IMG/VR virus record: IMGVR_UViG_3300032331_003728 | Span: 1-53,309 of that record | Reading direction: 5' to 3' (one strand) | Length of the DNA stretch: 53,309 nt | Source: a virus | Shown here: positions 1 to 53,309 of the stretch, piece by piece | How the letters are laid out: each line of letters starts with the position of its first letter | How positions within the stretch are numbered: the stretch's first letter is position 1 | Position numbers and translations under genes: made by a program | Notes under the pieces: model-generated | Database searches by the model: none | Told to the model about the DNA's origin: nothing | The model's input: the letters and a program-made list of their open reading frames with translations, nothing else

Positions 1-852
1 AACAGCTCGCGCAATACCCTCTTCAAGGCTGATCTTTGGCGTGTAAAAACTCAGCATCTTAGATGGGTTGCAAGCTCTGTACTGCACTCCTTCGGGGGCA
101 CCAATTATGCGTTCATACTCGGGCAAGTAACCGCATTCTTTTGCGACTAGGTCGGCTAGTTCGTTGAATGATGTTGCTCTGCCAAGACCGAGGTTAACCG
201 GCCCTTGTATATCCTGCTTTACTGCTTCCAATGTTGCCGCCACAACATCTTCCATGTGTATAAAGTCTCTGACCTGATTTCCGGTTCCCCATATTTTAAA
301 TGGGTTGTCTTTTTCGACGCCACGTTTTATAAACGAAGGGAATGGATAGTCGAGCGACTGGTCTTCTCCGTATCCAGAAAATGGTCTAAACACGTGAACT
401 CTAAGACCTTCTTTTTCAGCATAACCAGCCAGCATTTCGCCAGTAAGTTTTGCCCATCCGTAGGTGTAGTCGGGAGATTTTATATCGTCAAGATCAATGT
501 CTGATTCAACTAGATGATGTTGCGAACCATAACCCTGAAGACTTATTGGATATGCAGCAGACGATGAATAGTAAACAATTCTTCCAGGTCTAGTCCTCAA
601 TGCCCATTGAAACAGTTCTGAGTCAATCGCTAAATCAACAGCCACAGAAAGCGGCTCGCCCTCGATGGTCGCTCTGCCTCCAACTATTGCCGCTAGGTGA
701 ATAACCAAGTCGAAATAAGTATCGTCTTTTGCAAAGAAAACACGAGCGTCAAGGTTGTTTTTTATGTCAACACCGACTATTTCGTTGCCATCTAGTGCCT
801 TGTGAAAATATCCACCGACAAATCCCGCATCACCAGTTATCAAGATTCTCAT
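1..852 (-). CDS. NAD-dependent sugar epimerase/dehydratase (SDR), C-terminus off the left edge
   Basis: Extended short-chain dehydrogenase of the nucleotide-sugar epimerase/dehydratase type. The ATG at 852 opens with MRILITGDAGFVGG, a Rossmann GxxGxxG loop. VIHLAAIVGG follows near residue 55, and the catalytic YxxxK is in DYTYGWAKLTGE near residue 143. The motifs HVFRPFSGYG and VRDFIHMEDVV are typical of the family. All 284 codons in the window are open and no stop is reached, so the C-terminus lies beyond base 1. The start overlaps the end of the methyltransferase gene by four bases, so it is the downstream member of a minus-strand operon with two glycosyltransferases. It probably makes or alters an activated sugar; the exact substrate cannot be read from the sequence. 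Confidence 0.9.
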   Translation of the reverse strand, partial: MRILITGDAGFVGGYFHKALDGNEIVGVDIKNNLDARVFFAKDDTYFDLVIHLAAIVGGRATIEGEPLSVAVDLAIDSELFQWALRTRPGRIVYYSSSAAYPISLQGYGSQHHLVESDIDLDDIKSPDYTYGWAKLTGEMLAGYAEKEGLRVHVFRPFSGYGEDQSLDYPFPSFIKRGVEKDNPFKIWGTGNQVRDFIHMEDVVAATLEAVKQDIQGPVNLGLGRATSFNELADLVAKECGYLPEYERIIGAPEGVQYRACNPSKMLSFYTPKISLEEGIARAV

Positions 853-1409
853 TTACATCCCCACATTCCGTATATGTATGGTTCTCCAAAAACCGTTGTG
901 TCCAACATGATGAATACGTCCGGAGTCCATCCGGCGTTTTTTAAAAGGTTTTCTACGCCTTGCTTATCCCATGCCCAGTAGTGCTCTTCGTTTGTGTCAT
1001 ACCAGGAATCTATAGGGGTTGACAAAACTAGAGTATTTGATTTCTCCCTAATTAACGACAACACCACACCTGGGTCTTCTACGTGCTCGATGCTTTCGGA
1101 ACATATGTAAATATCAACTTTGGGAATCTTTAAGAGGTTTTTTTCTAGTGGCCCAGAGTATTCATATGTTTTAGCAAAATCGCCAAGAATTGTATTTTCG
1201 AGATTAAGTGATTTGGCTATCAATCCATTTCCACAACTCAAGTCTGCTACAGACTTTGCTTGAGCCTGATAAGCCATATCCTTGGTTAAAGATATTGTTG
1301 TGTCAACCCTTATCCCGTGACCGCGCCCATACATTTGATGGTCGTGCGGTGTCGAGTAAATTTCCCTCAATTTTTTAGCAGAGTGAAATTCTCTTAGTTG
1401 TTTGATCAT
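849..1409 (-). CDS. Class I SAM-dependent methyltransferase
   Basis: A 186-residue single-domain methyltransferase. The SAM-binding motif I is VADLSCGNGLIAKSL near residues 54-68. A post-I acidic stretch lies around TILGDFAKTYEYSG, and ICSESIEHVEDP near residue 105 resembles the motif II/III region of Methyltransf_11/25-type enzymes. It overlaps its neighbours by four bases on both sides, so it is translationally coupled to the glycosyltransferase upstream and the epimerase downstream. The context points to methylation of a sugar or glycan intermediate, but this is inferred from neighbours only. Confidence 0.8.
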   Translation of the reverse strand: MIKQLREFHSAKKLREIYSTPHDHQMYGRGHGIRVDTTISLTKDMAYQAQAKSVADLSCGNGLIAKSLNLENTILGDFAKTYEYSGPLEKNLLKIPKVDIYICSESIEHVEDPGVVLSLIREKSNTLVLSTPIDSWYDTNEEHYWAWDKQGVENLLKNAGWTPDVFIMLDTTVFGEPYIYGMWGCK

Positions 1410-2116
1410 CTATAAACCGTCATATCGTGTCCTCTTGTTTCTATCGCGCCGACTGCTTCCGGGAAGTGTTTTGCTATGCAATCTTCCCTCACGTATGTTG
1501 CCGTATTCATGTAGTGAAGGGCGTCATGGTGGAAGGATGGATCGTCTGACATGTTTTTATCCATATCCCATCTCCATCGTATTCCGGAAAAAATACTTCT
1601 GTCCATGAATATTGCGGCCGCAGAAGCCATCGAATCCATCACTGGGTATGGATACTTTTCGACCATTGGACCGCGTAGTCCATATGTTGTTATGTATGGG
1701 GCACACAATGGATGATTCATTTCTAGCATTTTTGGCAAGACATCATCTGGGGGCATGCAATCTGCAGCCATGAAAAGCATATGCGTGCATGCAGGGTTTG
1801 ACATTGAGAAATCATTGCATAGATTTTGGCCAACAACAATATGTCGAACTCTATTCCTGGTGTTTACTTCAGTTCTCCCGTCATCAAGAGAGTAAGTCCA
1901 ATACGTTCCCCCAATTGATTCAAGGCGCTCAATAAATGGTTTGAGGGGTTCAACACCTCTTGAGTCAATTTGGATTGCTGCAAAATAATGAACATCTGTC
2001 CAGTCTCCAAAATGTTGATAATTCTCTTTTACTTGTTCTGCGTTCTTCATCCACGAACCCCAATGGTCTTCGTTGTCCATGACGAATGCTGCGACTGTTG
2101 TGCATATTGTTATCAT
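1406..2116 (-). CDS. Probable GT-A fold glycosyltransferase
   Basis: A 236-residue protein with the look of a GT2-like GT-A glycosyltransferase. It has an N-terminal beta strand (MITICTTVAAFV), then a central THMLFMAADCMPPDDV segment near residue 110 in the place of a DxD metal/nucleotide-sugar site. A later acidic/aromatic stretch (RWRWDMDKNMSDDPSFHHD) could be the acceptor/catalytic region. It lies between a GT-B enzyme and a methyltransferase in one operon. The family assignment rests on pattern and context, so it is less secure than that of its neighbours. Confidence 0.6.
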   Translation of the reverse strand: MITICTTVAAFVMDNEDHWGSWMKNAEQVKENYQHFGDWTDVHYFAAIQIDSRGVEPLKPFIERLESIGGTYWTYSLDDGRTEVNTRNRVRHIVVGQNLCNDFSMSNPACTHMLFMAADCMPPDDVLPKMLEMNHPLCAPYITTYGLRGPMVEKYPYPVMDSMASAAAIFMDRSIFSGIRWRWDMDKNMSDDPSFHHDALHYMNTATYVREDCIAKHFPEAVGAIETRGHDMTVYR

Positions 2117-2125
2117 TGGTTTCTC

Positions 2126-3229
2126 CTATACGTTTTCCAGAATATAATTCATTGTGTTGTTCCAGTCCTTGCCTCTTTCCTCCATTGAGAAATTATGCAA
2201 CAGGCCAGAATTGTGAATAATTTCATCCTTCCTTATCCCGGGAAGACGAAGTTCATCTAGGTGGTATATCCAATCCTCTTGTGTCTTTGCAATCCTGCCA
2301 ATCCCAAGGTCTGCTAACTCTTGATACTCTGGCGAATAAGAGGCAATAAAAGGTATTCCGGATGCAGCATATTCAAGGCCTTTAATATAAGATTTGGCAT
2401 GGTTAAACGGAACGTTGTTCAAGGGGACAATACCTATGTCAATCTTGCTAAATAGATATGGATAGTCATATATTGGGACAAGTGGAAATGTCTTTACGGC
2501 GCGTTCATTTATTTTTAGCTGACTGGCGGCGGTAGGGGCTCCATTTTGAGTGTGTCCCGAGTGAATAAAGTTTGCTTTTCTCGAATTTAACCAACCCCCC
2601 ATAAAGGGGGCAAGGATCTCAAGGTCGCCAGATCTCCATGGTGTTGCGCCAACCCATCCAACGTTAGTTCTCTGGCTCAACTGCCTTGGTATGCGTTTTT
2701 TCCATCTAGTGTTTTTTGAATCAATATCAATTCCATTTTTTACTAGAAATACATTTTTTCTTTTTTGAGAATAAAAATCAAATAAAAAGTTTGTTGAAGT
2801 AATCACGGCATCAGCCTGCATGATTATCTGTGCGTAAATATCCCGATTGTTTTCAGGGTGTTTTTTGGGGTCTGTTGACTCATAAGCCTTATTGCTTGGA
2901 TGCAAACCTTCAAACCAATCATCTACATCGACAACAATTTTCTGACCCAGCGCCTGCGCTATTGGCATTGCTTCAAGCGCATCTTTGCTCATTATGAGTT
3001 TAAAAAATATAATGTCCCATCCGTGTATTGCCTGCTTGTCGCCGGTGAGCATGCCAAAACCTTTGTCATGGCTAAATCCAGGCAATCCCATAGAGGTTAC
3101 CCATCCGTGTTTTTGCAACTCCCGAGCTGGTAAGGCGCACCTATACCATGCGCACCCATTTGGCTGCAAAGGGTCGGTCCCCCACGCCCAGTCAGTTGTT
3201 AAGTATCCGATGGTCGATTTTTTTTTCAA
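2126..3229 (-). CDS. GT-B fold glycosyltransferase (GT4-like)
   Basis: A 367-residue protein and first gene of the minus-strand glycan operon. The N-terminus (STIGYLTTDWAWGTD, then GCAWYRCALPARELQKHG) resembles the acceptor-side Rossmann domain of GT-B enzymes. The C-terminal half has NVGWVGATPWRSGDLEIL and then KGLEYAASGIPFIASYSPEY near residues 285-315, matching the Glu-containing donor-binding region of GT4-like enzymes. It ends 9 bases before the next gene. A phage-encoded pair of glycosyltransferases with an epimerase suggests decoration of a virion or host glycan. The target is unknown. Confidence 0.75.
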   Translation of the reverse strand: MKKKSTIGYLTTDWAWGTDPLQPNGCAWYRCALPARELQKHGWVTSMGLPGFSHDKGFGMLTGDKQAIHGWDIIFFKLIMSKDALEAMPIAQALGQKIVVDVDDWFEGLHPSNKAYESTDPKKHPENNRDIYAQIIMQADAVITSTNFLFDFYSQKRKNVFLVKNGIDIDSKNTRWKKRIPRQLSQRTNVGWVGATPWRSGDLEILAPFMGGWLNSRKANFIHSGHTQNGAPTAASQLKINERAVKTFPLVPIYDYPYLFSKIDIGIVPLNNVPFNHAKSYIKGLEYAASGIPFIASYSPEYQELADLGIGRIAKTQEDWIYHLDELRLPGIRKDEIIHNSGLLHNFSMEERGKDWNNTMNYILENV

Positions 3230-3362
3230 GTTAATTCTCCCCGAAGGAATATAGCAGTTCCATAAATGTAAATAGATTCACCGATTTGTTGCAACCAATT
3301 ACTTCTCTCAATTGAGGCTTTTCTAATCTACAATCAATGCAGGGTTTATTTGGGAGATTTTA
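3230..3362. promoter_or_regulatory. Divergent intergenic region between glycan and structural operons
   Basis: The only sizeable spacer at the left end. It separates the minus-strand glycan operon (start 3229) from the plus-strand structural operon (start 3363), so it should hold promoters for both. Visible elements are a perfect 10-base palindrome CTCAATTGAG at 3307-3316, a TACAAT hexamer at 3329-3334 that could serve as a rightward -10 without a clear -35, and a GGGAG ribosome-binding site before the ATG at 3363. I see no T4-type TATAAATA late promoter here. Confidence 0.45.
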
Positions 3363-3755
3363 ATGATTGCTGGAGTTTACAACATTACTTGCCAACAAGG
3401 CTCAACTTTTGACACGCTTGCAACTTTGCGTTTTCCCGACCCAGACAGCATTCCTACTGACCCAACATACTTAAACTGGGACCTAACTGGCTACACGGCA
3501 AGAATGCAAGTTAGAAAGTACATTGAGTCGGCAACCCCAGTCATAACCCTGACAACAGAAAACGGGCGATTGATACTTGGTGGAGAATCTGGAACAATAC
3601 AATTCCTTATTAGAGCAGAAGACACACGTGATATGTCGACCACAAATAATCCGTTTACTTCCGGTTTCTATGACCTTGAAATAATCTCACAAACAAACGA
3701 AGTAGACAGAATACTTCAAGGAACCTTCACCCTTACCCCGGAAGTAACAAGATGA
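3363..3755 (+). CDS. Virion structural protein, baseplate/tail beta-domain
   Basis: A 130-residue protein starting IAGVYNITCQQGSTFD. It then has a strand pattern like the N-terminal domain of phage baseplate upper proteins (BppU-like): DLTGYTARMQVRKYI, a central strand pair, and a closing GFYDLEIISQ...LQGTFTLTPEV. These domains usually attach a fibre to the baseplate. It is the first gene of the rightward structural operon, has a GGGAG ribosome-binding site, and overlaps the next gene by four bases. The structural role is fairly secure; the exact position in the virion is not. Confidence 0.6.
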   Translation: MIAGVYNITCQQGSTFDTLATLRFPDPDSIPTDPTYLNWDLTGYTARMQVRKYIESATPVITLTTENGRLILGGESGTIQFLIRAEDTRDMSTTNNPFTSGFYDLEIISQTNEVDRILQGTFTLTPEVTR

Positions 3756-4189
3756 CTTCAAATATAGTTCAGGTAGTCACGTCGAATGACGTTCCAAACC
3801 AGATAGTTATTACCACCTCAAGGGCTCCAGGTGTTCAACAATTTATTTATCAGGTTCAAGTTTTTACCGTGCCTGGAGTTCTAAGCACTGGAACCGGCAG
3901 GGCTCGTTTCTACATACCTGGCCCCATAACGTTGAGCAACGTAAGAGCTTCTGTTTCTACAGCGCCATCTGGGGGAGACATTATTGTTGATGTCAATCTA
4001 AATGGCACAACCGTATTTACCAACCAAAGCAATCGACCAAAGATATTTGCAGGTCAAGTAACTTGTTCAACAGCAACTCCTGCGATTAAAGAGTTAACAA
4101 CTGGAAGTTACTTATCTGTTGACATTGATCAAATTGGTTCAATATTTGCCGGGTCAGATTTGACAGTACAGATAGAACTAACGCCGTAA
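3752..4189 (+). CDS. Virion structural protein, beta-sandwich (fibre-associated)
   Basis: A 145-residue protein, all-beta in pattern. The central segment GVLSTGTGRARFYIP, then SNVRASVSTAPSGG, then VDVNLNGTTVFTNQ, matches a domain often seen in phage fibres and baseplate-attached proteins. No catalytic motif is visible. Its start codon overlaps the stop of the preceding gene (ATGA), so the two are probably made together. It is likely a small receptor-facing or adaptor virion protein. Confidence 0.55.
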   Translation: MTSNIVQVVTSNDVPNQIVITTSRAPGVQQFIYQVQVFTVPGVLSTGTGRARFYIPGPITLSNVRASVSTAPSGGDIIVDVNLNGTTVFTNQSNRPKIFAGQVTCSTATPAIKELTTGSYLSVDIDQIGSIFAGSDLTVQIELTP

Positions 4190-4213
4190 AAACCCTACTT
4201 ATGTTATTCTTAA

Positions 4214-4241
4214 AGGCGAGCCGGTAAATGCCGGAGCCTCG
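4214..4241 (+). promoter_or_regulatory. Stem-loop in the leader of the 4259 gene
   Basis: An inner stem CCGG-TAAATG-CCGG (4221-4234) is extended by AGGC (4214-4217) pairing with GCCT (4236-4239). An alternative outer pairing is CGAG (4217-4220) with CTCG (4238-4241). It lies in the 69-base spacer between two structural genes and has no U-run, so it fits an RNA-processing or translation-control hairpin better than an intrinsic terminator. Confidence 0.45.
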
Positions 4242-4258
4242 TAGAAAGCGTCAATGAC

Positions 4259-4636
4259 ATGACAATATCAAACTCACTTGAAAACCTATGGCTTGACACT
4301 TTGGACGGTGCCGGCGATACTTATTCAGCTTCAGCAACATACCTTCAATTGCACACCGGCAACCCTGGTGAAGATTGCACAGCTAGCGTTGCTTCAGAAT
4401 CAACTCGCCAAGCTGTAACTTTTGATCCAGCTGCTGCTGGTTCGAAGGCTTCCAACGCTTCTGTCGTCTGGACAGACGTTGCAGCAACAGAGGTTTACAC
4501 ACATTGGTCAATGTGGGATAGCGAAACCGACATGGGTAGCAACGTTGCACTCTGGTACGGCCAACTTTCTTCAAACGCTTCGGTTACCGCAGGTGACACT
4601 TTCGAGATTACCTCGCTCACACTGACCCTCGACTGA
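4259..4636 (+). CDS. Phage tail-fibre domain protein (Gp80-like)
   Basis: A 125-residue protein with the layout of a small beta-rich phage fibre protein. It has YLQLHTGNPGEDCTASV, then an Arg-Gln-Ala-Val strand, NASVVWTDVAATEVYTHWS, and a C-terminal AGDTFEITSLTLTLD. This pattern (LxTGxPG...N..V.W..A...VTH..LWD...AGDT) is common in siphovirus and myovirus fibre-associated proteins. It lies between a predicted stem-loop and the giant repeat protein. Function beyond structural is not visible. Confidence 0.6.
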   Translation: MTISNSLENLWLDTLDGAGDTYSASATYLQLHTGNPGEDCTASVASESTRQAVTFDPAAAGSKASNASVVWTDVAATEVYTHWSMWDSETDMGSNVALWYGQLSSNASVTAGDTFEITSLTLTLD

Positions 4637-4640
4637 TTTA

Positions 4641-4655
4641 AGGGGGGAAACCCCT
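4641..4655 (+). promoter_or_regulatory. Hairpin that contains the ribosome-binding site of the giant repeat gene
   Basis: AGGGG (4641-4645) can pair with CCCCT (4651-4655) around a GGAAA loop, ending one base before the ATG at 4657. The G-run is also the only Shine-Dalgarno-like sequence for that gene, so the hairpin would hide it. This suggests control of translation of a very large protein; it is not demonstrated. Confidence 0.5.
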
Positions 4656-4656
4656 C

Positions 4657-7600
4657 ATGTCGAATCCTCATGTATTTGGGTTCTCTGAACCGTTCAGAGA
4701 CTCTAGTCCGTTCTACCTTGGGTACAGTGTTGTATCCAAGGTGGCGACTAGTGAAGCCACTGGTTCCTCTTCCGCTAACGCGCTTCATGTTTCGTTGCGC
4801 TCCGCTTCAGCAAGTGGAACATCATCTTCAAGTTCAGAAAGCACACGATTTATACTTCGTGCTGCATCAACTTCTGGTCAGGGCAACTCATTCAACTCTA
4901 CCCTGCACAACAATGTGCGTACGGGCCAAGGGAACGGATCTGCAACAGCTGGCGATTATGCTGGCGCTCTTCATACGGCTCCAAGATCTGCAACTGGAAA
5001 TGCAAGTGGATCGGAATCTTCATCACAATCAAGAACCTTGTACCACACCGCAACAGGAAGTGCTACTGGTAGCTCGTTTGTAACGGTTCTACGTACATCA
5101 CCAAGAACTGCCTCTGCAGATGGAACGTCTATCGAATCTGCGTACAGATTAATTATTTCTCCACGAAGTGTTACTGGATCAGGAAATGGTGAAGAGTCTG
5201 CGTTTGGGCTCCATACCTCAGTAAGAACCGCAACTGCTTCTGGTTCTGGCAATGATAACTCTTCTTACCTACATACAATTTTCAAAACTGCATCTGGTAG
5301 TGGACTTGGGTCTTCATCCAACTCAACCGTACATAACAATAAACGTTTTGCTCAAGGATCTGGATCCTCTACTACTGGCGATCAAGCTCTTGGACTACAC
5401 ACATCGCCAAGAACCACCACTGTTGAAAGTTCTTCAAGTCAAGCCGCAACCGGTTTGCATGTATCTCCAAGAAGTGCAAGTACAAGCGGATCTGGACAAG
5501 AAACGACATTTGTATTACATACTTCACCTCGAACCGCAAACGCTTTTGCAAGCGGATCTCAAACAGCAATTGGACTACATACTTCGCCTCGTGGCTCCAT
5601 TGGTTTTGGTAATGGATCCACCGGCGGAGATGCAACTGGACTGCATATTTCCCCTAGATCCGCATTTGTCTCTGCAAATGGAAACGAATCTTCCATCTCG
5701 CTTCATACCTCGCCAAGAACTGGATTGTCGAGCGGAAGTGGTTCTGAGTCATCAACGAAACTTCATACGTTGCCAAGGATTGCAGTTGGATCTGGTTCTG
5801 GGGAGCAAACAGCAATTGGACTACATACTTCGCCTCGTGGGTCTATTGGCTACGGCAATGGATCAACCGGTGGTGATGCTGTCGGATTGCATACCTCCCC
5901 AAGATCCGCATCTGCGTCTGGGGATAGTTCGGAATCATCGTTTGAATTGCACATTTCTCCGAGGACAGCAACTGCTTCTGGAACCGGAAATGAATCTTCT
6001 GCTTCAACACATATTTCGCCGAGAACCTCCAACGATACAGCAAATGGTGATGGATCAGCTACAGGACTTCATGTATCTCCAAGAACAATCAGTGAAAATG
6101 CAGCAGGTTCCGAAATATCATTTGGCTTGCATACGTCACCAAGAACGGCAAGTAGTACTGGAGCTGGAAACTCAAGCAACGTAACACTTCATAACAATGT
6201 TAGATCGGCAACCGGATCTGGCGGGGCGACAACTAGTGGTTCAGCTTTTGGTTTGCATATTTCCCCACGAAGCGCAAATGCACTAGGACAATCTTCTGAG
6301 TCTTCAACAGAACTTCACACTTCTCCAAGGACCGCAAGTGCTTCTGCGCAGTCGTCGGAGAGTTCTGTTCAACTTCACACTTCACCAAGAGGTGCGTCAG
6401 CAACAGGAAATGGATCAACTGGAGGAAATGCAACAGGGCTTCATACGTTACCAAGAAGCGCCAGCGCATCATCCAATGGCGGATCCTCTGCTACCGGTCT
6501 ACATCTATCACCACGAGGTGCAACAGCAAACGGAAACGGATCTACCGGTGGAGATGCAACTGGTCTGCATATTCTGCCAAGACAAGCAAACACGGCTGGA
6601 ACTGGATCATCAGATACCAATGAACTTAGAACGGTATTTGTTTCTGCTAACGCTTCAGCAAATGGATCTGGCTCTGCAAGCGGATTGCACACTGCACCAA
6701 GAAGCGCGTCATCTTATGGTTCATCTAGCGATTCGACATTTGGGCTTCACGTATCTCCAAGAACTTCAAGTGATTCCGCAAATGGATCGTCTAGTTCGTC
6801 AACGTTGCGAACTGTACCAAGAAATGGGACAGATCCTGCGGATGGAGATTCTTCATCTAATGGTTTGATAACTAGATTTAGAAACGCATCAGCTTCTGGA
6901 ACATCTTCACAAATAGCAACGTTCCATTATGGAAAACTACGAACAGGAATAGCTTCTGGCGGTGCAACCGTCGGAGATACAGCAATAGGCGTTCGCACCT
7001 CATACAGAACAGCAAGTGCCATCGGTGAATCATCTCAGTACCTATATGAAACCCTTACGGCAAAAAGAACTACAACTTCAACAGGGCAGGGTTCTCAAGA
7101 TTCAACAGAACTACATATTTCTCCAAGAAACGCAAATGTATTGGGGCAGTCTGGTCAAAGCTCAACACAGATCCATACTTCCCCAAGAAATGCTTTGGCC
7201 GCTGGTGATGGGTCTAGTAATTCACTTGAATTACACACAGCCCCACGACAGGCTTCTGCTTCCGGATCTGGTAGTGAATTGGCAACGGGTCTTCATACAT
7301 CACCAAGAGGCGCCATCGCTTACGGTAACGGTTCCACAGGAGGAAATGCAACAGGATTGCACACGGCTCCAAGAAGCGCGTCGGTGGTTGCAAACGGTAC
7401 AAACGTCAATAATGAATTGCACACAGCACCGCGATCTGCATCAGCAAATGGAAATGGAACAGATTCCGCGATTGGAAGACATACGTCCCCAAGAGGAGCA
7501 ATTGCAAACGGGAATGGTTCAACGTCAGCAAATGCAAATGGGCTGCATACCGCCCCTAGGGCTGCATCATCAATAGGAAATTCTACTCAATCTGCTCAGG

Positions 7601-9714
7601 TTGGTTTTGTAAAAACCGCATCATCATTTGGAATTTCCACATCATTTGCTCAGGTTGGATTCATACGAACAGCGATCGGAAATGGAACCTCAACTTCGTT
7701 TGCTCAGGTTGGCATTGCTGAAACCGCAAATGCAAGTGGTGGTGCCACAACTGGTGACTTTGCTCAAGTCGGATTTATTAAAATTGCTAGTTCCAGTGGC
7801 GCAGCAAGCGAGTTTGCGCAAGTTGGTTTTGTTAAGACTGCTTCAGCAAATGGTTCATCAAACGAATCTGATGTAAATCTACATACTGCTCCTCGTTCTG
7901 CTTCTGCTACTGGAGAAGGTACTCAGTCAGCAATAGGAAGACATACCTCTCCGAGAGGTGCAGTTGCTAATGGAAATGGATCAACAAGCGGTAATGCTAT
8001 CGGTTTACATATTTCCCCACGTACCGCAAACGCTTCTGGTTTAGGAAGTGAAACGTCTTCAGAACTAAGAACAATTGACAAGAACGCCTTGGCCTCGGGA
8101 ACTGCTAATTCAACCACAATTGGCTTACACACATCCCCTAGAACTGCATCAGCTTCTGGAACAAGCTCACAGTTGGCCCAAGTTGGTTTTGCTAAAACAG
8201 CTTCTGCCGTGGGTGGATCTACCGCAAGCGACTTTGCTCAAGTTGGCTTCCCAAGAACAGCAGCCGCATTCGGAACAAGTGCTGAGTACGCACAAGTTGG
8301 ATTTGCTAAGACAGCAACTGCCACTGGTGGAGCAACTGCTAGTGATTTTGCACAAGTTGGATTCAGAAAAACAGCTTCAGCAATAGGGACAAGCTCGGAC
8401 TATGCACAAGTTGGATTTGCTAAAACGGCATCCGCAACTGGTGGTGCCACTGCAAGCGATTTCGCACAAGTTGGCTTCGCAAGAACGGCATCAACAACCG
8501 GCACAAGCAGTCAGTATGCACAGGTTGGATTTGCTAAGACCGCGACAGCAGCAGGTGGGGCAAGCGCAGGAGATTTTGCGCAAGTTGGATTTAGAAAAAC
8601 TGCATCTTCTACAGCAACAAGCTCCGAATTTGCACAGGTTGGTTTTTCTGAAACTGCCACCGCAAGCGGCGGAGCCACAACCGGAGATTTTGCGCAAGTT
8701 GGTTTTGCAAGAACGGCAATATCAAACGGATTGGGCAGTGATTTTGCTCAGGTGGGTTTTGCCAGAACCTCCACATCCACTGGAGAGGGAAGTCAATCAG
8801 CCTTCAATCTTCATACCTCACCAAGAAGCGCATCAGCTTCTGGTACTGCAACACAGTCAGCGACTGGTAGACATACTTCACCTAGAGGGGCAATTGCTAA
8901 TGGCAACGGTTCTACTGGCGGTGACGCTATTGGTCTGCATACATCGCCAAGAGTTGCCTCCACAAGCGCCAATGGCGATAGTGACTCAACTTCACTACAT
9001 ACATCTCCAAGGACCGCAACGGCTTCTGGAACAAGTTTGGAAACCGCAATTGGATTGCATACATCGCCAAGAGGTGCAATTGCTTATGGAAATGGGTCAA
9101 CTAGCGGCAACGCCGTTGGACTGCACACCTCGCCAAGAACGGCAAGCGCTTCTGGTTTGGGTACGGAATCAATCATCGTGCTTCGAACAGTCAAGACAGA
9201 CGCAAGTGCATCTGGAACATCTGATTCAACAGCCACAAGAATCTACACGCCACTAAGAACGGCAGACGCTACAGGAATCAGCGGAGAATATGCGCAAGTT
9301 GGATTTGCGCGCACGGTCACCGCTGCAGGTGGCGCAACCGCTGGTGATTTTGCACAAGTTGGATTTGCCAGAACCTCTGAATCTGTCGCAACAAGCAGTG
9401 AATTTGCACAAGTTGGTTTTGCTCAAGTAATTACTGGATTCGGTGGAGCAACCACTAGCGATTCAGCAATAGGCCTTTACACATCTTCAAGAAGTGCAAC
9501 CGAAACTGCAACAACTACGGAATTTGCACAGGTTGGATTTAGGGACGATGCCGTTACAGCATCTGGTGGTGCAACGACAAACGATTTTGCTCAGGTTGGA
9601 TTCCCAAGAACAGCCGAAGCATTTGGAACTAGTAGTGGATCGGCAACTTGGTCCAATGAGTCAATAGTTGGACTAAACGCTGGTTATTGGGGAATTCAGG
9701 CAGTAATCGAATGA
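4657..9714 (+). CDS. Giant low-complexity repeat protein, probable tail fibre/virion surface
   Basis: A 1685-residue protein made almost entirely of degenerate 18-22 residue repeats rich in Ala, Ser, Gly and Thr. Two repeat types alternate. One is LHTSPRxAxAxGxGSxSA with a GNGSTGG-containing variant; the other is AQVGFAKTASATGGATASDF. The second type dominates residues about 965-1080 and 1150-1380. The regular spacing, with one hydrophobic or aromatic strand core per repeat, fits a long beta-solenoid or fibrous shaft. The short non-repeat ends are MSNPHVFGFSEPFRD at the N-terminus and a Trp-containing C-terminal tail ending YWGIQAVIE. No enzyme motif is seen. Its place between fibre-type genes supports a virion filament or adhesin. 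Confidence 0.75.
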   Translation: MSNPHVFGFSEPFRDSSPFYLGYSVVSKVATSEATGSSSANALHVSLRSASASGTSSSSSESTRFILRAASTSGQGNSFNSTLHNNVRTGQGNGSATAGDYAGALHTAPRSATGNASGSESSSQSRTLYHTATGSATGSSFVTVLRTSPRTASADGTSIESAYRLIISPRSVTGSGNGEESAFGLHTSVRTATASGSGNDNSSYLHTIFKTASGSGLGSSSNSTVHNNKRFAQGSGSSTTGDQALGLHTSPRTTTVESSSSQAATGLHVSPRSASTSGSGQETTFVLHTSPRTANAFASGSQTAIGLHTSPRGSIGFGNGSTGGDATGLHISPRSAFVSANGNESSISLHTSPRTGLSSGSGSESSTKLHTLPRIAVGSGSGEQTAIGLHTSPRGSIGYGNGSTGGDAVGLHTSPRSASASGDSSESSFELHISPRTATASGTGNESSASTHISPRTSNDTANGDGSATGLHVSPRTISENAAGSEISFGLHTSPRTASSTGAGNSSNVTLHNNVRSATGSGGATTSGSAFGLHISPRSANALGQSSESSTELHTSPRTASASAQSSESSVQLHTSPRGASATGNGSTGGNATGLHTLPRSASASSNGGSSATGLHLSPRGATANGNGSTGGDATGLHILPRQANTAGTGSSDTNELRTVFVSANASANGSGSASGLHTAPRSASSYGSSSDSTFGLHVSPRTSSDSANGSSSSSTLRTVPRNGTDPADGDSSSNGLITRFRNASASGTSSQIATFHYGKLRTGIASGGATVGDTAIGVRTSYRTASAIGESSQYLYETLTAKRTTTSTGQGSQDSTELHISPRNANVLGQSGQSSTQIHTSPRNALAAGDGSSNSLELHTAPRQASASGSGSELATGLHTSPRGAIAYGNGSTGGNATGLHTAPRSASVVANGTNVNNELHTAPRSASANGNGTDSAIGRHTSPRGAIANGNGSTSANANGLHTAPRAASSIGNSTQSAQVGFVKTASSFGISTSFAQVGFIRTAIGNGTSTSFAQVGIAETANASGGATTGDFAQVGFIKIASSSGAASEFAQVGFVKTASANGSSNESDVNLHTAPRSASATGEGTQSAIGRHTSPRGAVANGNGSTSGNAIGLHISPRTANASGLGSETSSELRTIDKNALASGTANSTTIGLHTSPRTASASGTSSQLAQVGFAKTASAVGGSTASDFAQVGFPRTAAAFGTSAEYAQVGFAKTATATGGATASDFAQVGFRKTASAIGTSSDYAQVGFAKTASATGGATASDFAQVGFARTASTTGTSSQYAQVGFAKTATAAGGASAGDFAQVGFRKTASSTATSSEFAQVGFSETATASGGATTGDFAQVGFARTAISNGLGSDFAQVGFARTSTSTGEGSQSAFNLHTSPRSASASGTATQSATGRHTSPRGAIANGNGSTGGDAIGLHTSPRVASTSANGDSDSTSLHTSPRTATASGTSLETAIGLHTSPRGAIAYGNGSTSGNAVGLHTSPRTASASGLGTESIIVLRTVKTDASASGTSDSTATRIYTPLRTADATGISGEYAQVGFARTVTAAGGATAGDFAQVGFARTSESVATSSEFAQVGFAQVITGFGGATTSDSAIGLYTSSRSATETATTTEFAQVGFRDDAVTASGGATTNDFAQVGFPRTAEAFGTSSGSATWSNESIVGLNAGYWGIQAVIE
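4760..9650 (+). repeat. Protein-coding tandem repeats (54-66 base units)
   Basis: Roughly eighty degenerate units of 18-22 codons. The amino-acid pattern is kept while synonymous codons drift, for example LHTSPR is encoded in many ways. This argues for old duplication with selection on protein rather than recent slippage. A 22-residue glycine-rich variant (RGAIAYGNGSTGGNATG type) recurs about nine times, each time followed by an LHT/I-x-PR unit, giving a higher-order repeat. Confidence 0.8.
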
Positions 9715-9736
9715 ATGAAGTAAACTAGGAGTAATC

Positions 9737-12289
9737 ATGGCCGCATTTATTAGAAAACAATACGCTGGATCAGCTGTCCCAACAACGACATCAACGTTGT
9801 TGACGGTAGGCGGCACCTCCGTTGACATCCTTGCGACCACTGGCTGGCCGTCTTTACCTGGCGTCCCCTTCTATGTAGTTATTGGAACTGGAAGCGCGTA
9901 TGAGGAAAAATGTCTTGCCACAATTAGTGGGAATACACTTACTCTCACAAGAGCACAGGACGACACTACTGCCTACGAACACGCGATTGGCTCGCAGGTT
10001 TACCCGGTATTTACGGCTAATGACGCCGACGAAGCGAACGAACTTGTAACCAAACTCACAACCAAGGGCGACCTGCTCGTCACCGATGGCAACGGTTTGT
10101 TCAGACTTGACATAGGCGAGAACGGTTATTTCCTTAAAGCAAATAATTCTGCTTCATTTGGTGTTGAATGGGGTTCAATCCCAACTATCAATAGTCTTGA
10201 CGACGTTGGCGACGTAACGATAACAACCATCGAAGATGGTGACTTCTTAAAGTACAGTACTTCAGCATCTGCCTGGATTAATGAAACAGTCCACTTTCTT
10301 ACGGTCTCAGACACCGCTCCAAGCGACGAAGTAAAAGAAGGTGACCTCTGGTACAACTCAAGTGAACTTGAACTTTACACTTATTACTCAAGCAACTGGG
10401 TGCAAGTAACTCTTACACCAGAATTTCTGACAGTAGAAGAGCTTGACAATGTTTACATTGACAACGCAAATGCCGGCGATGTTTTAACTTTTGACGGCCT
10501 TGACTGGTATAACGATAACGTGGTCAGCCTTTTGGGACCAGATATATCTGTGGACACCGTAACAGCTTCAGTGTTCACTGGAAACTTGACTGGAAACTCC
10601 GACACGGCAACTGCTTTAGAAACACCACGAACAATATCCCTCTCTGGTGATGTGTCTGGCTCGGTTTCTTTTGACGGCACTCAAGATGTTTCCATATCGG
10701 CAACAGTCCAAATAAACTCCATAACCCTTGGGACGGATACAACTGGCAATTATATGTCTGGTATATCTGTGCAAAACGGACTCACTGTTTCGCATACTCC
10801 AGGAGAAGGTTCTTCAGCAACAGTTGGGATAGACAACGCTCTACTTAGTAATTTCCTGCTTGACGGTGCAAGCGGCAACTCGTATGGCCTTATAGGAACT
10901 TCGGCATATCTTGATGTAAAAAACACCAACGGTTACAACAAAGAAATTGAATTAGATATTGCCGCTGTCAAGACGCAACTCAATACAGATGGCTATTTAA
11001 CCGAGTCGAGCACAAGCACTCTTACAAATAAGACACTTACATCTCCGAAAATCAATGAGAACGTTGCGGTTACTGCGACTGCTACGGAATTGAATTATGT
11101 GGATGGTGTAACCTCTGCAATCCAGACACAATTAAACGACAAGGCGCCACTCGCTAGCCCAACATTCACCGGAACAGTTTCCGGAATAACCAAGACAATG
11201 GTGGGGTTGGGCAATGTTGACAATACTGCCGACAGTGCGAAACCAGTTTCTACGGCGCAACAAACGGCTCTTGACTTAAAAGCAAACTTGGCTTCTCCAG
11301 CCTTGACTGGGACACCAACGGCTCCAACAGCAGCAGCATCAACGAATACAACCCAAGTTGCCACTACGGCATTTGTTCGTGCAGAAGTCGCAGCACTCGT
11401 TGGTACCGCTGGAGCAACGCTAGATACTCTTGGTGAACTTGCTACCGCACTTGGAAATGATGCAAACCTTTCCACGACACTTACGACCAGCATTGGTCTA
11501 AAAGCACCACTTGCTTCACCAACATTCACGGGTACGGTAACACTTCCTGACAACACAGTTGCGCTTGGGGTAAAAACTACCGGTGATTATGTTTCATCCT
11601 TGGTTCAAGGAACAGGAGTAACGATAACCAACAACACGGGAGAAAGCTCAACTCCAACTATTGCGATTGGTCAATCAGTAGACACCAGTTCCTCTGTTCA
11701 GTTTGCAGCAGTTACGGCACCAGTGATTGGCAACGCATCAACAGCTACAACGCTACAAACCGCTCGTACGATAACCCTTGGCGGTGACCTTAGTGGTTCG
11801 GTGTCTTTTAATGGTTCTTCTAACGTAACACTTACGGCCACTGTTGCAGCAGACTCGGTAGCACTCGGTACAGACACAACTGGAAACTATATGGCCAATG
11901 TTTCTGCAAGTACTGGAATATCAATCTCCCACACTCAGGGTGAAGGTTCGACTGCGACAATTTCAACAACTGGCGTTCAGACGCTCGGTGCAAAAGCCGG
12001 CAACTACACGCTTGCTGCTGGTGATGCTGCAGAAACAATTATTATCATGGACTCAAGCTCCGCAAATGACCTGACCGTTCCACCGGCTTCGAGCGTTGCA
12101 TTTACAACGGGGACAAGTATCACTGTTATTCAACGTGGAACTGGCAAAACAAGAATACTTGCAGGCGCTGGAGTCACACTTCTTGCAACACCGGGTGTTT
12201 ACTTGAGAGCCAGATATTCATCTTGCACAATAGTCAAAACAGAAAATGCAAACGAGTGGTTTGTTATAGGTGACTTGGCGGCATCGTGA
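9737..12289 (+). CDS. Long tail fibre protein
   Basis: An 850-residue fibre protein with an AGGAG ribosome-binding site before the ATG. The N-terminal ~100 residues look like a beta-rich attachment domain. The middle carries fibre-shaft motifs such as LASPTFTGTVSGITKTMVGL, then GLGNVDNTADSAKPVSTAQ and repeated GTDTTGNYM...GEGSSATV units. The last ~90 residues (from AKAGNYTLAAGDAAETI through GKTRILAGAGVTLL to the end) form a distinct C-terminal domain shared with the 21788 gene. It overlaps the next gene by four bases (GTGA). It is likely a receptor-reaching fibre. Confidence 0.85.
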   Translation: MAAFIRKQYAGSAVPTTTSTLLTVGGTSVDILATTGWPSLPGVPFYVVIGTGSAYEEKCLATISGNTLTLTRAQDDTTAYEHAIGSQVYPVFTANDADEANELVTKLTTKGDLLVTDGNGLFRLDIGENGYFLKANNSASFGVEWGSIPTINSLDDVGDVTITTIEDGDFLKYSTSASAWINETVHFLTVSDTAPSDEVKEGDLWYNSSELELYTYYSSNWVQVTLTPEFLTVEELDNVYIDNANAGDVLTFDGLDWYNDNVVSLLGPDISVDTVTASVFTGNLTGNSDTATALETPRTISLSGDVSGSVSFDGTQDVSISATVQINSITLGTDTTGNYMSGISVQNGLTVSHTPGEGSSATVGIDNALLSNFLLDGASGNSYGLIGTSAYLDVKNTNGYNKEIELDIAAVKTQLNTDGYLTESSTSTLTNKTLTSPKINENVAVTATATELNYVDGVTSAIQTQLNDKAPLASPTFTGTVSGITKTMVGLGNVDNTADSAKPVSTAQQTALDLKANLASPALTGTPTAPTAAASTNTTQVATTAFVRAEVAALVGTAGATLDTLGELATALGNDANLSTTLTTSIGLKAPLASPTFTGTVTLPDNTVALGVKTTGDYVSSLVQGTGVTITNNTGESSTPTIAIGQSVDTSSSVQFAAVTAPVIGNASTATTLQTARTITLGGDLSGSVSFNGSSNVTLTATVAADSVALGTDTTGNYMANVSASTGISISHTQGEGSTATISTTGVQTLGAKAGNYTLAAGDAAETIIIMDSSSANDLTVPPASSVAFTTGTSITVIQRGTGKTRILAGAGVTLLATPGVYLRARYSSCTIVKTENANEWFVIGDLAAS

Positions 12290-13248
12290 TTCCGGGCAAT
12301 CAGGCAAGTGGTGGAAAGTTTATTGACCCGCCAGATTCAATATCTGTAGTACCAAACGCTCTGGGCGGTGCCAGCGACATAGTCATCAATCACACTGGTT
12401 ACAAAGGAAAATCTGGGTCGGTTAAATTCAGGGTCACTTCAAACACTGGGGTCAGTTCTATTTCGGAAACTACAAGTGGCTCATCAAGGTCTATATCTTT
12501 GACCGGTTTAACTAATGGGGTGAGTTACACGTTTTCAGCAGTCACAATTGAGTCTCAGTCTTCTGTTGAATCTTTATCTGCCGCAACATCTGCGTCTTCG
12601 TTGGTGGCTGGAGTTCCAACCGCACCAGACCAACCAACAGTCTCGGCTGGAAACGGACAGGTTGGAGTTTCGTGGAATACACCAGCAAACAACGGTGCTG
12701 CTATTACGAGTTATATTGTTTACTGGTCAACATCGTCTGCTGCTATTCAAAGTTGGTCAAACTCTGTAAACACTGGTTCGACATCCACGTCTTATACCGT
12801 TACTGGATTGAGCAATGGAACTGCGTATTATTTTACGGTTATAGCAGTAAACGCTACTGGTCAGAGTGCAAGGTCTGCTGTTTCTAGCGGAGCAACGCCT
12901 GTTGTTCCAGGTCCACCACCACCCCCACCATGCTCTTGTGATGGTGTAGCCAGAAGACAATACGGTCAGTATTCATATTTGGACCCAGCCGGTTATGGTT
13001 GGACTTGCGACGGAACAGTTAGCTACGAATACTACGTATATGGAACTTGTGGTGGAGGAGCTTGCCCTGGTGAGGGCGGTTATAACGGAGCATACAGAAA
13101 TGGTGTTTGCGGTTATGTAACCCCACCTGCTCCAACTCCGACTCCGACTCCGACTCCGACTCCGACTCCGACCCCGACACCGACACCGACACCGACACCT
13201 GCGCCGTGTACCCCAGTTTGCATCAAGGGAGAATGTGCATGTATTTGA
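12286..13248 (+). CDS. Fibronectin type III protein with Cys-rich segment and Thr-Pro tail
   Basis: A 320-residue protein with a GTG start overlapping the fibre stop. Two FN3-like beta-sandwiches span about residues 15-108 and 109-205; the second has VGVSWNTPANNGAAITSYIV and SYTVTGLSNGTAYYFTVIA. A Pro run (PGPPPPPPC) leads to a Cys/Tyr/Gly-rich module at about 216-272, then about eleven Thr-Pro dipeptides at residues 283-305 and a CTPVCIKGECACI end. FN3 domains in phages usually sit on fibres and bind carbohydrate. The exposed Thr-Pro tail is a plausible substrate for the nearby oxygenase and glycosyltransferases, but that is inference. Confidence 0.75.
   Translation: MIPGNQASGGKFIDPPDSISVVPNALGGASDIVINHTGYKGKSGSVKFRVTSNTGVSSISETTSGSSRSISLTGLTNGVSYTFSAVTIESQSSVESLSAATSASSLVAGVPTAPDQPTVSAGNGQVGVSWNTPANNGAAITSYIVYWSTSSAAIQSWSNSVNTGSTSTSYTVTGLSNGTAYYFTVIAVNATGQSARSAVSSGATPVVPGPPPPPPCSCDGVARRQYGQYSYLDPAGYGWTCDGTVSYEYYVYGTCGGGACPGEGGYNGAYRNGVCGYVTPPAPTPTPTPTPTPTPTPTPTPTPTPAPCTPVCIKGECACI
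13135..13200 (+). repeat. Hexanucleotide repeat encoding (Thr-Pro)n
   Basis: Six perfect ACTCCG units are followed by ACCCCG, three ACACCG and one ACACCT, all in frame and encoding eleven Thr-Pro units. The perfect part is open to replication slippage. Loss or gain of units keeps the reading frame, so tail length could vary between virions without gene loss. Confidence 0.85.
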
Positions 13249-13260
13249 TAAGGTTTAATC

Positions 13261-13725
13261 ATGAGTGATAATAACTGGCAAGACATATCACCTAATGCGG
13301 AGTTTGACCACTTTGCAGACTGGCTTACCATGGAAAACCTTGTTGGAGAATATGGGGAACCAGGATTCAGCAAGATGGTAAGGGAATTTATTTGGCCATC
13401 AATAAACCCTGGTTATGCGATGCCATTTACTTTTAATATGCTCAGAAATGATGATGGACTACTAATTGGATTAGTGGTTAACTACATGATGAATGGAGTT
13501 AGAAAACCATGGGTGGTCATGACGCATCCTGACCATCAACGACAAGGAGTGATGACCAGACTTGGCAACTTTATAGTTGCAGATTATGAACAAGAATATC
13601 AACGTCAATTTTCATTTAGTGATAGCTGGTCGGACGCAGAGACAACCGAATCAGCGGCAAATTTTGCTAACAAGTTTGCAAAAAAAGTAATTGAAAGCAG
13701 AACTCAAGACAATAATACAGTTTAA
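13261..13725 (+). CDS. GNAT-family acetyltransferase (paralogue of 40987-41436)
   Basis: A 154-residue protein. Near residue 95 the segment VVMTHPDHQRQGVMTRLGNF matches GNAT motif A, with an (R/Q)xxGx acetyl-CoA pyrophosphate loop on the strand-loop-helix core. It resembles the minus-strand protein at 40987-41436 over the core (HPD[H/Y]QRQG) and in its C-terminus (ANFANKFAKKVIE versus ANWVNKFVKNTFE). Both follow a fibre + FN3 gene pair, which suggests acetylation of a virion protein or of a sugar on it. The substrate is unknown. Confidence 0.65.
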   Translation: MSDNNWQDISPNAEFDHFADWLTMENLVGEYGEPGFSKMVREFIWPSINPGYAMPFTFNMLRNDDGLLIGLVVNYMMNGVRKPWVVMTHPDHQRQGVMTRLGNFIVADYEQEYQRQFSFSDSWSDAETTESAANFANKFAKKVIESRTQDNNTV

Positions 13726-13743
13726 GCATTAAGGGTTGTTGCA

Positions 13744-14331
13744 ATGAAATACATCAATGTTAACGGTGTCTGTATTTACAGAAATGCAATCATTAATCCA
13801 CACGAGATAATAGAAGCTTCTGAGTTGTTGAACATTTCAACCGATAGCAAGGGCAATTGGAGCCAATCTACAGTGATTGATACTGAGGGGAAGGTCTTTG
13901 TTTCTGACGTTAGAACAAATCAGCTAATGTTTACCCCAACGCCAACCCAGAATGGTGACGAATCATCCGCTCAGGTAATGTTAGCAAACAAAATCAACGA
14001 GTATGTTCTCCCATGTGTCCAGAACTTTGCTGCAAAATTTGGGCTGTCAATCAAATTTCAATCCACCCATGGATATCAAATTCTTAAATATTCAATTGGC
14101 GAGCATTACGTATCCCACCTAGACGACGGGGAAAAAACTAGGCGTTACGCATCCGCTGTTGTATATCTCAACGATGACTATGAGGGCGGAGAGTTGTATT
14201 TTCAAGATTTGAATTTTACTTATCAGCCCGTTGCTGGAGATGTTGTAATTTTTCCTTCTGGAGCACCGTTTAGGCATGAGGCAAAACCGGTAATAAGCGG
14301 TATCAAGTACTCCATTGCTAATTGGTGGTAA
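13744..14331 (+). CDS. 2OG-Fe(II) oxygenase, prolyl-4-hydroxylase type (no. 1)
   Basis: A 195-residue protein of the P4H-like double-stranded beta-helix family, which couples 2-oxoglutarate decarboxylation to hydroxylation. The metal ligands appear to be H125, D127 (SHLDDGE) and H178 (FRHEAKPV), with K188 (GIKYS) in the 2-oxoglutarate carboxylate position. The signature YLNDDYEGGELYF lies between them. It is intact and of normal length for a minimal P4H domain. It follows the FN3/Thr-Pro gene and the acetyltransferase and stands apart from the main oxygenase cluster, which favours a link to that fibre module. Confidence 0.88.
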   Translation: MKYINVNGVCIYRNAIINPHEIIEASELLNISTDSKGNWSQSTVIDTEGKVFVSDVRTNQLMFTPTPTQNGDESSAQVMLANKINEYVLPCVQNFAAKFGLSIKFQSTHGYQILKYSIGEHYVSHLDDGEKTRRYASAVVYLNDDYEGGELYFQDLNFTYQPVAGDVVIFPSGAPFRHEAKPVISGIKYSIANWW

Positions 14332-14394
14332 AAAGCCACTGGAAAACAACAGACTAGGGTCAATGAAAGACTGTCTTGTGAGATAATTGGCCTC

Positions 14395-14577
14395 ATGCCA
14401 ATCGTTTTCCCTTCATCTCCGTCAATAAATGACGAGTTTTCTATTGCTGGAAAATCCTGGAGCTGGAACGGGTTCCGTTGGCAAAGATTTAAATCTGCGA
14501 TAATTGACGGTGGGTTTGCCAACATTGAGATAAATGTTGCAAATGACGAACTGATTGCTGACGGAGGCGATGCTTAA
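14395..14577 (+). CDS. Small fibre-associated domain protein
   Basis: A 60-residue protein. Its first half (FPSSPSINDEFSIAGKSWSW followed by NGFRWQ) is the same short domain that opens the 21788 protein (FPNGAQSGDQHTSNGKTWTY followed by NGSGWVLV). This Gly-Lys-x-Trp-x-(W/Y)-Asn-Gly motif is common at the start of phage fibre proteins. The stop and the next gene's start share a base (TAATG), so it may be a free-standing adaptor translated with the next fibre. Confidence 0.6.
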   Translation: MPIVFPSSPSINDEFSIAGKSWSWNGFRWQRFKSAIIDGGFANIEINVANDELIADGGDA

Positions 14578-17500
14578 TGGCTTATAAAAAAATACTTTTC
14601 CGTCGCGACACTTTGGCAAATTGGGCAAGCGCAAACCCGGTTTTGGCCGCTGGCGAAATTGGCCTTGAGTCTGATACGAACAAGATAAAACTTGGAAACG
14701 GTTCATCTCATTGGAATTCATTGTTGTATTTTTATGGAAGCCTTGAAACCACCGGAATTGATGCGCTTAATGACGTAGTCATAACCAGCGTCCAAAGCGG
14801 CGACGTTCTTCGCTGGAACGGAACAGCCTGGATAAATGACCCTATAAATCTTGGTGATGACACCGTAGGAAGTTTTGTTCAAAACCTTGTTGCAGGAACT
14901 GGTGTTACGCTAACAAATAATTCTGGTGAAAAAGCTACGCCGACAGTAGCAATCGGTCAGGCCGTTGCGACTTCATCATCCGTGCAATTTGCTGCAGTTA
15001 CTGCACCAGTAATAGGAAACGCAAGCACGGCAAGTGCTTTGCAAACTGCGCGCACAATCCAAGTTAGCGGTGACGTTTCTGGTTCTGCATCTTTCGACGG
15101 TTCGCAAAACATAAATATCACGTCAACCATTCAGCCAAACTCCGTAGCTCTAGGAACAGATACAACCGGTGACTATGTGACCTCACTTGTCGCAGGTACT
15201 GGCGTTAGCCTTAGCAACAACTCTGGGGAATCGGCATCTCCCACAATCGCAATTGGACAAGAAGTAGCAACATCTTCATCTGTCACGTTTGCTCACGTTC
15301 TCGGAAACGTAACAGGAAATTTAACCGGAAACGCTTCGACTGCTGCGTCCCTGCAGACATCAAGAACAATATCCCTAACTGGCGATGTTGCTGGCTCTGT
15401 TGCGTTTAACGGTTCTGGCGATGTGTCCATAACCACCGCAGTTCAGCCAAACTCTGTAGCACTAGGTACCGATACAACCGGAAACTATATGACAGAAGTA
15501 ACCGGTGGTACCGGTATAACAATAAGTCACACCCCAGGTGAAGGTTCAAACGCAACAATATCCATTGGTCAAGCTGTTTCGACCGCAGACACTCCAACTT
15601 TTGCTGGAGCGTATCTTGATGCAATCAAAATCGGCGTTACAGACGCGAACACGATTGACACAGCATCCGGGAATTTAACACTTAACTCAGTTGGCGGAAC
15701 TACAACCGTTGATGACAACTTGATTGTTACTGGAACATTGACTGTATCTGGTTCTGTTTCTTACGTAAACACAACCAATCTGGAAATTGGCGACAACATC
15801 ATCACCCTCAATAACGATGAAACTGGAACTCCATCCCAGAATGCCGGTATTGAAATTGAGCGTGGAACATCAGCAAATGTACTCCTCCAATACAACGAAA
15901 CAAGCGATGTATGGGAACTTACCAACGATGGTTCCGTGTACTCACCAGTCGAGACAACGGCAACAGTAGTAACAAAATTAAGGCAACAGCTGTGGCACAA
16001 CGACGTATACGCCGCAACAGTAGGGCCACTTGCAAACTCCCCTACCTACACGGCTGGAAGTGCTGATAAAAACGGCGGAACTGGCGTTGGTGCAAAACTT
16101 GCAGCAACAACAAACGGCGTTCTTTCCATCGACGGGGCACCAGCATCACTGAATTATCGAGTATTGGTTAAAGACCAAGCTAATAACATCCATAACGGAA
16201 TTTACAAAGTCACAGCGGCCGGAACTTCAACTTCAACATGGGAGTTAACAAGGGCAGCCGACTTTGATAACTCAACATTTGGCCAAGTCACTTATGGCAA
16301 ATCAGTAAGAGTCGCAACTGGCGACGTTAACCAATTACAAACTTTTGCTCTTACATCTTTCGGCAGTGTTTACCTAAACGAGCTAGAAGAGATGGTCCAC
16401 GTAGTTGGCACCGAGCCAATTGTTTGGTCACAGGTAAGCGGCAAGGCCGTACTTGTGCCGGGTAATGGTTTGGAGATAACAGAAAACGTACTTGCACTTC
16501 CTTCAATAAGCCAATCAAATAGCGCGTCAACAGCTGGCGGGTATAATTTTATAGAGAGTGTGAACGTTGACTCATATGGTCGCTTGCTTGGCGTTACAAC
16601 TAATAACGTTCTTATTGACTTGGGAACAAGAACTCAAGGTGATTATGTTCAGAGCGTTTCGGCTTCCGCCAATACTGGTATAACAATTTCCGGAACTGGC
16701 GAGGGAGCCACAGTATCTGTTGGTTCAAACGCAACATCAAATAATACAAACAGCACCATTGTTATGCGCGATTCAAGCGGTAACTTTAGCGCCGGCAATA
16801 TCACCGCAGAACTTACGGGCAATGCTTCAACGGCAAACACTCTTTACACTGCTCGCTCAATCGGCCTGACCGGTGACTTGAGTGGTTCCGTTTCCTTCAA
16901 TGGTTCCCAGGACGTTGTAATAAATGCGACACTTGAAGCAAACTCCATAGCTCTAGGAACTGACACAACAGGAAATTACGTGTCCTCGCTTGTTGAGGGC
17001 ACTGGCGTAACAATTACCAACAATTCTGGAGAATCTGCATCTCCGACTATTGCAATCGGACAAGTAGTTGGAACAAGTTCATCCGTAACGTTTGCACAAG
17101 TATCCGCACCGGTAATTGGCAATGTAACAGGAAATCTCACAGGAAATGTGACGGGAAACGTTGCAGGAAACGTAACCGGAAACGTAACTGGAACAGTTTT
17201 TGGAAACGTAACTGGTAGTTCTGGAACCGTAACATCAATTGCAACTCACGCCTTAGGTGAACTTTCAAACGTAAGCGCTTCATCACCAGCTTCTGGCGAG
17301 TTCTTGAAATGGAATGGCTCGGCCTGGGTTTCAGATGCAATCGACTTATCAACAGACACAAACGGAAACTTTGTATCTTCAATTAATGCCGGAACTGGTG
17401 TTTCGCTAACAAACGGAACAGCCGCTGAAGCTGGCAATCCGACTATCAATATTGGCCAAGCAATTGGCACAAGCGACTCTCCATCATTTGCAAACATGAG

Positions 17501-18707
17501 CGTTGGTGCTGCACAAGTAAACGCACAAGGTATTACATACAGCGGTGGAACTGGGCTTGCCACGGTTAAGGCAGTTGGTCATGGTCTCGCTGTCGGCGCA
17601 AGAATAACCGTATCGGGAGCAACGCAGACTGGATACAACGGAACTTACTCAATTCTTTCCGTTCCTCTTTCATCAACTTTTACATATCAACCAACTGTTG
17701 GCCCATCGGCAAATATTGCCTCCGGCCCATTCCTTGTATATGTTGCCGGTGCAATAACCTTCGAAGGTTCTACCGATGACTCATACGAAACAACAATTGT
17801 TGCGATTGACCCAACAGCGGATAGAATTATTTCTCTGCCAAACGCTACGACCCAATTGGTTGGAACAGACACAACAGATACCCTTACGAACAAGACTCTC
17901 ACGAGTCCGACCATTACAGGCGTATCGCCAGTAATCACACTTGCTGGAGACTTAAGCGGTTCTGCTACTTTCACTAATCTTGGAAACGCAACTCTTACTG
18001 CAACGATTGCAGCAGATTCGGTTGCACTTGGAACAGATACAACTGGTAATTACGTTGCCAACCTCACCGAGGGAACCGGCGTAACAATCACTGCAAACTC
18101 TGGCGAAGGTGCAACTCCAACAATCTCAATTGGCCAAAACGTTGCTACTTCTTCGTCGGTCAGCTTTAACACTATAACCGTAGGTAACCTAGTAGTTACT
18201 GGAAGTCAAACTTCAACGAGTCAAGCAAATCTCAACGTTGCCGACAGCATTATTACCCTCAACTCAAACGTAACCGGGTCTCCAACTTTGAACGCAGGAG
18301 TTGTTGTCGAAAGAGGAACTTCCGCAAATGTTGACATCAGGTGGAATGAGACTCTGGACCGTTGGGAAGCAACCTCCGACGGCTCGACCTACTCGCAAAT
18401 AACTTCTGGCGCAAGAATGACGATTAGTGATACGCCTCCGGCTAGCCCTACCAGCGGCGATTTCTGGTTTGAGTCTGATTCGGCAATCACATTTGTTTAC
18501 TACGACTCTTACTGGATTGAAATCGGTTCATCTGGAATTGGTGCGGTAACCACGGCTACCGCTCCATCAAACCCTGCAAATGGTCAGTTTTGGTTCAAGA
18601 ACACAACGAACGAAATGTACGTTTACTACAACAGTAGCTGGGTGCTGGTAAACAGCTCAACTAACACTAGCGATGTTGAAATTGCGTCTATCATGGGAGC
18701 GTATTAA
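14577..18707 (+). CDS. Very long tail fibre with Mtd-type N-terminal domain
   Basis: A 1376-residue fibre. The first ~50 residues (FRRDTLANWASANPVLAAGE, then LESDTNKIKLGNGSSHWNSL) match the small domain found at the N-terminus of major tropism determinant and many phage fibres. The body repeats shaft motifs (VALGTDTTGNYV...GTGVTITNNSGE...ATPTIAIGQ) every ~90-100 residues. Around residues 466-560 it has a segment with RVLVKDQANNIHNGIYKV, also frequent in fibre proteins. A run of four-residue NVTG units lies near residues 848-880. There is no cleavage or enzyme motif, and no nearby reverse transcriptase to make this a diversity-generating target. Confidence 0.85.
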   Translation: MAYKKILFRRDTLANWASANPVLAAGEIGLESDTNKIKLGNGSSHWNSLLYFYGSLETTGIDALNDVVITSVQSGDVLRWNGTAWINDPINLGDDTVGSFVQNLVAGTGVTLTNNSGEKATPTVAIGQAVATSSSVQFAAVTAPVIGNASTASALQTARTIQVSGDVSGSASFDGSQNINITSTIQPNSVALGTDTTGDYVTSLVAGTGVSLSNNSGESASPTIAIGQEVATSSSVTFAHVLGNVTGNLTGNASTAASLQTSRTISLTGDVAGSVAFNGSGDVSITTAVQPNSVALGTDTTGNYMTEVTGGTGITISHTPGEGSNATISIGQAVSTADTPTFAGAYLDAIKIGVTDANTIDTASGNLTLNSVGGTTTVDDNLIVTGTLTVSGSVSYVNTTNLEIGDNIITLNNDETGTPSQNAGIEIERGTSANVLLQYNETSDVWELTNDGSVYSPVETTATVVTKLRQQLWHNDVYAATVGPLANSPTYTAGSADKNGGTGVGAKLAATTNGVLSIDGAPASLNYRVLVKDQANNIHNGIYKVTAAGTSTSTWELTRAADFDNSTFGQVTYGKSVRVATGDVNQLQTFALTSFGSVYLNELEEMVHVVGTEPIVWSQVSGKAVLVPGNGLEITENVLALPSISQSNSASTAGGYNFIESVNVDSYGRLLGVTTNNVLIDLGTRTQGDYVQSVSASANTGITISGTGEGATVSVGSNATSNNTNSTIVMRDSSGNFSAGNITAELTGNASTANTLYTARSIGLTGDLSGSVSFNGSQDVVINATLEANSIALGTDTTGNYVSSLVEGTGVTITNNSGESASPTIAIGQVVGTSSSVTFAQVSAPVIGNVTGNLTGNVTGNVAGNVTGNVTGTVFGNVTGSSGTVTSIATHALGELSNVSASSPASGEFLKWNGSAWVSDAIDLSTDTNGNFVSSINAGTGVSLTNGTAAEAGNPTINIGQAIGTSDSPSFANMSVGAAQVNAQGITYSGGTGLATVKAVGHGLAVGARITVSGATQTGYNGTYSILSVPLSSTFTYQPTVGPSANIASGPFLVYVAGAITFEGSTDDSYETTIVAIDPTADRIISLPNATTQLVGTDTTDTLTNKTLTSPTITGVSPVITLAGDLSGSATFTNLGNATLTATIAADSVALGTDTTGNYVANLTEGTGVTITANSGEGATPTISIGQNVATSSSVSFNTITVGNLVVTGSQTSTSQANLNVADSIITLNSNVTGSPTLNAGVVVERGTSANVDIRWNETLDRWEATSDGSTYSQITSGARMTISDTPPASPTSGDFWFESDSAITFVYYDSYWIEIGSSGIGAVTTATAPSNPANGQFWFKNTTNEMYVYYNSSWVLVNSSTNTSDVEIASIMGAY
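17119..17216 (+). repeat. 12-base repeats encoding N-V-T-G units
   Basis: About eight consecutive GGAAAYGTNACNG-like units encode GNVTGNLTGNVTGNVAG and on. Versions occur elsewhere in this gene (15309-15340) and in the 9737 gene (GNLTGN), so they are a fibre-shaft spacer expanded locally here. Confidence 0.7.
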
Positions 18708-18723
18708 ATGACTGGAGTAAGTA

Positions 18724-19029
18724 ATGGCTAATTCAGCTAAAACACTATTTAGAGGTGCGGCAACCACAACTACAAGCACAACTCTTTACACTGTGCCGTC
18801 CGCGACAACAGCAATTGTGACAAACATTGTTGTCACCAATACTGCAGCAACAGACGGAACATTTACTTTGTCCCTGGATGATGTAGCTTTTGCATCCGCC
18901 GTAACGGTTCCTGCTAAGGGTATTTTTACTCTTGACATCAAACAAGTATTAACTACAACCAAAACAATAAAGGGTGGCGCTAATGCCACCTCTGTTAACT
19001 TCCACATCAGTGGAATGGAGATTGCATAA
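18724..19029 (+). CDS. Small virion structural protein
   Basis: A 101-residue, Thr/Ala/Val-rich, all-beta protein with a GGAG ribosome-binding site. The pattern TTLYTVPSATTAIVTNIVVTN, then FTLSLDDVAFASAVTVPAKG, resembles short beta-sandwich proteins found between fibre and baseplate genes in large phages. It has no Cys or catalytic motif. Its stop overlaps the start of the 918-residue gene by one base (TAATG), so it is probably co-translated with that structural protein. Confidence 0.55.
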   Translation: MANSAKTLFRGAATTTTSTTLYTVPSATTAIVTNIVVTNTAATDGTFTLSLDDVAFASAVTVPAKGIFTLDIKQVLTTTKTIKGGANATSVNFHISGMEIA

Positions 19030-21785
19030 TGGCCGCCAATCAAGTACCTGCAGGTTTAACACCAATAACACCTGAAGAGGTGCTGTTTGACCCTGTCCAA
19101 AAATTAAGGGTATCAAGCCCTCAGGCTTTAATTGACACCGACTTTGAATACGGTACCCAGATTTCAAAGTGGGAAAATTTAATCACTGTTGGAAACCGTC
19201 CATTTGTTTACGACACAGCTTCTCCTATTACCGGAATAACAGCAATCACGATGAGCACGTCATCAAGAACTGTCACGGTATCACTTCCAAGCACGACGGG
19301 TATTGCTGTCGGTACGCCAATATCGGTAAGAGATACTTATCTTGCTATTGCAAACGGAAACTACCTTGTTGAATCAGTTACGTCGAACGTTTCATTTACT
19401 TATACTGCTAAAGCCGTAAATACCGGTTCCGTGACCGCAATTCTTGACGCAAACAAGACGGTTATTTTCACAGGTGCAATTTTTACTGGTGCCGCAATTG
19501 GTGCGGCTCCAACAGTTTCGTACTCAGGCAACGCCGTAACCGTAACGACGACAATCCCTCACGGTTTGTCATTGGGTAATGAGGTTGCTATCACTGGTAT
19601 TACCACAACAGGGGCAAACCCTCCAAACGGCTCAAACTTTGTTGCAAGAATTATAAGCGCAACGCAATTTGTTGTTTATGTTCCAGCTACACCAACAGGA
19701 ACCTTAACCGCCACTTCGGCTGTTGTTTATGTTGTTCCTTCTGGACAGTTCTTGCACCGACCTTTTGACGGCGGTGTGATTTTTACAAACAACGGAACAT
19801 CAAACTATGAAGCCGCGATACGTCAGACTCGTCGTTACTTCCGTTATCAGTCAGGAAAAGGAATCCAGATGTCCTCTGGAACACTCCTAAAGCCAGACCT
19901 TCAACTCGACTCGTTGACATACGCTTCTGGAACAGGTTTGGTTACTGTCCAAACAAAAGAAAAACACAACCTGTATCCAGGTTCAACCATTGTTGTTTTC
20001 GGTGCAACAGAATCCGGATATAACGGAACCTTCACTGTTTACACAATTACTGGATACAATACTTTTACATACACTCCTGACACAACTCCGTCAGCAGCAA
20101 CAGCATCTGGACCTTATTACATTACTGTTTCCGGTTGGTATGGAAACGTAAACAGAATTGGTCTTTTTGACGAACAAAACGGAGTTTTCTTTGAGTTTGA
20201 CGGTCAAACCCTTTATGCCGTTAAGCGTTCATCTACATTCCAGATTTCTGGAAAAGTTTCAGTCACTGCAGGCTCTTGCACAGTAGCTCAATCAAACGCT
20301 GCTTTCCCAACAAGATTCTCAAAACAGTTATCAGTTGGCGACAAAATCGTTTTGCGTGGTGCTTCATACAGAATTACAGATATTGCAAGCGATACGTCAA
20401 TGACCGTGAGCCCTGCTTATCGTGGCACAACAACTGACTATGTTATATGCTCAAGAACTGTTGACACAAAATACGCTCAATCAGAGTGGAACTTAGACAA
20501 GTTTGATGGAACTGGTTCTTCTGGTTACAACGTAGACCTGTCCAAGATGCAAATGTTTTATATTGACTACTCTTGGTATGGGGCTGGTTTCATCCGTTGG
20601 GGTATGCGTGCGACAAACGGAAAAGTAACTTATTGCCATAAGATTGTCAATAACAACGTTAACTCCGAAGCGTACATGCGCTCTGGGAACCTTCCTGCGC
20701 GATACGAATCTGTATCCCAACCTCCTTTCACGTACATGGCTGCATCGCTTTCAAACGTTGCAACATCAATGACGGTTTCTAGCACTGCAGGATTCCCAAA
20801 CACCGGAACCCTTGCGCTATTCAACCAAACAACTGGTTGGGAATACGTCAACTACACAGGTAAGACAGCAACAACATTCACTGGATTGACAAGACAGCAA
20901 ACTGGTAACGCTTCGCTGGCTTTGACTATTACAGCAGGCTCTAATGATGGAACAGTTGTTTCAGCCTCAGGTCTACAGGTTGGTCAAAGAGTAAACGGAA
21001 CAGATGTTCCAGACGGAACATTTATCCAGCAAATCAGCGGAACAAATATCAAATTGAGTTCTGCTGTAACCGGCACAAACCCAACGGTGAACGTAACCCC
21101 AATGGGAACAAACGCCGCTCTTTCATGGACATACTCAGCAACAAACCCAATCGGGGTTGAGCTGGCATACCCAACATACGCTCCATCAATTTCTCACTGG
21201 GGTACTTCAGCGATAATGGACGGAAGATACGACGACGATAAGTCGCTCGTGTTTACTTACGGCTCTGCTTCGGCTGTTACAGTTGCCGCTGGAGCAACAA
21301 ACTGTCTGCTCGCAATCAGAGTTGCCCCATCTGCGGACAACGGAACGTCGGCTGCTTTCGGCGCAAGGGAACTAGTAAACAGAATGCAGTTGGTACTGCG
21401 AGCATTGGATGTTACTACCACTACAGCAGCGGCAAACTTGCTTATTACAGCTGTACTTAATGGTGTCCCATCCGCTTCTGCAACATGGGCAAAACCATAC
21501 ACGGTGACCTCGTCTCTTGCTCAAGTAGCAGACTACGGCGGTACCGTAACAACAATTGCTGGTGGTGAAATTACTGGCGGTTTCTTTGTTGGTACTGGTG
21601 CAAACTCAATCGACCTTGCAGCTGTTCGAGACCTTGGCAACTCGGTTCTTGGTGGTGGTAGCACGGTTACTACGACTGGTATATATCCAGACGGTCCAGA
21701 CGTCGTCCATATTTTGGTGCGCAACCTTGGTGCCACATCGGCAACAGTGTTCGCCCGTCTCTCATGGACTGAAGCACAGGCCTAG
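19029..21785 (+). CDS. Large virion structural protein of cyanomyovirus type
   Basis: A 918-residue protein opening TPEEVLFDPVQKLRVSSPQA then LIDTDFEYGTQISKWENL. I associate this opening with a large structural protein of T4-like marine and freshwater phages. Several ~90-residue beta-rich units recur (e.g. VTVQTKEKHNLYPGSTIVVF, and a related TTTIPHGLSLGNEVAITGIT), which look like repeated Ig-like or hub domains. The middle has the conserved-looking segment QMFYIDYSWYGAGFIRWGMR. No enzymatic motif is apparent. Its presence is the best argument for myovirus morphology; the exact location (baseplate or tail) is inference. Confidence 0.65.
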   Translation: MAANQVPAGLTPITPEEVLFDPVQKLRVSSPQALIDTDFEYGTQISKWENLITVGNRPFVYDTASPITGITAITMSTSSRTVTVSLPSTTGIAVGTPISVRDTYLAIANGNYLVESVTSNVSFTYTAKAVNTGSVTAILDANKTVIFTGAIFTGAAIGAAPTVSYSGNAVTVTTTIPHGLSLGNEVAITGITTTGANPPNGSNFVARIISATQFVVYVPATPTGTLTATSAVVYVVPSGQFLHRPFDGGVIFTNNGTSNYEAAIRQTRRYFRYQSGKGIQMSSGTLLKPDLQLDSLTYASGTGLVTVQTKEKHNLYPGSTIVVFGATESGYNGTFTVYTITGYNTFTYTPDTTPSAATASGPYYITVSGWYGNVNRIGLFDEQNGVFFEFDGQTLYAVKRSSTFQISGKVSVTAGSCTVAQSNAAFPTRFSKQLSVGDKIVLRGASYRITDIASDTSMTVSPAYRGTTTDYVICSRTVDTKYAQSEWNLDKFDGTGSSGYNVDLSKMQMFYIDYSWYGAGFIRWGMRATNGKVTYCHKIVNNNVNSEAYMRSGNLPARYESVSQPPFTYMAASLSNVATSMTVSSTAGFPNTGTLALFNQTTGWEYVNYTGKTATTFTGLTRQQTGNASLALTITAGSNDGTVVSASGLQVGQRVNGTDVPDGTFIQQISGTNIKLSSAVTGTNPTVNVTPMGTNAALSWTYSATNPIGVELAYPTYAPSISHWGTSAIMDGRYDDDKSLVFTYGSASAVTVAAGATNCLLAIRVAPSADNGTSAAFGARELVNRMQLVLRALDVTTTTAAANLLITAVLNGVPSASATWAKPYTVTSSLAQVADYGGTVTTIAGGEITGGFFVGTGANSIDLAAVRDLGNSVLGGGSTVTTTGIYPDGPDVVHILVRNLGATSATVFARLSWTEAQA

Positions 21786-21787
21786 AT

Positions 21788-22567
21788 ATGGCAACTATCG
21801 ACTTCCCGAACGGAGCGCAATCCGGGGACCAGCACACAAGCAATGGTAAGACCTGGACGTATAACGGCTCTGGCTGGGTGTTGGTAACAATACCAACGGC
21901 AATGTTCACAGCATCGTCTATTAATGGTTCAACGCTAGTTGCTGGAACTGTTCCTCTATCAAAAATAACTTCTGGAACCGAAGCGCAAACCATTGTGTAT
22001 AGCTCGGGTGGAGTTCCAACGGCGGTATCTGTGACCGGAGACGTGCTTATCGGCGGCACAGGTGTTACGGCAATAGCATCTGGCGTGATAGTCAATGCAG
22101 ATATCAACGCTTCCGCCGCAATTACTAATACCAAGATTGCTGGGACAGCAGTAACTCTTGCGGATTCTGGAACGGTTACCTCAGCAATGATTGCTGACTC
22201 AACAATTGTTGACGGAGACATAAGTGCTTCCGCCAATATCTCCCAAGGCAAAATCGCAGATATCTTGACAAATGCTCAGGCTGCAAGCTACACACTGGTA
22301 CTTGCCGACAAAAATAAGATTGTTGAAATGAGCGTGGCATCAGCAAACGACTTAACAATTCCTCCAAACTCGTCGGTGGCTTTCCCAATCGGCAGCCAAA
22401 TACAGGTCCTTCAGACAGGAGCAGGTAAGACGAGAATTCTGGCAGGCGCTGGTGTCACCGTGAACGCAACTCCAGGTATTTATCTGCGCGCTCAGTGGTC
22501 GGGTGTTACGCTTCTAAAAAGAGCAACAGATACATGGGTGGCAACGGGAGACCTTTCAGCTACATAA
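21788..22567 (+). CDS. Short tail fibre sharing both end domains with other fibres
   Basis: A 259-residue fibre. The N-terminal ~32 residues repeat the small Gly-Lys-x-Trp domain of the 14395 protein. The middle has shaft motifs (ITNTKIAGTAVTLADSGTVT; DISASANISQGKI). The last ~85 residues (SANDLTIPPNSSVAF; GKTRILAGAGVTVNATPGIY; LRAQWSG) are the same C-terminal domain as in the 9737 fibre. It looks like a condensed version of the longer fibre. It is followed after three bases by an FN3 gene, repeating the 9737-13248 layout. Confidence 0.8.
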   Translation: MATIDFPNGAQSGDQHTSNGKTWTYNGSGWVLVTIPTAMFTASSINGSTLVAGTVPLSKITSGTEAQTIVYSSGGVPTAVSVTGDVLIGGTGVTAIASGVIVNADINASAAITNTKIAGTAVTLADSGTVTSAMIADSTIVDGDISASANISQGKIADILTNAQAASYTLVLADKNKIVEMSVASANDLTIPPNSSVAFPIGSQIQVLQTGAGKTRILAGAGVTVNATPGIYLRAQWSGVTLLKRATDTWVATGDLSAT

Positions 22568-22570
22568 CTT

Positions 22571-23377
22571 ATGGCCGTTTCAAGCAACAAACAAGTCGAT
22601 TCTGGCGGAAAAGAACCGTCTGCGCCAACGATTGGTACCCCACTGCTTGCAACAGGAACATCAGCAAGCGTTGTTTTTACTGCATCTACTTATATAGGTA
22701 AGGGGACGGTAACCTATAGGGCGACCTCGGACTCCGGCCAAACAGCCACTGGAAATTCCAGCCCAATCGTAGTAAGTGGAATGACAGCAGGAACAACAAG
22801 AACGTTCACTGTTGTAGCAATTTCTTCAACTGGGGTTGAATCGCCTTCATCCGCAGTGAGCCCTTCGCTTGTCATGGGTGTTGGTCCATCTGCACCGACA
22901 ATTGGTTCTGCGACTGGCGGTAATGCCTCGGCAACCGTTGCATACACCGCAGGAGCCACAGGAACCGCTGCTTCTGCAACGTACACTGCCACTTCATCAC
23001 CTGGCGGGTTAACGGGCACTGGAGCGTCTCCTATCACTGTCTCCGGCCTTACTAATGGCACTGCCTATACATTCACCGTGACCGCATCGACCGCTTTTGG
23101 CACTGCGACCTCCGCAGCATCAAACTCAGTGACTCCAGTAGCGCCTCCGTATTTCCCACCGTTTTTTCCACCGTTTTTCCCTCCGTATTTCCCACCGTTC
23201 TTCCCGCCGTTTTTCCCGCCTTACTTCCCTCCATTTTTCCCGCCATTTTTCCCACCGTATTTCCCACCCTTCTTCCCGCCATTTTTTCCACCTTATTTCC
23301 CGCCGTTCTTCCCACCATTTTTCCCGCCATTTTTTCCTCCGTTCTTTCCTCCATACTTCCCTCCGAGGTTTAAGTAG
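22571..23377 (+). CDS. FN3 protein with (Y/F)FPP repeat tail
   Basis: A 268-residue protein with two FN3-like domains at about residues 13-97 and 98-190 (VVSGMTAGTTRTFTVVAIS; VSGLTNGTAYTFTVTAS). A striking tail of about eighteen YFPP/FFPP tetrapeptides follows, at residues 193-265, mostly in a 12-residue order Y-F-F, and the protein ends PPRFK. Pro-Pro motifs with aromatic residues would give a polyproline-II rod with a hydrophobic surface. Free PP dipeptides are classic prolyl-hydroxylase targets. The tail is next to GPx-like and oxygenase genes. I do not recognise a known family for the tail. Confidence 0.75.
   Translation: MAVSSNKQVDSGGKEPSAPTIGTPLLATGTSASVVFTASTYIGKGTVTYRATSDSGQTATGNSSPIVVSGMTAGTTRTFTVVAISSTGVESPSSAVSPSLVMGVGPSAPTIGSATGGNASATVAYTAGATGTAASATYTATSSPGGLTGTGASPITVSGLTNGTAYTFTVTASTAFGTATSAASNSVTPVAPPYFPPFFPPFFPPYFPPFFPPFFPPYFPPFFPPFFPPYFPPFFPPFFPPYFPPFFPPFFPPFFPPFFPPYFPPRFK
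23150..23365 (+). repeat. 12-base / 36-base tandem repeat encoding (Y/F)FPP
   Basis: Eighteen 12-base units of the form T[A/T][T/C]TT[T/C]CC[N]CC[N]. Tyr codons start a 36-base super-repeat (YFPP-FFPP-FFPP) for the first four cycles, then the order relaxes to one Tyr followed by four FFPP. Third positions vary, so the array is selected at protein level or old. Confidence 0.85.
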
Positions 23378-23380
23378 AAA

Positions 23381-23959
23381 ATGAAATCAATTTACGACAT
23401 CGACCTCAAGTCATGGGATGGCGAACGAGATATTCTCAAGGACTGTGAAGGCAAGGTAACGCTAATCATTAATACGACTGGACACTGTGGAAACGCACCC
23501 CAGTTTGGAATCATCGAGGGTCTTTACCAAAAGTACAAAGACCTTGGATTTAACGTTGTTGCTGTTCCTACAAATGATTTTTGCGGCGGTGGAGTTACAT
23601 ACGGAGAGTACGCAGACGGTGTAAGAGATGCAAAGCACGCAAGGGATTATGGTGTTGACGAATGGAACGCTTCGTTTGATTTCTCCGAATTAATTGTTTC
23701 ATGGCACGAAAAGCAAGAAGAAAAGAAAAACACGCCACATGAGTTGTATCAAAACCTTATGACAAATGAGGAAAAAAGACTTAAGCAAGATATGACTGGG
23801 AACTTTGAAAAGTTTCTAATTAACAAAAAAGGCGAAAGAGTAGCAAGACTTACCAACGGTGTACTTCTTGAGTATGCGTACAATGACGGTTATTGCGAGT
23901 CTCCAGAAGTTGAGCTTGAAAAACTATCTAAAATGATTGAAGACGAGTTAGCAAAATGA
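23381..23959 (+). CDS. Glutathione-peroxidase-fold protein (no. 1)
   Basis: A 192-residue thioredoxin-fold protein of GPx type. Residues 26-41 (VTLIINTTGHCGNAPQ) fit the GPx active-site strand with C36 in the peroxidatic Cys/Sec place. GFNVVAVPTNDFCGGG matches the second GPx block, but the usual Gln of the N-Q-F motif is Asp66. NFEKFLINKKGERVAR matches the C-terminal GPx strand. The Cys is kept but the Gln of the catalytic tetrad is changed, so peroxidase activity is uncertain; a thiol-redox role is possible. It overlaps the next gene by four bases. Confidence 0.7.
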   Translation: MKSIYDIDLKSWDGERDILKDCEGKVTLIINTTGHCGNAPQFGIIEGLYQKYKDLGFNVVAVPTNDFCGGGVTYGEYADGVRDAKHARDYGVDEWNASFDFSELIVSWHEKQEEKKNTPHELYQNLMTNEEKRLKQDMTGNFEKFLINKKGERVARLTNGVLLEYAYNDGYCESPEVELEKLSKMIEDELAK

Positions 23960-24849
23960 CAACCATTGATACATATCTAAAAGGTGACTACAGAAAGGCC
24001 TACGAGGTCACTCACCCAGTTTCTCTTTATGACATTCCTATTGCTTCTGCGGATGGAAAAGTTAAAGACATATTTGCTGGCAGGAAAGGTAAGGTAACTC
24101 TTATATTCAATTGCGCTGCTGGTTGCGGAAATATCCCACAACACGGAGTTATTGAGCAACTGAACCAGCGCTATGCAAACGAAAAAGACTTTGACATCAT
24201 TGCAGTAGTTGTCGATGATTTTCAGTGCCATGGATACAAAGAATTCCAAGATGGAATTGCCTCGTACTGCCAAACAATTGGTCTTGACATGTCGGTCGGC
24301 GAATTTGCTAAAAAGTATGCTGAAGAAAACTTTGGCACCACTTTTGAGTTCTCAGAACTCACAAACGCTAGATTTGACAAAGTCACATATGAATCAGACT
24401 TTGCGCCAAATACGGCCATAAATCAAACCCAGAATTCTCTTTGGTACTACCTAACCGAGGGCTACAAGGCAACAGTAAACAAACTAGGAATACCATATAC
24501 GGGAGAAGTGGTTCCTTGGTCAAAAGGACAAGAAGAACATCTTGGTGGGGATCCCATAGCGGCATTCCCAAAAAAGGGTAATTTTACAAAATTTTTGATT
24601 GATAGAACCGGAACCAAAACAAACCGATAGTCCAACGGCTTCCTGCTTGGTGAGAGAGACGTAAATGGGGAAATCTATCCATGGTTGGAAGAAAAACTTC
24701 TTGAAGATGGTCAAAAAGACTGGAACCCATTTTTGGGCGTGAAAGAAGATGGTCAGCCTTGGGTGAATCCACAGGTCAAAGAAAAGGGTGTTGACCTGTC
24801 GCTTGACCTAATCAGCAGAGACATTGACGAATTCCTGAGTCAGGCATAA
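23956..24849 (+). pseudogene. Glutathione-peroxidase-fold protein (no. 2) with in-frame amber stop
   Basis: It starts at 23956 and encodes VTLIFNCAAGCGNIPQHG with C57 in the peroxidatic place, then IIAVVVDDFQ and NFTKFLIDRTGTKTNR. It then meets TAG at 24628-24630 (codon 225). The same frame continues open for 72 more codons, SNGFLLGERDVNGEIYPW and on to DIDEFLSQA, ending TAA at 24847. Alignment with GPx no. 1 (ERVARLTNGVLLEY) puts the stop exactly where that protein has Leu, so one base change (TTG to TAG) explains it. TAG ends other genes here, so global recoding is unlikely. It could be a real nonsense mutation, leaky readthrough or a sequencing error. The truncated 224-residue form keeps the core. 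Confidence 0.7.
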
Positions 24850-24855
24850 ACATCA

Positions 24856-24874
24856 AAATAAGATAGTCTTATTT
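24856..24874 (+). promoter_or_regulatory. Perfect inverted repeat abutting the 24876 start codon
   Basis: AAATAAGA (24856-24863), loop TAG, TCTTATTT (24867-24874), then one base before ATG. It sits in the 26-base gap between the GPx no. 2 frame and the oxygenase gene. There is no other Shine-Dalgarno sequence there. It could be an operator, a weak terminator for the GPx genes, or a translation-control hairpin. Confidence 0.5.
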
Positions 24875-24875
24875 C

Positions 24876-25493
24876 ATGGATTCGCCTTGGAAGATAAAAC
24901 CGGGATTTTTTGGAACTGGTCCAGAAAATATCCATATCATCAAGAACTTCATTGATGAAAAAGATGTAGCGACTATCGCTTCATTTGTACGGACCATTGA
25001 CGAGTGGTCAAATGGCTCAGATGAGGACATCTTTGACGAAAATGGGGTTTGCACCTACAGTGCCGCGTATTGGAATAACAGGCAATGCACCGCAGATATT
25101 TTGCAAAGAATCAATAAGGAGGTATACGACCTTATTGATTTCTATCTCGACAAGATGGCTGTGACCGCGGGTGAGATTTTTAATTGCAAACTACAGAAAC
25201 GACCACCATGCATAGTTAGATGGTTTGGTGGGATTGAACAACGTCCGCACGCCGACAAACAAATGAACGATGGCTCACCAAACCCGTTTCCCACATATGA
25301 CATCAACTCCCTTTTCTATTGGAACGATGACTTTGAGGGCGGAGAGCTTTACTATCCCGAACATGACATCGTTGTGAATCCAGAACCAGGACTTGCTGTA
25401 ATACATCCTGGGGATATTAATTACCTACACGGAGTCAGAATGATTAAGAGCGGCGAGCGCTACACGTCACCAGCGTTCTTTACGGTTGAATAA
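24876..25493 (+). CDS. 2OG-Fe(II) oxygenase, P4H type (no. 2)
   Basis: A 205-residue oxygenase that begins the continuous oxygenase cluster. The Fe(II) ligands are H125 and D127 (QRPHADKQM) and H185 (NYLHGVRM), and R195 (GERYTSP) is the likely 2-oxoglutarate anchor. The family signature YWNDDFEGGELYYPEHD is intact. The N-terminal ~100 residues, with an aspartate-rich stretch, are a lid/substrate region not shared closely with no. 1. Its stop is one base before the next oxygenase's ATG. Confidence 0.88.
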   Translation: MDSPWKIKPGFFGTGPENIHIIKNFIDEKDVATIASFVRTIDEWSNGSDEDIFDENGVCTYSAAYWNNRQCTADILQRINKEVYDLIDFYLDKMAVTAGEIFNCKLQKRPPCIVRWFGGIEQRPHADKQMNDGSPNPFPTYDINSLFYWNDDFEGGELYYPEHDIVVNPEPGLAVIHPGDINYLHGVRMIKSGERYTSPAFFTVE

Positions 25494-25494
25494 T

Positions 25495-26157
25495 ATGGGA
25501 CACGAACCGCTTCTTGCCAATACGCCAAGGATAGGTTTGTTCGTTGAATACCTACCACAGGATGAATGGGGGGTAGTAAAAGCATATTGCGAGAACAACG
25601 AAGAAAAATTTGAATTCGTTGGTCACAATCCAGAGATTGGTTGGAAGAAAAAGACTCATTCAGTTAACCCGAGCATAACGTTTCAAACTTCATTCCTTCC
25701 AACCAAAGATGAAATTGATTCTGGCGGCTACATGACAAACGGAGACAACTACAAAATTTCCATGCATGAGCCGGAAGATGCACAGGTTAACAAAATTCTG
25801 TCGTGGATGTTGATAAATGTTAGAGACACAATAAAGGAAACTTACGGAAATAAGACCTATTTTGAAAGTGGTCCCTGGCTGTCAATGGCTAAAAAAGGCG
25901 ACAACATGGGACTGCACTGTGACGGAGTATTTTTGGACAAGGTTGGCGCAGTCACCGACTTTTCTTGCGTTTATTATGTCAACGACGACTACGAGGGCGG
26001 TGAACTATACATGCCAATCCTTGGACTATCGATAAAACCAAAAGCTAATTCTCTGCTGATTTGGTCTCACACTTGGCACGAAGATATGGCCCATGGCGTG
26101 AAACCGATTGTTTCCGGTACTCGTTATATGTCGCAAGGCTTCTTCACAACTGTATAG
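25495..26157 (+). CDS. 2OG-Fe(II) oxygenase, P4H type (no. 3)
   Basis: A 220-residue oxygenase. I take the ATG at 25495, one base after the preceding stop; a TTG at 25486 is a weaker alternative. The metal triad is H141, D143 (GLHCDGVF) and H200 (DMAHGVKP), with R210 (GTRYMSQG) for 2-oxoglutarate. The strand motif YYVNDDYEGGELYMP is present. A second His (SHTWHEDMAHG) lies near the distal ligand. It has no Shine-Dalgarno sequence, so it relies on coupling with the upstream gene. Confidence 0.87.
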   Translation: MGHEPLLANTPRIGLFVEYLPQDEWGVVKAYCENNEEKFEFVGHNPEIGWKKKTHSVNPSITFQTSFLPTKDEIDSGGYMTNGDNYKISMHEPEDAQVNKILSWMLINVRDTIKETYGNKTYFESGPWLSMAKKGDNMGLHCDGVFLDKVGAVTDFSCVYYVNDDYEGGELYMPILGLSIKPKANSLLIWSHTWHEDMAHGVKPIVSGTRYMSQGFFTTV

Positions 26158-26166
26158 AATGGGTTT

Positions 26167-26832
26167 ATGAGAACCGAAATACTGAGCGACCCCCGCCTTG
26201 GCGTCATTGTTTACAAGGATGCACTGACAAAAGAACTTGACATAATCAACCGCCTGGAGTCGACTATTGGAAACAGCACGACAATGCCGTTTATGTGGTG
26301 CGAGGCCCTTGTCGGGTATTCGGAAAAAATGCCAGAATACCGAGATTGCGTGGACTGCAAGATTGGCACGACACACATAGACCACCTTCACCACTACCCA
26401 CAGTTTGCTGAACTGAAGAACATTTACAACGATACTGCCACTGCAATTCGTAAGTGCATGGACGACTATCAGAGTCGGTATAACATAAACATGCAATACA
26501 TGGAGGCTATTAACTTCATTCGGTATAAGGCAAATCAGCACTTCCAAGTACACACAGACCATGGATTTTCCTACACATGCACTGTCTCATCTGTTGTCTA
26601 TTTTAACGACGACTATGAAGGTGGTGAGCTTTGGTTCCCATACCTTGATTTAACCATAAAGCCAGAAGCCGGAGACATCGTGATGTTCCCGTCAACTTTC
26701 ATTTATGCTCATGCCGCAAAACCTGTAATAAGCGGAGTTAAATACTCTGGCGTAACAATGTTTGACTACAACGACAGAAATCATGACATCAAGGGTAGTT
26801 ACGACGGAGTCAGGGCTCCACTAAATCAATAG
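26167..26832 (+). CDS. 2OG-Fe(II) oxygenase, P4H type (no. 4)
   Basis: A 221-residue oxygenase. The triad is H129, D131 (FQVHTDHGF) and H182 (YAHAAKPV), with K192 (GVKYSGV) replacing Arg as the 2-oxoglutarate anchor, as in no. 1. The motif VVYFNDDYEGGELWFPYLDL is intact. A Cys/His-bearing N-terminal segment (CEALVG, RDCVDCKIGTTHIDHLHHY) could bind metal or act as a substrate loop; nothing similar is obvious in its neighbours. The stop shares a base with the following GTG start. Confidence 0.88.
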   Translation: MRTEILSDPRLGVIVYKDALTKELDIINRLESTIGNSTTMPFMWCEALVGYSEKMPEYRDCVDCKIGTTHIDHLHHYPQFAELKNIYNDTATAIRKCMDDYQSRYNINMQYMEAINFIRYKANQHFQVHTDHGFSYTCTVSSVVYFNDDYEGGELWFPYLDLTIKPEAGDIVMFPSTFIYAHAAKPVISGVKYSGVTMFDYNDRNHDIKGSYDGVRAPLNQ

Positions 26833-27374
26833 TGGCAGTTATCGGAATCTACTCGCCGGGAGCAATGGGCTCGACACTTGCTTACTCCTGCTCTCTAATT
26901 GGGCACAAAACAATATGGGCATCAGAAGGTCGTTCTGAAAAAACCATAATTCGTGCAAAAAAATTTGGGATAGAGGATGTTGTTTCACTCAAAAACCTTT
27001 TAGAAAAAAGTGATTTTATATTCTCGATTGCCAGCAACTTTGACGCATTTGAATTTGCTAGAGTTGTTGGATTAAGTGGTTTTAAAGGTATTTACGTTGA
27101 TTTTAATACCATGTATACGGATACCGACGGAAGTGAGCTTGAAAACATACTTGCCCAAAACAACATAAAGTATACCGAAGGGGCACTGCGCGGTTGGCCG
27201 ATTACCGAGCCATCAAGCGAGGATATTGGCGAGAAAACAATGTACCTCTCTGGCCCATATGCAGATTCAGTTAAGGAGTTGTTCGGTGGATTTTGGAGAA
27301 TAAGAACCATGCCAAAATCTGCAAAATTATTAAATCGAGTTCTTGCAGAGGAGATGGCAATTCTTTATGGTTAA
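26832..27374 (+). CDS. Rossmann-fold beta-hydroxyacid dehydrogenase-like protein, short
   Basis: A 180-residue protein with a GTG start overlapping the preceding TAG. The N-terminus VIGIYSPGAMGSTLAYSCS is an NAD(P)-binding GxxGxMG loop of the 6-phosphogluconate/3-hydroxyisobutyrate dehydrogenase type. SDFIFSIASNFDAFEFA, then GIYVDFNTMYTD and YTEGALRGWPI, follow the family order (substrate DxN and G-A/G-x-GW blocks). Normal members are ~290 residues with an all-helical C-terminal domain. Here the protein stops at ~180, so it lacks most of that domain, and the next gene begins inside its last codons. It may be a cut-down reductase or may work with the next protein. Confidence 0.65.
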   Translation: MAVIGIYSPGAMGSTLAYSCSLIGHKTIWASEGRSEKTIIRAKKFGIEDVVSLKNLLEKSDFIFSIASNFDAFEFARVVGLSGFKGIYVDFNTMYTDTDGSELENILAQNNIKYTEGALRGWPITEPSSEDIGEKTMYLSGPYADSVKELFGGFWRIRTMPKSAKLLNRVLAEEMAILYG

Positions 27375-28071
27375 GGTGAATCTCAAACGAACATACGATA
27401 ACCCACCAGAAATTCGACAGTCCAGAATCACCCGTGACTGGATGGACGAAACCTACAAAAAACATGCATACCAATGTTTGCCGATGACCTTTGCAAATGT
27501 CTATGGATGGGAGTTGGTCCTTCCACAAACCGTTGTTGCCCAATGGGATGGCGGCAACACTGTTCCAACCATTCTTGAGGGTGAATCATATGGCGGAAGG
27601 CAATTGGCCTACGGCGGAATTGTTGGCATGGTTTCATTTTCTACTGGTTGGATTTTTGGAACCGATCCTGGATATGAGACATTTATTGGTGGATCACCAA
27701 ATTATGTCAGAGAAGACGCACAGGCTCTATCGGCAATTATCCCCAGTAGCTGGTGGCCAGATGAGTTTCAGATGAACTGGAAGATAAACAAAGTTGGCGA
27801 ACCTGTTGTTTTTGAGGCTGGTATGCCTTTCATGTTCTTTTCCATCTTTGAAAGCACGGTTTTGGAGAATGTAGATTTTACTGTTGAGAATCTTTGGGAT
27901 GATAAAGAGCTCATGAATAGCAGGCAAAAGTACGGTGATTTAAAAATGAAAAACAACCAAGAGCAGCCCTGGACCTGGACAAAGGGTATAAAAACAGGTC
28001 TTGATGCTGATGGTAATAAGATTGGTCCAACATTCACTGGAATGCCAAAACTTCAAATTCCAGAGCAATAA
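27367..28071 (+). CDS. DUF6065-like protein
   Basis: A 234-residue protein starting at the ATG at 27367 (MVKVNLKRTYDNPPEIR), which overlaps the previous gene by eight bases. The motif order is SRITRDWMDETYKKHAYQCL, LPMTFANVYGWEL, a Trp-Asp-Gly-Gly turn, IFGTDPGYETFIGGSPN, FQMNWKINKVGEPVVFEAG and PFMFFSIFE. It resembles DUF6065, a family of unknown function that I recall in phages and bacteria near 2OG oxygenases. The strand-rich pattern with conserved Trp/Gly suggests a cupin-like fold. The assignment is from memory of the motif order, not a search. Confidence 0.55.
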   Translation: MVKVNLKRTYDNPPEIRQSRITRDWMDETYKKHAYQCLPMTFANVYGWELVLPQTVVAQWDGGNTVPTILEGESYGGRQLAYGGIVGMVSFSTGWIFGTDPGYETFIGGSPNYVREDAQALSAIIPSSWWPDEFQMNWKINKVGEPVVFEAGMPFMFFSIFESTVLENVDFTVENLWDDKELMNSRQKYGDLKMKNNQEQPWTWTKGIKTGLDADGNKIGPTFTGMPKLQIPEQ

Positions 28072-28073
28072 CA

Positions 28074-28691
28074 ATGTCGATGCTCGATTACAGAGATTTA
28101 CTAACGAGAAACGTACATGTCGTTAATGACTTTGCAACCGATGATGAGCTGTCAAAAATCCTTGATAAATGCAATGAGTTTTCAGACTGGGACAACACTT
28201 GGCAAGAACATGTTGACGGACAGAGGTTCACTGAAAGACCAGACTGCCAGGAACGCATAGACGTCTCCTCTAGGGCGTTGGCGCTCGTATCTGCCACGGT
28301 TGGCAGGAGGTTGTGCTTTCTGTATGAACCGTATTTAAGAAAGTACCTACCTGGCTCGTATCTTAAAATGCATGCAGATGCAGAGGGGTACTACGGGGGC
28401 AATCCAGAGCCACTCAAAAACTACGACCCAAACAATCAGATGTCTGAAGTTCTCAATGAATACTCATCAATCCTGTACCTCAACGACGACTACCAGGGCG
28501 GAGAGTTATATTTCGAAGAGCTCGACCTGCTAATTAAGCCAAAAGTTAATCAGCTAGTATTCTTCCCAAGCGGCTCTGAGTTTAGACATGAGGTGAAGCC
28601 TGTTCTAAGTGGGGACAGGTACACCCTTGCCTCCTTTTATACGACTGATAAGCTTGTTGGCCTGCACGAGAGAATACGAGAACTTATATGA
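28074..28691 (+). CDS. 2OG-Fe(II) oxygenase, P4H type (no. 5)
   Basis: A 205-residue oxygenase. The triad is H100, D102 (LKMHADAEG) and H172 (FRHEVKPV), with R182 (GDRYTLAS) as the 2-oxoglutarate anchor. Between them are YLNDDYQGGELYFEELDLLI and FFPSGSEFRHE, very close to no. 1. An insertion with GYYGGNPEPLKNYDPNNQ after the HxD motif would lie at the active-site mouth. It overlaps the next small gene by four bases. Confidence 0.9.
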   Translation: MSMLDYRDLLTRNVHVVNDFATDDELSKILDKCNEFSDWDNTWQEHVDGQRFTERPDCQERIDVSSRALALVSATVGRRLCFLYEPYLRKYLPGSYLKMHADAEGYYGGNPEPLKNYDPNNQMSEVLNEYSSILYLNDDYQGGELYFEELDLLIKPKVNQLVFFPSGSEFRHEVKPVLSGDRYTLASFYTTDKLVGLHERIRELI

Positions 28692-28903
28692 AACTTGGAA
28701 AATATGACTCTTTAATGGCAAAGAATCGCGCTGCACGGTTCTTGACTGCGTCAATCGGGGAGATGAGTCAGTTGATGGCAAGCGAGAACATGGCTCCTGT
28801 CTATTCTGGGGAAAATCCACACGAAGAAGGAACCATAGAGTACAACGCTTTTATGCTCATATCAAATGAGTACTCCGCACTGGAGGCACTGAAAGATGGA
28901 TGA
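28688..28903 (+). CDS. Small hypothetical protein
   Basis: A 71-residue, probably helical protein (KLGKYDSLMAKNRAARFLTA; NAFMLISNEYSALEALKDG) with no motif that I recognise. The ATGA overlap with the oxygenase before it and an eight-base overlap with the gene after it support real translation in the operon. Confidence 0.55.
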   Translation: MKLGKYDSLMAKNRAARFLTASIGEMSQLMASENMAPVYSGENPHEEGTIEYNAFMLISNEYSALEALKDG

Positions 28904-29087
28904 GTCTCAGGATTTCAAAATGAGCACCAGAAAAGGTGAAGCGATAACAGATACTGAAGAGTGGGATAACGAGATTATTGAGTGGGACCCAAGCACTGGT
29001 GTTTACTATGTTGCTGGGAAGCCGGTGTCAATGTGTCAAGGTGTAGCAATGTTCGATGTTAAAGAGGAAAAAGATGAGCAAGTATGA
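28896..29087 (+). CDS. Small acidic hypothetical protein
   Basis: A 63-residue acidic protein (DTEEWDNEIIEWDPSTGVYY, then VAGKPVSMCQGVAMF). I do not recognise it. It overlaps the preceding gene by eight bases, and the next gene starts inside its last codons with a good AGAGG ribosome-binding site. It is probably a minor operon component. Confidence 0.5.
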   Translation: MDESQDFKMSTRKGEAITDTEEWDNEIIEWDPSTGVYYVAGKPVSMCQGVAMFDVKEEKDEQV

Positions 29088-29355
29088 CCCAATTGCTGAT
29101 TTAGAGTATCGCTCTGAACAGCTTGCAGCGTACCTATTCATACTCGGATTTGACGAATCACGATTTGATGAGGTCACAATAGACGACTGCATCAACGCAA
29201 TTCGAGACAGATACCGCTATGACCATGACACCGAAATTAATTCAGCTGTTAAAGACTACATAAAAAGACAAAACATCACACTGACAAGGAATGTCCGCCG
29301 TGCTTGGTTTGATGTCCAGGTGGCATTGCATGAGGTTCAAAATGGAACAAAATAA
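29074..29355 (+). CDS. Small hypothetical protein
   Basis: A 93-residue protein. I choose the ATG at 29074 (MSKYDPIADLEYRSEQLAAY) because AGAGG lies 7 bases upstream. It is helical and charged, with alternating Asp/Arg (CINAIRDRYRYDHDTEINSA) and RRAWFDVQVALHEVQNG at the end. No family is recognised. It overlaps the next coding region by 14 bases. Confidence 0.55.
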   Translation: MSKYDPIADLEYRSEQLAAYLFILGFDESRFDEVTIDDCINAIRDRYRYDHDTEINSAVKDYIKRQNITLTRNVRRAWFDVQVALHEVQNGTK

Positions 29356-30076
29356 GAGGTACGAACCGGAAGTATCTTTTGACTTCAGCTCGCTTCAGTT
29401 TGACTGGGAGCAATACGCAGACCAGTGCAACCGCGAAGATGGTGGACATTCTGTCGCTATAGCTGAATATCTTTTTAACGAGGTGGGCATTGATAGAAGG
29501 AATATTGCCACTGGCGGAGCAAGCGACTACGAGTTTGTGGTTCACTACCCAAGACCGAACCTATCAAGTGCGTATGGTCAAGCTCAGTGGATGTCAATCC
29601 TTTTGATTCTCGGCATCATGGACATCTCTAAAAAGAAGAATGTATTGGCAGTTTCTGGCGGTCTAGATAGATTCAGATTGAAGGTGTTCAAGTCGCTCCA
29701 CGGCGCAAACATCACATTTCTGAATAACAAAAAACTTAGTTTGTACGAGAAATTCCAGGACCCTATTGACCACTATGACGTTGTCACTATGCAGGATTTT
29801 GAGAAACATGTAAACAGCAAATACGACATGATGCTTGCTTGGTCCCAGGACATGGAGAACCCACTAATTCCCATTAGCGCCTTTGTCGACAGGCTTGAAG
29901 ATAATGGTGTTTTAATAATCCAGAACACCTCTGACAGCATGTTTCTCTACAACAACCATACAAAAGCGACTCCAATCTGGGGCTACCACGAAGCGCTAAA
30001 AAAGATGGGTGGTTGCAGCGTCTACCACATACCTGTATTTTATGGAATAACTCTTGTTGTTAAGAGTCCACAATGA
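29342..30076 (+). CDS. Unrecognised protein, possible methyltransferase fold
   Basis: A 244-residue protein from the ATG at 29342 (MEQNKRYEPEVSFDFS); longer in-frame starts upstream lie deep within the previous gene. The order NVLAVSGGLDRFRLKVFKS, IDHYDVVTMQDFEKH, YDMMLAWSQDM and NGVLIIQNTSDS gives alternating strands and helices like a class I methyltransferase. But the glycine-rich SAM loop is not canonical, so enzyme activity is doubtful. It overlaps the next oxygenase by four bases, so it belongs to the same operon. Confidence 0.45.
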   Translation: MEQNKRYEPEVSFDFSSLQFDWEQYADQCNREDGGHSVAIAEYLFNEVGIDRRNIATGGASDYEFVVHYPRPNLSSAYGQAQWMSILLILGIMDISKKKNVLAVSGGLDRFRLKVFKSLHGANITFLNNKKLSLYEKFQDPIDHYDVVTMQDFEKHVNSKYDMMLAWSQDMENPLIPISAFVDRLEDNGVLIIQNTSDSMFLYNNHTKATPIWGYHEALKKMGGCSVYHIPVFYGITLVVKSPQ

Positions 30077-30747
30077 TTGTAAAAGATAACGCCATTGGCG
30101 ATTCTTTGTACAAAGAGGTACTGGCTGATGAACTGTTCTTTCCAGAGTCAATGGGTTCTGACGAAAGATTAGCTACAGAATTAAATTCATACCACTATGA
30201 GAAGTCAAGCTGTTTTGCCCCATATATGTTTTGGGATGGATGGTGGGCCTCTCCGGCCAATACGTTAAGAAAGAAGGTCGTCCAGTCAATTTGGGAAGAA
30301 AACCTGCCCTGCGATACAAGCGAAATACTTGGAATTGAGTACTGGACGAGAACTTATCTCCCTGGTCAGTATCTTGATGTCCATGTCGATGAAGATACCT
30401 TTCTTTACCAGGAATCAAAGACATTCAGTGGTCCATTGACTGGCTCAATATTCTATGGTGTCGACAACCAGGATGGTGGTTTTGTTGAAATATACAACAA
30501 AGCAATTTTAAAAGATGGAGAAAAACTAGCCATTGAAGCTGAAAATATTAACGCTCTATTAGTCCCAGTTGAAGAGCGCGAAAGAATTGCCTACAAAGGG
30601 AATCGTGCAATCATCTTTGATACCGGGCATGTTATTCACGGAACCACTCCTGCAAAAAGCGGAATCAGACAGGTCATGGTCACAAATTTGTGGCATCGCA
30701 ATAACCCTCCAACAGCTCTAAAGTTGGGAGAATTTTTTTATGAGTGA
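30073..30747 (+). CDS. 2OG-Fe(II) oxygenase, divergent (no. 6)
   Basis: A 224-residue oxygenase lacking the NDDYEGGE signature of its neighbours. LPGQYLDVHVDED gives H104 and D106. The distal ligand is H186 or H189 (FDTGHVIHGTTP), and R199 (SGIRQVMV) is the 2-oxoglutarate candidate. A long insertion (about residues 143-178, DGEKLAIEAENINALLVPVE) separates the two halves of the barrel. The geometry is consistent with a functional jelly roll, but the substrate pocket must differ from the P4H-like set. It overlaps both neighbours (4 and 8 bases). Confidence 0.75.
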   Translation: MIVKDNAIGDSLYKEVLADELFFPESMGSDERLATELNSYHYEKSSCFAPYMFWDGWWASPANTLRKKVVQSIWEENLPCDTSEILGIEYWTRTYLPGQYLDVHVDEDTFLYQESKTFSGPLTGSIFYGVDNQDGGFVEIYNKAILKDGEKLAIEAENINALLVPVEERERIAYKGNRAIIFDTGHVIHGTTPAKSGIRQVMVTNLWHRNNPPTALKLGEFFYE

Positions 30748-31642
30748 TGTTAAAAAGGTAAACATTTTATCAATTGATGTATTTAAAACAAAAATTCATG
30801 GCATCAACAATCAGCGACTACTAAAGGAGATTTTTGAGTCAACCAATGATATCGATGATTCATTTACTAAAAATAAATATCACACGTATTACGAAGACAA
30901 AAGATATCCGTTTGGTTCAGCTGAGTCGGAAAAACTAATCAACAAGTTGACAGAAGAAGTTTCTGGTGTTCTAAACAAAGAAATGGTGCTTAGTAGTATT
31001 TGGACACTTACGCTTGGTTACGGGCAGTCCGTGTCTGCTCACTCTCATAAGTCAAACATCCAACTTCGCACAGAAGAGTACTTTTCAATTGCTTATTACC
31101 CAAGTGCTCCCAAAGGGAGCGCAGACTTGATATTTACGGTTAATGCGGGAAACACTATTGAAAAGTCTGTTGAACTAACACCGGAAACTGGTGACTTAAT
31201 TATTTTTAATTCCTATTTAATGCATATGACAAATAGACATAACAACAAAGAAGAGCTTCGAGTTGTTGTAAGCGCAAATTTTTCTCCTAAATATCCCGAC
31301 TTAACTCCAACTCAAGATTGGAGCGCGTACGCAAGAAACCCAGAAGATAGTGAAATTATTTACGACAAACGTTATTCATTGACAATACAAACTCCTTTTG
31401 GTAAAGAAGATGCAACACTCGGTATAAAAGGTAATATTGCAGAAATATTCAATCCAACTGGAAAATATTTCATAGAGGAATTTACTGAAACAGAAAATTC
31501 ATTTAATGCTGAGTTTCTTGTTGATGTACCTATGGTTGCAAAAGTCGGTATTTATTTGTCTTTTGATAAGGACAGGGCCATTGAAGGTTATGTTGTCATT
31601 GGTGAATTTGCCAAATGCCCTGTGAGCGGGGTGGTGCTATGA
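30740..31642 (+). CDS. 2OG-Fe(II) oxygenase of the FeII_5-like group with extra C-terminal domain (no. 7)
   Basis: A 300-residue protein. Its core (GQSVSAHSHKSNIQL, then EYFSIAYYPSAPKGSADLIF, then ELTPETGDLIIFNSYLMHMT, ending RVVVSANFSP) follows the 2OG-FeII_5 layout, with H101/H103, H162 and R174 as ligand and co-substrate candidates. The first motif is H-x-H and not the classic H-x-D. About 110 residues after the core (from QDWSAYARNPED) form a separate beta-rich domain that I do not recognise. Codon use is more AT-rich than in nearby oxygenases. It overlaps the GPx no. 3 gene by four bases. Confidence 0.7.
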   Translation: MSDVKKVNILSIDVFKTKIHGINNQRLLKEIFESTNDIDDSFTKNKYHTYYEDKRYPFGSAESEKLINKLTEEVSGVLNKEMVLSSIWTLTLGYGQSVSAHSHKSNIQLRTEEYFSIAYYPSAPKGSADLIFTVNAGNTIEKSVELTPETGDLIIFNSYLMHMTNRHNNKEELRVVVSANFSPKYPDLTPTQDWSAYARNPEDSEIIYDKRYSLTIQTPFGKEDATLGIKGNIAEIFNPTGKYFIEEFTETENSFNAEFLVDVPMVAKVGIYLSFDKDRAIEGYVVIGEFAKCPVSGVVL

Positions 31643-32250
31643 GTGAATCTATTTATAACATTCCAATAAATTCAATTGATGGAGATAAAGATATCCTCTC
31701 AGGTCTTAGTGGAACGGTCACATTGTTCTTCCCTTTTGCATCAAAGGCTGGGTACGAGCCAAAATGCAGCCGTGTTTGGTCTTACGCTAGGACATCTAGA
31801 AATCTATGGGAAATGCAGAAGTTGCACGAAATGTTTGAAAACTTTTCTGTCATTGGTGTGCCAACAAATCAGTTTTGGAACATGGAGCCTCTTGAAAATG
31901 AACAGATATCAAAATTCATGAAAGAAACATACCCATTTGTCAAGTTCCCAATTACTGAAAAAGTCGTAATAAACGGAGATGACGAGCATGCAATCTGTTC
32001 GCACATGAAGGGCTACACTAAACGACTTGTTGATGACACAAAAGCCGGAAACAGTTTTGCTGCTTCACAAGGCCAAAATCTTGCTGGTGGAGCTGTTCAC
32101 AAAATACCCGCATATTACGAAAAATTTGTAGTCAGCAAAGAAGGACGGCAGGTGTATAGGTTTGGGTTTGCCACCAAACCGTTGGCGGACAGGGTTGAAA
32201 CCACGGACATGGATATGACAGTTGTTCAGGCAGTACAATCATTACTATGA
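31639..32250 (+). CDS. Glutathione-peroxidase-fold protein (no. 3), peroxidatic Cys missing
   Basis: A 203-residue protein. I use the ATG at 31639 (MSESIYNIPINSIDGDKDIL), which overlaps the previous stop as ATGA; an upstream start at 31615 is less likely. VTLFFPFASKAGYEP fits the GPx active-site strand, but A37 stands where Cys/Sec should be. C43 lies six residues on, and a ~14-residue insertion follows. VIGVPTNQFWNMEP keeps the family N-Q-F motif (Q78), unlike nos. 1 and 2. YYEKFVVSKEGRQVYRF matches the C-terminal strand. It is likely inactive as a classical peroxidase and may be a binding or regulatory version. Confidence 0.65.
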   Translation: MSESIYNIPINSIDGDKDILSGLSGTVTLFFPFASKAGYEPKCSRVWSYARTSRNLWEMQKLHEMFENFSVIGVPTNQFWNMEPLENEQISKFMKETYPFVKFPITEKVVINGDDEHAICSHMKGYTKRLVDDTKAGNSFAASQGQNLAGGAVHKIPAYYEKFVVSKEGRQVYRFGFATKPLADRVETTDMDMTVVQAVQSLL

Positions 32251-33107
32251 GCAACTTCAACTTCAAGCCGGAGCACCTAGGTGGTGGAACGGTGATTTTT
32301 AGGAATGCAATCAATGTGCCACAAAAGGAGACATTCGATTATCTGGACGAGATGAGAGAAGAAGCATTTAATAACTCCTACACAATCGTCAATGATGAAA
32401 ACGGCAATCCACTGCATGCGGTAAATAGGGGTGGGTTTATCTACGACCTTGAGGACATGGACAGGGCTCCAATCCGAATAGGGAATTTAGACATTCCATT
32501 TTTTCAAGAATGCGAAAAAGCAATATACGAAGCACTTCTGCATTATGTAGAAATGTTCCCAGCTGTTCTACAGTGCCTTTGGTGGAAGAGCCCTGGTCAT
32601 GTTTTACGGTACGCAAAGGGCGGAGGGCTTGGATTTCACGCTGACAACGATGTGAACTACCGCTACGGGAGAGAGCCAAAAGAGCAGCATGCAACTCGTA
32701 ATGTCCTATCTGCCCTTGTCTACTTCAACGACTGCACCGATGACGAATCGGTTGAGTATTCCTTCTCTGGTGGGCATATGACAATCCCATATTTTGACAT
32801 AGATATTGCGCCATCAACTGGTGCAATTATCCTGATGCCCGCAAACTACATAGGCGCTCATCAAATCCATGAAGTGACTAGGGGTGTTAGGTATTCATAC
32901 TTAACCTGGTTTGCTCAGGGCTCCGAAGACCCAGAGCGTGGGTGCTCTCCAGCTCATCCAGAAGAAACAATGTTTCAAAACAATGGACAATGGTGGCTTC
33001 CATCAATTCTTAAGGATTACGAAAACTATATAATCAAAAAGTATGGCTCTTTATCAAATGCTCCACAAGAAAAAGTAGATTACCTAAGCAGAGCAAACGA
33101 CCACTAA
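32247..33107 (+). CDS. 2OG-Fe(II) oxygenase, long LGGG subfamily (no. 8)
   Basis: A 286-residue member of a subfamily with an N-terminal EHLGGGTVIFRNAINVP motif and ~130 residues before the catalytic core. The triad is H131, D133 (GFHADNDVN) and H205 or H208 (GAHQIHEVT), with R215 (GVRYSYLTW). The strand motif is changed to VYFNDCTDDES...FSGGHMTIP, with an insertion in the usual NDDYEGGE. A C-terminal extension (QWWLPSILKDYENYI) follows the core. It ends by a four-base overlap with the convergent gene at 33104. Confidence 0.88.
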   Translation: MSNFNFKPEHLGGGTVIFRNAINVPQKETFDYLDEMREEAFNNSYTIVNDENGNPLHAVNRGGFIYDLEDMDRAPIRIGNLDIPFFQECEKAIYEALLHYVEMFPAVLQCLWWKSPGHVLRYAKGGGLGFHADNDVNYRYGREPKEQHATRNVLSALVYFNDCTDDESVEYSFSGGHMTIPYFDIDIAPSTGAIILMPANYIGAHQIHEVTRGVRYSYLTWFAQGSEDPERGCSPAHPEETMFQNNGQWWLPSILKDYENYIIKKYGSLSNAPQEKVDYLSRANDH

Positions 33108-33427
33108 ATCTTTTTTGTAAACATCTTTTCGGTTACAAATAGATGTTTTGCGAGAGTACTTGACGAATGAATTATCCCAAGTGGATTTGGGACATTAAAC
33201 TCGTTAAGAAGGTCTGCCATCTTTCCGTTCGCAATGTCTTCCCAAAATGCAATCATTGCTTCTGCCCCAGTACGACCAACTGTGTAGTACCTGTTCTCAA
33301 TCTGGCCTGGGAGTATGTTGTCTGCCCAATTGTTGTAGCCGTCTTTTTCGACCATATTGGGTAATTTTGCAAACTCCTGAACCATAATCTCGGTCCATCG
33401 GTTGAATGCCTCGTTCTTTTCGCTCAT
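33104..33427 (-). CDS. Small hypothetical protein on the opposite strand
   Basis: A 107-residue protein, using the ATG at 33427 (MSEKNEAFNRWTEIMVQEFA). An upstream in-frame start at 33487 would run into the divergent oxygenase. It is helical, with ENRYYTVGRTGAEAMIAFWE in the middle. I do not recognise it. It is the only minus-strand gene inside the plus-strand oxygenase run, tail-to-tail with no. 8 (4-base overlap) and 18 bases head-to-head from no. 9. Confidence 0.55.
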   Translation of the reverse strand: MSEKNEAFNRWTEIMVQEFAKLPNMVEKDGYNNWADNILPGQIENRYYTVGRTGAEAMIAFWEDIANGKMADLLNEFNVPNPLGIIHSSSTLAKHLFVTEKMFTKKI

Positions 33428-33445
33428 TGGGCTATCATACACTGT

Positions 33446-34318
33446 ATGAATCGAGAATCTAAGTTCAACGACGTAGAGCCAAAACATCTTGGTGGTGGAG
33501 TGGTTGTTTTCAGCGGAGCTGTTTCCTTTGACAACGAATGGGCAATCTCGTTCTCTGAAAAACAGGTTTCAAAAGAACGCGCCCAGATGTACGAAGAAGC
33601 CGTCGACCCAGAGACGGGTGGACCTGCGTTTATAAACAAGAGTGGATATTACTTTGATGCAGATGGCATGAATCAGATGCCTCGCCGTGGCTCCCAGATA
33701 CACATGGATGCTGATAAGGATGTAAGAGAATTCTTGGAGTTTATCGAAAAATCAAAAGACTCATATCTCCTTAAGTATTTCTATCTTTTCCCTTTGGCTT
33801 ACAAGAACGTTTGGTGGAAGGTGAAGGGTCATTTAGTTTCGTATTCTGTTAAAAATGGTGGAAAATTCCTAGGGCCACACTCAGACACGAGTGCTGACTA
33901 CGCCTATGGGTTCCCTCACCCGCACGACCAATTGGCTACAAGAAACACAATCTCATGCATTGTCTATCTTAATGATGACTTTGAGGGCGGGCACCATTAC
34001 TTCAATTATCTTGATATTGACTACAAGCCTTCTGCTGGTGACATCTTGATGTTTCCGTCAAATTACATGGCGGCTCACGAAGTAAAGGAAACAACCGGCG
34101 GGAGCAGGTACACATATCTGGGTTGGTATTCTCACGGCACGCCAAACGAAGCTGTAAACGAGCATATAGTTGACCCTGTTGAGAACCCGGAACTCGCGAG
34201 GACGGCAACAAACGTTTATATGCCAACGCTTCGTTCGGACTTTGCTGAATATCTGAACAAAGTGGACCCAGGAAGAACTTCATTTGGTCATAGCCTTGTT
34301 GAAAGTATGCACTCATGA
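33446..34318 (+). CDS. 2OG-Fe(II) oxygenase, long LGGG subfamily (no. 9)
   Basis: A 290-residue oxygenase. The N-terminus EPKHLGGGVVVFSGAVSFD matches nos. 8, 10 and 11. The core has H145, D147 (GPHSDTSAD), VYLNDDFEGGHHYFNYLDID, H211 (AAHEVKET) and R221 (SRYTYLGW). The C-terminal extension (PTLRSDFAEYLNKVDPGR) is helical. A Trp-Trp-Lys segment (NVWWKVKGHLVSYS) just before the core is shared by the subfamily (WWK, KWR or WWR). There is no visible Shine-Dalgarno sequence, and its promoter region must overlap the 33104 gene. Confidence 0.9.
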   Translation: MNRESKFNDVEPKHLGGGVVVFSGAVSFDNEWAISFSEKQVSKERAQMYEEAVDPETGGPAFINKSGYYFDADGMNQMPRRGSQIHMDADKDVREFLEFIEKSKDSYLLKYFYLFPLAYKNVWWKVKGHLVSYSVKNGGKFLGPHSDTSADYAYGFPHPHDQLATRNTISCIVYLNDDFEGGHHYFNYLDIDYKPSAGDILMFPSNYMAAHEVKETTGGSRYTYLGWYSHGTPNEAVNEHIVDPVENPELARTATNVYMPTLRSDFAEYLNKVDPGRTSFGHSLVESMHS

Positions 34319-35049
34319 TTGTCAAGCATCTCGGCAATGGAATTATGTTGTTTGATGACGTAGTTGACACATCTGATTTTGAAGCATACCTAGAAAGAAT
34401 TTATGCTGAAAATCTAGATGCAACGCACGGCGTCAATGTTGAGTCATTAACCAATGATGGTGGTTACGCGGTTGAGCGCGGATATGTATCAGAAATGCCA
34501 ACTAGGTTTAATGAACTTTCCCACGGCTCTGAATTTACAAAAAAAATAACCGGTTTGATTAATGATGGCATTTATAGGTGCCTAGTTGAATACTGTCGTT
34601 CTTTCCCGATAGCAATTGGATGTATCAAGTGGAGAACAGCTGGTCAGATTGCTTCATATTCAGTTGGTCAGACAATCGGACCACATAGCGATTGTGCTTT
34701 ACCATACGATAAGGAAGGGAATGTTGTGAACACCTTCCCGCTCCACAACACTCTTACTGGTTCAATGGCCCTCAATGAGGAATACGAGGGCGGAAATATA
34801 AGATTCAGGCCTTGGGGCATAACAGTACGCCCAAAAATTGGTTCAGTATTAATTTACCCTTCGTCATTTATGGGTTGCCATGAAGTTGAACCGGTTATGT
34901 CGGGGGTAAGAAATTCTTATCTGCAGTGGTTTTGTCAAGGGGATGCAAAGATGGAGATTTGGGAAGAAAACAAGCTAAATAGTCTTGCAGTAGATGTTCA
35001 GCACTCCGGGCAGGGTTATGTCCACGTTGGTATCGTAGAAAACACCTAG
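34315..35049 (+). CDS. 2OG-Fe(II) oxygenase, LGGG subfamily, compact (no. 10)
   Basis: A 244-residue oxygenase, shorter at both ends than nos. 8, 9 and 11. It begins VKHLGNGIMLFDDVVDTS. H124 and D126 (GPHSDCALP), MALNEEYEGGNIRF, H189 (GCHEVEPV) and R199 (GVRNSYLQW) complete the site. NEEYEGG replaces NDDYEGG, a mild change. Its ATG overlaps the stop of no. 9 and its end overlaps the convergent no. 11 gene by four bases, leaving no space for a terminator. Confidence 0.87.
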   Translation: MIVKHLGNGIMLFDDVVDTSDFEAYLERIYAENLDATHGVNVESLTNDGGYAVERGYVSEMPTRFNELSHGSEFTKKITGLINDGIYRCLVEYCRSFPIAIGCIKWRTAGQIASYSVGQTIGPHSDCALPYDKEGNVVNTFPLHNTLTGSMALNEEYEGGNIRFRPWGITVRPKIGSVLIYPSSFMGCHEVEPVMSGVRNSYLQWFCQGDAKMEIWEENKLNSLAVDVQHSGQGYVHVGIVENT

Positions 35050-36116
35050 TACAAGCTGCTGTGCTCCTTGCCGCGTTGCTCGTTATCGTATACAACCCGG
35101 GAATGTGAGTAAGCCTTCTTTAGGCCGTTTTCGCCCTCAAGCGTTCTGTTTTGATAAACCGGATTTGCTTTGAACATTCCGTTTGCGTCTTTTGCTGAAT
35201 CACCATTCCCCATGAATTCAGTTTTTAGGCAGTAGTACCTGTAGTCATCGTATAGATTGTCGATGAAGTGTGGCCTGCACCAGCCATCGTTGTCTTCAGG
35301 TTCAGAAATGTTTATTCCCACCTCGTCATGGCTGCTTCCCTGACTAAAGAATTCGAGGTACCCGTATCGGACACCTTTCTTAACAGGCTCAACACCGTGA
35401 GTGGCCATAAAGTTTGCTGGGAAAATGACCACATCACCAGTCTTTGGAACATTCTTTATTCCTAGGTATGGGAATATAAGCTCTCCTCCGGTGTAGTTTT
35501 CTCCATCCAGCTCTGATTCGTCCTCTACGCAGTCATTGAGATAAAGCATTACTGCTAGAACTTGACGCATTTGTATTTGTCCGCGTGGTACAAAACGTTC
35601 TCCACCTGTTGCTCTGTAGTTTGAATCGTTGTCATTATGTATACCCAGGAATGCACCTTCGTCGTAGCGCATGACGTGACCCTTGGTTCTCCACCAAATT
35701 GTTCCTAGCACCATTGGGAATATGTCGATGTATCTAAGGAGGCACTTATAGATGGAATCTTCCCAGTATCTAAAGACTTCTATCATTTCTGGATCAGTTC
35801 CTGAGTTGACAACTTCTAGCAGCCTGACCGGAACCATCTTCACCTGCTCGGGGGAAAACTTGTTTCCATCTTCGTTTATTGCATAGTCATTGCCCTCTTC
35901 ATCTTTGGCCCATGTCCAACGTTGTTCATGCGCAGATTTTGAGTTCTTGTCTATGTATGGGAGAAGCATGCCTTTATCAACGTCTATTGCTGATGGGAAG
36001 CGAATTACCCCTCCGCCTAAATCCTCAAACTTCATATTAAAGATTTCGGATATTGTTTCGTCATTCCTGACGTCTGGGGTGGTCCCATAGAACCTGCTGT
36101 CAGTGTTCTTATCCAT
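35046..36116 (-). CDS. 2OG-Fe(II) oxygenase, long LGGG subfamily (no. 11)
   Basis: A 356-residue oxygenase, the longest in the window. It has FEDLGGGVIRFPSAIDVD near residue 30. The core has H160, D162 (GIHNDNDSN), MLYLNDCVEDES with a TGGELIFPYLGI strand, H240 (ATHGVEPV) and R250 (GVRYGYLEF). The insertion between LYLNDC and GGE is shared with no. 8, so these two are closest. The C-terminal 100 residues (from EDNDGWCRPHF) are hydrophilic. It is transcribed leftward with no. 12, two bases downstream of it. Confidence 0.9.
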   Translation of the reverse strand: MDKNTDSRFYGTTPDVRNDETISEIFNMKFEDLGGGVIRFPSAIDVDKGMLLPYIDKNSKSAHEQRWTWAKDEEGNDYAINEDGNKFSPEQVKMVPVRLLEVVNSGTDPEMIEVFRYWEDSIYKCLLRYIDIFPMVLGTIWWRTKGHVMRYDEGAFLGIHNDNDSNYRATGGERFVPRGQIQMRQVLAVMLYLNDCVEDESELDGENYTGGELIFPYLGIKNVPKTGDVVIFPANFMATHGVEPVKKGVRYGYLEFFSQGSSHDEVGINISEPEDNDGWCRPHFIDNLYDDYRYYCLKTEFMGNGDSAKDANGMFKANPVYQNRTLEGENGLKKAYSHSRVVYDNEQRGKEHSSLY

Positions 36117-36118
36117 GA

Positions 36119-36703
36119 CTACTCTCTCCAGAATTGAATCAAACTATATCTAGCACCAGCTGTAACTTCCGTGACTCCATGGTAGTTCAGGTCGGCGTTA
36201 AATATCAATGCCTGTCCTGCCATGAGCTTAACATCAATATCAATGTTTGGTTCATCCATTGTTCCGGTTAGGTAGAACTGTGTATGCCCACCCTCATATT
36301 CACCATTTAGGCACAGAATAGAAGAGTGAAGAATATTCCCTATACCGTAATCTCCATTGATTGCACCCCCGTCAGTATGTGCTTCATGAGATTGACCTTG
36401 TACTTGACTTTTAATCGTACAACTCTCATTTGGAAATACGGGAATTTTAAGTCCTATTCCTGTGTTTATAAAGTATTGATAAGTTAATCGTTTGTAAATT
36501 GCTTGTAAAATTGTTGCAAGTCTAATTCCACCAACATTTGCCGAATCGCTTATGGAGTATGTTGTAAACTGATTTTTTACAGCATCCCCATTTGGTTTTT
36601 TTGTTTCGAGTAGCATAACTGTTTTCATTATTCTCGCTGCAAGACGCTTGCTAATTAGGTCAACAATATAAATTTCTTCGCCTAACTTTTCAAGGGTTTT
36701 CAT
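36119..36703 (-). CDS. 2OG-Fe(II) oxygenase (no. 12)
   Basis: A 194-residue protein from the ATG at 36703 (MKTLEKLGEEIYIVDLI). A longer reading to 36949 would overlap the divergent oxygenase and adds an unlikely hydrophobic leader. The triad is H109, D111 (HEAHTDGGA) and H175 (NYHGVTEV), with R185 (GARYSLIQF) for 2-oxoglutarate. LCLNGEYEGGHTQFYL replaces the usual NDDYEGGE. It is AT-rich compared with its neighbours. It is the upstream member of a two-gene leftward unit with no. 11. Confidence 0.82.
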   Translation of the reverse strand: MKTLEKLGEEIYIVDLISKRLAARIMKTVMLLETKKPNGDAVKNQFTTYSISDSANVGGIRLATILQAIYKRLTYQYFINTGIGLKIPVFPNESCTIKSQVQGQSHEAHTDGGAINGDYGIGNILHSSILCLNGEYEGGHTQFYLTGTMDEPNIDIDVKLMAGQALIFNADLNYHGVTEVTAGARYSLIQFWRE

Positions 36704-36817
36704 AATTTTTGTGTGTCTTCCTGCGTGCTTGTAGATAATACAATAACCTGTTAGTTGTAGCTTGGGTCGTATTTGGTCAATTGATATTAAAATTAATAAG
36801 AAAAGAGACATGTAAAG
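36704..36817. promoter_or_regulatory. Divergent AT-rich spacer between oxygenases 12 and 13
   Basis: A 114-base gap between head-to-head genes, so it should contain both promoters. On the minus strand a TTGACC hexamer (complement of 36776-36781) could be a -35, but no good -10 is 16-18 bases away. On the plus strand an AT-rich stretch (about 36782-36801) precedes the gene. No strong inverted repeat is visible. The promoter assignment is by position. Confidence 0.35.
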
Positions 36818-37699
36818 ATGGATTTTGAATACGAAGAAATTTATGACTTTATATTTGTCTATAAAAATTTGCTTCCTAATCACGAAGAAATATATCGTTC
36901 TCTCAGGGAAAGCAAAGAAAGAAACTCTGATAAAAACTTTTATAGACAATGGACGCCCTGGTATACATTCGGCTTAATGGCATTAGTTCAGGATGATAAT
37001 GGAGAACCAGAGATTTCAAACTTTGAAAGACAGTGTTACCGCGAAACAACACATGCCATCCATGCGGCAATGCGGCACTACCAGGGAGTGAACGGAATAT
37101 CAGACCCAAACACTGGTAACGAGCTACCACTTCTCACAATGCCTGGTCCATGTACGTACAAAGAACATTCATCTGACGGCAATAGTGATGACCCAAAAGC
37201 CATGAGCTACCACGTTGATTTCATTCCGGAAACAGTGAATTTCCCAGGAGAAAAGTTCATGATTACATCATGCACCTACCCAAATGATGACTACGAGGGC
37301 GGCGAAATAGAGTTTTGGGCTGACGGTAAGGCAATAATGTACAAGCCAAAAGCTGGCGAAATACTCGTTTTCCCTTCCGGTAACCCATTATTCCCCGGAG
37401 ACGGTCGACCATACTTTCACTCGGTATGCGCAACAGGCAGTGGTGAAAAATATCTATTTAGAGCATTTGGCAAATACGAGGACCCAGTCACACCAGAGTG
37501 GAAATCTGGTGTTGAAAAACACGGTGAAGAACAATGGAAAGAAATGGTTTGCGGAAATGATAAAAATGCAAAAGATGTTTATTCAAAAGCCGGACCTGCA
37601 TTGATGATGTTTGATAAAGGCGTTCCTTCTATTTCACAAGAGCTATTCAAGGCATATAACAGCAATATGGCCGGCGAATACAAAGTCAGGGGTGCGTGA
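36818..37699 (+). CDS. 2OG-Fe(II) oxygenase, YKNLLP subfamily (no. 13)
   Basis: A 293-residue oxygenase. The N-terminus FIFVYKNLLPNHEEIY is shared with no. 15 (NIFVYKNLLPDSSYLY). The core has H132, D134 (MSYHVDFIP), a GEKFMITSCTYPNDDYEGGE block, VFPSGNPLFPGDGRPYFHSV with H201, and K211 (GEKYLFRAF). The ~25-residue loop between HxD and the NDDYEGGE strand (VNFPGEKFMIT) and the Pro/Gly loop before H201 set this pair apart from other groups. It ends one base into the FkbM methyltransferase start. Confidence 0.88.
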   Translation: MDFEYEEIYDFIFVYKNLLPNHEEIYRSLRESKERNSDKNFYRQWTPWYTFGLMALVQDDNGEPEISNFERQCYRETTHAIHAAMRHYQGVNGISDPNTGNELPLLTMPGPCTYKEHSSDGNSDDPKAMSYHVDFIPETVNFPGEKFMITSCTYPNDDYEGGEIEFWADGKAIMYKPKAGEILVFPSGNPLFPGDGRPYFHSVCATGSGEKYLFRAFGKYEDPVTPEWKSGVEKHGEEQWKEMVCGNDKNAKDVYSKAGPALMMFDKGVPSISQELFKAYNSNMAGEYKVRGA

Positions 37700-38277
37700 T
37701 GAGCAAATATTCAGGAGTAAGCCATCAGGAAAGATTTGCTTTAGAAATGAACGGGTACAAAACAGATGGATTTTACGTTGAACTTGGTGCATTCCACTCA
37801 AAAGAAGGTAGCAACACATATCATCTTGAAAAAGATTTTGGTTGGTCTGGTGTTTCGTTTGAAATAGTTGAAGAAAGAAAACAAGAGTTCATCAAAAACC
37901 GAAAGAACCCATGTTTCGGCGATGCACTGCAGTTTGACTATTTGTCTTATTTCAATGATAATTTTTTTCCAAAGCAAATTGATTACTTGCAGGTTGATAT
38001 TGATGCTGGCTATGACCACCACATAAAACCGCTTACACCATTCACAACGCTTCATGGATTAATCACCCTGCCGTTGACTCAATACAGGTTCAATGTGATT
38101 GTTTTTGAGCATGATGTGAACATGTATTGGAGAATGAAATCAACCAGAGATGCCCAGAGGGAGATTCTTGACAGCCTTGGATATACATTGATTTGGCAAG
38201 AGGGTCACGAGGACTGGTGGATTGACTGCGGCGCAATTGACCACCAGCTTGCTCGAAAATACTTTCACGAAAACTGA
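37699..38277 (+). CDS. FkbM-like SAM-dependent methyltransferase
   Basis: A 192-residue protein. I use the ATG at 37699 (TGATG junction); a GTG one codon upstream is possible. DGFYVELGAFHSKEGSNTYH then LEKDFGWSGVSFEIVEER is the FkbM-type SAM-binding pattern, with an acidic residue after the second strand. IDYLQVDIDAG near residue 95 matches the family's VD(I/V)(D/E)G block. FkbM enzymes O-methylate sugars or polyketides. Next to oxygenases, a role in methylating a hydroxyl or sugar on a virion protein is possible but not shown. Confidence 0.72.
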   Translation: MSKYSGVSHQERFALEMNGYKTDGFYVELGAFHSKEGSNTYHLEKDFGWSGVSFEIVEERKQEFIKNRKNPCFGDALQFDYLSYFNDNFFPKQIDYLQVDIDAGYDHHIKPLTPFTTLHGLITLPLTQYRFNVIVFEHDVNMYWRMKSTRDAQREILDSLGYTLIWQEGHEDWWIDCGAIDHQLARKYFHEN

Positions 38278-38281
38278 TTAG

Positions 38282-38914
38282 ATGTTTGACACATTAATAA
38301 GGACCGATTTCGTCAATAAAGAAACATTACTAAAACTGAAAAAGTACTGCGATGTGTCAGAGTTTTACGTAAACGAGTCATACGGTGGTCTGCCTATTGA
38401 CTCTTTTCGTGAATCAGATGGGATAACGGACAAACACATTAAAGAACTCGGTCTCCCAGCGGTCCCAAGCGAGGTTTTGCGCTCCCACCGTCAATCGGAC
38501 ATGAGCGAGGAAATAAGAACAATTGCAGATGAAATTAACAAATTGTGCGATGAGTTGATTCTTGAAAAGTATGGCAAGAATATGGCATTCATGCAAGGTG
38601 GAGATTTTGTCAGATATGGAGTTGGACAGTCACTTCCATACCACCAAGACTGGACATTGTCTGAGTGGGTAATAAAACATAATCTTCCAGTTGTACACCT
38701 TTCTTCAGTGCTCTATTTCAACGATAACTACAGCGGCGGAGAATTGCTTTTCTCATCAAAAAAACTTAATAACTATAGTCATGACGTTATGTCCATCAAA
38801 CCGACAGCAGGGACAATCGTGTTCTTTGATGCACTTCAATGGCATGCCTCATCACCGGTTCAAAGTGGATTCAAGTACGCAAGCACAAACTTCTACACCT
38901 TGCAAAACGTGTAG
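38282..38914 (+). CDS. 2OG-Fe(II) oxygenase, P4H type (no. 14)
   Basis: A 210-residue oxygenase. The triad is H121, D123 (LPYHQDWTL) and H188 (LQWHASSPV), with K198 (GFKYAST). The strand motif is VLYFNDNYSGGELLFSSKKL. Its FMQGGDFVRYGVGQSLPYHQD lead-in is typical of P4H-like enzymes. It sits immediately before the diiron oxygenase gene, with a 21-base gap, and after the methyltransferase. Confidence 0.87.
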   Translation: MFDTLIRTDFVNKETLLKLKKYCDVSEFYVNESYGGLPIDSFRESDGITDKHIKELGLPAVPSEVLRSHRQSDMSEEIRTIADEINKLCDELILEKYGKNMAFMQGGDFVRYGVGQSLPYHQDWTLSEWVIKHNLPVVHLSSVLYFNDNYSGGELLFSSKKLNNYSHDVMSIKPTAGTIVFFDALQWHASSPVQSGFKYASTNFYTLQNV

Positions 38915-38935
38915 GGCTGTTACCATTGTTAGACC

Positions 38936-40045
38936 ATGACAGTCACCAGAGAAACATACAAAGAGTTCATTGACAGGGTGAGCTATGGCGATCTTAATTC
39001 AATAATCAGCGCACCAGATACGGATTTTGAAGCAGTTGACCACATAGTCAAGAACGATAGTGATGTGATATTCACCTGGGACTACACATTGGTTAGACCT
39101 CAGCTCCGCAAGCTTTATGAAAAAGCCAAGAACAATCAATGGAATGGTGAAACTGCACTTGACTGGTCAATAGGAGTAGACGTAGAGCGTTCAGTGATGG
39201 AGGACTATGCCAACTTTGGATCAACTCGTGAAATGTCTGTGTACGAGGGAAGCCCAATAGAACACTGGGGCGATAAGGAGTGGCTTGAGTTTGGCGTCAA
39301 CAGTCGTCGTTGGCTGATCTCGCAGTTTATACACGGAGAACAAGCTGCGCTTATGTGCTCGGCAAAACTAACCCAGACATGTCCTTGGTACGACGGAAAA
39401 CTTTATGCCTCTACGCAAGTAATAGATGAAGCTAGGCACGTAGAAGTATTTGCTAAATACGGCAACGAAAAACTTGGTGGAACATTGCCTTTCAACTGGC
39501 ACATTCAGAGCCTTGTCGACGACACCATTGCGGACAATCGCTGGGACATGACCTATCTTGGAATGCAGATAATGGTCGAAGGCTTGGGTCTTGCGTCCAT
39601 GGCCTACATGCGCGAGTTAACAAGCGAACCGCTACTGAAACAACTACTCAGAAACGTAATGACAGACGAAGCGCGTCACATATCTTTCGGGATTATCTCG
39701 CTTAAGGAAATCTATGCGGAAATGAGCGACTCGGAAATTATGGAGCGTCAGCAATTTGCCTATGAGGCCAGTATAAAGCTTGGAGAACGCATGCTCCAAC
39801 AAGAGGTTTACGAAAAGATGGGCGTTAAGACAAAAGACATTGCTCCGTACCTGATGAAAGATCCAGCACAAGCATGGATTAGAAAGATGCTGTCCGCAAA
39901 AATAGTCCCAAACCTAAGCAAGCTTGGTTTACTGGATAGGAATAATGGATGGATGAGACGCAAGTTTGAAGAAATGGGAACAATAGAGTTTGAAACACTT
40001 GGTGAATCAGATGAGGAATTTGCAGAGTTCATACACAGTTACTAA
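38936..40045 (+). CDS. Ferritin-like diiron oxygenase
   Basis: A 369-residue helical protein with a full dinuclear iron site. E135 (HGEQAALM), E165 and H168 (IDEARHVEVF), E215 (IMVEGLGLA), and E245 and H248 (TDEARHISFG) form two E...ExxH pairs. This fits the ferritin-like superfamily, close in pattern to AurF-type N-oxygenases and related diiron oxygenases rather than to ribonucleotide reductase, whose radical Tyr and C-terminus I do not see. It would add a second type of O2-dependent chemistry to the cluster. The substrate is unknown. There is no Shine-Dalgarno sequence before the ATG. Confidence 0.8.
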   Translation: MTVTRETYKEFIDRVSYGDLNSIISAPDTDFEAVDHIVKNDSDVIFTWDYTLVRPQLRKLYEKAKNNQWNGETALDWSIGVDVERSVMEDYANFGSTREMSVYEGSPIEHWGDKEWLEFGVNSRRWLISQFIHGEQAALMCSAKLTQTCPWYDGKLYASTQVIDEARHVEVFAKYGNEKLGGTLPFNWHIQSLVDDTIADNRWDMTYLGMQIMVEGLGLASMAYMRELTSEPLLKQLLRNVMTDEARHISFGIISLKEIYAEMSDSEIMERQQFAYEASIKLGERMLQQEVYEKMGVKTKDIAPYLMKDPAQAWIRKMLSAKIVPNLSKLGLLDRNNGWMRRKFEEMGTIEFETLGESDEEFAEFIHSY

Positions 40046-40048
40046 ACA

Positions 40049-40717
40049 ATGATGAAAACTCCAGATGACTACTCAATAAACATGGCCTATTCGTATGCCA
40101 ATAGCAAGGATCTGTCTACTTATTACAACGACTCAGCAAGGGATTACGATGAGTTTGTTGATTCTGTCGGGTACGTACTTCCCCGATTAGTTGCTGAAAA
40201 GGCAGTTCAATATCTAAAGCATTCAGACAGCATTATTGATATTGGTTGCGGAACCGGGATATTGGGCGTTGAGTTGAATCTACTTATGGATGGTCTAATG
40301 ATTCACGGCATAGATCTTTCTTGGGAAATGATTGTCGTAGCATACGAGAAGAAAAAATTAAATGGAAGTATGTACTATGAAAAACTTTACCAAGCAGATA
40401 TAAATGATAAATCAAGTATGCCGGAAAATAAATACGATTTCATGGTTAGCTCGGGGACATTTACAACTGGACACCTAGACGGTAAACATTTGTTAAAGAT
40501 ATTTAGTGTGATGAAAGAAAATTCTTTTGCCGTTTTTAGTGTAAAGAGCGATCACTTTAAAGAATCAAATTTTATAAATGACTTAGAAGACTTGAAAAAT
40601 AATCAATTGATTAAAATTTTGGAAATATCAGAGGTTGATTCGTATGAAAATGATCAATACTCAGCTATGTCTAAGATTGTAGTTTTACAGATACAATCTT
40701 ACAAAGACAAGTTATGA
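40049..40717 (+). CDS. Class I SAM-dependent methyltransferase
   Basis: A 222-residue methyltransferase. Motif I is IIDIGCGTGILGVEL near residue 67, followed by HGIDLSWEMIVVA (post-I acidic residue) and KYDFMVSSGTFTTGHLDG (motif II region). It is of the Methyltransf_25/UbiE-like type that acts on small molecules. Codon use is AT-rich. It starts three bases after the diiron gene, so they may act together, and ends one base before a convergent gene. Confidence 0.78.
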   Translation: MMKTPDDYSINMAYSYANSKDLSTYYNDSARDYDEFVDSVGYVLPRLVAEKAVQYLKHSDSIIDIGCGTGILGVELNLLMDGLMIHGIDLSWEMIVVAYEKKKLNGSMYYEKLYQADINDKSSMPENKYDFMVSSGTFTTGHLDGKHLLKIFSVMKENSFAVFSVKSDHFKESNFINDLEDLKNNQLIKILEISEVDSYENDQYSAMSKIVVLQIQSYKDKL

Positions 40718-40718
40718 T

Positions 40719-40997
40719 TTACCATTTGCCAAGAGGACATGTTGCTGTTTCTAGTTTTACCTTTAACTTCATAAAACAACCGCATTCTTTACACTGATGT
40801 GTGAGTTTAAGCAAACTTGGGCATACTTCACATATTTCCAATCTTGCATTTGAAGATTCATCATCTATATAGTTTGCCTTGTTGAGCATGTCCGTAGGTC
40901 TTACTGGAGCGCCGTTTAAAAGTTCTGTTGCTCTTTTTTTCTTATACTCTTCCCATGGGGTCACGGTATTATTTCCTTTGGTTTTCCTATTGTTCAA
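40719..40997 (-). CDS. Small zinc-ribbon-like protein (DUF6171-like)
   Basis: A 92-residue protein with TPWEEYKKKRATELLNG, then LEICEVCPSLLKLTHQCKEC, then GCFMKLKVKLETATCPLGKW. CxxC...CxxCxC...C would bind zinc. The whole order (PWEEYKKK...CPSL/F...QCKxCGCFM...CPLGKW) matches a small protein that I recall as widespread in T4-like cyanophages. Its function is unknown. It overlaps the end of the GNAT gene by 11 bases. Confidence 0.65.
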   Translation of the reverse strand: MNNRKTKGNNTVTPWEEYKKKRATELLNGAPVRPTDMLNKANYIDDESSNARLEICEVCPSLLKLTHQCKECGCFMKLKVKLETATCPLGKW

Positions 40998-41436
40998 ATG
41001 TGTTTTTTACAAACTTATTAACCCAATTGGCTGAAGCCAAAGTCAACTGAAGGTCTTTAACTTGATTCACGTAGTCATATCCCGAACCAAAATCTTTAAG
41101 TGATTCATTTATAACCATTGTTGCAATTCCTTGCCTTTGGTAATCTGGGTGAACATCAAGGATGAAAGGTTTTGGTTGTCCATCCTGTATGTAGTAAATG
41201 TATACACAATTAAGCGCGCCATCTTCGCCCCTGTAGACATACTCGGTTGAGTCAACTGGTTCATCATGACCAAAAAATCGTGCATAACGAATCTGTCCGT
41301 TTGTTTTGGTAATGCCTGGAGGGCCAAACTCCCCGAATTTTTTCTCGTGATTGCTCCATGCTCTAAAAAAGTTTTCCTCTAATGGCACAAAGTCAGATAC
41401 CAAATCAGTCCAAGTATTGATGTTTGCATCAGTCAT
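40987..41436 (-). CDS. GNAT-family acetyltransferase (paralogue of 13261-13725)
   Basis: A 149-residue protein. FILDVHPDYQRQGIATMVIN is the GNAT motif A region with Q-R-Q-G-I-A at the acetyl-CoA loop. The preceding strand is DGALNCVYIYYIQDGQPKP. The last 14 residues (ANWVNKFVKNTFEQ) parallel the 13261 protein. Both lie downstream of a fibre + FN3 gene pair on their own strand. The likely substrate class is a virion protein or a sugar; this is inferred from repeated context. Confidence 0.65.
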   Translation of the reverse strand: MTDANINTWTDLVSDFVPLEENFFRAWSNHEKKFGEFGPPGITKTNGQIRYARFFGHDEPVDSTEYVYRGEDGALNCVYIYYIQDGQPKPFILDVHPDYQRQGIATMVINESLKDFGSGYDYVNQVKDLQLTLASANWVNKFVKNTFEQ

Positions 41437-41495
41437 TTATAAAATTTATCCTTTTGATTTTGTTCGCTCTGTATATCTTATACACATGATAATCA
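41437..41495 (-). promoter_or_regulatory. Spacer with two small inverted repeats
   Basis: Between two minus-strand genes. GTATA-TCT-TATAC at 41471-41483 and ATGAT-A-ATCAT at 41486-41496 are perfect but short. The first could form a weak hairpin after the FN3 gene. An AAGGA ribosome-binding site precedes the GNAT start on the minus strand. Confidence 0.35.
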
Positions 41496-42389
41496 TTAAT
41501 AACAGAAAGCACCATCTCCGCACGGCCCACTAGTTGTGTATTTGAAGTCATATCCACAGGATTGGGCCCCACAGCAAAGGCAGGAACAAGGCGTGACACA
41601 TGCGGAGTAGCCACACCAGCCATCGACATATGCTCTATCTCTTGCATACTCACCACAGGCTCCGTCTGCGTACCAACCTACTAGTACCTGTCCGTCGCAT
41701 GATAGGCGGATGAAAGTATCAAATGGGTCACATGCCGGAGGAGGAGGGTTAGGAGGAGTTTCATTCGTGGTCTCTTCTAGGTAGATTGAGTCAGAGTTTG
41801 CCCAACCAGTCTTGGAAAGATAGACGTATGTAAAGCGGTTTACGTTCTCACCAAGGCCAGTCCAACCGTGGCAACTTCCACTCTGGTCATTTGGTACAAC
41901 ATTGTAGTTGTAGTAGTTGTAGACATATCCATCATCTTGACTTTGTGATGCATAGTTGTCATAACAAAGAGGAATCGTGGAAGTTGTTTCCGCAATGTCG
42001 GAGACAACTGGTGTCGCTATTTTCCCAAACAACGGAGTTACAGAATTTGAGTTTGTTGAGTAGGCGCCAGTTAGAACCATATTCTTCGCGGCAACCCTAA
42101 ATACATATGCCGTTCCGTTAGTTAGGCCAGTTACAGTAACTGATGTTCCAGTAGAAACTCCATCAGAGAATGTGGTCCAGTTTGAACCGCTGTCGCTCGA
42201 ATACTGGATTACGTAATCGTTAAGCGGAGGACTACCTAAAGATACTGGTGCTGTCCAAGAAACCGATGCTGTTGTATTTCCATATGTGCTTGGGAGGCTC
42301 GCCGTAACAGAAGTAGGTGCACCTGGCTTTGATGCATTGGCAAGAACAACACCACCCTGTCTCGCTGAAACTGAAGCCAAATATGGCAT
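41496..42389 (-). CDS. FN3 protein with Cys-rich C-terminus
   Basis: A 297-residue protein. One FN3 domain spans about residues 20-118 (TASVSWTAPVSLGSPPLNDY; VTVTGLTNGTAYVFRVAAKN). A Tyr/Asn-rich segment follows. The last 80 residues hold twelve Cys (GACGEYARDRAYVDGWCGYS; CSCLCCGAQSCGYDF). The Cys module resembles that in the 12286 protein (GACPGEGGYNGAYRNGVCGY). A Pro run (NPPPPACDP) links them. It is likely a fibre-tip or surface protein stabilised by disulphides or metal. It starts one base after the fibre gene before it. Confidence 0.75.
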   Translation of the reverse strand: MPYLASVSARQGGVVLANASKPGAPTSVTASLPSTYGNTTASVSWTAPVSLGSPPLNDYVIQYSSDSGSNWTTFSDGVSTGTSVTVTGLTNGTAYVFRVAAKNMVLTGAYSTNSNSVTPLFGKIATPVVSDIAETTSTIPLCYDNYASQSQDDGYVYNYYNYNVVPNDQSGSCHGWTGLGENVNRFTYVYLSKTGWANSDSIYLEETTNETPPNPPPPACDPFDTFIRLSCDGQVLVGWYADGACGEYARDRAYVDGWCGYSACVTPCSCLCCGAQSCGYDFKYTTSGPCGDGAFCY

Positions 42390-42390
42390 G

Positions 42391-43668
42391 TTAGTAACCT
42401 AGGTTTGAACTGCCAAACACCGTCCATGCAGAGCTTCGGCGTACAAATGTAAATGAAAAAATATCGATTTTTCCAGCCGAAGAAGTTGGGACTGGTGCTG
42501 CTCCGTTCGACCATTTGATTGTTTGAGCGGAACCGGCAACCTGGACAGCATTCGGTATATATCCAGTTGCACCCTGCGTTACAAAAATAACGACCGTAAT
42601 TGCTTTTCCATTGTCTGTTGGTGCGTTAGTTAGGTTTACCGTGAAGTTGCTTGAAGGTGCAGTTCCGACATAGAAGATGTCTCCAGTTGAGTAATCCGCT
42701 GTAACTACGCTTGCCGAAACAGACGAGTCAATTACTGCTTCACGAATTGAAGTACCATCAAACCTGCCTGATACAGAAGCGCTGGTAAGCGTAGCTGTTC
42801 CAGCAGCAAAGTTACCAGAACCATCACGGACAACAATTGCATTGTTTACAAGAGCACTATCTGCAGTTGTTGCTGAGTTTAAAACTTTCCCAGAGGATGA
42901 AATGGTTGCAAGTTTTGTGTCAACTATTCCAGCTGAAGCACTAATGTCAGCATTAACTATTGATGTACCAAGACTTAGTTTGCTATAAGCAATTGCTGCT
43001 GAAGCACTTACGTCTTCGTTTACAATAGTGCCGTTAACTATGTTTGCTGATGCCACAGTTATGGATGTTGGCAGAGATCCGGTTGCCAATTTTGAAAGCG
43101 CAATAGAAGCCGAGGAGCTTATGTCGGCATCGGCTATTGTCAAATCCGTTATGTTCGTAGAAGACACCGTTATGCCAGAAGGCAAGGCACCTGTGGCTAG
43201 TTTTGAAAGTGCAATAGATGCAGAAGAACTGATGTCGTCATTAACAATAGTTCCATCAACTATGTTTGCCGAAGCAATGGTAATGGCAGTCGGCAGTGCC
43301 CCAGTGGCCAACTTTGATAGGGCAATCGAAGCGCTTGAACTTATATCTTCATTGAGTATTGTTCCATTGGCAATTTTTGCAGTTGTTACCGAACTGTCAG
43401 CAAGTTCTGTCGTGCCGACTTCACCAGCCTCAATCTGGGAGCCAATTTCTTCCCATGCACTTCCTGTATAGATATAAACCTTGTTGGTCGAATCAAGATA
43501 GCAAAGTCTTCCTTCTGCCAACTCTGGCTGCCCTGCTGATCCAAAGGCAGAGTCCCTTGCACCTATTGTCGCAAAGCGCGCGACCACCTGGTCCATTAGG
43601 TATGTGTTTACCTGGTTAGCCGTGAGAATTGATCCAGCTTCAAAAAGTCTTGTGCCTGCGCCGGCCAT
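42391..43668 (-). CDS. Tail fibre protein (third fibre module)
   Basis: A 425-residue fibre. The N-terminus (AGTRLFEAGSILTANQVNTY; GRLCYLDSTNKVYIYTGSAW) is a form common in phage fibres. Residues about 101-250 hold four repeats of ~37 residues with DISSSASIALSKLATGALP. The C-terminal domain has AITVVIFVTQGATGYIP and KIDIFSFTFVRRSSAWTVFG. It is the upstream gene of a leftward unit with FN3, GNAT and DUF6171-like genes. It reads away from the 43819 surface protein. Confidence 0.85.
   Translation of the reverse strand: MAGAGTRLFEAGSILTANQVNTYLMDQVVARFATIGARDSAFGSAGQPELAEGRLCYLDSTNKVYIYTGSAWEEIGSQIEAGEVGTTELADSSVTTAKIANGTILNEDISSSASIALSKLATGALPTAITIASANIVDGTIVNDDISSSASIALSKLATGALPSGITVSSTNITDLTIADADISSSASIALSKLATGSLPTSITVASANIVNGTIVNEDVSASAAIAYSKLSLGTSIVNADISASAGIVDTKLATISSSGKVLNSATTADSALVNNAIVVRDGSGNFAAGTATLTSASVSGRFDGTSIREAVIDSSVSASVVTADYSTGDIFYVGTAPSSNFTVNLTNAPTDNGKAITVVIFVTQGATGYIPNAVQVAGSAQTIKWSNGAAPVPTSSAGKIDIFSFTFVRRSSAWTVFGSSNLGY
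42918..43368 (-). repeat. Four ~111-base repeats in the fibre gene
   Basis: Each unit encodes about 37 residues, [N/D]GTI[L/V]N[E/D]D[I/V]S[S/A]SA followed by IALSKLATG and a variable ITxASANIV. A final partial unit reads AAIAYSKLSLG. Related ADINASAAI motifs occur in the 21788 fibre, suggesting a shared shaft module. Confidence 0.7.
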
Positions 43669-43818
43669 GCGCTCTCCTTATAAAAAATGAGTTTGATAAA
43701 TCTTACCCCATTAACAACTTTGGCACAGTAAGCCAAGTTTATTAAAGCCTATTTTATGAGTATTTAAAAATAAGAACTTGCAAATGCTAGAATTGGAGGT
43801 CCTTTTCGAGGAGGCAAC
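43669..43818. promoter_or_regulatory. Divergent promoter region with bulged inverted repeat
   Basis: A 150-base spacer between the leftward fibre operon and the rightward surface-protein gene. AACTT-T-GGC (43716-43724) pairs with GCCAAGTT (43732-43739) across a 7-base loop, with one bulged T. Both genes point away from it, so an operator or promoter-linked structure is more likely than a terminator. AT-rich DNA at 43737-43773 and a GAGGAGG ribosome-binding site precede the ATG at 43819. Confidence 0.5.
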
Positions 43819-46800
43819 ATGTTCGGACGGCGTCGTCGCTTCAATAAGCCTGCAGCAATAATGGCTATTCCATCGGTATTTTTCTTGCTTTTCTCAATAT
43901 TTGGTTTTTCGACTTCAGTGTCCGCCACGACAATACCTGGGGCGGGGTTTGAGGATAATACCTTTACTGGATGGTCAAGAGGTTCGCAGACAGGGAATCT
44001 TGGTGCATCCATTAACGGGAACGGAACCGGCGTAACCATCTTTAATGGTTCTAGGCTTTTTAGCCACGGTTCACATGGTTCAATGGGTAACCCAACCGTC
44101 AATGGTCAACCCAATCCCTACTACGCTCCAGCCGTTGCCGCAGGAACATGGAATTTTTCACCAAAAGGCGGAACATACGCCGTAGCCATACAACCCAAAA
44201 GTCAGCAAACTTTTATCCAAGCAACTGCTGCATTAGGTCTTTCTGGAACTCAAACATCTGCAATTACAACAATGCTTTCTGGTCAAGCGAGCGCTTCTGG
44301 TTATGGAAGTGGAACCCCAACTGATGCCGCGTGGATTACTCGTGAAGTTCAATTAACCGCTGGAGTTACTTACACAATGTCATGGAACTACATGGCAACC
44401 GACTACATACCCTACAATGACGGCTCAATTACTTCTTTGGTTCCAGTCACGGTTACTGGAACTCCAGTAATAACAGTTAATAACTTTGTCCAGTCTTATG
44501 CGCTTCTCGGTTTTACCAACCCTGGGACTGGTGACTATTCAACGAACTCCTATGGTTCAACTGGTTGGCAGACATCGACTTACGAGGTATCTATAACAGG
44601 AACCTACAAGATGGGTTTTGTTGCATTCAACCTTGATGACACAGCCTTGTCTCCAGTTCTTATGGTCGACGATGAAATAGGAACGACACTCTCATGCAAC
44701 CAAGCCGGTGGCTCGTGCGTGACATTTGGTGGGGTTGAGCCAAATAATGAAACTGCTCCTACTGTTGCCCCTACGACTACGGCTGAGACAACTACAACGA
44801 CTTCAACTAGCACTACGACTACAACTCTCCCACCTGCCCCTACATCACTTGTTGTTACAAGCCTTGATGACACGACATCAAGCGGAACGCTTCGTTGGGC
44901 AATAACCCAAGCAAATGCTACTGCTGGCGGTATTTATGATTTAATTACTTTTGATGTAAACGGAACCATAACACTGACAAGTGCACTTCCTGCTATTTCA
45001 CAAAGCGTGACAATCACTGGAAATGGTAGAACAAATACCATTATTGATGGAAACAATCTTTACCGACCATTCTATGTTCAGTCAGGTAAAACATTAACCG
45101 TCTCAAATGCGACTCTCAAACAAGGTCAACTTACCAATGGTGGTTTAATTTACAACTCACAAGGAACGGAAATAGCAACAGATATTCGTTTTACAGCCAT
45201 GAATGGTGGCAGCGCTGTTTGGAATAACAATGGTGGTTCTACAGCAACCTATACAAACTGCACCTTTGACTATCTAAGCAATGGCATTGCTGGAGACTAC
45301 GGTTCTACTCCACAACTCGCTACTGGTGTAACTACCTGGGCAAACGAAGCAGACTCGGTGTTTGGAAATAAAACATATGTAAACAACTGCATTTTTGACC
45401 ACAACGGAGCTGGCATATATAACTATCGTTTTACAAAAGTTGTTGATTCAACATTCACAAACAATAGTTATGCCGCAAACATTACTGGTTTGAACCGCAC
45501 ACAAATCCTGAATTCAACATTTGACCATAACTCAATAGCCATCTATCACAATGCCTGGATTCCAACATCGTTCAATATGGGTACAGATAACCGATTGATT
45601 GATGGAAACACATTTACCAATAACAGCATGGCTATCTATCTAGATGATGGTTATAACAACAACCAAAAAACACCTCGCTGGGCAACTGTAACCAATAACT
45701 CGTTTGATGAAAATGGAGTATGGATTACCTACTACCTATACAACGGAACATCAAACGTAAGCGGTAATGTTGGATTTAATGAAGTAACAAGCCTTTTTGT
45801 GCATTCCACAAACGTAAGTGTTGCAACTACAACGACGACTACGACAAGTACTACAAGTACTACAACTACGACTTCCACCGTTCCCGTTGCTCCCCCAGTC
45901 GAAGAAGTGCCAACGGGGACATCGTTACCAGAAACACCAGTAACACCCATAACGGTGACGCCGTTACCAGAAACACCAGGGCCAATTGAAGTAGATACCA
46001 CAATTCCACCAGAAGTGACAGTAACAATCCCAGACTCATTACCCGAGCCTACCGTCCCAGAAGACATACCAATTGATATTCCCGGAATCCCAGATGCCGG
46101 TGAGCCAATATCCACAGGAGACCTTGCAGATGTTTTGGATACGGTATTCACCCCAGATGCTTCACCAGAGGAAATTGGGGCAGCACTTGATGGTCTTCTT
46201 GATGCCAATTTAACTGGCAAGCAGTTTGACGCAGTCGTGGACGCGGCTCTTGGTTCGCTTGACGAGCCAGGCGCTGACATTGGAACGGTGATTGATTCAT
46301 TCTTGGGTGCAGACCTGAGCGATAAAGAATTCACCAAGGTGCTTGATGCAGTGTTCTCCGAAGATGTCTCTAGTGAAGTTTTCACCGAAGCACTAACAAC
46401 GATGCTTGGTGCCGACCTTAGCGATAAAGAGTTTGACAAAGTTCTTGATGCCGCATTCTCCGAAACGACATCTCCTGAGGCAATGGTTTCTGCACTCAGT
46501 TCAATCTTTGATGGTCCAGCAAGTGGTGTGGATATTTCGAAAGTAATGGGTGCAGTGTTTGACGAAGACATTTCTGCCGCCGATACCATGACGGTACTTG
46601 GCGACTTACTTGAAACAAACCTAAGCGCGTCAGAAACAGAAGCAATCTTTGACAGCGTTTTTGACGGTGACCTTTCCGATGCGGAAACCATTGACCTCAT
46701 TGTTGATGTATTGAAAGACGGTCTAACCGCTGAGAATTTAGGCGCTGCCCTTGGTGCAGTGTTTGACGAAGAAGTAAGCACTGAGGTTTTGATTGAAACT

Positions 46801-47589
46801 TTTACCGCTGTATTAGATGGCGAACTGAATGCCGAATCAGTCAGAGTCATCGTGGATGTCCTTGAATCAGACACGATTACGGGTGAGCAAGTTGCACAAG
46901 TTGTGACATTGGTAATTGAACAAGAGGGCGGAATCGAGTCGGGCCAAGCAACCGAACTTGCTACTAGCGCCAAGGTTCTTGAAAGCATTGACGGCGAACA
47001 AGCATCCGCAGTGTTTAACGCAATCATTGTTGCTGAGGTTTCAGAAGAGGCTGGTGCTGCAATTTCCGAAGCACTCACCGAGGCACCAACCGATGTTAAG
47101 GAATCATTTGAAGAAGAAATCAACGTATTCGCCGGCGTGTTCGATACGTATACCGCATTAGGTTCTTCTATAGATGTTGGTACAAGAAGAAGCGTAATTG
47201 CGGTAAACTTGGTGACCAGTACTGTGGCTCTAGCCGCTGCTGCTGGTGGAATACCAACCCCAGGCTCTAGTCCATCTGCACCAAGACAAGATGTTGCGGT
47301 TCGCAAGGAAGAAGAGCAAGAGGAAGGCGGAGCAATCGAGGGCGAAGGTCCTGAGTGGATTAAGCGGATATCTATTTACAAATATGAAAATGGAGTAAAA
47401 GTTATGGACTGGAAGAATTTCACAAGAAAATTTGTTTACGGAATTATGGCATCTGGATTTACTCTAGCCGGCGCGACAGTTATGTACTTTACCCTTTCTG
47501 GAGTAACTCAGAAAATTGCTCTATGGGGTACGGTTCTTGCCTTCACTGGTTCAATGTACTTGCATATGAAAGAGCCAGATAGCGAATAA
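43819..47589 (+). CDS. Secreted, membrane-anchored surface protein with beta-helix
   Basis: A 1256-residue protein with a clear Sec signal: four Arg, a hydrophobic core (AAIMAIPSVFFLLFSIFGF) and a likely cut after SVSA (residue 36). A beta-sandwich region follows to ~310. Then come a Thr-rich linker (~314-338), a right-handed beta-helix-like region (~345-665; SGTLRWAITQANATAGG, then VTITGNGRTNTIIDGNN, then many N-x-F turns), a second Thr-rich linker (~667-690) and a Pro/Glu stretch. Next is a helical repeat region (~767-1050; LSDKEFDKVLDAAFSE units). Two transmembrane helices lie near the C-terminus (~1204-1250). Exported and anchored, it would sit on the infected host cell surface or reflect a captured host adhesin. 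It has a strong ribosome-binding site. Confidence 0.75.
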   Translation: MFGRRRRFNKPAAIMAIPSVFFLLFSIFGFSTSVSATTIPGAGFEDNTFTGWSRGSQTGNLGASINGNGTGVTIFNGSRLFSHGSHGSMGNPTVNGQPNPYYAPAVAAGTWNFSPKGGTYAVAIQPKSQQTFIQATAALGLSGTQTSAITTMLSGQASASGYGSGTPTDAAWITREVQLTAGVTYTMSWNYMATDYIPYNDGSITSLVPVTVTGTPVITVNNFVQSYALLGFTNPGTGDYSTNSYGSTGWQTSTYEVSITGTYKMGFVAFNLDDTALSPVLMVDDEIGTTLSCNQAGGSCVTFGGVEPNNETAPTVAPTTTAETTTTTSTSTTTTTLPPAPTSLVVTSLDDTTSSGTLRWAITQANATAGGIYDLITFDVNGTITLTSALPAISQSVTITGNGRTNTIIDGNNLYRPFYVQSGKTLTVSNATLKQGQLTNGGLIYNSQGTEIATDIRFTAMNGGSAVWNNNGGSTATYTNCTFDYLSNGIAGDYGSTPQLATGVTTWANEADSVFGNKTYVNNCIFDHNGAGIYNYRFTKVVDSTFTNNSYAANITGLNRTQILNSTFDHNSIAIYHNAWIPTSFNMGTDNRLIDGNTFTNNSMAIYLDDGYNNNQKTPRWATVTNNSFDENGVWITYYLYNGTSNVSGNVGFNEVTSLFVHSTNVSVATTTTTTTSTTSTTTTTSTVPVAPPVEEVPTGTSLPETPVTPITVTPLPETPGPIEVDTTIPPEVTVTIPDSLPEPTVPEDIPIDIPGIPDAGEPISTGDLADVLDTVFTPDASPEEIGAALDGLLDANLTGKQFDAVVDAALGSLDEPGADIGTVIDSFLGADLSDKEFTKVLDAVFSEDVSSEVFTEALTTMLGADLSDKEFDKVLDAAFSETTSPEAMVSALSSIFDGPASGVDISKVMGAVFDEDISAADTMTVLGDLLETNLSASETEAIFDSVFDGDLSDAETIDLIVDVLKDGLTAENLGAALGAVFDEEVSTEVLIETFTAVLDGELNAESVRVIVDVLESDTITGEQVAQVVTLVIEQEGGIESGQATELATSAKVLESIDGEQASAVFNAIIVAEVSEEAGAAISEALTEAPTDVKESFEEEINVFAGVFDTYTALGSSIDVGTRRSVIAVNLVTSTVALAAAAGGIPTPGSSPSAPRQDVAVRKEEEQEEGGAIEGEGPEWIKRISIYKYENGVKVMDWKNFTRKFVYGIMASGFTLAGATVMYFTLSGVTQKIALWGTVLAFTGSMYLHMKEPDSE

Positions 47590-48435
47590 TTACTTCATTA
47601 TCCATTTGCTTTTTTTGTTATATACATCAACAGCGATATCCGACATGTGCGGATTCCCGTGTTGGTCAAAGCTTATTGCATTTTGATATCTGTCTTTTTT
47701 GATAGCAATTTTCTTCCATTCCTCAACACCAAATTCTCTTTCTCCTTCAAACCATTCATCGGTTCCTTCAAATGGGTATTTTAGATAATTACGGACAAGG
47801 TATTTTTTTCCCCGTGAAATAACTTTCACACCGTGAAAATATGGCTCATTCCCAGGGTATATGGGCGACCCAGATGGGAAAACCAAGATGTCCCCAGCTG
47901 AGGGTTTGTATGTAATTTTCTCTCCCTTGACATAAAACTCTATTTCTCCGCCAACATAGTCATCATTGAGATAGGTAGTGCATGTAACGAGAAACTTTTC
48001 TCCTGGCCAGTACCATTCTCCAATACCAAAATCGGTGTGATATTGCATTGTCAATCCATTGCTTGTTGATATGTTTTCGTCATATCTAGCCAGGCTCGGT
48101 GTGGTGATAAAAGAATTGTTTGGCAGGGCTATTTTGTGAACGGTTACATAGTTGGCTATTGCCAAGTTTGTTGCATGAGCTAGGCGTTTGGAAAGATTGA
48201 ATTCATCATTAAACTTCTCATTTACAAAATCTGTATTCTTTACAGACATTGATTGATGTTCGGCGTAAGTCCCAAAGTCGTACCATTTTCTCCATGGCCC
48301 ATATAGGTATTTGCCTTCATTTTCCTTTTCGATTCTGCATATTGAATCGTATAAATATGAGGAATCTGGAAGTAGATTTTTATAAACAAAAATATTCTTG
48401 TGTATTTCTTGACTATGAAGGTCTATAGAAGACAT
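47590..48435 (-). CDS. 2OG-Fe(II) oxygenase, YKNLLP subfamily (no. 15)
   Basis: A 281-residue paralogue of no. 13, separated from the main cluster by ~9 kb and on the other strand. It starts IHKNIFVYKNLLPDSSYLYD. H133 and D135 (MQYHTDFGI), GEKFLVTCTTYLNDDYVGGE, VFPSGSPIYPGNEPYFHGV with H201, and K210/K211 give a complete site. The C-terminus DEWFEGEREFGVEEWKKI parallels no. 13 (PEWKSGVEKHGEEQWKEM). It ends back-to-back with the surface protein, with no gap. Divergent from the endolysin gene. Confidence 0.88.
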   Translation of the reverse strand: MSSIDLHSQEIHKNIFVYKNLLPDSSYLYDSICRIEKENEGKYLYGPWRKWYDFGTYAEHQSMSVKNTDFVNEKFNDEFNLSKRLAHATNLAIANYVTVHKIALPNNSFITTPSLARYDENISTSNGLTMQYHTDFGIGEWYWPGEKFLVTCTTYLNDDYVGGEIEFYVKGEKITYKPSAGDILVFPSGSPIYPGNEPYFHGVKVISRGKKYLVRNYLKYPFEGTDEWFEGEREFGVEEWKKIAIKKDRYQNAISFDQHGNPHMSDIAVDVYNKKSKWIMK

Positions 48436-48436
48436 G

Positions 48437-48540
48437 GTTGGAATAGTACTTTATTTAGTAGCTTACTATCATCCAACTTTTGTTGTAAAATAATACAACG
48501 CCAACTTGGCGATTTGACAATTTTTACGAAATGAGTTGAC
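48437..48540. promoter_or_regulatory. Divergent region with tandem palindromes before the lysis genes
   Basis: Three inverted repeats lie between the oxygenase and endolysin starts. GTTGGA (48437-48442) pairs with TCCAAC (48472-48477) at long range. GTTGTA-AAATAA-TACAAC spans 48482-48499, and CGCCAA-C-TTGGCG spans 48499-48511. The last two touch. A TTGACA at 48514-48519 looks like a -35 but is only 21 bases from the ATG, so it is unlikely to serve that gene. The set looks like operator sites for lysis timing. Confidence 0.5.
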
Positions 48541-49089
48541 ATGAGCAAAGTTGCGTGGGACTACATCGTCCCTGTAGTCCTTCCAAAAGACCTAAAAGGC
48601 ATTGAGCCAGGAAAACTTCCAGCCAACCTTCTAAAGGCTGTAGAAGGCGGTGGAAAGCTACACCACATTGCAGCTGATGCATGGGCAGCAATGGATGCAG
48701 CAGCAAAAGCTGCAGGTATTGAATTAAAACCCACGAGTTCCGCAGACCTATACCGCGATTATGAAACTCAAAAAAAAGGTTTTCTAACTCGCTACCAGCT
48801 TGAAGATACCGGCACCGGAAAAACCAAGACATTTGAAGGTAAGACTTGGTATCTGAAAAAGGGTATGGCCACTTTAGCAACACCGGGTAAGTCGCAGCAT
48901 AATCTCGGTTTGGCCGTTGATATTGCTAATGCTGGAGAAGCAAAGCGTCTTAACTGGCTCATCGCAAATGTCAAGCAGTTTGGTTTCTCATGGGAAGTTG
49001 TCCCAGAAGAACCATGGCATGTTCGTTATGTTTGCGGAGACGCAATCCCGGAAGCCGTAAAGGCCTATATTGCATCCAAGCCTGCATAA
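48541..49089 (+). CDS. Endolysin, VanY/M15-type peptidase
   Basis: A 182-residue zinc peptidase that would cut peptidoglycan stem peptides. The D,D-carboxypeptidase signature is complete. H120 and D127 (GKSQHNLGLAVDIAN) and H160 (EEPWHVRY) bind zinc, with E157 as the catalytic base. ADLYRDYETQKKGF is the family's substrate-side Arg/Tyr motif. It has no signal peptide, so release would depend on a holin; the next gene is a small membrane protein. The N-terminal ~40 residues are a short leader to the fold, with no separate cell-wall-binding domain. Confidence 0.85.
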   Translation: MSKVAWDYIVPVVLPKDLKGIEPGKLPANLLKAVEGGGKLHHIAADAWAAMDAAAKAAGIELKPTSSADLYRDYETQKKGFLTRYQLEDTGTGKTKTFEGKTWYLKKGMATLATPGKSQHNLGLAVDIANAGEAKRLNWLIANVKQFGFSWEVVPEEPWHVRYVCGDAIPEAVKAYIASKPA

Positions 49090-49091
49090 TC

Positions 49092-49340
49092 GTGGTTGAG
49101 ATAATCGTTTCTGTAGTGGGTGTGATTGGCCTTGTTGCAGTTGCTCTCATCGAAAAAGACCGCCGTCTATCAAAGACAATGTGGGAAGAAAACAAAGCAG
49201 ACCACAATCATGTTGTGGAAAAAATAGAACTTATTGGAAAAAGTTTAGGTCGTTCAATAGACAGAACTTCTAAGTCACTTGAGCGCGTTGAGGGGAAACT
49301 CGACACGCACATTCGCGATCACGCTGTTGGCGACCTTTAG
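49092..49340 (+). CDS. Holin-like single-helix membrane protein
   Basis: An 82-residue protein using the GTG at 49092, two bases after the endolysin stop; longer in-frame starts lie inside the endolysin gene and are rejected. Residues 1-21 (VVEIIVSVVGVIGLVAVALI) form one transmembrane helix. A charged coiled-coil-like tail follows (NHVVEKIELIGKSLGRSIDR, then a C-terminal THIRDH). The layout resembles DUF2746-type holin-like proteins of actinophages. Position after the endolysin supports a lysis role; a spanin-like role is also possible. Confidence 0.65.
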   Translation: MVEIIVSVVGVIGLVAVALIEKDRRLSKTMWEENKADHNHVVEKIELIGKSLGRSIDRTSKSLERVEGKLDTHIRDHAVGDL

Positions 49341-49461
49341 TGCTGTTTGTTTTTGCATCCATTGTTGTCTTTATGGCAAATAAAGAAATGGTATTCTGTT
49401 TTGTACGAACCAGCTCCACCCAGAGCCGGACACCTAATTTCAAATCTATCTAGGAGTTCTT
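49341..49461. other. Short gap with no gene seen
   Basis: About 120 bases between the holin-like gene and the next small gene. I see no coding region with a credible start, no tRNA and no strong hairpin. It may hold a promoter for the following small genes, but no -35/-10 pair is convincing. Confidence 0.4.
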
Positions 49462-49626
49462 GTGGGCAAGAAGAAGAGTGGCGCAAAAGGATCTGGTTCT
49501 CAGCAAAGAGTGAGAATTCACCCAATCACTAAACAGGAAGAAATTATTCCTGGAACAAAAGCTGGGAAGCGTAGAACTCGACTACCATTTGGACATGAGC
49601 TCAGAACGCACGACCGACCAAAATGA
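49462..49626 (+). CDS. Small basic protein
   Basis: A 54-residue protein with a GTG start 6 bases after an AGGAG ribosome-binding site. It is strongly basic at both ends (GKKKSGAKGSGSQQRVRIHP; GTKAGKRRTRLPFGHELR). I do not recognise a family. The good ribosome-binding site and overlap with the next gene argue that it is real. Its charge suggests nucleic-acid binding. Confidence 0.6.
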   Translation: MGKKKSGAKGSGSQQRVRIHPITKQEEIIPGTKAGKRRTRLPFGHELRTHDRPK

Positions 49627-49951
49627 AATGTTTTGGCACAACGACGGTCACGTCCTTGAGCTACAGATAAACAAATCCGAACTTCAGGTTGTTTCGGTAT
49701 CTTGTCCGCACGAGGGCAAGGAGCACGGAGAGTGCTACGACCAGTACGAAGACTGCATAGTCAAGTTCTTTGTTACTAGGTACGGTTTGGAATGCAATGC
49801 CGGCTCTTGCCCTGCAACTCCGAAGATGACAATCTGTTGGACATTGATAGGAGACAACAGGAACCCAGAGGACTCTCAGCTCTGGTTCATGCCACTAAAC
49901 GATGATGTCTTCGCTGCATGGCTAAATAGTGCTATGGGTAATAACAAGTAA
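49595..49951 (+). CDS. Small Cys-containing hypothetical protein
   Basis: A 118-residue protein from the ATG at 49595; an ATG at 49628 (MFWHNDGHVLELQINK), two bases after the preceding stop, is a plausible alternative and would remove the overlap. It has VSCPHEGKEHGECYDQYEDC and LECNAGSCPATPKMTICW, a Cys/His pattern that may bind zinc, plus several Trp. No family is recognised. It ends four bases from a convergent regulator gene. Confidence 0.6.
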   Translation: MSSERTTDQNEMFWHNDGHVLELQINKSELQVVSVSCPHEGKEHGECYDQYEDCIVKFFVTRYGLECNAGSCPATPKMTICWTLIGDNRNPEDSQLWFMPLNDDVFAAWLNSAMGNNK

Positions 49952-49954
49952 TTA

Positions 49955-50386
49955 TCACCAAGGCTCATCTGTTTTCTTAAAATCACCTTTGAGTGTTTCC
50001 ATGACGCCTATGAAGTGGCGTATATCAGGGTTGTTTTTTAGCGATTCTTTGTTGACGACGTAGATATTTTTGCGATTTGATTTTGTCTTTGTAATAACCC
50101 CATTTTTAACAAGTGATTTAATTGTTCTATCAATCATTGTTTCACTCAAATCAAGGTAGATCGATATCGCTCGTTGAGTCATGGTGGGGTCTTCGAGTAT
50201 CGAAACAAGAACTCTGCCGGCCGTAGACAAAAGACTGATCTGATCTTCGTCGTGATATCTAAGAAGCTTCTGCTTGTCGAGAGTTGCAAATATGGTATTA
50301 AGAATGTCGTCAGATGTACCTACCCCAAGAGCATCTTCAAGAGCTTTCTTTAACTCCACAGATTTGTTCTTGTTGTCGGCTTTCAT
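49955..50386 (-). CDS. Winged-helix transcriptional regulator
   Basis: A 143-residue protein using the ATG at 50386 (MKADNKNKSVELKKALEDAL). LRYHDEDQISLLSTAGRVLV, then MTQRAISIYLDLSETMIDRT and LVKNGVITKTKSNRKNIYVV form a MarR/ArsR-type winged helix: recognition helix near LSETMIDRTIKSLV and a basic beta-wing TKSNRKN. It is divergent from the 50497 gene and next to two palindromes, so it probably regulates that promoter region and itself. Confidence 0.7.
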   Translation of the reverse strand: MKADNKNKSVELKKALEDALGVGTSDDILNTIFATLDKQKLLRYHDEDQISLLSTAGRVLVSILEDPTMTQRAISIYLDLSETMIDRTIKSLVKNGVITKTKSNRKNIYVVNKESLKNNPDIRHFIGVMETLKGDFKKTDEPW

Positions 50387-50496
50387 TCCCAGAATAATAG
50401 TCGAAATTACACGCTTGTGATACACACATGGTGTACTCTTTTGTTAGGCGCTGTTACCTATCGATAGGCATCAGCTTGATCACGAAGGGGAAATTG
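50387..50496. promoter_or_regulatory. Divergent region with two palindromes next to the regulator
   Basis: TACAC-ACATG-GTGTA at 50421-50435 is a perfect inverted repeat, and CCTATCGATAGG at 50457-50468 is a perfect 12-base palindrome. Both lie between a winged-helix regulator gene and the rightward 50497 gene, the usual place for operators. An AAGGGG ribosome-binding site precedes the GTG at 50497. Confidence 0.55.
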
Positions 50497-50799
50497 GTGA
50501 ATCTTAAGGAGAGCCTACGAGACCTTGCAAAAGGGACTGAGTACAGAAAGTACTGCAAATTTGGCGGTATCTATATGGGACTTGATAGTGAGACACAAGA
50601 GCTTTTGAGCTCTGCACTAAAAGGTTCCGCGTCGACCATGGCGATAACCAGAGCGCTTAATGCTGACGGGATAGATGTTAGGCGTGAACACATAGGTGAA
50701 AAGCGCGCATGCTTCACAGGAGAAAACCCAAATTGTTGCTTAAACAATTGTGACACCACAGACAATACTCAAACAATAACGATTAGCGAGGACAAGTAA
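50497..50799 (+). CDS. Small helix-turn-helix-like protein
   Basis: A 100-residue protein from the GTG at 50497 (NLKESLRDLAKGTEYRKYCK), chosen for its AAGGGG ribosome-binding site; upstream in-frame starts lie across the palindromes. ALKGSASTMAITRALNADGI then DVRREHIGEKRAC fits a helix-turn-helix pair. CCLNNC near the end could bind metal. In actinophages, small HTH proteins often precede metallophosphoesterases. It ends one base before that gene. Confidence 0.55.
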   Translation: MNLKESLRDLAKGTEYRKYCKFGGIYMGLDSETQELLSSALKGSASTMAITRALNADGIDVRREHIGEKRACFTGENPNCCLNNCDTTDNTQTITISEDK

Positions 50800-50800
50800 A

Positions 50801-51985
50801 ATGGCTGCAAAAAGTGACAAAACAAAGGCTAATTCGTTAAAGAATTTGGTTAATGAATCAGAAGGAAGTAAGCACTCAGAGAAGATGCTGGGTGACATTG
50901 CCGAAATGATCAAGTCTAAAGGAATTGATCTTTCTTCAATTGGACGAATCAAAAACGTATCCATGTATCAAACGATTACAAAGAACGAAGAAGGCGAAGC
51001 AGAGATACACAACCTTCAAGCAATCCAGTTCTCACCTTCATGGGAGACAGGACCAGAATGGCCTGTAGTTAAGCAAGGGCCTCCAATACAACTACAAAAG
51101 CCAACAGCAAAACCTAAGTCAAAGACTAAGTTCAAAACAGCAGTAATCGTGCCTGATATACAGTTCGGTTTCTTCCGGAATAAGTCCGGTGCACTTGAAG
51201 CCACGCACGACGAAAAGGCTATTGCGCTTGCACTGCAAATGATGGAAGACGCCAACCCTGATCTAGTTGTATGCGTGGGAGATAACCTTGACCTTCCAGA
51301 GATGGGTAAGTACGTCACGTACCCTTCATATGCCCAGACCACTCAAGCCTCAATTGACCGTGCTACCAAGTTCTGTGCTGAAATGCGTCAAGCCGCACCT
51401 CACGCAAAGATCGTATGGCTTGCTGGCAACCACGAAGAGCGCATGCCTAAGTACTTAGTGCAGAATGCTGGAGCCGCCTATGGTCTCCGTAGGGGTCACG
51501 AGCCAGAGTCTTGGCCTGTGCTTAGCGTTCCATTCCTTTGTCGGATGGACGATTATGGGGTTGAGTACCGTCCTGGATACCCAGCAGCCGACCTTTGGAT
51601 CAATGAGAAGCTCCGTGTTATACACGGCGACCGAGTCAAGTCTAATGGATCTACAGCTCACGTCTATTTGAACCAAGAGAAGACTTCAGTGCTATACGGA
51701 CACATCCACCGTATTGAAGTCGCCTTCAAAACCCGTGAGGACTATGACGGTCCACGAACAATCATGGCTGCAAGCCCTGGATGCCTTGCCCGCATTGATG
51801 GGGCGATACCGTCAACCAGAGGAGGGGTAGACCTCGACGGACGCCCGTTGACTCGCCATGAGAACTGGCAACAGGGTCTCGGCTTCGTGACCTACGAGGA
51901 ATCAGGCAATCACGCGTTTGCATACGAGAACGTGACGATATACGATGGTTGGGCAATGTGGCGAGGAAAAGAATACCAAGCCTAG
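50801..51985 (+). CDS. Metallophosphoesterase
   Basis: A 394-residue calcineurin-type phosphoesterase with ~112 residues of hydrophilic N-terminal extension. The metal motifs in order are PDIQFGF (D119, with Gln121 where the family has His), VVCVGDNLDL (160-162), WLAGNHEERM (N210, H211), RVIHGDRV (H275) and VLYGHIHRIE (H301, H303). All but the first His are kept, so one metal site may be altered, as in some phage members. It could act on DNA ends, RNA or a nucleotide. It lies among replication-type small genes rather than virion genes. Confidence 0.85.
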   Translation: MAAKSDKTKANSLKNLVNESEGSKHSEKMLGDIAEMIKSKGIDLSSIGRIKNVSMYQTITKNEEGEAEIHNLQAIQFSPSWETGPEWPVVKQGPPIQLQKPTAKPKSKTKFKTAVIVPDIQFGFFRNKSGALEATHDEKAIALALQMMEDANPDLVVCVGDNLDLPEMGKYVTYPSYAQTTQASIDRATKFCAEMRQAAPHAKIVWLAGNHEERMPKYLVQNAGAAYGLRRGHEPESWPVLSVPFLCRMDDYGVEYRPGYPAADLWINEKLRVIHGDRVKSNGSTAHVYLNQEKTSVLYGHIHRIEVAFKTREDYDGPRTIMAASPGCLARIDGAIPSTRGGVDLDGRPLTRHENWQQGLGFVTYEESGNHAFAYENVTIYDGWAMWRGKEYQA

Positions 51986-51998
51986 GAAGGGGCGCGCA

Positions 51999-52109
51999 AT
52001 GAATTGGTTTGACATTCTCAGAATCATCCTTATCGTTCCTGTAACGATCAGCATTATTGGACTTCTCTGTATCCTTGTGGCAGACATAAGGCACGAGAGA
52101 CGCAAGTAG
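51999..52109 (+). CDS. 36-residue membrane protein
   Basis: A tiny gene with AGGAAGGGG upstream of the ATG. The product is MNWFDILRIILIV followed by PVTISIIGLLCILV and a basic ADIRHERRK end, a single transmembrane helix with a positive cytoplasmic tail. Its TAG shares a base with the next gene's GTG. I do not recognise it; candidates include a lysis accessory or host-membrane effector. Confidence 0.6.
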   Translation: MNWFDILRIILIVPVTISIIGLLCILVADIRHERRK

Positions 52110-52312
52110 TGGACCAAGACCCAGAGTTCTTTTCTATGAGGAACGAACTCCCGGAGTGGTTCGAAAACATGTTTGATAGGCTGGTTCTGCGTGGGTTCGT
52201 TGAACCAATCTCCATAAGCCAAGACGGCGAATGGTTGTATGGGATCTCCGAAGAAGGCAAGAAATTCCTATATACCTATATGCTTGACCCACAAGCATTT
52301 GAAGAAGACTGA
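52109..52312 (+). CDS. Small protein with EWLYGI motif
   Basis: A 67-residue protein with a GTG start overlapping the preceding TAG. RLVLRGFVEPISISQDGEWL then YGISEEGKKF looks like a winged-helix half: a helix then a beta hairpin. The next gene encodes a shorter paralogue (VGLVEIVGINEEGEWLYGLT), indicating local duplication. It may be a small DNA-binding or adaptor protein. Confidence 0.55.
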   Translation: MDQDPEFFSMRNELPEWFENMFDRLVLRGFVEPISISQDGEWLYGISEEGKKFLYTYMLDPQAFEED

Positions 52313-52323
52313 AAGGCAATGAC

Positions 52324-52491
52324 ATGGACGAAGAGTACGTACAAGAGCTCAATCAAGTTCAGATAGATTTACAAGAGCTGATGAACGTCGGCTTAGTAGA
52401 GATAGTCGGAATCAACGAGGAGGGTGAATGGCTGTATGGCCTAACAGAAAACGGGAGAATGACAATGGAGCAGGACTCCGGTGCCGTTTAA
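52324..52491 (+). CDS. 55-residue paralogue of the preceding protein
   Basis: Starts at the ATG at 52324 (MDEEYVQELNQVQIDLQELM). It shares the core V-E-x-[I/V]-x-I-x-x-[D/E]-G-E-W-L-Y-G-[I/L] with the 52109 product. It overlaps the following GTG gene by 11 bases. It is probably translated in the same operon. Confidence 0.6.
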   Translation: MDEEYVQELNQVQIDLQELMNVGLVEIVGINEEGEWLYGLTENGRMTMEQDSGAV

Positions 52492-52684
52492 AGATCCTGA
52501 AGCAGCAAAGGCGTACCGTAGGGACCAAAGTGCCCGAAGGAACGGACCAAGTCGCCGTGAATATGAACGAGAACGAAAGCGTCGAAAACGACTAGAAGCG
52601 TACCAAGCACTACCCGAGCCAGAGAGAACCCAAGCACTCTCTAGGCTTAGGGGTAGGTATGAGATATCTTTAAATAGGTATTAA
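52481..52684 (+). CDS. Small, highly basic protein
   Basis: A 67-residue protein with a GTG start (PFKDPEAAKAYRRDQSARRN). Over a quarter of the residues are Arg/Lys (REYERERKRRKRL). The opening PFKDPEAAKAYRR resembles the leader of phage HNH-endonuclease-type proteins, but no HNH core is present. It likely binds nucleic acid or is a remnant. Confidence 0.55.
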   Translation: MPFKDPEAAKAYRRDQSARRNGPSRREYERERKRRKRLEAYQALPEPERTQALSRLRGRYEISLNRY

Positions 52685-52697
52685 TTAAACTTTTTAT

Positions 52698-52726
52698 TTG
52701 ACACTTTAGGATTCTTTTTGTAGTTA
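52698..52726 (+). promoter_or_regulatory. Possible sigma70-type promoter of the proteasome-like gene
   Basis: A perfect TTGACA (-35, 52698-52703), a 17-base spacer, and TAGTTA (52721-52726) as a weak -10, lying 11 bases before the GTG at 52737. The leader would be very short, and there is no Shine-Dalgarno sequence, so a leaderless transcript is possible. The -10 is poor, which limits confidence. Confidence 0.4.
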
Positions 52727-52736
52727 ACTATCCTAC

Positions 52737-53309
52737 GTGACAACAATCGTAGGTTTACAAGGTGACGGCTTCGCTGTAGTTTGTGTCGACTCACGCATAT
52801 CCGAGATCGGAAGATTCGGAACACTCCGTGAAGGATCGACAAAGGTTGCTGTAAACGGCAAGTACCTTTTAGGAGCAGCAGGAGACGTAAGAGCAATCAA
52901 TATATTGCATTACGCATTTAATCCGCCGGCTCCACCACCTAATCTCAAAGGGCGCAAGCTAGATGAGTTCATTACGCAGAAGTTCATCCCTGCGCTAAGA
53001 GAGTGCTTTGAAGCCCAAGGCTATGCAAGTCCAGACTCTAACGAAGAAAAGCGCCATATAGCTGAACATGATTCAACGATCCTAGTTGTCATAAATGGCG
53101 TTATCTACATAATAGACGGTGACTACGCCTGGAGTGCAGAAGCAAACGGACACTACGCCATAGGTAGTGGATCAGACTATGCACTAGGAGCGGTAACAGC
53201 CATACTCCCATACGCCAAGTTTGATATAGCTTCAGCACGGAAAGCTGGAATGAAAGCTTTATCTATAGCAGCCAAGTTCGATCCTGATACCGGTGCACCT
53301 TTCCACTGG
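52737..53309 (+). CDS. Proteasome beta/HslV-like Ntn hydrolase, C-terminus off the right edge
   Basis: 191 codons are open to the end of the window. TTIVGLQGDGFAVVCVDSR starts right after the initiator, giving a Thr at mature position 1 as in proteasome beta subunits and HslV (TT[I/V]xGxxxDGxVxxxxDxR). STKVAVNGKYLLGAAGDVRA fits the Lys33 strand and Gly-Asp turn region. DSTILVVINGVIYIIDGDYA then YAIGSGSDYALGA matches the family's C-terminal GSGS...A helix. It would form a self-compartmented protease, perhaps for phage or host protein turnover. The GTG start at 52737 is assumed from the Thr context. Confidence 0.75.
   Translation, partial: MTTIVGLQGDGFAVVCVDSRISEIGRFGTLREGSTKVAVNGKYLLGAAGDVRAINILHYAFNPPAPPPNLKGRKLDEFITQKFIPALRECFEAQGYASPDSNEEKRHIAEHDSTILVVINGVIYIIDGDYAWSAEANGHYAIGSGSDYALGAVTAILPYAKFDIASARKAGMKALSIAAKFDPDTGAPFHW

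Follow-up and report, generated by a model that had tools for sequence, protein, structure and literature searches.

The proline-aromatic rod of an FN3 protein, encoded in a 53-kb viral record (the window, i.e., the whole stretch of DNA that was analyzed), is on sequence evidence a widespread module of uncultured phages, and its gene linkage to prolyl 4-hydroxylase (P4H)-like 2OG oxygenases and to DUF6065 is shown by the loci compared here. The explanation that we regard as probable is that the rod serves as an extended adhesin stalk, the prolines of which would be hydroxylated by the neighboring phage P4H-like 2OG oxygenases.

The Rod Protein and Its Genomic Context

The open reading frame 22571-23377 has an N-terminal part that matches fn3 in Pfam (E 9e-7), and its AlphaFold2 monomer model shows two confident FN3-like domains, with FN3 tandems as the best PDB matches. 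The rod begins at residue 192 (nt 23144) and consists of 18 PP[YF]F units, 6 of them PPYF and 12 PPFF, which are followed by PPRFK and the stop codon. In the same model the rod is unstructured (pLDDT ~44-58) and gives no confident rod structure. On the DNA level, Tandem Repeats Finder detects only diverged 12/36-nt repeats with 76-82% matching. The original prediction of 18 Pro-Pro-aromatic tetrapeptides as a C-terminal tail on an FN3 protein was confirmed by direct reading of the frame; the interval that it had assigned to the rod does hold the FN3 protein with its rod, and the rod proper covers only 23144-23374. The features discussed in this paper are:

13744..14331, + strand: 2OG oxygenase upstream of the rod region (phrog_61, E 1e-29; PF13640, 61 bits)
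19029..21785, + strand: virion structural protein of T4-like/Kyanoviridae type (phrog_5838, E 9e-276)
21788..22567, + strand: minor-tail/tail-fibre-like protein, encoded immediately before the rod gene (phrog_8780, E 3.5e-23)
22571..23377, + strand: FN3-rod protein, 268 amino acids (open frame, Pfam, AlphaFold2)
23144..23374, + strand: proline-aromatic rod (PP[YF]F)18 PPRFK, residues 192-268 (direct reading and codon analysis)
23381..23959, + strand: glutathione-peroxidase-like protein (PF00255 above cut-off)
23956..24630, + strand: second glutathione-peroxidase-like protein (PF00255, E 3e-5, below cut-off)
24876..25493, + strand: 2OG oxygenase of the family that directly follows PPXF rods ending in FK elsewhere (PF13640; phrog_61)
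25486..26157, + strand: 2OG oxygenase (PF13640 above cut-off)
26167..26832, + strand: P4H-like 2OG oxygenase of the family that directly follows FFxPP or mixed rods elsewhere (PF13640 above cut-off)
27343..28071, + strand: DUF6065 protein, which recurs as the third cassette member (PF19541, E 4e-44)
28074..28691, + strand: 2OG oxygenase (PF13640 above cut-off)
30073..38914, both strands: further 2OG oxygenase cluster (PF13640 and PF13759; 30073 below cut-off), with members 30073, 30740, 32247, 33446, 34315, 35046 (minus strand), 36119 (minus strand), 36818 and 38282
31615-32250: third glutathione-peroxidase-like gene, inside the oxygenase cluster

Tail and structural genes, recognized by phrog matches, lie directly upstream of the rod gene, as is looked for in a fibre or adhesin. 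The 918 amino acid product of 19029..21785, whose gene lies two places before that of the rod protein, shares 44% identity with T4-like cyanophage structural proteins (S-RSM4) and serves as a landmark of this site, which in some relatives is occupied by unrelated genes and in others by a rod gene. Cyanobacterial hosts were considered for the rod phages and set aside: none of the 40 rod-bearing records checked contains psbA or psbD, which gives no indication of photosynthetic hosts. Another repetitive candidate for a structural protein in the window is the product of the 1685 amino acid ORF 4657-9714 (phrog_23524), which contains 114-bp tandem repeats (8140-8718).

Selection on the Rod Peptide

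Across the 18 units of the window the Pro/Pro/Phe codons show 264 third-position differences and none at positions 1-2, a count that is partly circular because the units are defined by their peptide (the lack of changes at positions 1-2 among perfect units arises partly by construction), and a comparison of orthologues was used instead. Between the window and L001, the closest relative among the matches listed, the 80 rod-covering codons have no amino acid difference and 30 third-position differences. The rod codons of L002 and L005 differ by one amino acid and 35 third positions, and further orthologous rod pairs show a like pattern. Since synonymous sites vary while the rod peptide is held in orthologues, it is the protein sequence that is under selection, and on this codon evidence the rod peptide is maintained by it. 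Slippage can give rise to repeat arrays, yet that the rod is a slippage or assembly artefact has a practically negligible chance, as it is contradicted by the third-position divergence around a conserved peptide and by the recurrence of the pattern in hundreds of contigs.

Over 57 distinct tails, position X of PPXF is mostly F, Y, H, or W, and where small residues (G, S, A, R) are found there, they belong for the most part to the last unit. The YFF-YFF pattern of the window, in which 12 residues equal four polyproline-II (PPII) turns, looked suggestive of a PPII phase but was dropped as evidence; the non-Phe residues of the 57 tails have no enrichment at lag 3 (z 0.4). The same residues are depleted at four-unit spacing (lag 4, z -8), an observation that is unexplained.

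Distribution and Architecture of the Rods

At least 230 relatives of the FN3-rod protein were confirmed in IMG/VR, which was scanned for PPXF rods and for (FF[AS]PPx)n rods; the counts from these scans are among the matches listed. The rods are built of PPXF, FF[AS]PPx or mixed repeats and are carried by FN3 proteins, by a short non-FN3 family and by several other backgrounds, in 14 N-terminal clusters. Both unit types are found inside one protein in 14 cases, from which PPXF and FFxPP rods appear to belong to one module.

In some carriers the rod is the end of the protein, often as PPxFK and stop (of an initial 123 classified rod proteins, 45 have an FK terminus). Other rods are internal, and what comes after them is a Cys-rich cap, an FN3/Ig-like or a Hint-like domain, or an S74 chaperone. 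The Hint-like segment was matched by Intein_splicing, Hint_2 and PT-HINT, all below the curated cut-off, and the Peptidase_S74 chaperone, which is above cut-off 3' of the rod in L126, does not occur in the window protein. Such architectures are in keeping with a fibre or adhesin in which the rod is a stalk or spacer. The (PPPF)n rod at L578:2361-3266 represents a third type; its carrier is an FN3 protein that is Hint-like at the C-terminus, and the genes that come next are an oxygenase of the 26167 type and one resembling DUF6065. In another protein (L173:3560-6478) rods alternate with Thr-rich and Cys-containing repeats and a Hint-like domain stands at the end; cleavage at this domain could expose a rod end.

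The original prediction described the rod composition as foreign to any known phage family. This holds for Pfam and PHROGs, which contain no model of the rod. The other searches were empty and are weak tests: a PDB sequence search with the bare rod, subject to a composition filter, and tblastn against named phages with the whole protein and the bare rod, subject to a low-complexity filter, gave no match. Nine records of cyanophages or of marine origin were scanned directly for the pattern, for PPXF-type rods only, and none was found. Host genomes gave six matches in 85,000, all on MAG contigs, and two of these (L089 and L091) resemble chance reading frames.

Linkage of the Rods to 2OG Oxygenases

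The 14 PF13640-type oxygenases of the window served to build an HMM, which was run on loci that had been gathered without reference to oxygenases. Among the FN3 relatives (n = 80, among the matches listed), an oxygenase was found in all 33 loci with a rod and in 1 of the 47 without. This sole exception (L006) has a degenerate PP-aromatic rod, the oxygenase starts 22 bp downstream of it, and it is the only PF13640 gene found in the 91.8-kb record; 23 other rod-less FN3 records have no PF13640 gene. For the T4-like loci the oxygenase is present in 35/35 with a rod vs. 12/44 without. Six of these 35 come from more distant relatives (structural gene ~58% identity) and have an FFxPP rod at this site, which by sequence comparison apparently represents a separate rod gain. 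The Fisher values, 1e-21 for the FN3 relatives and 1e-12 for the T4-like loci, are descriptive only because the sequences are related. All locus counts given here are likewise of related loci and not of independent events, and the linkage argument is carried by the separate protein backgrounds and rod types in which it recurs.

When whole records are counted, those with PPXF rods have 3-12 PF13640 genes (median 9, 21 records) vs. 0-3 in those without (median 1, 26 records), leaving out G036, which has eight PF13640 genes and no PPXF rod but an FFxPP rod. Among the matches listed, 67 of the 79 FFxPP rod loci contain an oxygenase at a median gap of 65 bp, and at least one PF13640 gene occurs in 43 of the 49 diverse PPXF records (median 7); the six in which none was found (L100, L149, L153, L168, L208, and L210) are all incomplete contigs. 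The short non-FN3 rod family has an oxygenase in 34/44 loci and the L100-like N-terminal class in 0/8, and collagen-like repeat genes, taken as control, in 9/119. In the reverse direction, a rod is present in 48 of the 54 loci in which a 26167-family gene has sufficient DNA upstream of it, a search that is biased towards rods because its query was built from rod-adjacent enzymes; two of the other six loci carry a degenerate or PPPF rod.

These results also answer the metagenome search for such tails and their neighbors that was proposed with the original prediction, and the objection foreseen there, that the tail might be common in phages without oxygenases: the tail is widespread, yet nearly always adjoins 2OG oxygenases. 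The rods do not explain the 2OG oxygenase superfamily as a whole. In the cyanophage S-SCSM1, for which 24 2OG-Fe(II) oxygenases were reported (PMC9602691), and in other cyanophages the pattern scan found no PPXF rods, so such oxygenases have other roles too.

Properties of the Oxygenases and of DUF6065

The 24876 product scores 22.7 bits with PF13640, below the 27-bit cut-off. Its family conserves H125, D127, H185, and R195 at ≥95% in 41 sequences, and the 26167 family conserves H129, D131, H182, and K192 at ≥95% in 85 sequences, in agreement with the HxD...H motif and its K/R. Judged by these alignments, the iron triad and the K/R that binds 2OG are retained in the two families. The nearest PDB sequence to the 26167 product is the Bacillus anthracis prolyl 4-hydroxylase (3itq/5hv0), and the top Foldseek matches of its AlphaFold2 model (pLDDT 88) are PHD2, algal P4H, chlorella-virus vCPH and PPHD (TM ~0.6), with bacterial P4Hs also among the closest folds. 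By its catalytic residues, sequence and predicted fold the 26167 product is P4H-like. The PDB matches of the 13744..14331 product are prolyl hydroxylases as well, and its link to the rod is only putative. In total the window has 14 PF13640-type oxygenases, which is more than one rod seems to need; it is likely that they act on different sites or other substrates.

Among 128 same-strand oxygenases directly 3' of rods the best match is 26167 in 84 and 24876 in 40. PPXF rods ending in FK are paired with the 24876 family in 37/37 cases, and the usual partner of FFxPP or mixed rods is the 26167 family, a pairing that is no proof of specificity, as rod type also follows phage lineage. The isolated phages in the collection have no close homolog of 24876 or 26167.

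The DUF6065 gene is found in 168/289 rod loci vs. 1/91 rod-less loci, among the matches listed. It lies downstream of the rod on the same strand in 171/172 cases, usually 3' of both the rod and its oxygenase.

Possible Function of the Rod and Its Oxygenases

According to the mechanism that we favor, FN3 domains would be joined to an extended proline-aromatic stalk on a phage tail adhesin or fibre component. The stalk, with its 77 residues, would reach ~24 nm if it is PPII-like. The neighboring oxygenases, 24876 first and 26167 as a second type, would hydroxylate its prolines, which may render an otherwise very hydrophobic stalk soluble and stiff, and DUF6065 might be a helper in rod maturation. 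Hydroxyproline is known to give solubility and stiffness to collagens and plant extensins. A fibre or adhesin role is the most likely one in view of the gene context, with tail genes upstream and the S74 chaperone after the L126 rod. From gene linkage and enzyme family we infer the enzyme-substrate cassette; we likewise infer the virion location, the PPII shape, proline as the modified residue and the DUF6065 function. The original proposal that the rod is a substrate of prolyl-hydroxylase-type enzymes is thereby supported in part, by the genomic linkage in three sets of loci (FN3, T4-like and FFxPP) and by the P4H-like nature of the adjacent enzyme.

One other option is that the rod and the oxygenases are separate contents of one exchangeable cassette of tail and auxiliary genes, the enzymes acting on the host surface, small molecules or nucleic acid. 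Tail regions are known to swap as blocks, many oxygenases exist in cyanophages without PPXF rods, and 12 of the rod-less T4-like loci have one too. We consider this unlikely, since the same adjacency recurs with two rod types and on different carrier proteins, the oxygenase gene in many cases directly adjoins that of the rod, the single PF13640 gene of L006 adjoins a degenerate rod, and collagen-like repeat genes do not show such adjacency. Another hypothesis is that the oxygenases modify the rod or a neighboring structural protein at non-proline residues, e.g., Phe/Tyr or FN3 side chains, in line with the many residues hydroxylated by the 2OG superfamily and with the many divergent copies in the window. 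This seems quite improbable when the nearest structures, by sequence and by fold, are protein prolyl hydroxylases and no other feature is as constant across the rod types as Pro-Pro. The insertion into or binding to a membrane or mycolic-like surface that was originally suggested found no support: an unmodified hydrophobic tip that acts on a host membrane or lipid-like surface would agree with the very hydrophobic composition and with the FK termini, but it leaves the oxygenase link unexplained, and rods that are internal and continue into other segments fit a spacer better than an inserting tip. We rate this reading as very improbable.

The closest parallel to the proposed phage-encoded hydroxylated stalk is found in mimivirus, in which collagen-like proteins are modified by the virus's own lysyl hydroxylase/glycosyltransferase L230 (PMC9614988). 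In both systems a structural protein with repeats and a 2OG hydroxylase are encoded by the same virus, here as a putative pair of substrate and enzyme; there the target is lysine in collagen GXY repeats, whereas here Pro-Pro-aromatic repeats accompany P4H-like enzymes in tailed phages. Collagen-like stalks are also borne by phage and prophage tail proteins (PMC3368898) and resemble the rod as repetitive, proline-containing stalks on a phage structural protein. The rod differs from them in its PPXF or FFxPPx units, which have no glycine at every third residue, and in its oxygenases, which are rare at the collagen-like loci. Plant extensins and other HRGPs have S(P)3-5 repeats with hydroxyproline, made by plant or algal P4H. 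They share with the rod proline-rich repeats with aromatics beside P4H-type enzymes, and algal P4H (structures 2jig/3gze) is among the top fold matches; the window rod has no SPPP or SPPPP motifs and the repeats have no sequence relation.

In the literature, phage 2OG oxygenases are ascribed to host metabolism and their functions are called uninvestigated (PMC9602691), and PHROG 61 was compared with human EGLN3 (PMC12774648). The oxygenases described here belong to the same PF13640/phrog_61 superfamily, with many copies and a PHD-like fold; they differ in having a PPXF rod nearby, while those of the scanned cyanophages do not and are treated as metabolic genes. The open-access literature, which includes few subscription journals or preprints, yielded nothing on DUF6065, on rods of this kind or on virion hydroxyproline, and no link between phage 2OG oxygenases and virion rods. 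We file the rod as a repetitive phage stalk of a new type and the proposed hydroxyproline system as a novel case.

Through its consistency, the neighborhood of oxygenases and a proline-rich rod points to a concrete protein substrate for phage oxygenases and to a way of assaying them, and suggests a testable job for a large class of them so far without one. We see a little better than an even chance for a broader proposal: that uncultured tailed phages widely use self-made hydroxyproline rods, matured by dedicated prolyl hydroxylases and DUF6065 as an exchangeable cassette. Along with collagens and extensins, there would then be a third solution reached by convergence, and rod maturation would be what one large branch of phage 2OG oxygenases mainly does. 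If this is true, it would bring hydroxyproline biology to tailed phages, a role for DUF6065, an oxygen-dependent step in virion maturation and a new stiff-rod repeat for protein design.

Other Genes That Accompany the Rods

Relatives of the three glutathione-peroxidase-like genes are, among the matches listed, found in 40/289 (23381), 36/289 (23956), and 10/289 (31615) rod loci, and each in 0/91 rod-less loci. Genes with an HIPKTSGT-like sulfotransferase motif adjoin the rod and oxygenase at L229:10890-11645 and L235:10905-11672; Pfam gave no match for the former protein, and among the matches listed the motif was counted in 26/289 loci with a rod and in 0/91 without. At the end of the oxygenase cluster of the window, 38936-40045 encodes a protein that resembles the di-iron N-oxygenase AurF, with a Pfam match below cut-off.
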